In this document: in pieces, positions 1-34,302 of the stretch
Position numbering within the stretch: the first letter of the stretch is position 1
Layout of the letters: each line of letters opens with the position of its first letter
Assembly: GCA_947629545.1 (NCBI GenBank)
Contig: CANREE010000022.1
Span: 1 to 34,302 of the forward strand
Reading direction: 5' to 3'
From: an uncultured Lachnospiraceae bacterium
GTDB taxonomy: Bacteria > Bacillota > Clostridia > Lachnospirales > Lachnospiraceae
DNA length: 34,302 nucleotides
The notes under the pieces: model-generated
Seen by the model: the letters and a program-made list of their open reading frames with translations, nothing else
Databases searched by the model: none
Told to the model about the DNA's origin: nothing
Made by a program: the position numbers and the translations under genes

Positions 1-94
1 GCCTTCACGCCTGATTAAAATACTTTGTGTGATCTCATTTTTGCTCTTGACAAGAGGTCACTTCATAACAGCAAGCCGGAAGTGGGCGAACAGG

Positions 95-688
95 CTACTC
101 GTCCCGTATATTCCCCTTCTTCACATTCTCATCGATCAGCCCCATGGCAAACTCGCTGATCTCCTTCGAACCCCGCGCCGTCGTCTTGTGGCGGCCTTCC
201 ACCTGAGAGCGGCAGACGCCGTGTTCCCGCCAGTCGGCGCCGCCGTTGGAATTGTTCAGAAGAAGCGGCTGAAGATTGTCCATCGTATGGGCAAAACGCG
301 CCTCTGGCGTCGCGTAAGTCTCAAACTCCTCGAACAGGCCGCGCAGTTCCCTGCGCTGTTCGTCCGGCAACAGTCCGAAGATCCGCTCCGCGGCCTTCTC
401 CTCCCGCTCCTTCTGGGTCGCCAGCCCCTGCGCGTCATAGGCATAGGTATCCCCCGCATCGATCTCCACGATATCGTGGATCAGCGCCATCATCATGGCC
501 TTCGCCAGATCGAACTCCTCGTTGGAATACTCCCGCAGAAGCCAGATCATGACCGCCATGTGCCACGCGTGCTCTGCGTCGTTCTCCCGGCGTCCGTGAC
601 CACTTAAATGGGTCTGGCGGAGGATATTCTTCTCCTTGTCGATCTCAAGAATAAACTGCAGCTGTTTCTCAAAACGTTCTCTGTCCAT
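95..688 (-). CDS. HD-domain hydrolase, YfbR/HDDC2-like 5'-deoxynucleotidase
   Basis: A 197-residue soluble protein with the HD-superfamily metal site: His40 (in DAEHAWH), the His71-Asp72 pair (ALIHDIVEIDAGD) and Asp137 (HTMDNLQP). The E-N-D-A-E-H start of the domain and the spacing are those of the YfbR/HDDC2 group, which dephosphorylate deoxynucleoside 5'-monophosphates in the cytoplasm; the exact substrate here is inferred. The length is normal for the family. The ATG at 688 is preceded by GGAG with 8 nt spacing. It diverges from the membrane protein at 821, so it is probably a single-gene unit. No clear terminator is seen between its stop and the window edge. Confidence 0.85.
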   Translation of the reverse strand: MDRERFEKQLQFILEIDKEKNILRQTHLSGHGRRENDAEHAWHMAVMIWLLREYSNEEFDLAKAMMMALIHDIVEIDAGDTYAYDAQGLATQKEREEKAAERIFGLLPDEQRRELRGLFEEFETYATPEARFAHTMDNLQPLLLNNSNGGADWREHGVCRSQVEGRHKTTARGSKEISEFAMGLIDENVKKGNIRDE

Positions 689-764
689 GCGCTTTTCTCC
701 GATTTATTTTCGTATCATTATTTGCAGCCGCCCTCCGGCGGAAAATGCCGCCACAGGTTTCAGC

Positions 765-793
765 TTTACAAAAAGCCGCCGCAGGTCTACAAT
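765..793 (+). promoter_or_regulatory. sigma-A promoter for the YczE-like gene
   Basis: TTTACA (765-770), 17-nt spacer, TACAAT (788-793). The predicted start of transcription near 800 lies only about 20 nt before the ATG at 821, giving a very short leader that still contains AGGAGG (807-812). Confidence 0.6.
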
Positions 794-820
794 AAAAGCA
801 CCAAACAGGAGGAAACTAAT

Positions 821-1465
821 ATGTTAAAGACTCGAATCTGGATGAGCTGTCTTGGCGTCGTCATCTGCGGCGTCAGCGTCGGAATGTTCCGCACCGCAGC
901 TCTGGGCGTGGATCCGTTCCAATCGCTCATGAGCGGCTTAAACAGTGTGATCCCCTTAAGCTTCGGAACGCTTTACGTGGCCGCCAACGCCGTACTGCTC
1001 CTGTTCTCCCTGGTCTTCGACCGGCATAAGATCGGCCTGGCCACGCTAATCAACCTGACGCTTCTGGGCTACGCGGCGGAATACTCGCAGTTGCTCTTCG
1101 AAGCCCTGCTGCCGGGCCTGACATTTCCGGCAAACCTCCTTCTGCTGGCCGTCGCCCTCGTCGTCATGTGCTTCGGCTCCGCTCTCTATTTCAACGCCGA
1201 TCTGGGCGTTTCCACCTACGACGCCGTGTCTCTCATTTTATCGGAGAAACAGACGCGGGTCAGCTTCCGCGTTTGCCGCGTCGCAAGCGACCTCGTCTGC
1301 GTTCTGCTCGGCGCGCTGCTCTGCCGCGTCTCCGGCATGAGCCTGATGGAGATCACCGGCGTCGTCGGTATCGGCACAATGCTGACCGCCTTCTGCATGG
1401 GTCCGCTAATCAGCTTTTTCTCTGACCGGCTGCCGCTGCGGAGGGAGAAGCCGCGTACGTCCTGA
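821..1465 (+). CDS. YczE/YitT-like integral membrane protein
   Basis: A 214-residue polytopic membrane protein with about five hydrophobic segments, starting LKTRIWMSCLGVVICGVSVG. The motif A-A-L-G-V-D-P-F-Q near residue 25 and its echo N-A-D-L-G-V-S-T-Y-D-A near residue 128 are typical of the YczE/YyaS family. The echo suggests two repeated halves. The function of the family is unknown; a transporter or membrane-stress role is often assumed. The frame stays open upstream to 608, but the ATG at 821 is chosen because AGGAGG (807-812) sits 8 nt before it and the upstream part carries the promoter. It converges with the flavodoxin gene, the stops being about 17 bp apart. Confidence 0.8.
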   Translation: MLKTRIWMSCLGVVICGVSVGMFRTAALGVDPFQSLMSGLNSVIPLSFGTLYVAANAVLLLFSLVFDRHKIGLATLINLTLLGYAAEYSQLLFEALLPGLTFPANLLLLAVALVVMCFGSALYFNADLGVSTYDAVSLILSEKQTRVSFRVCRVASDLVCVLLGALLCRVSGMSLMEITGVVGIGTMLTAFCMGPLISFFSDRLPLRREKPRTS

Positions 1466-1482
1466 TGCAGATAAACTGCTGT

Positions 1483-2931
1483 TCAGGTACCCGCCTTTGC
1501 TTTCTCAATCACTTTCCTGTACGGCATCAGCATCCCCTCATTCATCTGATTGCCCATCTTCTTCATGACCGCCGGCTGGGACAGAAGCGCTCCCACCAGG
1601 TACATCTTGACGACAGTCCCTTTCTTCTTCTGCGGGAAATCATACTGGCCGTGTGCCTTGTAGAACTGATGGTCCGCCTTCATCATGCCCTGCATCAGGT
1701 AGATCAGGTCGCGGAATATCTTCATGCCGCCGACGCCGTAGAAATTCTGCGGCTCCGCGTAGCGGCGCTTAATGGCGTAGGTCAGATTCGCCGCCATCTG
1801 ATCAATGGCATGATCCGGGTCTGTCTCGTCCGTGGCTACCCCGGCCAGATAATTGCCGCCCACCTGGGCGCGGCCCTCGACGATCATCTGCAGGTTGAAC
1901 TCCTGACTGTAGCTGCCGCTGACCAGATACCCCATGGGCATCCCCATAGTCACGGTGCGATGACCGTTACAGAACTGCCGGTCGTCGTACATCTTAAAGA
2001 CCGGTCCCATGGAATGGTCCTGAATGGAAAATGCATACACGATGGCCTGGGCCGTCTGGATATGATTTCTAAGATACTCGTCAAAGCCGTCGATATAGAC
2101 GCATTTGCCGGAAGTAGCGCAGTGGAAACAACCCAGACAGCCACCTTTAAACGGATACTCCCGCAGGTTGACGATCCGGCTGGCCAGCGGAAGCACCGCC
2201 CGGAAACGGGCGATCATGGCCGCAAGCTGCCTGTCGCCGGGAGCGCAGTCGGTGACAATGACTACGTCGCCGGGTTTGTCCGAAACAGCCGGCCCAGCCG
2301 CATCTCCCACGGTTCCAACCGCTTCTGCTGCTTTCGCTTCTGCAGAAACTGTCTTATCCGTCGAAACGGAAGCATCCGCAGCAGTCTCACCTCCCGGCAC
2401 CGTCACCGCCGCATGCCTCGCCGGCGCCTGCGGCGCCGGAGCCGGCTCATAGATCCCTTTCTTCATCTGCCAGATCACATGATCGAAGAACGCAAGCGCC
2501 TCCTTCTGCCCCTTCGGCGTCGTCAGGTCGTCCATATCCGCCGACAGTCCGCGGATGAATTTCATGCCCATATCCTGACAGTTGTCCTGGATATACCGGT
2601 GGGCCGTCACATCGTAGAAATGCTTCGACGTGGTAATCTGGGTCGCGTATTTCCCGGCCACAGGTGCATCGGACTCCTTCAGAAGTCCGATAAACTTATG
2701 CAGCTGGCTGGGCGCGATAAAGGTATAGACCGGGTAGGAAAATACCAGAAGATCCGCCCATTCGACCGCCTCTTTGATCTCCGAGAAATCTCTCTCCAGC
2801 GCCCGGACACGCTGCCCCACATGAATGACCTGAAACTGATGCTTCGGCCGCTTTACTTCCAGATAAAGCGATGTCTGAAGCGTGATGCTGTACTGCCCTT
2901 TGGGACTTCCGTTCAAGATCAGAATATTCAT
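1483..2931 (-). CDS. Tandem flavodoxin-fold oxidoreductase with Isf-type cysteine motif
   Basis: A 482-residue protein with two flavin-binding domains. Domain 1 (about 1-160) starts MNILILNGSPKG, the classic FMN-reductase strand and phosphate loop, with FSYPVYTF near residue 65. A low-complexity Ala/Pro/Val linker (about 163-220) follows. Domain 2 (about 222-400) starts GDVVIVTDCAPGDRQ and holds Cys265, Cys268, Cys271 and Cys277 (C-x2-C-x2-C-x5-C), the compact arrangement known from iron-sulfur flavoproteins that bind [4Fe-4S]. The C-terminal ~80 residues are basic and unassigned. It likely transfers electrons from flavin to an Fe-S cluster or a soluble acceptor in the cytoplasm. The frame is open upstream, but the ATG at 2931 begins the conserved strand and follows a GAGGGG Shine-Dalgarno. 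Confidence 0.8.
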   Translation of the reverse strand: MNILILNGSPKGQYSITLQTSLYLEVKRPKHQFQVIHVGQRVRALERDFSEIKEAVEWADLLVFSYPVYTFIAPSQLHKFIGLLKESDAPVAGKYATQITTSKHFYDVTAHRYIQDNCQDMGMKFIRGLSADMDDLTTPKGQKEALAFFDHVIWQMKKGIYEPAPAPQAPARHAAVTVPGGETAADASVSTDKTVSAEAKAAEAVGTVGDAAGPAVSDKPGDVVIVTDCAPGDRQLAAMIARFRAVLPLASRIVNLREYPFKGGCLGCFHCATSGKCVYIDGFDEYLRNHIQTAQAIVYAFSIQDHSMGPVFKMYDDRQFCNGHRTVTMGMPMGYLVSGSYSQEFNLQMIVEGRAQVGGNYLAGVATDETDPDHAIDQMAANLTYAIKRRYAEPQNFYGVGGMKIFRDLIYLMQGMMKADHQFYKAHGQYDFPQKKKGTVVKMYLVGALLSQPAVMKKMGNQMNEGMLMPYRKVIEKAKAGT

Positions 2932-3362
2932 AAGCCCTGCCCCTCTCTCTTTTTCCGTATTCCGCCGGAGGATATGCTCCCTCCGGGGGAATGCGCACGG
3001 TTCGGTCTGGTGTTTTGTCCTCTCTTCGTTCGGACACCGAATCGGCGCAGGTATCATCTCTGACGAGATTATACCATTTCTATCCTCTTTCGTCGAGTCC
3101 GGCGGCGCATGTATACAGAATTTCCTTTAATATTTTTATAAATTCTTTAAGGAAAAAGTACAACACTTCCCCGCAGGAAACGGTACAATAAAAATATACA
3201 ATATTTCCATAAAATCAGTCTGCCCGTTCGTATCTTACACAGAGACGCAATGCGGGAGGCGTGCCGCCGGCGCATTTTCCCGCATACCGGTGCAACAAAG
3301 ACAATCGTATGACGGCCGTCGCGCCGGCGTACGAAGCCACACCAAAAGGGAGGGAACCATTT
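2932..3362. other. Divergent intergenic region with leader hairpin
   Basis: 431 bases between the flavodoxin fusion (-) and the DUF4349 lipoprotein (+). It holds the minus-strand promoter (3068-3096) and an imperfect 13-bp inverted repeat at 2959-2971/2980-2992 (arms ATTCC-G-CCGGAGG and CCTCCGG-G-GGAAT) inside the ~130-nt leader of the flavodoxin gene. No T-run follows it on either strand, so it looks like a leader structure rather than a terminator. I found no convincing promoter for the plus-strand gene, only an isolated TACAAT at 3184. Confidence 0.5.
3068..3096 (-). promoter_or_regulatory. Extended -10 promoter for the flavodoxin fusion
   Basis: Reading the minus strand: TCGACG as a weak -35 (3091-3096), 17-nt spacer, TATAAT (3068-3073) preceded by TGG, which makes an extended -10. 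It implies a leader of about 130 nt. Confidence 0.5.
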
Positions 3363-4580
3363 ATGAAGAAAACACTTCGCACCGTTACAGCTTTCTTACT
3401 GATTCTGCTTCTTGTCACTGCAACCGTCGCAGCCTGCGGCGGCAATTCCGGCAGCAGCACGAGCGCGCAGGACAGCTACATAGCCATGACCACTGCGGCC
3501 GCCATGGACAGCTACTCCTATGGATATGACGGAGCCGCCATGGCCCCGGCCGCCAACTACGCCATGGAAACCGTCGCGGAAACCGCCGCCTGGGCGGCGG
3601 AAGAAGAAAAATGGGGCGGCGAATCCGGCGGGAGCGCTTGCGACAGCGACTCATCCGCCCTCACTGGCGAACCGGCACCCGCTGCCGGTACTTCAAATTC
3701 GGGAAGTGCCGCGGTCGCCAAAGCTGCGCGCAAGCTGATCCGCACCGTGAACCTGAACGTGGAGACCACGGAATTTGACAATCTTCTCACCGGCATCCGT
3801 CAGTTCGTAGACGCCTGCGGCGGTTATATCGAACAGTCCGACTTGTCCGGCAAGAGCATTTCCGGCGGCAGCGGCAGGCGCTACGCCTCTATTACCGCCC
3901 GCGTGCCGTCCACCCAGGTGGACGCATTCCTCAGCCAGATGAATGAGAAGAGCAATATAACCTACCGCTCGGAGAACGTCCAGGATGTGACGCTTCAGTA
4001 CACCGATATCGAGAGCCGCAAGAAGTCCCTGACCATCGAGCAGGAGCGACTGTGGGAGCTTCTGGAGAAGGCCGATTCCCTGGACGCGGTCATCGCGCTG
4101 GAAGAGAGGCTCTCTGAGATCCGCTACGAGCTGGAACGGTTCGAGTCACAGCTCCGTACCTATGACAATCAAGTAGACTACAGCACCGTCTACATCAGCA
4201 TTGACGAGGTGGCCGTCTTCACGCCCACCGAACCGGATTCCGTCATGACCCGCATCCAGAAAGGCTTCACCCGCAACTTAAAGAACGTGGGAAATGGATT
4301 CGTAGACTTCTTCGTATGGTTCGTGTCATCCCTGCCGACGCTTCTGGTCTGGACGGTATTGATCGTGATCATCGTATTAATCGTGCGCGCGCTCATAAAG
4401 CGCTTTCGCAGAAACGGCCCGCATATAGCCAGACGGGCGAAGCTGCCGGAGAAGAAGCAAAAAACTGACGATACACCGGCACAGGTACAGATGCCGACAG
4501 ATGCGCAGCCGACGACGCCTCCAGCCGAAGACGCACAATCGCAGAACGACCCGTCATCTGACACTTCTTCGCAGTCATAA
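3363..4580 (+). CDS. DUF4349 domain lipoprotein
   Basis: A 405-residue lipoprotein. It has a lipobox T-V-A-A-C with Cys25 as the lipidated residue, an Ala/Ser/Met-rich linker (about 26-140), and a DUF4349 domain (about 145-335) with K-L-I-R-T-V-N-L-N-V, a coiled-coil stretch and V-D-Y-S-T-V-Y-I-S. One transmembrane helix (about 340-368) and a short basic then Pro/Thr/Gln-rich cytoplasmic tail follow. The family is common in Firmicutes, anchored outside the membrane, and of unknown function; a cell-envelope role is assumed. The ATG at 3363 is preceded by AAGGGAGGG; the upstream open frame lacks a signal. It is followed by repeat copy A and a terminator, so it is monocistronic. Confidence 0.85.
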   Translation: MKKTLRTVTAFLLILLLVTATVAACGGNSGSSTSAQDSYIAMTTAAAMDSYSYGYDGAAMAPAANYAMETVAETAAWAAEEEKWGGESGGSACDSDSSALTGEPAPAAGTSNSGSAAVAKAARKLIRTVNLNVETTEFDNLLTGIRQFVDACGGYIEQSDLSGKSISGGSGRRYASITARVPSTQVDAFLSQMNEKSNITYRSENVQDVTLQYTDIESRKKSLTIEQERLWELLEKADSLDAVIALEERLSEIRYELERFESQLRTYDNQVDYSTVYISIDEVAVFTPTEPDSVMTRIQKGFTRNLKNVGNGFVDFFVWFVSSLPTLLVWTVLIVIIVLIVRALIKRFRRNGPHIARRAKLPEKKQKTDDTPAQVQMPTDAQPTTPPAEDAQSQNDPSSDTSSQS

Positions 4581-4621
4581 TCAGGCTCAGGGGAACACCC
4601 TCTGATATGATATCCATATAA

Positions 4622-4664
4622 ATACGAGCAGAATGTCACTTGCTCCCTGCTCACATGGAAATTA
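4622..4664 (+). repeat. Interspersed hairpin motif, copy A
   Basis: The element starts ATACGAGCAGA, pairs GAGCAG (4626-4631) with CTGCTC (4647-4652), has GTCAC in the loop and ends in CATGGAAAT (4654-4662). It begins about 40 nt after the DUF4349 stop and ends 3 nt before a terminator hairpin. It is the same family as copies B, C and D. Confidence 0.65.
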
Positions 4665-4667
4665 AAT

Positions 4668-4701
4668 TTCCGCCTGTATGATGAAATCCATACAGGCGGA
4701 A
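4668..4701 (+). terminator. Terminator after the DUF4349 gene
   Basis: A perfect 13-bp inverted repeat (4668-4680 with 4689-4701, arms containing CCGCCTGTATG) with an 8-nt loop, followed by TTCTTTATT. Confidence 0.7.
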
Positions 4702-4789
4702 TTCTTTATTAAAGGTCTCTCAAAAAATCTAATTTACACGATAATCGCAAAAAAACACCCAAAACCTTCACTGAAACGCAAAAAAAGAG

Positions 4790-4818
4790 TTGACAAATCC
4801 TCATATTCAAGAGATAAT
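4790..4818 (+). promoter_or_regulatory. Strong sigma-A promoter of the amino-acid importer operon
   Basis: TTGACA (4790-4795, perfect), 17-nt spacer, GATAAT (4813-4818). Predicted start near 4825, so the leader to the ATG at 4965 is about 140 nt and begins with the dyad at 4831. Confidence 0.8.
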
Positions 4819-4830
4819 ATCTTTGCTTGG

Positions 4831-4858
4831 TTATCGCTTTACCATGGTAGAGTGATAA
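4831..4858. promoter_or_regulatory. 28-bp dyad just downstream of the promoter, putative operator
   Basis: A near-perfect palindrome centred between 4844 and 4845: core TACCATGGTA flanked by arms TTATC-x-CT and AG-x-GATAA, with only two mismatched position pairs. An outer TTGCTT/AAGCAA pair extends the symmetry around a two-base bulge. Its place just after the predicted start suits a repressor operator; it could also fold as an RNA hairpin. The regulator is not identified. Confidence 0.6.
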
Positions 4859-4964
4859 AGCAATAAAGTATAATATAACTACTGCAACATTAACAGCGGC
4901 TGCGCCTGCGCCGTGGAACCGACCGTTCCCGGCCCGCCCGCCAACCATGAGGAGGATACGATTT

Positions 4965-5834
4965 ATGAAAAGATCTGTGAAAATGAAAGCGATCGCGCTG
5001 GCCCTTGCCGCGGCCGTCACAGCGCTTACCGCCTGCGGCGGACAGGGCGCTTCTGGTGGAGCGGGAACTTCCGCCGCCGCGTCCAACCGTCTGGAGGAGA
5101 TTCTTCAGCGAGGTTACATGGAAGTCGCCACAGAGCCGTATTTTGCGCCCCAGGAATTCATCGATTCGTCCAAGGAAGGCGACGAGCAGTATGTGGGCTG
5201 CGACATTGAACTGGCCAAATACATAGCCGATAAGCTGGGCGTGGAGCTGCGCATCGTTCCGCTGGAATTTGCGGCGGTGTTAAGCAGCGTCACGGAGGGC
5301 AAATACGACATGGCTATCTCTGCGCTGGCCTATACCCCGGAGCGTGCGGAAGCCATGAATCTGTCCGACGGATATCACTTTGAAAGCGAAGTTTACGGTC
5401 TTCTGGTCCGTGAGGAAGACATTGACAAATATCCGGATCCCGAGTCCCTGGCGGACGCTGTGATCGTGGCCCAGAGCGGCTCTCTGCAGGAGAATCTGGT
5501 GAACGATCAGGTCCCCGCCTATAAGGAACTCAAGCGGGTCTCCGCCACCACCGACGGTTTCCTGATGGTTCAGGAAAATAAAGCCGACGTGGCCGCCACC
5601 GAGATCGCTACAGCGGAGCTCTACGCCGCAGCCAACCCGGGTCTGGCCATCGCCAACAATTTCCGTTTCGTGATCGATCCCAGCACCAGCGGCACCCGTA
5701 TCGGCATGCCCAAGGGCGAGGACGAGCTGACGGCGAAGATCAATGAGATCATCGCCGAGGTCATCGAGCAGGGACTGTACGAGAAATGGTACGCGGAATA
5801 TACGGAATACGCGTCCAGTCTGGGAATCGACTAA
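4965..5834 (+). CDS. Polar amino-acid ABC transporter, substrate-binding lipoprotein
   Basis: A 289-residue family 3 solute-binding protein (SBP_bac_3). The signal peptide ends in A-L-T-A-C with the lipidated Cys24, and a Gly/Ala/Ser linker follows. The mature domain shows L-E-E-I-L-Q-R-G-Y-M-E-V-A-T-E, then G-C-D-I-E-L-A-K-Y-I-A-D-K-L-G and P-L-E-F-A-A-V-L-S-S-V, the family's typical first lobe. It is tethered outside the membrane, captures an amino acid (which one is not readable from sequence) and delivers it to the permease at 6038. The ATG at 4965 follows GAGGAGG at 9 nt. It is separated from the permease by 203 bp holding hairpins, which probably keep binding-protein mRNA more abundant than permease mRNA. 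Confidence 0.9.
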   Translation: MKRSVKMKAIALALAAAVTALTACGGQGASGGAGTSAAASNRLEEILQRGYMEVATEPYFAPQEFIDSSKEGDEQYVGCDIELAKYIADKLGVELRIVPLEFAAVLSSVTEGKYDMAISALAYTPERAEAMNLSDGYHFESEVYGLLVREEDIDKYPDPESLADAVIVAQSGSLQENLVNDQVPAYKELKRVSATTDGFLMVQENKADVAATEIATAELYAAANPGLAIANNFRFVIDPSTSGTRIGMPKGEDELTAKINEIIAEVIEQGLYEKWYAEYTEYASSLGID

Positions 5835-5838
5835 AATG

Positions 5839-5881
5839 ATGCGATGCAAAGCAACTGCATATACGTGCTGCCACATCGCAT
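5839..5881 (+). other. Inverted repeat directly after the binding-protein gene
   Basis: ATGCGATG (5839-5846) pairs with CATCGCAT (5874-5881). It starts only a few bases after the stop. It may act as a partial terminator or as a 3' mRNA-stabilising hairpin inside the operon. Confidence 0.45.
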
Positions 5882-5888
5882 TTCGGTG

Positions 5889-5930
5889 ATACGAGCAGAG
5901 CGTCACCGGCGCTCTGCCCGCATGGAAATA
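5889..5930 (+). repeat. Interspersed hairpin motif, copy B (best copy)
   Basis: The element starts ATACGAGCAGA, identical to copy A there. It has a perfect 8-bp stem GCAGAGCG (5895-5902) / CGCTCTGC (5910-5917) with a 7-nt loop TCACCGG, and ends in CATGGAAAT (5921-5929). It lies between the binding-protein and permease genes. Confidence 0.7.
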
Positions 5931-5973
5931 CACATAAGCCGTTGCCGCGCACAATACAACAGACAAACATTAA

Positions 5974-6002
5974 TCCGCCGGGCGTACATACCTGCCGGCG
6001 GA
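5974..6002 (+). other. Inverted repeat before the permease gene
   Basis: TCCGCCGG (5974-5981) pairs with CCGGCGGA (5995-6002) around a 13-nt loop. No T-run follows, so it is more likely a processing or attenuation hairpin than a full terminator. Confidence 0.45.
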
Positions 6003-6037
6003 TAGTGCAGTCATGACAGAAAGGGATTAACCGCACC

Positions 6038-6703
6038 ATGTTTCTGGAAAATATGATCAAAATCTGGCAGCGATACGACTACGTATTCATCAACGGCCTG
6101 TTCGGAACGCTCTGGCTGGCCCTGATCACTGTGGTCGTCGGCACCATTTTAGGCACCTTCGTGGCGCTGATGCGGCTGTCGCGCTCCAAGATCCTGTACG
6201 CCATCACCGGCGTCTATATCGAGGTGCTGCGCGGCACGCCGATCCTTCTGCAGCTGTATTTCTTCTGGCTCCTACTGCCGAAGATCGTGCCCATCACCAT
6301 GTCGGACACGGCCTGCATCATCGTGGCCCTGATCGTCAATAGCAGCGCCTACGTGGCCGAAGTCATCCGCGCCGGGATCCAGGCGGTGGACAAGGGCCAG
6401 ACCGAGGCCGCCAAGAGCCTGGGCATGTCCGACCGGAACATGATGCAGCATATCATTCTCCCACAGGCCATCAAGAACATCCTTCCGGCCCTGGGCAATG
6501 AATTCATCGTCATGGTCAAGGAAACCTCCCTCGCCTCCGTCTTCTTCGTTGGCGAGCTGATGACGGCTTACAAGACGGTGCAGTCCACCACGTTCCTGGC
6601 GCTGCCGTCCCTGACCATCGCCGGACTCATTTATCTCATCGTCACCTTCGTGCTGACCAAGCTCTTAAAGCTGCTGGAAAGGAGGCTTAAGGCCAGTGAC
6701 TAA
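6038..6703 (+). CDS. Polar amino-acid ABC transporter, permease
   Basis: A 221-residue His/Glu/Gln/Arg-type inner-membrane permease with about five transmembrane segments. The EAA loop that docks to the ATPase is clear: [10 protein letters not shown] then [19 protein letters not shown] (about residues 127-160). The R-G-T-P-I-L-L-Q motif near residue 68 is typical of the family. The likely assembly is a homodimer with the ATPase at 6696 and the lipoprotein at 4965. The ATG at 6038 has only a distant AAAGGG, so initiation may be weak; the ATG at 6053 is a possible alternative. It overlaps the ATPase gene by 8 bases. Confidence 0.9.
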
Positions 6704-7490
6704 ACAGGTTCAGGACCAGGTCATCATCCGTGTGGAAGGCCTGTCCAAAAGCTTCGGAAAACTCCATGTATTAAAGAACATCGACCAGCATGTAAATCTG
6801 GGCGAGGTTGTTTCCATCATCGGCCCCAGCGGCAGCGGCAAGAGCACGTTTCTGCGTTGCCTGAACCTGTTGGAGATGCCGGAGGAAGGCCATATCTGGT
6901 TCGACGGCGTGGACATCGCCGACAAGAAGGTACGGAACGCGCGGCGTTTCCGCCCGTTCTCCCGCGGCAGCGTCATCGACATCGACAGGCACAGGCAGAA
7001 AATCGGCATGGTCTTCCAGCATTTCAATGTATTTCCCAATCTGACGGTGCTGGAAAATATCACCATCGCGCCGACGCTTGAGAAGAAGATTCCGAAGGCC
7101 CAGGCTATTGCCAGAGCGGAAGAACTTCTCGACAAAGTGGGACTTCTGGATAAGCGGGACGAGTATCCCCGTAAGCTGTCCGGCGGCCAGAAGCAACGTC
7201 TGGCCATCGTCCGGGCCCTGGCCATGGAGCCGGAGGTGATCCTGTTCGACGAGCCCACCAGTGCCCTGGATCCGGAGATGGTAAAGGATGTGCTGACTGT
7301 CATTAAAGATCTGGCGGAAAGCGGCATGACCATCGTCATCGTGACCCATGAAATGGGCTTCGCCCGGGAGGTCAGCGACCGGGTGCTGTTCATGGAGGAC
7401 GGCCAGATTGCTGAGGAGGGCACGCCGGAGGAGATCTTCGGGAATCCAAAGAACCCGCGGACGGCGGAATTCCTAAGTAAGGTGCTGTAA
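6696..7490 (+). CDS. Polar amino-acid ABC transporter, ATPase
   Basis: A 264-residue ABC ATPase of the GlnQ/HisP type. Walker A is G-P-S-G-S-G-K-S-T, the Q-loop G-M-V-F-Q-H-F-N-V, the signature L-S-G-G-Q-K-Q-R, Walker [15 protein letters not shown], and the H-loop V-T-H-E-M-G-F. The usual arginine-rich insertion of this family lies between Walker A and the Q-loop. It starts with GTG at 6696, inside the permease gene, 10 nt after AAGGAGG (6679-6685), so translation is coupled to the permease. It supplies energy for amino-acid uptake. Two hairpins follow the stop. Confidence 0.92.
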
Positions 7491-7528
7491 TGTGTTCCTG
7501 CGAAGGTTCGTACCCCGCAGGATACATT
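7489..7528 (+). terminator. Terminator overlapping the ATPase stop codon
   Basis: Arms AATGT+TCCTGCG (7489-7502 with a two-base bulge) and CGCAGGA+ACATT (7516-7528), followed by TTCGGG. The last bases of the gene form part of the hairpin. Confidence 0.55.
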
Positions 7529-7556
7529 TTCGGGAAATTAAGAAATAAGTAATCGT

Positions 7557-7606
7557 ACGGCGTTTGCCGCTTCCAATGCCAGACAGAAGAGCGGCAGCGC
7601 CGTTTT
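7557..7606 (+). terminator. Second terminator or attenuator ahead of the M20 gene
   Basis: ACGGCG (7557-7562) and TGCCGC (7565-7570) pair with GCGGCA (7591-7596) and CGCCGT (7598-7603), followed by TTT. Two successive terminators suggest the amidohydrolase gene at 7736 is not simply read through from the importer operon. Confidence 0.6.
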
Positions 7607-7657
7607 CCGTTATAAACCGATAAACAGGAAAAATCATTGATGACGCTGTCTTATACA

Positions 7658-7711
7658 TGATGTATGAATCATGTTCTGAATAACGATACATAACTGCCGG
7701 CAGCAGTTCGG
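7658..7711 (+). promoter_or_regulatory. Dyad and hairpin upstream of the M20 gene
   Basis: CATGAT and ATCATG form a perfect dyad with a 6-base centre at about 7658-7675. A hairpin ACTGCCG / CGGCAGT lies at about 7690-7712, just before the Shine-Dalgarno. A weak TTGATG-17-ATGTAT promoter could place the dyad over its -10. The promoter assignment is uncertain. Confidence 0.35.
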
Positions 7712-7735
7712 CAGTCAGAAAGGAGTAATCCAGGT

Positions 7736-9217
7736 ATGACCGATCTGCAATTTATTGAACAATCTGTCGCCCGCCGCGAGGCCATGATCCTCGACGCCAA
7801 CGACAAGATCTGGAGCTACGCGGAGCTTCCCTACGAGGAGTACAAGTCCTCAGCTCTCCTCTGCGATATTCTGGAAAGGGAGGGCTTCGCCGTAAAAAAA
7901 GGCGTGGCCCATATTCCCACCGCCTTCATCGCCAGATACAGCCGCGGCACCGGCCGTCCCGTCATGGGCATCCTGGGCGAATTCGACGCGCTGGCGGCCT
8001 TAAGCCAACAGGCGGCCACGCCTTCCAAATCACCGGTCGTCTCCGGAGCCCCCGGCCACGGCTGCGGCCATAGCTGTCTGGGCACCGGCGCACTGGCGGC
8101 CGCGCTGACCGTCAAGGATTATCTGGACGCCTATGAAAAGGACGGAACTATCATCTATTACGGCTGCGCTGCTGAAGAAGGCGCAGGCGCCAAGCAGTTT
8201 ATGGCCAGAGACGGGCTTTTCGACGGCGTGGATTTCGTCTACACCTGGCATCCGGCCTCCCGCAATGAAGTCCAGCAGCACTGCAGCGTGGCGATCATGG
8301 GCGCCAATTTCGAGTTCTTTGGCCGTTCCGCCCATGCCGGCGGCAGCCCCCATCTGGGCCGCAGCGCGCTGGACGCGGCAGAACTGATGAGCGTGGGCGT
8401 CAATTACCTGCGGGAGCATATGATCGACCAGGCGCGCGTCCATTACGCTTACGTGGACGCGGGCGGAACCTCTCCTAACGTGGTTCAGGATCATTCTCTG
8501 GTCAAATACGAGGTCCGCGCCCCCAAAGTCCATCAGATGAAAGAACTCTTCGAGCGCGTCGTCAAGGTGGCCCGCGGGGCGGCTATGATGACCGAGACCG
8601 AGATGAAATACGAGATCACCATGGCATTCTCCGACTATATGTCCAATGACGTTCTGGGCCGCTTCGCCACGCAATGCATGATGGAAGTGGGCGCCCCTCA
8701 GTGGGATGACGACGACTACGCCCTGGCGAAGGCATTTCTGGAATCCTACGATCCGGTAACGCTTGACGCTATCAAGGCGGAAATCGCCTCCAAATACGAA
8801 AAGGAGGACACCGGCGCTCTTCCCGCACAGAAATACAGCGCGGAACAGCTGGATGCACTTCTGGCGAAGCCGCTGGACGCGGAAATCCATCCCTACAAGG
8901 ACGGCCCGCACCCCTACGAATCCGGCTCCACCGACGTGGGCGACGTGGGATACGCGGTTCCGACCCTGAACCTGAACGTTGCTACCTGCTGTCTGGGAAA
9001 TGTCGGCCACACCTGGCAAATGACCGCCCAGTCCTGCAGTTCTCTGGGCCACAAGGGGCTGCTGACCGCCGCAAAGATGCTGGCGCTCTGCACCGTCCGC
9101 ACCATGCAGTCACCGGAGACCATTGCCGCAGCGTGGGAAGAATTCCGGGCAAAGACCGGCGGCGTCTATCATTGCCCGCTGCCGGATACCGTAATGCCGC
9201 CGGTGGGGAGATATTAA
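7736..9217 (+). CDS. M20 family amidohydrolase, AbgB-like
   Basis: A 493-residue cytoplasmic zinc amidohydrolase. It has the catalytic and metal residues of the M20 aminoacylase/AbgB group: G-E-F-D-A-L (Asp84), P-G-H-G-C-G-H (His108, His112), A-E-E-G-A-G (Glu147/148), W-H-P (His172) and a late H-P-Y-E-S-G-S-T-D-V-G-D-V. G-R-S-A-H-A-G-G starts the lid/dimerisation domain near residue 195. The family cleaves N-acyl or p-aminobenzoyl amino acids. Lying right after an amino-acid importer, it may hydrolyse an imported N-acylated amino acid; that link is an inference. The ATG at 7736 follows AAAGGAG. The length is slightly above the usual ~480. Confidence 0.88.
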   Translation: MTDLQFIEQSVARREAMILDANDKIWSYAELPYEEYKSSALLCDILEREGFAVKKGVAHIPTAFIARYSRGTGRPVMGILGEFDALAALSQQAATPSKSPVVSGAPGHGCGHSCLGTGALAAALTVKDYLDAYEKDGTIIYYGCAAEEGAGAKQFMARDGLFDGVDFVYTWHPASRNEVQQHCSVAIMGANFEFFGRSAHAGGSPHLGRSALDAAELMSVGVNYLREHMIDQARVHYAYVDAGGTSPNVVQDHSLVKYEVRAPKVHQMKELFERVVKVARGAAMMTETEMKYEITMAFSDYMSNDVLGRFATQCMMEVGAPQWDDDDYALAKAFLESYDPVTLDAIKAEIASKYEKEDTGALPAQKYSAEQLDALLAKPLDAEIHPYKDGPHPYESGSTDVGDVGYAVPTLNLNVATCCLGNVGHTWQMTAQSCSSLGHKGLLTAAKMLALCTVRTMQSPETIAAAWEEFRAKTGGVYHCPLPDTVMPPVGRY

Positions 9218-9225
9218 AACGACAA

Positions 9226-9265
9226 TGCAAGCAGAGCGTCACCGGCACTCTATTCTCAATAAAAT
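9226..9265 (+). repeat. Interspersed hairpin motif, copy C (degenerate)
   Basis: It contains GCAGAGCGTCACCGGC, 16 bases identical to copy B, but the right arm is degraded (CACTCT) and the CATGGAAAT end is missing. It begins about 8 nt after the M20 stop and lies 6 nt before the next terminator. Confidence 0.6.
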
Positions 9266-9270
9266 AACAA

Positions 9271-9317
9271 CAGGCAGTAACCATACCGAGATATCCCTCC
9301 GGTGTGATTACTGCCTG
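9271..9317. terminator. Bidirectional terminator between the M20 gene and ftsH
   Basis: CAGGCAGTAA (9271-9280) pairs with TTACTGCCTG (9308-9317), 10 bp perfect, with an inner ACCG/CGGT. T-rich bases follow on the plus strand and TTGTTATTTT on the minus strand, so it can serve both convergent genes. Confidence 0.7.
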
Positions 9318-9381
9318 ATTTCATTTATGTTCATCTACTGCAAATTTAAGTTTAAGTTCTATGCATTCCGCAGCGGAAATT

Positions 9382-11421
9382 CTACGCGTCCTGCGACGGT
9401 ATCCCGGTAGCTCCGCTCTGCTCCGGCGCCCCAGGCACCGCTTCTGCCGGCGCTCCCTGCGCTGCACCGGCTGTATCGGCCGTACCAACCGCATCCACCT
9501 TACCGACCGCTTTCGCCGTACCGGCTATACCAGCTGCTTCCGCCATACCAGCCGCATCCGCCGTGCCGCCTGCCGCAGTCGCCGTCCTCTTCGCCTGGAT
9601 CCGATGCAGAATATCCATAAATTCCTTACCGGTGATCGTCTCTCTCTGGATCAGGAACTCCGCGATCTCATCCATAGCGTCCCGGTTCTCACGCAGAAGC
9701 CGCTTCGCTTCCGCGTAAGCCTCCTTCAGCATCCGCATGACTTCCTGATCGATCTCCGCCGCCGTAGCCTCGCCGCAGTTCAGCACCATGCGTCCGCTTA
9801 AGTACTGATCCTCCTGCGTCGCCAGTCCGATCAGTCCGAACTTCTCCGACATACCGAACTGGGTCACCATAGCCCGCGCGATCTTCGTCGCCTTCTCGAT
9901 ATCATTGGCTGCGCCCGTGGTCACCGTATCGAAGACGATCTCTTCCGACGCTCGTCCCGCCAGACTGACCACCAGCATGGCCCTTAACTCTTTCTCCGAA
10001 TTCAGATACTTCTCTTCCTCCGGCACCTGCATCACATAGCCCAGCGCGCCCATGGTGCGCGGCACAATGGTGATCTTCTGCACCGGCTCCGCGTCCTTCT
10101 GCAGGGCGCTGACCAGTGCGTGGCCCACCTCGTGGTAGGAAACAATCCGACGCTCCTCCTTGCTGAGAACGCGGTCTTTCTTCTCCTTGCCCACCAGAAC
10201 CACTTCCACGGCCTCGAACAGATCCTTCTGGCTCACCGCCTGCCGTCCGTTCTTCACGGCCAGGATCGCGGCTTCATTGATCATATTCGCCAGATCGGAA
10301 CCTACCGCGCCGGAGGTCGCCAGCGCGATCGCGTCCAGATCCACCGTCTCATCCAGCGCCACGTTCTTCGCATGCACCTTCAGAATATCCACACGGCCCT
10401 TCAGATCCGGCTTGTCCACGATGATCCGTCGGTCGAACCGTCCCGGACGCAGAAGCGCCGGATCCAGAATCTCCGGACGGTTGGTAGCCGCCAGCACCAG
10501 AAGTCCCTTGGAGGAATCGAAACCGTCCATCTCCGAAAGCAGCTGGTTCAGCGTCTGCTCGCGCTCGTCATTGCCGCCGCCGAAGCGGGAATCACGGCTC
10601 TTGCCGATAGCGTCCACTTCATCAATGAAGATAATACACGGCGCGTTGTCCTGGGCCTGCTTAAACAGGTCACGCACACGGGACGCACCCACGCCCACGA
10701 ACATTTCCACAAAATCCGATCCGGACAGCGAGTAGAACGGCACATGCGCCTCCCCGGCCACAGCTCTGGCCAGAAGCGTCTTACCGGTACCTGGCGGGCC
10801 AACGAGAAGCGCACCTTTCGGCAGTTTGGCGCCGATATGGGTGTAGCGCCCCGGATTGTGCAGGAAATCCACGATCTCCACCAGGGACTCCTTGGCCTCG
10901 TCCTGCCCCGCCACATCGGCAAAGGTGACGCCGGTCTCCTTCTGCATGTACATCTTGGCCGTGCTCTTGCCCACGCCCATGACGCCGCCGCCCATGCGCC
11001 GCATCATCATATTCATCAGGAAAATCAGCGCGCCGAACATCAGCACCGTGCTTAAGATACTCCACAACGCCGTATTCTGCTCGATCTGCTCATAAGTAAC
11101 CCCGGCCCTTTCCAGGCGGAGCGTCAGCTGGTCGCCGCTCTCCATCCGGACCGTGGTTAAAGTTAGAACCATGCCCGGAATCGGCCGTTCGCTCTTCAGC
11201 GTGAAGTAAATGTCGCTCCCCTCAACCGTAACAGACTCGATCTGGTCTGCCTCCAGATAATCCAGAAATTCATTATACGGAACCGTCGTCTGGCGGTTCA
11301 TGAAGTTACTCATCATCATGACAACGATCAGCGTGATCAGCCCCGCCGTCAGGATAATGCCGAAAATCTGATTATAATTCGGATTCCTTCCGTTCTGGTT
11401 ATTAGGTTTCCTTTCATTCAT
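9382..11421 (-). CDS. ftsH: ATP-dependent zinc metalloprotease FtsH
   Basis: A 679-residue membrane AAA protease. One N-terminal transmembrane helix (about 20-38), a ~70-residue external domain and a second helix (about 119-138) are followed by the AAA domain (Walker A G-P-P-G-T-G-K-T at 208-215, Walker B I-I-F-I-D-E-V-D-A, second region of homology R-P-G-R-F-D-R). The zinc site is H-E-V-G-H at 430-434. It degrades misfolded or regulatory membrane and soluble proteins as a hexamer. The usual G-F-T/S-G-A-D-L is replaced by G-A-V-G-S-D-L, which may mark a paralogue. The last ~70 residues are an odd Ala/Gly/Thr/Val-rich tail. The ATG at 11421 (the fourth codon of the longer frame) is chosen because TAGGAG lies at proper spacing; the ATG at 11430 is too close. 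Confidence 0.93.
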   Translation of the reverse strand: MNERKPNNQNGRNPNYNQIFGIILTAGLITLIVVMMMSNFMNRQTTVPYNEFLDYLEADQIESVTVEGSDIYFTLKSERPIPGMVLTLTTVRMESGDQLTLRLERAGVTYEQIEQNTALWSILSTVLMFGALIFLMNMMMRRMGGGVMGVGKSTAKMYMQKETGVTFADVAGQDEAKESLVEIVDFLHNPGRYTHIGAKLPKGALLVGPPGTGKTLLARAVAGEAHVPFYSLSGSDFVEMFVGVGASRVRDLFKQAQDNAPCIIFIDEVDAIGKSRDSRFGGGNDEREQTLNQLLSEMDGFDSSKGLLVLAATNRPEILDPALLRPGRFDRRIIVDKPDLKGRVDILKVHAKNVALDETVDLDAIALATSGAVGSDLANMINEAAILAVKNGRQAVSQKDLFEAVEVVLVGKEKKDRVLSKEERRIVSYHEVGHALVSALQKDAEPVQKITIVPRTMGALGYVMQVPEEEKYLNSEKELRAMLVVSLAGRASEEIVFDTVTTGAANDIEKATKIARAMVTQFGMSEKFGLIGLATQEDQYLSGRMVLNCGEATAAEIDQEVMRMLKEAYAEAKRLLRENRDAMDEIAEFLIQRETITGKEFMDILHRIQAKRTATAAGGTADAAGMAEAAGIAGTAKAVGKVDAVGTADTAGAAQGAPAEAVPGAPEQSGATGIPSQDA

Positions 11422-11467
11422 ATATTCCATTCTCCTACATGATATACGCTAAAAACATATCATTTCT

Positions 11468-11496
11468 ATTATACCGACAGTTTCTCCATAAATCAA
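11468..11496 (-). promoter_or_regulatory. sigma-A promoter of ftsH
   Basis: On the minus strand: TTGATT (11491-11496), 17-nt spacer, TATAAT (11468-11473), giving a leader of about 40 nt. Confidence 0.75.
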
Positions 11497-11559
11497 GAAC
11501 CAAGCCGATAAAAAAGCGTAAATTCCCGGAAAAAAACTCAAAAAAATATTAAAAAATAC

Positions 11560-13391
<1,832 letters not shown>

Positions 13392-13397
13392 TTCAAA

Positions 13398-13452
13398 AAA
13401 TACCTCCATTTCTGAGATTGATGTCAATGTTGTCCCAGAAATGGAGGTATTT
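13398..13452. terminator. Bidirectional terminator, 17-bp perfect stem
   Basis: Arms at 13398-13414 and 13436-13452 (each containing TACCTCCATTTCTG or its complement) around a 21-nt loop. On the minus strand the stem runs into TTTTTT, so it ends the giant surface-protein transcript most strongly; it also closes pyrG. Confidence 0.85.
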
Positions 13453-13509
13453 GTCATTCAGTCTTTTGCCTCTGACTTACTGATTCATTTTTCCGTATCG
13501 AGCTGTTTC

Positions 13510-16500
13510 CTATGCGTCATTCTCATCCTTCTTAAACGCCAGAATACCAAACGCTCCCATCAGCCCAAGCGCCAGCAGACTGAACAGTGCAACCGCACCC
13601 ACCGGCTTCTCATCGCCTGTCGACGGGGCCATGAACGCCAGCGGTACATCCTCGTCCTCAATGTTCACGAGCGGAGACGGGGACAAGGGCACAGCCTCCT
13701 CCGGAATATTCGTCACCGGCATCGTGGGCGGCGTAGGCGTTGAAGGCGGATTGCCTGGGTTACGTGGCGGAGTGTAAGGCTCCGTGGGGCTGGTTTCCGA
13801 TTCCGTTGGCTGGGTGGTTGGTTCAGTCGGATTCTCCGACGACGGCTCAGAAGGCTGGGTTTCCGGCTCCGATGGCTGCGTCTCTGACTCAGACGGCTGC
13901 GTTTCTGGCTGCGACGGATTCGTCTCTGGCTCCGATGGCTGTGTCTCTGGCTGCGACGGATTCGATTCCGGTTCCGAAGGCTTACTCGGCTCCTCGAACT
14001 TATTTGTACAGACGACATCTATTCTGCCGTACTTCGTCGTACCACCACAGTTTGTACCATCAAAACTACTGCTTCTTTGCTCACCACTTTGTTCTGTTAA
14101 GGTTTCCGTCACCTTATATGACGTACTGACAGCATCCCTGGCATCACTCTCTTCGATCTGGTACGTCATCCCATTTTTCAGACCAGTCAGATACTTGTAT
14201 TCCCCGGATTTCAGACGGATCTCTGCTTTTCCATCCACAAATTCCAACGGTTCCAATCCTTTTCCGTCATCATCCACGACATCAACTTTGCCCTCAAATG
14301 GTAAGCCCGTTTCATCCGTCAGCGACAATATAAACGTAAATTCCTCATTTGTCCCTCCGTTAACCGCCTGTTTCTCCAGCCGCAGACTGCAGGTAGGCGT
14401 GTTCGTAAATGTCCACGGTTTATCCTCATTGTTCGCTTCACCAGGGTCAGTCGTAATTATATAAGCACCATTAAAATCTTCTTCTACCGTATACACATAC
14501 TCCGTTTCACCATCAGGTTCATACTTTGGCAGTCCCTTAAAGAACTCTACCGCTCCTTCATTCCAGTACTTTCCATAATCCGAGACGATGAGATCGACAC
14601 TTACAAACCTCTCACCGTTCTGCAGCAGCCAAAGTTTGATAGAATTGGCTCGTAAGTTTGCATTCTTATCAGCTTCACCATCCCATAGCTTGCGCACCCA
14701 AATACTTACTAATTCATCTTTCGGTTCGCCTTTACCAATATTAACTTCTCCATTCGTACCTATGCCGCCGCCACAGGAATTGGATCTATTACCTGCAATG
14801 ACCGTCGTTACATATTCTTCCGCCTCTTGAACAGATTCATCTGAATCTGTCAGCTCATTATAAGTTCCAATGGACGAGTGTTCTCCGCTTAACGTGACAT
14901 TCAGCTCCGAAGGAGTCAGTATATTCCCCTCCGCATCCTTCCAGCCGTATTCGCCGCCTCTCAGCATCGTAGAAGATATTCTTACAGTCGGAATGCTGTC
15001 TTTATTACGGGTAACATATATTTCCTGGCCAGGGTACTCGCCGGAATCTTGATTGTTATTGTATATAACACCGCCATCATCGATGTACATGCAGACACTG
15101 GAATATGGGCAACCTGCTATGCCTCCACCTTGCAAAGCCGCAGAATTATCGCTGATTCGGACATTATTTAACCAAAGCTTTCCTGTCGACCCTCGTCCGC
15201 CTTGAACATATATACCACCGCCTCCATAAAGCGCACTTCGAGATTTATCGCTATAGGACTTCTCGTCCAGCGTACACTCATTCTCTACGATTTCCCCGGA
15301 AAAAATCTTGGCAGTATAACCCTCGGCTATAAAGATACCTCCACCATTAGCCTTAGATTCATTCTCTTTAATCGTTCCTACTGCTCCTTCTATCATCTTT
15401 CCTTTCTTATTATTTGCTTCTTCTCCCATGAGCAAACCGGTTTCATGAATATTAGTATTCTGTCCCGTCTCCACGCCTAAGGAAATGCCTCCGCCATATC
15501 CGGAGTAATTCTGGCGGATTATACCATCATAAAATTCCATTTGTGCATTGCCAACGATACATACACCGCCGCCACTACCAACATCATAATCGTAACGGCC
15601 ATTTCCTGTGAATGTTGCCGTATTACCGCTAATTTCGCCCCCATTCATAACGAACTTCACGGTATTCTCTTTTCCGTTTCCAAAAAGCAGAATACCTCCG
15701 CCATTATTAGCCCCGCAGTTGGTAACATTTCCGCCGTTCATATTCACGGTACCCTCACACCAAACTGCCCCGCCGTTGAAGCTATAATCTGTACCAACAC
15801 TTGGGAATCCGCCCAGTACGTTAACACCTGTTTCTGAAGAAATATTATTGTTCTCCAGGGTCGCGCCAGAGTCAATATTCAACGTACCGCCCGCATCCAC
15901 CTTGATCAGCGACTGTCTCGCCTTGTTATCTTTTTCAGTATCGTAACCGCCATCGAGAGTTATATTGGTTATTGTCAACTCAGCACCGGATTCGACTTTA
16001 ATCATACAATTCTTATAATCCTCAGAGCGGCAAATCCTATATGTCTCCCCCTCATCTGAGATCAACCTGACATTCTGGCCCTTCTTAAGACTCGTTCCTG
16101 CATCTAACTCGATATCACGCAATACAATTACATCTGTAAGCTCTTCATCAATCGGAACTTTCTCAAATGCAGCAGCAAGGGAATTATAAGTTTTTTGACC
16201 GACCATAACACAATCTTTCGTATATGTGTTGGTAATCGTGATTTCAGCAGTCTCGCCTTCTTTCACCTCCACAATATTAGGCTCCGACTGTACTTTTAAT
16301 CCATAACCATCTACATTTGCACTGGTATGATTCTCCGACTCGGCTAGTTCTTCAACCCTATACTTTCCAACCGGAAGGCTCTCTATTACTGTCTCTTGAT
16401 TTAAATTGGAAGAATCAATCGTAATTGTCCCTGTCTTTTCAACCTTGGGATCTGTAGCATTTATACAGTTGAAACTATACTCTGCAGGTATTTGATCTTT

Positions 16501-19500
16501 TGGAATCTCTCCATCAATCTCTAACTTTATCCTAAGGTTGCCTGGTTCAGCAATTTTCGTATATTCAAATGTGAATTCCGTTTCCAGGGTATCCCCTTCT
16601 TTAACTAGGCCATAACAGAAACCTGCTTTTGGGCTTATCAGTTTACAACTATAACCATCGACTTGTTTTGAATATCCCTCCCCTTCTGGAGCCTCCTTAA
16701 CACTAACCCCGTTAGTTAGAGAGCTCACATCTATTTCTATTTCCATCTCTGGCTTTCGTCCGGATGGTATCTCTACTATATCAGTATACTTTGGGAATGG
16801 TCCATAAGTAAACCTAAACTTTTCAGGGATCAAATCATCTGGAATGTCTCCTGTTATATTCACTTTAATCTTCAATTTACGTGGCTTCTTCTTCTCATAC
16901 TGATTTACAATGTTAACCGTTTTCGTATCTCCCGCCTTAACCTCAATGACCTTTGACTCAATCGTCGTCCCAAGCAACGTATATCCTTCGATTACAGTAC
17001 TCTTTTCCTGCTCTGTAATCGTATATGTCCCAGGAGCCAAACCGGTACTTGCCATTCCTTCGCCGATAATATTCACCGTTTTGATGTTGCCACTCTCATC
17101 TTTGATGTCAAAAGAAAATGTTTTATCAGCAACAGCTTCGTCTTCTTCAACTCCCTCAACTGTTTTGTTGATGACCAAAGTACCTCTTTCTCCAGATTTT
17201 ATAGCCCTAATACCAGTACTGCCAATATAGTAATCATAATTATTGTTATATAGCGGAGTATAATAATACTTTTCCTCGTCAAACAGATCCTGCCAAACGT
17301 AAAGATCGTTCCCTATCTCCTCACTTTCCATCTCTGATGCAGCCATCAGGTATTTTAAGGATGAAGTTCCAAACATAATATCAACAGCATCATTGCCTGC
17401 ATTGTTACCATAAACAGCGCCCGAATAAAGATAAAACTCCTTACTATCAACGTATATTCCTCCGGCGTTATAATTTGTTTTACTGCCAACTCTCTCAGAT
17501 TTTTCGTCTACTTTATTGTCAGTAATAATCGTCTCATTAATCTTTAAACTTCCAGTACGATGATAAATAGCGCCCGCAGTTTTTCCCGTATTTTGAGTAA
17601 TTCTCGTGCCACCGCTAATTTCCAAGGTACTACCATAATCATAAATAGCACCTGCACCTTTTGCTGAAGTGTTACCCATCATTATAGTTTTATTATCAAT
17701 TGCCAGAGTCGCATTCTGCCTCACAACGATTGCTCCAGCAGCAATATCAGACAATCCATCTGTAACTTCATTATCACTAAACTCACATTCGTCGACAGTA
17801 ACATTCGCTTTATTATCAACAGATAAACCACCACATTGCTGCATTTTATTACCCTTGAAAATACATTCACTGAATTTAATATCGCCCCCATACGCGCATA
17901 CTGTGTTATCACCAACTATACGGGATCCCCTAGTGAGCGAAAACATAGAGTTATTCATAAACTCACATTTGGAAATTTCACCTTGGGAAGCCTTAATAAA
18001 CACCACATCAGAGGTAGCATAGTTGTCCTCAATATAACATTCGGTCATGTTAATATAAGCACATATCACTTTCAAGGCACCATTACTGCTACCACTATAC
18101 GGGTCATACTCGGTATTATTACCACACTTTTTGATTGCTACATTATCTAATATAACATCAGAAGCACTATTAATTAATAAACCCCAAGTTTTATTTGTTC
18201 CATCCTCTGGTCCACTGATAGTTCCGTGCGAGATTTCCACACTACCACTGCCAGCATCAATAGTAAGTACTGGATGTATTCCGTCAGCATATAACGTATT
18301 ATCATTCAACTCCAAAGTAAAAGCCTTATCTGTGGTAACTGCAACATTATACAAATTTTCATTGATCTCAATTACGTCGCCAGCTTCTACCTTGCCAATT
18401 GCCTCATCCAATGTGGCATAATGACCTTTTATTTCCTCTCCGTTCTTCAGCGTCACCGCACCATCATCAAGCGCCATCATCATCACGCCATCAAACCCAA
18501 ACACCTCACCGGATATCCTTATCTCACCGCTGCGTGCTTCTGCGTCCAGATCCATACTGCCATCATCCACGTCGTCATCCTTGATCATGTCACCGCCAGG
18601 CAGGTCTGTGGACATAGTTGTCCCGTCACCCACATTTGTCCCATCCTGAGATGCTTCATCGATATTCGCGACATCGCCGGGCACCTCCGGAGGCGTAACG
18701 ATCTCGCCGTCGCCTGCCGCCGGTTCATCCGGGACTACTTCGCCGGAATTGGCCTCATCACCGGATACCTCCGGGGGCGCAGCGATCTCATCGTCGCCTG
18801 CATCATCACCCTCCGAGGCCCCTTCACCGACATCCGTTCCGTTGCCGGGAGTCGCCGGGACTATGGTTTGCTCGCTTTCATCTTCCCCGGACTCGTCCCA
18901 GAAAGATCCGCCGTCATTCACCTCATCGTCAAAGTTCTCCGGGGATACCGTAATTTCATTCTCCGTGTCCTGCTGCCCGTCGACGGGCATTTCCTCATCG
19001 TCTGCTCCGCCAGCGATTCCCTCATCACCGGAACCGATTCCCGGAACGGTCACGGTTTCTGACTCAAAAATAGCTTCTCCATCAGAAGGATCGCAGACCA
19101 CGACCTGAAATGCCAGTTCCCCTTCGCTCTGATTCGTGAACTGCACAACGACATCATTACAATCCACATCATAGAGCAGGTTCACATCCACATCCGCCCC
19201 AGGCGTCAGTGTCGGACGGACATCCAGATCATAAAGCAGCCCCAGTGGCATATCCTGCTGTATCTCATCTGCCTGATCCGCTTCTTTCTGCACCCGTTCC
19301 ATCACTTTACCGATGGCCTTGTTTACCTCTTCAGCATTCAGCTCACAGCGTACATCCAGCGTATCCGTCCCTTCCGTCTGCTGAGATTCTTCCGCGTAAG
19401 CACTGATCGTCCCGGTCAGGGTATTCACCATGATCATGGCCAGAGCCAGAACAAAGGCAACACCCCTCCTGTAACCTTTTGTCCCCGAAAGTAATCCATG

Positions 19501-19527
19501 CATCATCCTTTTCTTCATGCCTTTCAT
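13510..19527 (-). CDS. Giant beta-helix surface protein with Cna-B-like domains
   Basis: A ~2005-residue secreted protein. The signal peptide ends near A-Y-A (about residue 45). A ~120-residue N-terminal domain and an acidic Gly/Asp/Glu/Pro-rich linker (about 165-345) with two copies of a P-P-E-V-x-G-D-x-A-N unit follow. Then come a first right-handed beta-helix (about 355-780; repeated G-A-I-Y/S-G-G-T), three pilin-like or DUF5979-like beta-sandwich stretches (about 780-1105; N-K-T-V-E-G then T-I-T-N-T-Y), a second beta-helix (about 1108-1596; N-G-G-G-I, G-S-G-G-G-V), a Cna-B-like domain (about 1603-1713) and another beta-sandwich. Six heptapeptides PS[EQ]PE[ST][QN] precede the end A-P-S-T-G, a membrane helix and K-K. 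It is probably wall-anchored and adhesive. The ATG at 19527 overlaps the upstream stop (TGATG). Confidence 0.85.
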   Translation of the reverse strand: MKGMKKRMMHGLLSGTKGYRRGVAFVLALAMIMVNTLTGTISAYAEESQQTEGTDTLDVRCELNAEEVNKAIGKVMERVQKEADQADEIQQDMPLGLLYDLDVRPTLTPGADVDVNLLYDVDCNDVVVQFTNQSEGELAFQVVVCDPSDGEAIFESETVTVPGIGSGDEGIAGGADDEEMPVDGQQDTENEITVSPENFDDEVNDGGSFWDESGEDESEQTIVPATPGNGTDVGEGASEGDDAGDDEIAAPPEVSGDEANSGEVVPDEPAAGDGEIVTPPEVPGDVANIDEASQDGTNVGDGTTMSTDLPGGDMIKDDDVDDGSMDLDAEARSGEIRISGEVFGFDGVMMMALDDGAVTLKNGEEIKGHYATLDEAIGKVEAGDVIEINENLYNVAVTTDKAFTLELNDNTLYADGIHPVLTIDAGSGSVEISHGTISGPEDGTNKTWGLLINSASDVILDNVAIKKCGNNTEYDPYSGSSNGALKVICAYINMTECYIEDNYATSDVVFIKASQGEISKCEFMNNSMFSLTRGSRIVGDNTVCAYGGDIKFSECIFKGNKMQQCGGLSVDNKANVTVDECEFSDNEVTDGLSDIAAGAIVVRQNATLAIDNKTIMMGNTSAKGAGAIYDYGSTLEISGGTRITQNTGKTAGAIYHRTGSLKINETIITDNKVDEKSERVGSKTNYNAGGIYVDSKEFYLYSGAVYGNNAGNDAVDIMFGTSSLKYLMAASEMESEEIGNDLYVWQDLFDEEKYYYTPLYNNNYDYYIGSTGIRAIKSGERGTLVINKTVEGVEEDEAVADKTFSFDIKDESGNIKTVNIIGEGMASTGLAPGTYTITEQEKSTVIEGYTLLGTTIESKVIEVKAGDTKTVNIVNQYEKKKPRKLKIKVNITGDIPDDLIPEKFRFTYGPFPKYTDIVEIPSGRKPEMEIEIDVSSLTNGVSVKEAPEGEGYSKQVDGYSCKLISPKAGFCYGLVKEGDTLETEFTFEYTKIAEPGNLRIKLEIDGEIPKDQIPAEYSFNCINATDPKVEKTGTITIDSSNLNQETVIESLPVGKYRVEELAESENHTSANVDGYGLKVQSEPNIVEVKEGETAEITITNTYTKDCVMVGQKTYNSLAAAFEKVPIDEELTDVIVLRDIELDAGTSLKKGQNVRLISDEGETYRICRSEDYKNCMIKVESGAELTITNITLDGGYDTEKDNKARQSLIKVDAGGTLNIDSGATLENNNISSETGVNVLGGFPSVGTDYSFNGGAVWCEGTVNMNGGNVTNCGANNGGGILLFGNGKENTVKFVMNGGEISGNTATFTGNGRYDYDVGSGGGVCIVGNAQMEFYDGIIRQNYSGYGGGISLGVETGQNTNIHETGLLMGEEANNKKGKMIEGAVGTIKENESKANGGGIFIAEGYTAKIFSGEIVENECTLDEKSYSDKSRSALYGGGGIYVQGGRGSTGKLWLNNVRISDNSAALQGGGIAGCPYSSVCMYIDDGGVIYNNNQDSGEYPGQEIYVTRNKDSIPTVRISSTMLRGGEYGWKDAEGNILTPSELNVTLSGEHSSIGTYNELTDSDESVQEAEEYVTTVIAGNRSNSCGGGIGTNGEVNIGKGEPKDELVSIWVRKLWDGEADKNANLRANSIKLWLLQNGERFVSVDLIVSDYGKYWNEGAVEFFKGLPKYEPDGETEYVYTVEEDFNGAYIITTDPGEANNEDKPWTFTNTPTCSLRLEKQAVNGGTNEEFTFILSLTDETGLPFEGKVDVVDDDGKGLEPLEFVDGKAEIRLKSGEYKYLTGLKNGMTYQIEESDARDAVSTSYKVTETLTEQSGEQRSSSFDGTNCGGTTKYGRIDVVCTNKFEEPSKPSEPESNPSQPETQPSEPETNPSQPETQPSESETQPSEPETQPSEPSSENPTEPTTQPTESETSPTEPYTPPRNPGNPPSTPTPPTMPVTNIPEEAVPLSPSPLVNIEDEDVPLAFMAPSTGDEKPVGAVALFSLLALGLMGAFGILAFKKDENDA
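13845..13985 (-). repeat. 21-bp minisatellite encoding PS[EQ]PE[ST][QN]
   Basis: At least six in-frame heptapeptide units near the C-terminus of the surface protein, followed by degenerate Pro/Thr/Glu units. The region is a wall-spanning stalk; copy number can change without shifting the frame. Confidence 0.75.
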
Positions 19528-20006
19528 CACTTTTCCTCCTCTTCCTTTTTGCCTCTAAAACATGATAGTCTGTCTAACCCGGAGCAAATCAGCGAAATCA
19601 GTTCCAGCCCGCTCCGATAATACCGCTTCTTCCCATTCCACCGCACTTCTCCCTGCCAGCTCGTATGCTGGCGGAAATAAACACGAATCAGAAACACCTC
19701 TGACCGGATACGCGCACCGCCCGGGACAGCGGCGGCAGCCGGTCCAAAACACGCAGCGGCAGGTGCGCTCCCGATCCCGAATGTTCTAAACCTTGTGCTT
19801 CTGTCCGGCTCATACAGCTGATCCAGCCATCGCTGAATCTGAAGAACCGCCTGATCCAGACCGATAAAGCGCACGGTCTGTTCCCCGTAATTCCAGTACA
19901 CGGTTCCGAAGGAGCTTCCATCCTGCCCTCGGCTGACCTGCAGCCGAAACACCTTTGCATCGATTTCGGATAAGTTCTCCGACCGTTCGGCCTCCTGTAC
20001 AATCAT
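19527..20006 (-). CDS. Unrecognised protein made of two copies of one domain
   Basis: A 159-residue protein that I cannot assign. It contains an internal duplication: residues about 18-64 (K-V-F-R-L-Q-V then G-T-V-Y-W-N-Y-G and R-W-L-D-Q-L) align with about 102-147 (E-V-F-L-I-R-V then G-E-V-R-W-N-G and S-G-L-D-R-L). An Ala/Pro-rich spacer separates them. Each copy reads as two or three beta strands followed by a helix. The C-terminus is K-K-E-E-E-E-K. There is no signal peptide or membrane segment, so it is cytoplasmic. The ATG at 20006 follows GGGAGG at 7-8 nt, and its TGA overlaps the ATG of the giant surface protein, so the two are translationally coupled. A role in making, exporting or controlling the surface protein is inferred from this alone. 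Confidence 0.75.
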   Translation of the reverse strand: MIVQEAERSENLSEIDAKVFRLQVSRGQDGSSFGTVYWNYGEQTVRFIGLDQAVLQIQRWLDQLYEPDRSTRFRTFGIGSAPAAACFGPAAAAVPGGARIRSEVFLIRVYFRQHTSWQGEVRWNGKKRYYRSGLELISLICSGLDRLSCFRGKKEEEEK

Positions 20007-20027
20007 ATGTCTACCTCCCGGAATACG

Positions 20028-20052
20028 CTTTCGGCGCAGGATTCGCCGAAAG
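20028..20052 (-). other. Hairpin between the RHH gene and the duplicated-domain gene
   Basis: CTTTCGGCG (20028-20036) pairs perfectly with CGCCGAAAG (20044-20052) around a 7-nt loop. No T-run follows, so it is probably an intra-operon processing or attenuation hairpin. Confidence 0.55.
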
Positions 20053-20069
20053 TCGGACCGTCTTTGCGT

Positions 20070-20261
20070 TTATGTGCTCTCGCAGCACTTCCGATTCTCC
20101 ACGGGCTCATCCTCTTTCAGCGACTCCAGTCCCCGGCGGATCAGATCCCGTATCATATCTGTCTGCGTCTTCTGGCAATAGAATTTCTGTTTCACTACAC
20201 TTAGTTCTTCTTCCATATTTTCAGGAATAGATATCGTAAATTTATTGATATTCCTGTCCAT
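20070..20261 (-). CDS. Ribbon-helix-helix transcriptional regulator (first gene of the surface operon)
   Basis: A 63-residue RHH (CopG/Arc-like) DNA-binding protein. The beta strand N-K-F-T-I-S-I-P (about 6-13) would enter the operator major groove as a dimer. Two helices follow (M-E-E-E-L-S-V-V-K-Q-K and T-D-M-I-R-D-L-I-R-R-G-L-E-S-L). The polar tail ends in C-C-E-S-T. The ATG at 20261 is chosen because the RHH strand begins just after it and AGGGGGCGG precedes it; the in-frame upstream extension contains operator DNA. It heads an operon with the genes at 20006 and 19527 and very likely represses its own promoter. It is paralogous to the divergent gene at 20451. Confidence 0.85.
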   Translation of the reverse strand: MDRNINKFTISIPENMEEELSVVKQKFYCQKTQTDMIRDLIRRGLESLKEDEPVENRKCCEST

Positions 20262-20284
20262 GTTACCGCCCCCTGTTGGTTTAA

Positions 20285-20299
20285 TGAACCAGTGAACCA
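20285..20299. promoter_or_regulatory. Operator O1: two TGAACCA half-sites, 8-bp period
   Basis: TGAACCA at 20285-20291 and 20293-20299, direct repeats one base apart, located just downstream of the minus-strand promoter in the RHH gene leader. Confidence 0.65.
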
Positions 20300-20311
20300 T
20301 TCTTTGCTATT

Positions 20312-20340
20312 ATTATAGTGGTTCACTGATTCACTGTCAA
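20312..20340 (-). promoter_or_regulatory. Consensus sigma-A promoter of the RHH/surface-protein operon, with operator O2 in its spacer
   Basis: On the minus strand: TTGACA (20335-20340), 17-nt spacer, TATAAT (20312-20317), both hexamers perfect. The spacer carries O2: TGGTTCA (20319-20325) and TGATTCA (20327-20333) on the plus strand, again with an 8-bp period. A protein bound here would block RNA polymerase directly. Confidence 0.88.
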
Positions 20341-20400
20341 TAAATTTAATTTTTTTTTAATAAGTTTCACATTTCTCAGATGTTCTTCGATTTGCCAGAC

Positions 20401-20429
20401 TTTACATCTCTGGTTCACTGGTGTATAAT
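20401..20429 (+). promoter_or_regulatory. sigma-A promoter of the divergent RHH gene, with operator O3 in its spacer
   Basis: TTTACA (20401-20406), 17-nt spacer, TATAAT (20424-20429). The spacer holds TGGTTCA (20411-20417) and TGGTGTA (20419-20425), the same half-site and spacing as O1 and O2. Confidence 0.85.
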
Positions 20430-20450
20430 AAGGAGAAGAGGTGATTAAAT

Positions 20451-20639
20451 ATGGCTACTGACAGACCACGCTACACGATATCTGTGGATAATGAGCTGTT
20501 TCAGAAAATTGAAGATTTTCGGTTTTCACGCCGATATCAGACGCGTTCGGAAGCGACCGCGGAACTGATACGCCTTGGTCTGGAACAACTCAGTAAAGAA
20601 CAGAAATTACAGGATGAACAAACGTCAGTGGAAGGCTGA
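20451..20639 (+). CDS. Divergent ribbon-helix-helix regulator
   Basis: A 62-residue RHH protein with strand R-Y-T-I-S-V-D (about 7-13) and helices E-L-F-Q-K-I-E-D-F-R and R-S-E-A-T-A-E-L-I-R-L-G-L-E-Q-L. It is similar in layout to the regulator at 20070 (K-F-T-I-S-I versus R-Y-T-I-S-V; L-I-R-R-G-L-E-S-L versus L-I-R-L-G-L-E-Q-L). The ATG at 20451 follows GAGGTG at 7 nt. No toxin-like partner is beside it, so it reads as a regulator rather than an antitoxin. Both promoters share half-sites, so the two proteins may cross-regulate or form heterodimers. A terminator follows at once; monocistronic. Confidence 0.85.
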   Translation: MATDRPRYTISVDNELFQKIEDFRFSRRYQTRSEATAELIRLGLEQLSKEQKLQDEQTSVEG

Positions 20640-20644
20640 TAGAT

Positions 20645-20682
20645 AAAATGCCGGATACCGCAGCCGCGGTACCCGGCATTTT
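20645..20682. terminator. Bidirectional terminator between RHH gene and ABC exporter
   Basis: AAAATGCCGG (20645-20654) and TACCGC (20656-20661) pair with GCGGTA (20666-20671) and CCGGCATTTT (20673-20682), with one A-C mismatch and a 4-nt loop. A/T ends on both sides make it work in both directions. Confidence 0.88.
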
Positions 20683-20778
20683 CCATTTTCCATGTTTGTG
20701 ATTCGTAACTCCTTACCTGCCTTCTTACCCTTCATAAATCCGGGGGGCCGAAGTCTCCGGCCGTATCCGCCGGCCTCC

Positions 20779-22575
20779 TCAGCTGGCCTCTTCGCTCAGG
20801 AAATCAAACTGCGACATATACAGGTCATAGTACGCGCCCCGCTTCGCCAGCAGCTCGTCGTGGGTTCCGCTCTCCAGAATGCCTCCGGCGTCCACATACA
20901 TGATGCAGTCCGCATTCTTGATCGTGGACAGCCTGTGGGCGATGATGAAAGAAGTACGGCCCTTCAGAAGTTCCGCCAGACCTTTCTGCAACAAAAGCTC
21001 CGTCTCCGTATCGATGCTGGAGGTGGCCTCGTCCAGAATCAGGATCTTCGGATCCGCCAGCAACGCCCTCGCAAAGGAGATCAGCTGGCGCTGCCCCGCC
21101 GAAAGCCGGCTGCCCCGCTCGTTCACAGCGGTATCGTATCCATTTTCCATCTGCATGATAAAGTCGTGGGCCTGAACGGTCTTCGCCGCCGCGATGACCT
21201 GCTCGTCGGTTGCCGTCTGGTTGCCGTAGCGGATATTGTCCATGATCGTTCCAGCGAAAATGAAGCTGTCCTGCATCATGACGCCCATCTGGGTTCGCAG
21301 GGAACGGATCGTCACTTTCGAGATATCGACGCCGTCGATCAGAATCTGACCCGAATCCACATTGTAGAAGCGGCTCAGGAGATTCACAATAGTGGACTTA
21401 CCGGCGCCGGTCGGTCCGACGATGGCGTAGGTCTCACCCTGATTCACCCTAAAATTGATCTTATGCAGGATCTCGTGGCCAGCGTCGTAGCTGAAACTCA
21501 CATCCTTAAATTCCACATCGCCGTGGATCAGGGGCATCTCTGCCGCGCCGGGCTCGTCCTTTACCAGCACCGGCTCGTCGATGGTCTCGAAGATCCGCTC
21601 CAGATAGGAGATGGCTGTCAGCAGGCTGTTGTAGAAGCCGGCCAGCGTATTGATCGGCGCCCAGAAGCGGCCGATGTAGGAAGTGAACAGGATCAGCGTA
21701 CCGGTGGTCAGCGAGTGCTCCGGCCCGATAATCCACTGGATGCCCAGCATGTAGATGAACGCCGTGGTGAACGCGGAAATGATATCCACGCTGGGTCCCA
21801 TCGCGAAGTTAAACATGACGGCCCGCATCCACGCCTTGCGGTAGCTGCCGCTTAAGCGGTTGAAGATGCCGGTATTCTCCTTCTCGCGTACGAAGGACTG
21901 GGTCACCCGGATACCGTTGATGCTTTCAGCGATGTAGGCGTTCAGATTCGACTGCTTGTTGGACTGGATCTGCCACGCCCGCCGCTGTCTGCGCTTGATG
22001 AAAATGACTACGGCAGCCAGAACCGGCAGGCCGCACATGCAGATGCCGGTAAGCCGGACGTCGTTGATCAGCATAAAGAACACGATGAAGACCAGATTGC
22101 ACAGGTCGGTGATCGTGTTGACGATACCGTTGCTTAACAGGTCGCTTAAGTTATTGACGTAATTGACGACGCGGACCTGGATCTTGCCGTGGGGACGGTC
22201 GTCGTAGTAGGAGAACGGCAGCTCCTGCAGGTGACAGAAGATATCGGAGCGGATCGTGTGAATGATGCTCTGTCCGATCACGCTCATGGCGCGCACCTTA
22301 AGCCGTGTGCAGGTAGAGGAATAGACGGCGATCAGAAGCGTCAGGACGCTGACCAGAATGACGCCGTTCATGTCCTTGTCCGGGATATATACGTCCATGA
22401 TCTGCTTTAAGAACATGGGGATCACCATGGTCAGGGCGCTGCCGCTGAGCATCATGAAGATGACCGCGGTCATCTTGCCGCTGTAGGGCCTGATATACTG
22501 GAGCAGGCGTTTCAGCTGTTTCGTATCAAACCCGGTCTCCAGGATCTCGTCGACATCGTATTTATTGCGTGCCAT
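20779..22575 (-). CDS. Heterodimeric ABC exporter, catalytically complete subunit
   Basis: A 598-residue exporter half: six transmembrane helices (about 30-320), then a nucleotide-binding domain with Walker A G-P-T-G-A-G-K-S-T, Walker B I-L-I-L-D-E-A-T-S-S-I-D (catalytic Glu present) and H-loop I-I-A-H-R. The signature motif is L-S-A-G-Q-R-Q rather than L-S-G-G-Q. In BmrCD/LmrCD-type pairs this combination marks the subunit that supplies the working Walker site and the altered signature. The ATG at 22575 directly follows the TAA of the partner gene (22578-22576), so the two are coupled. Substrates of the family are drugs, lipids or peptides; not readable here. Confidence 0.92.
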   Translation of the reverse strand: MARNKYDVDEILETGFDTKQLKRLLQYIRPYSGKMTAVIFMMLSGSALTMVIPMFLKQIMDVYIPDKDMNGVILVSVLTLLIAVYSSTCTRLKVRAMSVIGQSIIHTIRSDIFCHLQELPFSYYDDRPHGKIQVRVVNYVNNLSDLLSNGIVNTITDLCNLVFIVFFMLINDVRLTGICMCGLPVLAAVVIFIKRRQRRAWQIQSNKQSNLNAYIAESINGIRVTQSFVREKENTGIFNRLSGSYRKAWMRAVMFNFAMGPSVDIISAFTTAFIYMLGIQWIIGPEHSLTTGTLILFTSYIGRFWAPINTLAGFYNSLLTAISYLERIFETIDEPVLVKDEPGAAEMPLIHGDVEFKDVSFSYDAGHEILHKINFRVNQGETYAIVGPTGAGKSTIVNLLSRFYNVDSGQILIDGVDISKVTIRSLRTQMGVMMQDSFIFAGTIMDNIRYGNQTATDEQVIAAAKTVQAHDFIMQMENGYDTAVNERGSRLSAGQRQLISFARALLADPKILILDEATSSIDTETELLLQKGLAELLKGRTSFIIAHRLSTIKNADCIMYVDAGGILESGTHDELLAKRGAYYDLYMSQFDFLSEEAS

Positions 22576-24372
22576 TTACGCCACCCCCATTCTTTTCTTC
22601 CGGCCGTTCTTCCGGCCGGCCCGTTCGTCAAGCAGATCGTAGGGGATCTCGCCGTACTGGTTGCGGAAGGCGTCGGCGTAGTAGCCGTTCATCTTCAGCA
22701 GCTCGTCGTGGGTGCCCCGCTCGATGATGCGTCCCTGATCCATGACCAGGATCATATCCGCTTCCTTAATGGACGAGATACGGTAAGCGATCACGAAAAC
22801 CGTACAGCCCTTGGATTCCTGAATATTCTTAAGCTGCTTCTGGATGTAACTCTCGGTCTCCATATCGACGGCCGAGGTGGTATCGTCCAGAATCAGGATC
22901 GCCGGATCCTTAAGCAGGGCCCTGGCCAGGGAGATACGCTGCTTCTGCCCTCCGGACAGTCCCACGCCGCGCTCGCCCACGATAGTGTCGTAGCCGTCGG
23001 GCAGTTCCTTGATGAAATGGTTGGCGTCCGCCATGACCGCCGCCTGATGGACGGCCTCAAAATCGCAGTCCGGTCGGCCGTAGGCGATATTGCCCTCGAT
23101 CGTATCGGAGAAGAGGAACACCTCCTGCATCGCCATGCCGATGTTGTCCCGCAGGTTATAGAGGTCATGCTTCCGCACGTCCATACCGTCGATCAGCACC
23201 TGCCCTGAGGTCGTGTCGTAGAACCGGCACAGCAGGTTCATAAGCGTGGATTTGCCGGAACCGGTAGTTCCGATGATGCCGATGGTCTGGCCCGGCTCTA
23301 CCTTAAAATTAATATCCGATACCAGCTCGGCGCCGTCGTCCGCCTGATAGGCCACGTCCCTGAATTCCACGCTGCCCTTCAGCTTCTCATGAATGCCGCC
23401 GACGCGGGGAGAAAGGACCTTCGGCTCCTCGCTGTAGGTGGAGTAGATTTTCTCCACGGAGGTGGTGAAATTCTGCACGTCGTTGACCCACCAGCCGGCC
23501 ATCCGCAAAGGATTATTGAGCATCCAGAGATAGCCGTTGACCTTTACCATGTCGCCCAGCGTGATCTCATCCTGAATGACCATATAGCCGCCGACCAGCA
23601 TCAGGATCACGTTCAGCGCGTAGGAGAGGATCTCGAAGTTGGGAACGTATTTGCTCCAGATCTTCGACGCGCGGACCTGGCAGTCGCGGAACTTGTCATT
23701 CTCCGCGTTGAACTTGCCGATCTCGTAATCCTCTTTCGCGAATGCCTTTACCACCCGGTTGCCGCTGATATTCTCCTGGACGAACGCGTTCAGCGAGGAG
23801 AAACACTCACGGTTCTTCCGGAAAGCCGGGCGTACTCTGGTGGCCTGCATGTAAGTATTGATCGCTGTAAACGGAAGAACCGTGAGCATCATAAGCGCCA
23901 GCTTCACATTGACGGTGAATACCATCAGCAAGGCGAAGATAAACAACAGAACATTCTGATAAACAGCATAAATGATCATCGCCACGAAATGACGGATCGC
24001 TTCCATATCGCCGGTCTGGCGGCTCATCAGATCGCCGGTCCGCTTGCGGTTATAGAAGGAGAAATCCTCCAGCAAAAGCTTGCGGTAGACCGAATCCCGC
24101 ATATCGTAAAGAACGCCCTGGGACGCAGTCTCAAACACGACCTGGTAAGCAAAGCGCAGGGCGCCGATGAGAAACGTCACCAGCACCAGAGCGCCGACCA
24201 GCGACGGCAGACGGTCAAACTGTCCGGCCCCGATCACGTCATCGATAATGATGCCGGATATGTAAGGATTCACGATGGAAAGTACGGCGATAACTGTCGT
24301 CAGGACCAGGCCGACGACGATCAGGCCCCGGTACTTTTTCAGAAACGTCAGAAACCATTTAATCGGTGTCAT
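22576..24372 (-). CDS. Heterodimeric ABC exporter, degenerate-site subunit
   Basis: A 598-residue exporter half with six transmembrane helices and a nucleotide-binding domain: Walker A G-T-T-G-S-G-K-S-T, signature L-S-G-G-Q-K-Q-R, but Walker B ends D-D (I-L-I-L-D-D-T-T-S-A-V-D), an Asp in place of the catalytic Glu. The H-loop reads V-I-A-Y-R, a Tyr in place of His. Both changes disable hydrolysis at its own Walker site, as expected for the BmrC/LmrC-like partner. The C-terminus is basic (G-R-K-N-G-R-K-K-R). The ATG at 24372 follows GGAGG at 9 nt. It is the first gene of the operon and diverges from the AraC regulator at 24593, which may control it. Confidence 0.92.
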   Translation of the reverse strand: MTPIKWFLTFLKKYRGLIVVGLVLTTVIAVLSIVNPYISGIIIDDVIGAGQFDRLPSLVGALVLVTFLIGALRFAYQVVFETASQGVLYDMRDSVYRKLLLEDFSFYNRKRTGDLMSRQTGDMEAIRHFVAMIIYAVYQNVLLFIFALLMVFTVNVKLALMMLTVLPFTAINTYMQATRVRPAFRKNRECFSSLNAFVQENISGNRVVKAFAKEDYEIGKFNAENDKFRDCQVRASKIWSKYVPNFEILSYALNVILMLVGGYMVIQDEITLGDMVKVNGYLWMLNNPLRMAGWWVNDVQNFTTSVEKIYSTYSEEPKVLSPRVGGIHEKLKGSVEFRDVAYQADDGAELVSDINFKVEPGQTIGIIGTTGSGKSTLMNLLCRFYDTTSGQVLIDGMDVRKHDLYNLRDNIGMAMQEVFLFSDTIEGNIAYGRPDCDFEAVHQAAVMADANHFIKELPDGYDTIVGERGVGLSGGQKQRISLARALLKDPAILILDDTTSAVDMETESYIQKQLKNIQESKGCTVFVIAYRISSIKEADMILVMDQGRIIERGTHDELLKMNGYYADAFRNQYGEIPYDLLDERAGRKNGRKKRMGVA

Positions 24373-24535
24373 AATGAATCGTCCTCCGTAAAATAAACAA
24401 TCGGTTACGCCTTCGCATCAGCCACGCATCAGGATTATTCATCTCAGGCATTCCATATAAATTACTTGAATTTCATGGAAAAAGAAATGGAATATCTTGT
24501 TCAAAAGATGGGTTTTCTTGCCGACGATATTTCCC

Positions 24536-24564
24536 TTTACAATCCGCTGTTTTCCAGTTACAAT
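24536..24564 (+). promoter_or_regulatory. sigma-A promoter of the AraC regulator
   Basis: TTTACA (24536-24541), 17-nt spacer, TACAAT (24559-24564), about 20-25 nt before the GGAGG of the gene. Confidence 0.65.
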
Positions 24565-24592
24565 AGATAAGGTGGACGGAGGTGTCTTACTG

Positions 24593-25453
24593 ATGTGTGA
24601 GAAGAAAAATATGTTCCCAAAGGAGTTTAATCCGACCTTCCTGTTCGCGTGGAAGGGACGGAAGCCCGGTGAGCGGGAAGAATCCCACGTTCATGATTAT
24701 ATGAAGCTGGTGTTCGTCATGTCCGGCCACAGCCGTTATCGGGTCGAAGGGAAGGTCTACGACCTGACAGAAGGCGACGTGCTGGTCATCAATCCCGGGA
24801 CGAAGCACCATGCCATCCCTGAAGAGGAAGGCGCCGCGCCCTGCGTGGAATTCTATATCGGCGCCAACGATTTCCAGATCCGCGACCTTCCGGCAGGCTT
24901 TCTGCCGCTGCCGGCAGACGGCTGCGCGATCCACACGGAAGGGGATCTGCGCCAGCGCCTGGAACGGATCTGCGCGGCGATGGAGGCGGAGAACGCGGTA
25001 TACCGGCGGGGACGGTATTATATGATGCGGTCCTACCTGATCCAGTTCATGGTCCTTATTGTCCGCGAGCAGTGCGAAGCCGTGGAGATGCGCCGGGGAT
25101 TCGCCTTTGAATCCGCCAGCCGCAAGTACGTGGTGGAGCAGATCATGAATTATTTCGAGGAACATTACAGTGAGAAGATCTCATTGGATCAGATCGCGGA
25201 AAATATGTATCTGAGTCCCTATTATATTTCGAAAGTATTTAAAAGCGAGACCGGAGAAGCGCCGATCCGGCACCTGATCGACATCCGCCTGTCCCGGGCG
25301 AAGGAACTTCTGGAGAAAGGATGGAACGGAAGCATCAAGGAAGTCGCGGCGCAGGTCGGCTACGACGACGCATACCATTTCAGCAAGCTGTTCAAAAAGA
25401 AATATGGCGTATCTCCACTGCAGATGAAGAAAGCCTTAAGTCCCGCGGAGTAG
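24593..25453 (+). CDS. AraC family transcriptional regulator with cupin sensor
   Basis: A 286-residue regulator. The N-terminal cupin-like sensor (about 15-130) has E-S-H-V-H-D-Y, G-D-V-L-V-I-N-P-G-T-K-H-H; the C-terminal pair of helix-turn-helix motifs (about 185-284) has I-S-L-D-Q-I-A-E-N-M-Y-L-S-P-Y-Y-I-S-K-V-F-K and the family signature V-G-Y-D-D-A-Y-H-F-S-K-L-F-K-K-K-Y-G. The inducer is unknown. The ATG at 24593 follows GGAGG at 10 nt; the longer frame upstream covers the promoter. It is divergent from the ABC exporter operon, the usual place for its regulator. Its stop codon is part of a palindromic terminator shared with the convergent permease gene. Confidence 0.9.
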   Translation: MCEKKNMFPKEFNPTFLFAWKGRKPGEREESHVHDYMKLVFVMSGHSRYRVEGKVYDLTEGDVLVINPGTKHHAIPEEEGAAPCVEFYIGANDFQIRDLPAGFLPLPADGCAIHTEGDLRQRLERICAAMEAENAVYRRGRYYMMRSYLIQFMVLIVREQCEAVEMRRGFAFESASRKYVVEQIMNYFEEHYSEKISLDQIAENMYLSPYYISKVFKSETGEAPIRHLIDIRLSRAKELLEKGWNGSIKEVAAQVGYDDAYHFSKLFKKKYGVSPLQMKKALSPAE

Positions 25454-25481
25454 CTTCTGCTACTCCACAGTCTTAAGGCTT
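25431..25481. terminator. Terminator built from the ends of two convergent genes
   Basis: Outer arms AAGCCTTAAG (25431-25440) and CTTAAGGCTT (25472-25481); inner arms GGAGTAG (25447-25453) and CTACTCC (25460-25466) with a 6-nt loop. Both TAG stops sit in the inner arms, so coding sequence of both genes forms the hairpin. Confidence 0.8.
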
Positions 25482-28400
25482 TCGACCATATTGACCTTCT
25501 TTAATTTGAAGTGCGCCGCGATATTAACAACCGCTGAGAACAGAACTGTCAGAACAGCTGCAAGCACATAAGCGTAAGGCGGCGCCGTACGTCCAAACAT
25601 AACCAGATTGACCTCCACAGTAAGGACCAGCCAGGCATGCAGCATACGTCCCATGATCAGTCCCAAAAGGATCCCGAAGATCGTCAGGAAGATATTCTCC
25701 CGGTAGACATAGGCGGTAGTCTCCCTGTCATAGAAACCCAGCACCTTCAAAGTCGCCAGTTCCCGGGTGCGCTCGGTAATATTGATGTTGGTCAGGTTAT
25801 AGAGGACCACAAACGCCAGGGCCGCAGCAGCAACAATGATGATGACCACCGCATAATCAATGGCGTTCATGCTGTCCGTGAAGCTGTCGCGGATCGTGGC
25901 AATATAAGAATAAGACGTGACCGCATCCATTGCCATCAGGTCCACCGACACCTGCTCCGACTGGGTCAGGCCGGCATCTTGGCAATACCGGATCATGGCC
26001 ACATTTGCTTCCGGCGCTTCGCCGAACAGGGTTTCATAGACAGCCTCGGACAAATATACATAATGGTGGACATAGTTCTCCACAATATCTGTGACTACAG
26101 CAGTCACCCGTTCGTCATCCTTTTCCAGCGTGACCGTATCACCGGCACGGACCTTCAGCAGTTCCGAAAGCTTTTCACTGATGATGACGCCGTCCTCCGG
26201 CAGCACCACCTGCGCGCTGTCCAGCCGATGCCGCAGATCGATGAACTGCGTAAATTCAGCCATATCCCCGACTGCGAACAAATAAACATCATAGGACGGC
26301 CCGGTCGTGGACGCCTCGACCATCGACTGGCTGGTAATCAGATAGTCTTCAATACTCTCATTATCTGACAGATACGTCTCCACCTTTCGGAGTTCTTCCG
26401 GCGCCGCCTCCGCATCCAGACCGGCCGTGGCGTCGTAAAGGGAAATATCGTCAAACTGCCGGTTCAGGATCGAGAAAATAGAATCATGCAGGCCAAAGCC
26501 CGTGACGATCAGCGCCGTGCAGCCGCCGATTCCAATGACGGTCATCCAGAAACGTCTCTTGTAGCGGAACAGATTGCGCATCGTCACCTTCCAGGTAAAG
26601 GAAAGGCGGCCCCAGAGCGGACGGATGTACTCCAAAAAGACTCGTTTGCCCGGCTTGGGAGCGCGGGGACGCATCAGATTCGCCGGCGTATCCACCAACG
26701 TGGACAGGCATGCCCAAAGCGCTGCACCGGTGGTACAGGCCACGGCGGCCAGCACCGAGAACACATAGGTTCCCATCTGGTTCTTGAACCGCAGCGCAGG
26801 AATATGGTACATAATGTTAAATGCGTTGGCAATAACCGCAGGGATCAGCGTGCCGCCCAGAAGAAGCCCAAGCACGCCGCCGATCAGGCTGGCCGACAGG
26901 GCATAACCGATGTATTTCTTCGAAATAGACAGGCGGGAAAATCCCATAGCCTTCAGCGCGCCGATCTGGGTACGCTGCTCTTCTACCATCCGGGTCATCG
27001 TAGTCAGACAGGCCAGAGCAGCAACCAGAAAGAAGATCACCGGGAAAATATTCGCCAGATTGCCGATACGTTCCGAATCCTGACCATAACCTTCAAAACC
27101 GGCGTTCGTATTGCGGCCGAGGACGTACCATTCGCATTCGTCGATATCATCCAGTTCCGCCTGCGCGTCGTCTACTTCCGCCTGCGCGTCATCAAGTTTC
27201 TTCTGGGCGTCAGCGATCTCTTCATCGGCCTCTTTTTTGCCGTCCTCGTATTCTACCAGGCCATCGGCATATTCCTTCTCACCGTCTGTAAGCTCCGCAA
27301 GCGCATCATCCAGTTCTTTCTGTCCGTCGATACGGGCGTCCTCCAGTTCGGCTACGCCGTCATTATATTCCTCCCAGCCCTCGGCCAGTTCCCGCTCGCC
27401 GTCCTCGATCTCGACGCGCGCGTCTTCCAGTTCCTTCCAGGCATCGTCAAGCTCCGCCTTTCCGTCGGCCAGTTCTTTCTCCGCGTCAGACAGCTCGACC
27501 CGGCCGTCATCCAGTTCCTTCCTCGCGCTGTCAAGCTCACTTTTGGCACCTGCTAACTGAGACCGGGCGGAACTGATCTCGGCGCTGGCAGATGAAAGCT
27601 GGGCCTCGGCAGCCTTAAGCTGCGCGGCAGACTCCTCCAGCTGCGCTTTCCCGTCAGCCAGCTGGGCAAAGCCCATATTGAGCTGCACTTGTTTTTCCAG
27701 CAGGTCATTTTTCGAACCCTGAACCGTATCACGCTGTCCTTTCAGGAGCATTTCTCCCTGCTCTATCTGTCCGCGCTGCGCGTTTAACGCCGATGCCACA
27801 CCGTAAAGTTCCGCCAGTTTCACATTATAATCCGCGTCATCAGGAGACAGGTTCTCTCTGGCTTCCTCGATCCGGCCCAGAGATTCATCGATTTGCCTTT
27901 TATTGTCCGCAAGTCCGTTCAGGTTCTGGTCGATCGCCGCAAGCCCCTCGTCAACCTGTGCCAGTCCGGCCTCCAGTTCGGCCTTTTGCTGATTCAGCAA
28001 CTGTTCCGATGCCTGGGCTTCCGCCGCTCCCTGATCATACTTCGCTTTTCCTGCAGCGTATTCCCTTTGTCCGGACTCATAAGCAGCTTCTCCGCTCGCC
28101 AGCGCCAGCTTCCCGCTCTCGTACTCCTGCTGCCCGTCTTCATATTTCCTCAGCCCGTTCTCATACTCCGTCCTGCCATCTTCATATTCCTTCTCGCCAT
28201 TCTCATATTCAACGACGCCATCCTGATACTCCTTCAGTCCGTCAGCATATTTCTGCTTCCCGTCCGCCAGTTCCTGCTCCGCGTCCAGAAGCTCCTGATG
28301 CGCGTCCGCAAGCTCCTTTTCCGCATCCGCGATCTCCTGATGATACGTGTCGATCCCTTCATAATAATCCTTCCAGCCGTCGTCCAGTTCCTGCCGGGCA

Positions 28401-29311
28401 TCCGCAAGTTCCGCTTCCGCATCCGCAAGCTCACGATCCGCGTCCGCGCGGGCATCCGCGAGTTCCTGCCTCGCATCGTCCAGTTCCGTCCGCGCATCAT
28501 CGATTTCCTTCTGCGCATCCCCAACGACAGAAGCATACCGCAGCTGCGCCCGTTCATCCGCCAGACCGTCCAGACTGTCAAGAAGCGCTTCTAACCGATC
28601 ATCATATTCATCCCCATAACTGTCCAGCGCAAGCAGACCATCGCCGGTAAAATAAGCCATGGTATAGTAATCGTAATGGAAATTGTCCTCCGGAATATAC
28701 ACAAAACCATCGATAGAACCGCCGCCCAGAGAAGAAGTTCCCCGGTCCGTTCCCACATAAAGCGGACTCTCCGCAACACCTACGATAGTATAGGACAAAT
28801 TCTCCAGATCACCTTCATTATCTTCATCCAGCACCAGATCCAGCCGGTCTCCTATCTGAAGGCCCAATTCGGTCAGAAGAAGCTGCTCTGTAATACACTC
28901 TTCAGATGTCTGAGGCAGCCGTCCTTCGACGACCTCCAGCAGATTCATCCGGCGCGGCATTGAACGTACACTGACAATCGCATCCTGCGCGATAGCGTCT
29001 ACCGACCAGATGCCTTCCACTTCTCCGATCCCTTCCGCCGCCGCCAGCACCTGAAGATCCTCGTCCGTCAATCCCAGCGTAGAAATAACATAACCGTCCA
29101 TCAGGTTCGTACGGTCATAATAAGTATCAGCCGTATACTGCATATCCGGCGCCGTAGTCCGAAGCCCTGCCAGAAATGCTACCGCCAGAGCGGACAATAC
29201 CAGAATGGACAGAAAACGGCTGAATGTGTTACGAATCTCACGGAAGGCATCCGTCGCAAGGCGATCCCGGCGCGGAAATCTTCGGCCCGCCCCGCCGCCC
29301 CGGCCTACCAT
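25460..29311 (-). CDS. FtsX/MacB-type ABC permease with very long coiled-coil stalk
   Basis: A 1283-residue permease. Transmembrane helix 1 (about 31-50) and an external MacB-like region (about 51-260) are followed by a charged coiled coil (about 262-724), a first FtsX core (about 750-870; E-E-Q-R-T-Q-I-G-A-L-K-A-M-G-F-S) and a second external region and FtsX core (about 1150-1270; E-R-T-R-E-L-A-T-L-K-V-L-G-F). The coil splits into two nearly equal arms around the turn N-L-S-P-D-D-A-D-Y at about 488-496. Part of arm 1 (about 351-430) repeats a heptad of the type E-Y-x-D/N-G. The family moves lipids or peptides, or transmits force to envelope enzymes. The ATG at 29311 overlaps the ATPase stop by 7 bases and follows GGAGGAG. 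Confidence 0.9.
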   Translation of the reverse strand: MVGRGGGAGRRFPRRDRLATDAFREIRNTFSRFLSILVLSALAVAFLAGLRTTAPDMQYTADTYYDRTNLMDGYVISTLGLTDEDLQVLAAAEGIGEVEGIWSVDAIAQDAIVSVRSMPRRMNLLEVVEGRLPQTSEECITEQLLLTELGLQIGDRLDLVLDEDNEGDLENLSYTIVGVAESPLYVGTDRGTSSLGGGSIDGFVYIPEDNFHYDYYTMAYFTGDGLLALDSYGDEYDDRLEALLDSLDGLADERAQLRYASVVGDAQKEIDDARTELDDARQELADARADADRELADAEAELADARQELDDGWKDYYEGIDTYHQEIADAEKELADAHQELLDAEQELADGKQKYADGLKEYQDGVVEYENGEKEYEDGRTEYENGLRKYEDGQQEYESGKLALASGEAAYESGQREYAAGKAKYDQGAAEAQASEQLLNQQKAELEAGLAQVDEGLAAIDQNLNGLADNKRQIDESLGRIEEARENLSPDDADYNVKLAELYGVASALNAQRGQIEQGEMLLKGQRDTVQGSKNDLLEKQVQLNMGFAQLADGKAQLEESAAQLKAAEAQLSSASAEISSARSQLAGAKSELDSARKELDDGRVELSDAEKELADGKAELDDAWKELEDARVEIEDGERELAEGWEEYNDGVAELEDARIDGQKELDDALAELTDGEKEYADGLVEYEDGKKEADEEIADAQKKLDDAQAEVDDAQAELDDIDECEWYVLGRNTNAGFEGYGQDSERIGNLANIFPVIFFLVAALACLTTMTRMVEEQRTQIGALKAMGFSRLSISKKYIGYALSASLIGGVLGLLLGGTLIPAVIANAFNIMYHIPALRFKNQMGTYVFSVLAAVACTTGAALWACLSTLVDTPANLMRPRAPKPGKRVFLEYIRPLWGRLSFTWKVTMRNLFRYKRRFWMTVIGIGGCTALIVTGFGLHDSIFSILNRQFDDISLYDATAGLDAEAAPEELRKVETYLSDNESIEDYLITSQSMVEASTTGPSYDVYLFAVGDMAEFTQFIDLRHRLDSAQVVLPEDGVIISEKLSELLKVRAGDTVTLEKDDERVTAVVTDIVENYVHHYVYLSEAVYETLFGEAPEANVAMIRYCQDAGLTQSEQVSVDLMAMDAVTSYSYIATIRDSFTDSMNAIDYAVVIIIVAAAALAFVVLYNLTNINITERTRELATLKVLGFYDRETTAYVYRENIFLTIFGILLGLIMGRMLHAWLVLTVEVNLVMFGRTAPPYAYVLAAVLTVLFSAVVNIAAHFKLKKVNMVESLKTVE

Positions 29312-30006
29312 TCGATCTCCTCCACCGGCGTCGGGTGGACGTTCGTTTCTATGGCCGCCACCTGCCCGTTCTTTACATGGATTACCCGGTCGGCCATCGG
29401 CGTGATCGCTGTATTATGTGTAATGACCACCACGGTCATTCCCCCCTGCCGGCAAGTATCCTGCAGAAGCTTCAGGATCGCCTTACCCGTCACATAGTCC
29501 AGCGCCCCCGTCGGCTCGTCACACAGCAGCAGCTTGGGATTCTTCGCCAGGGCTCTGGCAATCGCCACCCTCTGCTGCTCTCCGCCGGACAACTGGGCCG
29601 GAAAATTCCCCAGACGGTCTCCAAGACCCACATGCTCCAGTACGCTCTTTGCGTCCAGCGGGTCGTCACAGATCTGAGACGCCAGCTCTACATTCTCCAG
29701 CGCTGTCAGGTTCTGGACCAGATTATAGAACTGAAACACGAAACCGATATCATGCCGTCGGTAGGCGGTCAGCTGCCGGGAATTATAATCGCTGACCCGC
29801 GCGCCGTCCACGACGATCGTACCGCCGGAACATGCGTCCATACCGCCCAGCATATTGAGTACCGTCGTCTTTCCGGCGCCGGAAGGTCCCACAATAACGG
29901 CAAACTCTCCCTTCTCAATCGAGAAATTAACACCGTCCACCGCATTGATCGTGACTTCGCCCATCTGGTATATCTTTTTTACATTTTCAAATAATATGTA
30001 GCTCAA
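29305..30006 (-). CDS. ABC transporter ATPase of the MacB/LolD type
   Basis: A 233-residue ATPase: Walker [11 protein letters not shown]-loop F-V-F-Q-F-Y-N-L, signature L-S-G-G-E-Q-Q-R, Walker [14 protein letters not shown]-loop V-I-T-H-N. This set is typical of MacB/LolD/BceA partners of FtsX-like permeases. The TTG at 30006 is taken as start because the conserved S-Y-I-L-F-E-N-V begins there and AGGTGG precedes it at 7 nt. An upstream GTG in frame (30069) lies at the predicted transcription start and cannot be used. It is the first gene of a two-gene operon with the permease. Confidence 0.9.
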
Positions 30007-30073
30007 ACCGTCACCACCTGCGTATTCTGTACAACAAATCCAACTGCTTTCGTCCCCTGCCGCAAGCACTATT

Positions 30074-30103
30074 ATCTTAGCCTTTCTGAGGTTTCATTGT
30101 CAA
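30074..30103 (-). promoter_or_regulatory. sigma-A promoter of the MacB-type operon
   Basis: On the minus strand: TTGACA (30098-30103, perfect), 18-nt spacer, TAAGAT (30074-30079). Start near 30067 gives a ~60-nt leader to the TTG at 30006. Confidence 0.7.
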
Positions 30104-30249
30104 TATCGAAAAGAAGATTTAAGAGAATTTACATTTTTTTCAGATGTTTTGCAGTCACAGGGTTTTTTTATATCGTATAGTTCTCCGCCCGGCACCGCAT
30201 ACTATTCGCAGCCGGCATAACTTACAATTTGAGAGGAGATGGAGGTATC

Positions 30250-30495
30250 ATGATGCGACAGATTTTTTCCGCCAGAGATTCTTTTACAGATGAAGAAATA
30301 TGGGACGACCCCTACGAAGATACCTATATCGAAAATGATCCTTACAGCTGTTTTATGGATGACGACAGGATCGAGATGAAAGCCGGATCAGCCACAGACT
30401 GCACCGGTCTGATTCCCGCCCTTCCGGAATCGGAGGCGGAACTGGAAGCTTACGCGCAGATGTACCATTATCCGGGCGATATCCTGGAAGACTGA
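30250..30495 (+). CDS. Small acidic protein of unknown function
   Basis: An 81-residue protein that I do not recognise. It is strongly acidic: D-E-E-I-W-D-D-P-Y-E-D, then E-N-D-P-Y and M-D-D-D-R in the first half, E-S-E-A-E-L-E-A-Y in the second, ending I-L-E-D. There is no signal peptide or membrane segment, and it has two cysteines. GGAGG at 30241-30245 supports a start at 30250 or, with better spacing, at 30253 (M-R-Q-I-F). It has its own terminator at 30502, so it is probably expressed alone. Its neighbours (MacB-type ABC operon and anti-sigma/sigma pair, both minus strand) say nothing certain about its job. Confidence 0.65.
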   Translation: MMRQIFSARDSFTDEEIWDDPYEDTYIENDPYSCFMDDDRIEMKAGSATDCTGLIPALPESEAELEAYAQMYHYPGDILED

Positions 30496-30501
30496 CAATA
30501 A

Positions 30502-30530
30502 CCGGCAGTCACGCAGACGTCCTCTGCCGG
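30502..30530. terminator. Terminator between small acidic gene and anti-sigma gene
   Basis: CCGGCAG (30502-30508) pairs with CTGCCGG (30524-30530) around a 15-nt loop, followed by ATTTCC on the plus strand and TTATTG on the minus strand. Confidence 0.6.
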
Positions 30531-30602
30531 ATTTCCACAATCGCTTCCCGAAAGGCGAACCCGCCAGCCGCCATACCAGATTGAAACTTCCGTCCGGTAC
30601 GG

Positions 30603-31709
30603 CTACGGGTTCTGCCTTTCCGCCTTTTTGTTTCTGATCAGCATTATCAGTTCCGGCACCAACGTAGTATCGTCGCGATAATAGATCTGCCGCGACGCAT
30701 CCTCCGCGCCGTCCTGCGGCTCGTTCCTTTTCTGCCCGGTATTCTGCGCAGCCATCTCCTGCTGCTCTATGTTCCATATCCTGCTGCCGTCCAGCAGACT
30801 CTCATAAACAGCAGGGAACAGATAGCCGCCGTCTTCGGTTACCCGGATCTGGGGAAGCACCGGTTCCCACACGCCGTCACGCCGGACCAAAGGAAGCAGA
30901 TAGCGCTCTTCCGGACATATTTCCGGGGTTGTCTGGGCAGAATCGTCCGCTTCGGTATCCGGAATTTCAACTGTCAGCATACTGCCTGCGGCAATCTCCT
31001 CTGTAACCGACACATCCGCCGCTCCGCCCGCCTGCCCTTCATTCGGATCCTCTTCCCGGTAACAGACCTCATCCACGAGTACCTTACAGATCACCCGATC
31101 AGTGTCTCCCTCTTCTGCCCCTGCACGGTCCGTCCGCTGCACGGTCACCAGACAGAGAAGCTGTGTATCCCCAAGACTATCCTCCGAAAATCCATCCCTG
31201 CCCGCCTTTATCTCTGTTTCCGCTGTAATCTCCGCCGTCATAGCCATGGTCTCCGCCGCAGTCTCCGCCATAGCCGCCACGGTCTCCGCTGCAGTTTCCA
31301 TACAGCCGTCTATATTGCCGGCCCCTGCCTCTTCTTCCTCAATTTCTGCCTCCCCATATGACTGCCCTGCATCATACGCACCTGCGGTGGATCGGGTCGT
31401 GTTACCGCTGCGCCCCATATTCATGTCCCATAGCCCCGGTACAACAACCAAAATCATCAAAAATACCGCAACGGCCGCAGCCGCACCGTACAGGCGGAAC
31501 CGCGGTAAACGCAGGATGCGGCCGTCTTCCGCACTGACGCTCTCCGAATCTCGTCCCTGCTCTTCTTCGTCTATCGTCCCCGGCTTCCTTTCACCTTCAG
31601 TCTCTGCGGTACGGTCAGCAAGTCTGCCCTCAATCCGATCCCAGAGATCCGGCGCGGCCTGAGTCACCATTTTCCGGTATTCCCGTTCCAGCTTACCCTC
31701 TCTCTTCAT
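30603..31709 (-). CDS. Putative anti-sigma factor, single-pass membrane protein
   Basis: A 368-residue protein. The cytoplasmic part (1-72) starts with the motif Y-R-K-M-V-T-Q-A-A-P-D-L-W-D-R-I-E, often seen in clostridial anti-sigma factors. One transmembrane helix (about 73-93) and a long external domain (about 94-368) follow. The latter contains an Ala/Glu/Thr/Met low-complexity run (about 137-166, A-A-E-T-M-type units), an acidic middle and a C-terminal part with W-N-I-E-Q-Q and R-Q-I-Y-Y-R-D-D-T-T. Its ATG (31709) overlaps the sigma stop by 4 bases (ATGA), the usual arrangement for a sigma/anti-sigma pair. It would hold the ECF sigma factor inactive until an envelope signal is sensed; the signal is unknown. 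Confidence 0.75.
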   Translation of the reverse strand: MKREGKLEREYRKMVTQAAPDLWDRIEGRLADRTAETEGERKPGTIDEEEQGRDSESVSAEDGRILRLPRFRLYGAAAAVAVFLMILVVVPGLWDMNMGRSGNTTRSTAGAYDAGQSYGEAEIEEEEAGAGNIDGCMETAAETVAAMAETAAETMAMTAEITAETEIKAGRDGFSEDSLGDTQLLCLVTVQRTDRAGAEEGDTDRVICKVLVDEVCYREEDPNEGQAGGAADVSVTEEIAAGSMLTVEIPDTEADDSAQTTPEICPEERYLLPLVRRDGVWEPVLPQIRVTEDGGYLFPAVYESLLDGSRIWNIEQQEMAAQNTGQKRNEPQDGAEDASRQIYYRDDTTLVPELIMLIRNKKAERQNP

Positions 31710-32227
31710 AGCCGCACCTCTCTCAACTTACGGATCGCCGTCCGATAGCACCAGGCCACCGTTCCCTGCGGCTTTCCCAACATTCGGGCAATCTCACGAA
31801 ATGTCAGTTCACCCATGATCCTCAGACCTACGATCTCCCTTTCGTCATCTTTCAGGGTCCTCAGTGCCTGCGCCAGACTCACCGCATCCACCACTCCCTC
31901 ATCAAAAAACTTCTGACCTTCAGAATACTCAGGAAGTTCTTCCACCGGTTCCTCACGCTGTCGCTTCCGAAGATAATCCAGCGCCATATTGCGCGCTATC
32001 GTCAACATCCAGGCACGGTGACCGCGTCCCGGCCTGTAAGTATCCGCCACATTCCACAGACGAATAAAGAATTCGCTCGTCACATCCTCCGCGTCCTCCC
32101 GATTGCGCACAATTGCCCAGACCGCGGAGTAGATCATGGGATTATAATCCTCATAGATTGCACGCAGTCCCTCTTTTTCGTTTTTACAGATCTGGCTGAT
32201 ACTTTCGGTAAAATGTTGTTCGGTCAT
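31706..32227 (-). CDS. ECF-family RNA polymerase sigma factor
   Basis: A 173-residue sigma-70 family protein of the extracytoplasmic-function type. Region 2 (about 22-90) has Y-N-P-M-I-Y-S-A-V-W-A-I-V-R-N-R-E-D-A-E-D-V-T-S-E-F-F-I-R-L-W and A-W-M-L-T-I-A-R-N-M-A-L-D-Y-L-R-K. Region 4 (about 118-170) has D-D-E-R-E-I-V-G-L-R-I-M-G-E-L-T-F-R-E-I-A-R-M-L-G-K-P-Q-G-T-V, the -35-binding helix-turn-helix. It lacks regions 1 and 3, as expected. The ATG at 32227 follows GAGGA at 7 nt. It is co-transcribed with the anti-sigma gene. Confidence 0.93.
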   Translation of the reverse strand: MTEQHFTESISQICKNEKEGLRAIYEDYNPMIYSAVWAIVRNREDAEDVTSEFFIRLWNVADTYRPGRGHRAWMLTIARNMALDYLRKRQREEPVEELPEYSEGQKFFDEGVVDAVSLAQALRTLKDDEREIVGLRIMGELTFREIARMLGKPQGTVAWCYRTAIRKLREVRL

Positions 32228-32313
32228 GACAGGATCCTCTTTTGCTTCAGCCTTCCGTATACGATACGTCCCAGCCAGCCGGATTTATGGCGAAACGTAT
32301 GCCCTTATTCTGT

Positions 32314-32342
32314 AATTTATCAGTTTTTTCTCTTAAACGCAA
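32314..32342 (-). promoter_or_regulatory. Possible promoter of the sigma/anti-sigma operon
   Basis: On the minus strand: TTGCGT (32337-32342), 17-nt spacer, TAAATT (32314-32319). It is a weak match. A CGTATCGTATACG stretch nearer the gene (about 32255-32270) might instead be part of an ECF-type promoter. Confidence 0.35.
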
Positions 32343-32373
32343 GGTCCTTTGGCCGGCAACCCGATGATTTACA

Positions 32374-32402
32374 TTGCGCAAATTGAGAAACCCATGTAAA
32401 AT
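32374..32402 (+). promoter_or_regulatory. Probable promoter of the radical SAM gene
   Basis: TTGCGC (32374-32379), 17-nt spacer, TAAAAT (32397-32402), about 40 nt before the chosen ATG. Confidence 0.5.
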
Positions 32403-32442
32403 GGAACTGAACCGTTCAAATTTACTGATGTGGAGAAAACTT

Positions 32443-33447
32443 ATGACGTCCATTCTTTCGGAAGAACAATATAAATCCTGTCAACTCTGCCCCCGTCGAT
32501 GCGGAGTGGACCGCACCGGCGGTCAGGTTGCATCAGGGCATTCTGGTTTCTGTCGCTGCACCGATCACGTTATGGTAGCACGCGCCGCCCTGCATCAATG
32601 GGAAGAGCCCTGTCTCAGCGGCAGCCCCGATGGTCTCCCGCCTGCCGGCGAACCTGTAAACAGCCCGGCCGCAACCGGCGTTTCCCATGGGAGCGGCACC
32701 GTCTTCTTCAGCGGCTGCACGTTAGGCTGCTGCTTTTGCCAGAACTATCCCGTCAGCCATGAACGCTTCGGCAAGGAAATTACCATACGTCAATTAGCCG
32801 ACATTTTCCTGCGTCTGCAGGATGAGGGCGCCTTCAATATTAATCTGGTCACAGCTACCCAGTATCTGCCTTCCGTCGTCCGGGCACTGGAACTGGTTCG
32901 AAATCGCCTTACGATACCGGTCGTCTACAACTGCGGCGGCTATGAACGTCCGGAAACCGTCCGGGCCCTTACGGGTTATGTAGACATCTGGCTTCCAGAC
33001 CTCAAATACTTCGACCCTACACTGGCTTCCCGCTATTCTCAGGCCGCAAACTACTTCCTATATGCTTCCAGGGCCATCCCGCAAATGATTGCCCAGACCG
33101 GCGCACCGGTCATGGATGAAAACGGTCTCCTGCGCTCCGGCGTCATCGTCCGTCACATGGTCCTTCCCGGCGCCCGCACAGATTCCATCCGCCTGCTCCA
33201 TTGGATGAAAGAAAATCTTCCCGTCGGGCAATGGCTTTTAAGTCTGATGAGCCAGTATACCCCCGCCGGCGACATCCTGCACTCCTCCATCCGCCGCTTT
33301 CCGGAACTTAACCGCCGCATCACCACCTTTGAATATGAATCCGTTCTGAACACAGCCATCGACCTTGGCCTGACTGCCGGATACATGCAGCAAAAAAGCA
33401 GCGCAAAAGAGGAATACACGCCGCCCTTCGATCTCACCGGCGTCTAA
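32443..33447 (+). CDS. PflX-like radical SAM protein (PFL-activase related)
   Basis: A 334-residue radical SAM protein of the COG1313/PflX type. The N-terminal cysteine module C-Q-L-C-P-R-R-C-G-V-D-R (about 12-23) and a further C-R-C at about 38-40 precede the radical SAM cluster C-T-L-G-C-C-F-C (C-x3-C-x2-C, about 91-98) with F-F-S-G before it. N-C-G-G-Y-E and D-I-W-L-P-D-L-K-Y-F-D are typical later motifs. The family resembles pyruvate formate-lyase activases, but its target is not known; no glycyl-radical enzyme is nearby. The ATG at 32443 follows GGAG at 8 nt and starts the conserved region; the frame is open upstream over the promoter. Confidence 0.85.
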   Translation: MTSILSEEQYKSCQLCPRRCGVDRTGGQVASGHSGFCRCTDHVMVARAALHQWEEPCLSGSPDGLPPAGEPVNSPAATGVSHGSGTVFFSGCTLGCCFCQNYPVSHERFGKEITIRQLADIFLRLQDEGAFNINLVTATQYLPSVVRALELVRNRLTIPVVYNCGGYERPETVRALTGYVDIWLPDLKYFDPTLASRYSQAANYFLYASRAIPQMIAQTGAPVMDENGLLRSGVIVRHMVLPGARTDSIRLLHWMKENLPVGQWLLSLMSQYTPAGDILHSSIRRFPELNRRITTFEYESVLNTAIDLGLTAGYMQQKSSAKEEYTPPFDLTGV

Positions 33448-33516
33448 AGCCGTACAGCGACCGCTATTTTCCTGCTTTCCCCTGCCCATGAAATGCTGAT
33501 TCTCCGAAACAACATT

Positions 33517-33554
33517 TGAGGGTATCAGCTTCTTTTCTCTCGCCGATACCCTCA
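33517..33554 (-). terminator. Inverted repeat ending the putative RNA gene
   Basis: TGAGGGTATC (33517-33526) pairs with GATACCCTCA (33545-33554), 10 bp perfect, with an 18-nt loop. On the minus strand it is followed by AATGTTGTTT, a weak T-tract; on the plus strand by no T-run. Confidence 0.55.
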
Positions 33555-33571
33555 TGAAACTATTACATCCA

Positions 33572-33585
33572 TTGGACCGTACCTC
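33572..33585 (-). repeat. Direct repeat GAGGTACGGTCCAA, 3' copy
   Basis: It is identical over 14 bases to 33827-33840, 255 bp apart, and lies about 20 nt before the terminal hairpin on the minus strand. Confidence 0.7.
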
Positions 33586-33826
33586 TCTTTTTTAATTCTA
33601 TCTATATAAATTTCTCCTCTCTGTCGACTGCCGCCTCTTTCTTCATCTTCTATTCTTATCTCTCTAATCCCTGCGATCGGTATCTCTCTGATCCATCATA
33701 CTTTCTCGTCATATCATGAACCGATGATCCTGCAGCCATCTTAGATCTTCTCTTCGAGGTCTTCGTCACAGATCGGAAATCCTGTGTTCCATCTATCCCA
33801 CAGATGGAACTAAACTTACGTGTTCT

Positions 33827-33840
33827 TTGGACCGTACCTC
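33827..33840 (-). repeat. Direct repeat GAGGTACGGTCCAA, 5' copy
   Basis: It lies about 45 nt after the predicted start of the putative RNA; here it is preceded by AAAG, making AAAGGAGG. Confidence 0.7.
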
Positions 33841-33891
33841 CTTTACTTAGATTTTATGTCTCTCTTTTGCGTCGTTGTTTTTGATGTTTTT

Positions 33892-33920
33892 ACTATACCA
33901 GATATCCATTTATTTGTCAA
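33892..33920 (-). promoter_or_regulatory. Strong sigma-A promoter with A/T-rich upstream element
   Basis: On the minus strand: TTGACA (33915-33920, perfect), 17-nt spacer, TATAGT (33892-33897). Runs of A and T lie directly upstream, like an UP element. It points away from any annotated start codon. Confidence 0.85.
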
Positions 33921-34140
33921 CACTTTTTTCAAAAAATTTTTAAGATTTTTGTATCTTTCTATATTTTGAACTAATCGTCTGCGATTATTTGAATAAATCC
34001 AAAATATTTCGCCTAATTTATCCGAACATTTCCGATATAATTCGACTTTTCATATCTGTTTAGGAAAATCCGCCATAGCTTAAGTCTCACAAACCGTATG
34101 ACTTCCGAAATTTTCCAAACTGCCGGCGACCTTCCCGCGT

Positions 34141-34200
34141 AATACGGGAAGATCGTCACCAGCGCTCTTCCCGTCCGGCATTCCGATCGCATGGAAATAA
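34141..34200 (+). repeat. Interspersed hairpin motif, copy D
   Basis: ATACGGGAAGA start, stem ACGGGAAGA (34144-34152) / TCTTCCCGT (34166-34174), GTCACC in the loop (34155-34160), an extra 15 bases, then CATGGAAAT (34190-34198). The stem sequence differs from copies A and B but still pairs. Confidence 0.65.
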
Positions 34201-34224
34201 AAAGAGTCCCGGAATACAGGACTC
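34197..34224 (-). terminator. Minus-strand terminator of a gene right of the window
   Basis: On the minus strand: GAGTCC (34224-34219), 9-nt loop, GGACTC (34209-34204), then TTTTTATTT. It implies a minus-strand gene ending beyond position 34302. Confidence 0.7.
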
Positions 34225-34302
34225 ACAAAAGGGCACGCACCCTCAAAACCGCATACTGAAAACCCGCTTCCGGCTCCGCCCCACAGCCTCGCCTTCCGCA
34301 CA

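Follow-up and report, generated by a model that had tools for sequence, protein, structure and literature searches.

A mobile 39-nt hairpin repeat in a Lachnospiraceae genus, inserted at AAT(A) and probably moved by an enzyme supplied in trans

What kind of sequence is a short hairpin that recurs after the stop codons of genes along a single bacterial contig: an RNA element of transcript ends, or a sequence that moves? The question is raised by the window, the whole 34,302-nt stretch analysed here from an uncultured Lachnospiraceae bacterium, in which a preliminary description had placed three copies, A, B and C, each 3' of a plus-strand gene and beside an inverted repeat or terminator, as well as a more distant copy D. 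A covariance model, R1, built from 17 copies that include A, B and C, recovers these three where they had been placed. Independently of any model, GCAGAGCGTCACCGGC with up to three mismatches has five matches in the window against 0.45 expected, and TACGAGCAGANNGTCAC has six against 0.68, neither count being equalled in 100 shuffles. The preceding plus-strand open reading frames end at 4580, 5834 and 9217, with inverted repeats near each copy. The tally of four copies in 34 kb holds for A to C, and for D as a degenerate copy, most likely the one at 34140-34199, in which about 15 extra nt separate hairpin from tail; it missed a fifth, which lies inside an open reading frame. The features are as follows.

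4620-4664, + strand: copy A (R1 E 1e-13, own-genome search), comprising AAATAC, the hairpin and CATGGAAAT; 39-nt unit at 4624-4662
4665-4713, + strand: terminator-like hairpin 3' of copy A, from the terminator scan; a neighbour, outside the element
5887-5931, + strand: copy B (R1 E 7e-16, own-genome search), top-scoring in the window; 39-nt unit at 5891-5929
7736-9217, + strand: M20-family peptidase gene (PF01546 E 4e-8; PF07687 E 1.5e-6), host of the in-frame copy
8792-8836, + strand: in-gene copy (R1 E 0.004 genome-wide); 39-nt unit at 8796-8834, in frame, as 13 extra codons of the peptidase
9223-9267, + strand: copy C (R1 E 7e-10, own-genome search), with decayed 3' arm and tail; 39-nt unit at 9227-9265
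34140-34199, + strand: most likely copy D (R1 E 2e-4 for 34140-34184); hairpin at about 34145-34173, separated by about 15 extra nt from the tail CATGGAAATA

The unit consists of a 5' AC, an 11-bp hairpin and a nearly invariant tail, CATGGAAAT, together 39 nt, and by column frequencies the stem is flanked by AATAC on its 5' side and CATGGAAATA on its 3' side. The hairpin apex, GTCACYGGC, is almost invariant, while the lower stem is variable yet mostly paired through covariation, with 88.3% of hairpin cells paired across 234 copies compared with 79.7 ± 0.4% after shuffling. A sister subfamily carries another tail, of 15 nt, and has a unit of 44 nt. The forward strand does not have the layout of an intrinsic terminator, whose GC-rich hairpin runs into a stretch of Ts, and the opposite strand scores as a terminator in 9 of 62 copies. 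The window has no Rfam match at gathering score, in agreement with the earlier inability to assign the hairpin to a named RNA family.

The repeat is mobile, as shown by insertions of 39 nt, or of multiples of 39 nt, relative to empty orthologous sites. At the peptidase site, nine of ten other orthologous loci have a 39-nt gap (the tenth is misaligned), and the 13-codon insert, present in genomes G000 and G013, is missing from 12 of the 14 aligned proteins. Among 26 clusters with a shorter counterpart, the difference in length is exactly 39, 78 or 117 nt in eight, no more than 2 nt off a multiple of this kind in five more, 44 nt in one, and some other length in 12. The insertion target is shown to lie around AAT^A, within AAT(A). 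At three sites (L091/L011, L097/L218 and L111/L217) the non-consensus bases of the left flank are those of the empty allele, while the right end keeps AAAT; the left flank thus appears to derive from the target and the right end from the element, which would argue against target duplication. The junctions are equally compatible with a cut after position 2, 3 or 4, and the empty allele at two further sites (L114/L128 and L135/L140) lacks the T of the left AAT. One identical 39-mer occupies seven loci of a single MAG, with upstream flanks that differ and each end in AAT, and such sequence identity at unrelated sites in one lineage is a sign of recent spread.

The copies also form arrays. Neighbours within 150 nt of each other lie on the same strand in 80 of 82 pairs, the other two being opposite, and 75 pairs are spaced at exactly 39 nt. 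Since their stems are mostly unlike, such head-to-tail arrays point to growth through repeated insertion, in which the new AATA at the 3' end of each copy would let later copies land on earlier ones. Slippage was rejected as the sole source, as neighbours differ nearly as much as random copies do (7.4 of 39 positions in 65 tandem pairs, against 8.8 in random pairs; p = 0.008). Nevertheless, this slight excess of likeness, and a 5' arm that is identical in 14% of tandem pairs but 1.6% of random ones, indicate that some duplication in place occurs.

The prediction of many copies per genome is upheld by the covariance search, which finds about 100 in the 2.95-Mb genome itself. Placement after genes proved to be a tendency rather than a rule: it is correct for A, B and C, but genome-wide the copies lie on either strand relative to genes, and 25 of 157 non-redundant clusters fall inside called genes, the other 132 lying outside. 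A terminator-like site lies no more than 100 nt away from 30 of 42 intergenic clusters, compared with 25-45% of random intergenic positions (counted on unselected stretches, with the element's own hairpins left out), and convergent gaps, with 13% of intergenic bases, are enriched in the element, holding 41 of the 132 intergenic clusters. This proximity, together with the conserved structure, would suit an RNA element that acts in cis at 3' ends, in processing, stability or anti-sense termination, and that was duplicated and kept by selection. We nevertheless regard that account as improbable, as copies face both ways relative to the upstream gene, occupy all three forward frames of genes as well as the antisense strand, build arrays, interrupt AATA at sites found empty elsewhere, and went unmatched in 11 of the genus's 26 genomes. 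The suggestion of a 3'-UTR RNA element is therefore not supported as the nature of the repeat, and the companion proposal of a small mobile hairpin or REP-like sequence is confirmed by copy number, by exact 39-nt inserts against empty sites, and by 3'-biased intergenic placement; the search for further copies, and for random placement within genes, left the feature standing. Proximity to 3' ends looks like a consequence and not a function, as bias towards convergent gaps and terminators would be expected wherever an insert is tolerated: copies in promoters would probably be purged, leaving the bias behind. The copies could have an added effect on RNA.

In our view the repeat is probably a REP-like miniature element, mobile and non-coding, whose hairpin strand is moved by an enzyme acting in trans, and we infer that single-strand insertion by a putative hairpin-recognising recombinase is the best reading of its movement. 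Such an enzyme would recognise the folded single strand through its apex and tail, would cleave within or after AAT, and would join the 39-nt strand to another AAT. One plausible source of the strand would be the exposed lagging-strand template, comparable to the 'peel and paste' of IS200/IS605. As to polarity, 76 of 105 clusters are opposite the G-rich strand (p = 5e-6), and the unselected G015 set alone gives 23 of 37 (p = 0.19, not significant).

None of the enzyme families checked in the 26 genomes of the genus, of which 10 are rich in the repeat, 5 have one to seven matches and 11 have none, accounts for this movement. A classical RAYT/REP system, in which a resident, domesticated Y1 transposase would mobilise the hairpins as its REPs, is unlikely, even if REPs as described in the relevant part of PMC3733652 match the repeat in size and copy number, in having a hairpin, in placement and in occurring inside genes. 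The RAYT model REP_Tyr_transpos (NF047646) has no match above cut-off in any of the 26 genomes, the MAGs being incomplete; Y1 transposases (PF01797) do not track with copies: 4 of the 10 rich genomes have them, as do 1 of the 5 poor and 5 of the 11 empty ones, the six rich genomes without a match being MAGs that are 80-94% complete. By column frequencies, the unpaired GTAG/CGTC tag of REPs is absent from the palindrome end, CGTC being confined to the apex, and the arrays run head-to-tail, not inverted. The PF01797 genes in the loci read are IS200-like, and the ends of the IS200 in L196, L198 and L199, considered alone among the Y1 elements of the genus, carry other hairpins. A scan for HUH motifs in the 995 called proteins of G015, covering 1.2 of about 3.5 Mb, gave 30 hits, of which one IS200 transposase was plausible by eye. 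Neither Rep_trans, found in one genome, a rich one, nor Y2_Tnp, in six of 26 genomes (three of them rich, one of these by a partial match), was retained as the mover. An autonomous element bearing the 15-nt tail was likewise rejected: two of eight tail sites inspected (L290 and L063) looked like element ends, and these resemble the ends of an IS1182-like element (named by eye) that abuts the tail.

A tyrosine recombinase acting on folded, attC-like single-strand sites is about as improbable as the RNA element. One subfamily (71-100% identity) is found in 7 of the 15 genomes that bear the element and in none of the 11 element-free ones, four of which have just a relative at 34-36%, and in L147 and L347 a small integrase of this kind sits between two hairpin copies. 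Yet it was not found in five of the ten rich genomes, none of nine other subfamily loci, some ended by contig edges, is flanked on both sides, and its distribution may be plain phylogeny. RNA-templated insertion, with a reverse transcriptase copying hairpin RNA at nicked AAT sites, a route that would be expected to leave truncated copies, is the least credible of these alternatives: genes for such enzymes are common in the genus (RVT_1 in 20 of 26 genomes), but equally so in element-free (10 of 11) and rich (8 of 10) genomes, so RVT_1 too was discarded as the mover. Returning to a hairpin-recognising enzyme supplied in trans, we would advance only tentatively, at rather less than even confidence, a more specific proposal: that the 39-nt hairpin is a complete single-strand mobile element with one fold serving as both ends, that its mover belongs neither to RAYTs nor to the HUH families tested, that the two tail subfamilies share this mover, and that its length and open frames permit 13-codon protein inserts.

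Several known systems share parts of this behaviour. Elements of the IS200/IS605 family, such as IS608 and ISDra2, resemble the repeat in their hairpin, in insertion beside an apparently fixed short site, in the lack of any sign of target duplication and in a possible lagging-strand polarity; they have one hairpin near each end, whereas the repeat carries no gene, has a single hairpin between both junctions, and in this comparison shows no guide tetranucleotide complementary to AATA. Integron attC sites are folded single-strand hairpins that serve as recombination substrates in head-to-tail arrays, from which the repeat differs in having no R'/R'' boxes (by eye), no cassette between sites, and dispersed genomic targets. 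Small dispersed repeats of cyanobacteria, which Elhai reportedly described in 2008 as probably mobile and often tandem, are alike by description in tiny size, tandems and presumed mobility, and differ in sequence, host and size.

REPs are presented, in the part of PMC3733652 concerned with them, as palindromes of 20-50 nt, high in copy, mostly intergenic, with convergent or 3' placement and some copies in open reading frames, those with the CGTC tag apparently having no dedicated transposase. To the extent of that account, the repeat is alike as a small high-copy hairpin mostly outside called genes, with the same placement; it differs in the missing tag and RAYT, and in arrays spaced at exactly 39 nt, many, not all, REP families having opposite neighbours. 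In the present analysis it was confined to a single Lachnospiraceae genus: the genomes drawn from the rest of the family gave no match, viral contigs none to the exact pattern, and literature searches for a family already described from Lachnospiraceae or Firmicutes brought up nothing relevant, although a published account may exist. Rickettsia palindromic elements (RPEs), two families of which are CGTC REPs according to the same part of PMC3733652, were first reported at about 150 bp, with nearly half of the copies in R. conorii in frame inside genes (PMC10969869). They share palindromic units and in-frame inserts in protein genes with the repeat, which is far shorter and has a smaller share of its clusters within genes.

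Natural variation within one genus lets one read how long the insertions of a very small mobile hairpin are, where they land, what polarity they have and how they are arrayed, and to our knowledge empty sites for hairpins of this size have seldom been shown. As the genus also includes species without a match, comparison of gene content can test REP-like spread in which no transposase is visible. The repeat further offers a natural experiment on inserts of 13 residues in proteins: in each of five reading frames 92-98% of the 234 copies are open, against 4% in the sixth, and with a length that is a multiple of three, insertions within genes can survive.

The element is a REP-like miniature mobile hairpin with an anatomy of its own. 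It shares size, copy number and placement with REPs and works like one, but fails on the REP tag (GTAG/CGTC), and it lacks both the inverted pairing and the RAYT that are usual, though not universal, among REPs. Copies A, B and C, which the preliminary description had placed at three sites of the window, are real and their positions were confirmed, with each of the two motifs common to them scoring above all 100 shuffles in the window. A covariance model built from 17 aligned copies (45 columns, 11-bp stem) matched A, B, C and D, together with a fifth copy within the ORF at 7736-9217, and an Rfam search of the window returned no family at gathering score. That description had also proposed searching the source genome and others with such a model, and further copies were found in both: the source genome gave at least 111 matches at E <= 0.05 among the 150 of 1249 candidates scored, including a few opposite-strand echoes of hairpins already matched, and matches occurred in 15 of 61 genomes (the source counted), every one in its genus. 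Ten of the 26 genomes of this genus were element-rich, with at least 65-97 matches each (at most 103 candidates scored per genome), five were poor (1-7 each), and eleven had none at E <= 0.001. When 397 genomes were drawn evenly across 334 genera of the family, with 15 candidates per genome scored under strict filters that divergent or rare copies could escape, only G000 and G015 gave matches, both of this genus. An exact-pattern scan matched 83 stretches in a one-genome-per-species collection, the 80 listed all being MAGs of uncultured Lachnospiraceae whose samples bear 'Lapin' names, and none in viral contigs.

Each 39-nt unit combines a near-constant frame with a variable stem. Across 111 aligned rows, taken from sets of 17 and 94 that have four in common, AATAC precedes the stem at positions 2-6 (90-94%), the apex GTCAC (98-99%) is followed by GGC (93-97%), and the tail GCATGGAAA (92-98%) by TA (90%), the apex and tail figures being inflated by the many copies retrieved with a pattern fixing part of both. 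Among 234 unique copies, the lower stem varies in sequence while its pairing is kept: standard pairs reach 88.3%, against 79.7 +/- 0.4% in 500 shuffles, a lenient control because related copies share history, and fall to 28-45% when partners are slid; all 11 stem positions are paired in 26% of copies. A second subfamily carries the same hairpin with a different tail, CATACTGACGTAATA, found with up to 3 mismatches in 37 segments, some without a preceding hairpin; its unit is 44 nt long, exactly the length by which one locus pair differs. Five of the six reading frames of the consensus unit are open, and each of these five is open in 92-98% of the 234 copies (the sixth in 4%). RPEs are a known case of in-frame palindromes (PMC10969869, in excerpt), and REPs inside genes are described (PMC3733652, likewise).

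Comparison of filled and empty orthologous sites demonstrates that the hairpin is mobile. An M20-peptidase gene (PF01546) carries 39 extra nucleotides in G000 and G013, missing at the same place from nine of ten other aligned orthologous loci, the tenth row being misaligned in this nucleotide comparison; in the aligned proteins, 13 residues are present in two of 14 and missing from 12, namely ten orthologues (75-96% identity) and two paralogues (45-46%). Across all loci retrieved, 179 clusters were tested, and both flanks were found elsewhere for 74. Shorter counterparts existed for 26, with differences of exactly 39, 78 or 117 nt in eight, within 2 nt of a 39-nt multiple in five, of 44 nt in one and of other lengths in 12; the 47 clusters without a length difference were not scored as shared insertions, because some are one place retrieved twice. 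In the MAG CANPYE, seven of the 44 copies examined are one identical 39-mer, at seven loci whose left flanks all differ and all end in AAT, which reads as a sign of recent spread; identical copy pairs sought in five other sets were not found.

Over eleven filled/empty comparisons of six-letter strings, insertion cuts after position 2, 3 or 4 of NAATAC fitted equally (11 mismatches each, 13-19 for the remaining positions), hence a cut within AAT(A). At three sites the left flank tracks the empty allele where this departs from the consensus, the right end still being AAAT. In the pairs L114/L128 and L135/L140, the empty allele lacks the T of the left AAT, pointing to a cut one or two bases further left, with orthology at L114 uncertain because the site sits in another repeat. 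This dispersed repeat around the L114 site (3844-3889), CATGACCACAAGTCATGGGCGGAGCGGCAACCTGAG, is also present in pieces L220, L221, L235 and L244 of G021, whose genome has almost no hairpin copies.

Neighbours within 150 nt share a strand in 80 of 82 pairs and are spaced by exactly 39 nt in 75. The units of 65 tandem pairs differ at 7.4 of 39 positions, compared with 8.8 for random copies (p 0.008), and 14% have an identical 5' stem arm (1.6% for random copies). From this spacing and these differences, most arrays seem to have grown by insertion beside an earlier copy, plus some local duplication. Most clusters (132 of 157) are intergenic, the other 25 falling within genes predicted by a simple caller based on codon usage, where some cases are doubtful and close to a gene start; in unselected stretches, 3/37 in G015 and 2/11 in G000 were in genes. 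Intergenic clusters comprise 48 antisense and 24 sense to genes in co-directional gaps, 41 convergent, 13 divergent and six unknown, the intergenic bases themselves being 67% co-directional, 13% convergent and 19% divergent. Of 42 clusters, 30 have a terminator-like site no more than 100 nt away, versus 25-45% of random intergenic positions, depending on class. This placement resembles that published for REPs (excerpts of PMC3733652). The strand opposite the G-rich one carries 76 of 105 clusters (p 5e-6), and the bias with respect to gene direction is weaker (63/105, p 0.05); the overlapping single-genome sets gave 23/37 in G015 (p 0.19) and 10/11 in G000 (p 0.01). IS608 and ISDra2 are documented to use the lagging strand (PMC6006769). 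The hairpin is inferred to move as a single strand.

No enzyme family tested follows element presence across the 26 genus genomes, each absence being weakened by MAG incompleteness. Y1 transposases (PF01797) occur in ten (4/10 rich, 1/5 poor, 5/11 element-free), and a resident Y1 is an unlikely mover, since none was found in six of the ten rich genomes. REP_Tyr_transpos (NF047646) exceeded its cut-off in 0/26, with weaker matches in seven; Rep_trans (PF02486) was found in one, Y2_Tnp (PF04986) in six and RVT_1 (PF00078) in 20. In the TnpA-REP systems studied, GTAG participates in cleavage to differing degrees (PMC8266576, in excerpt), whereas the present element has no GTAG. CGTC REPs apparently have no dedicated transposase either, according to the abstract of PMC3733652, so this family is not the only one whose mover is missing. 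At L147, a small tyrosine recombinase (PF00589; 5865-6461) is flanked by two hairpins, and its subfamily occurs in 7/15 element-bearing and 0/11 element-free genus genomes.

In L196 and L199 (genomes G008 and G012), an IS200-like Y1 element directly abuts the left end of the hairpin, read on the reverse strand (GTATT), and in L198 and L203 (G015 and G001) hairpin copies lie near the gene of this element or a remnant of it; hairpin repeats seem to serve as its landing sites. Among 19 Y1 loci inspected, this subtype occurred only in element-rich genomes. Other features recorded were:

L290 near 1303-1320 and L063 near 376-394, both on the minus strand: transposase judged by eye to be IS1182-like, or a similar end without the gene
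Window 27145-28519: dense repeat array within the large minus-strand ORF 25460-29311
Window 13778-13990: repeats spaced by 21 nt, inside the 2006-aa ORF 13510-19530

In both loci the IS1182-like transposase or end adjoins the second subfamily's 15-nt tail, at almost the same position. Spacings in the dense array at 27145-28519 are mostly multiples of 21 nt, and it probably consists of coding repeats.
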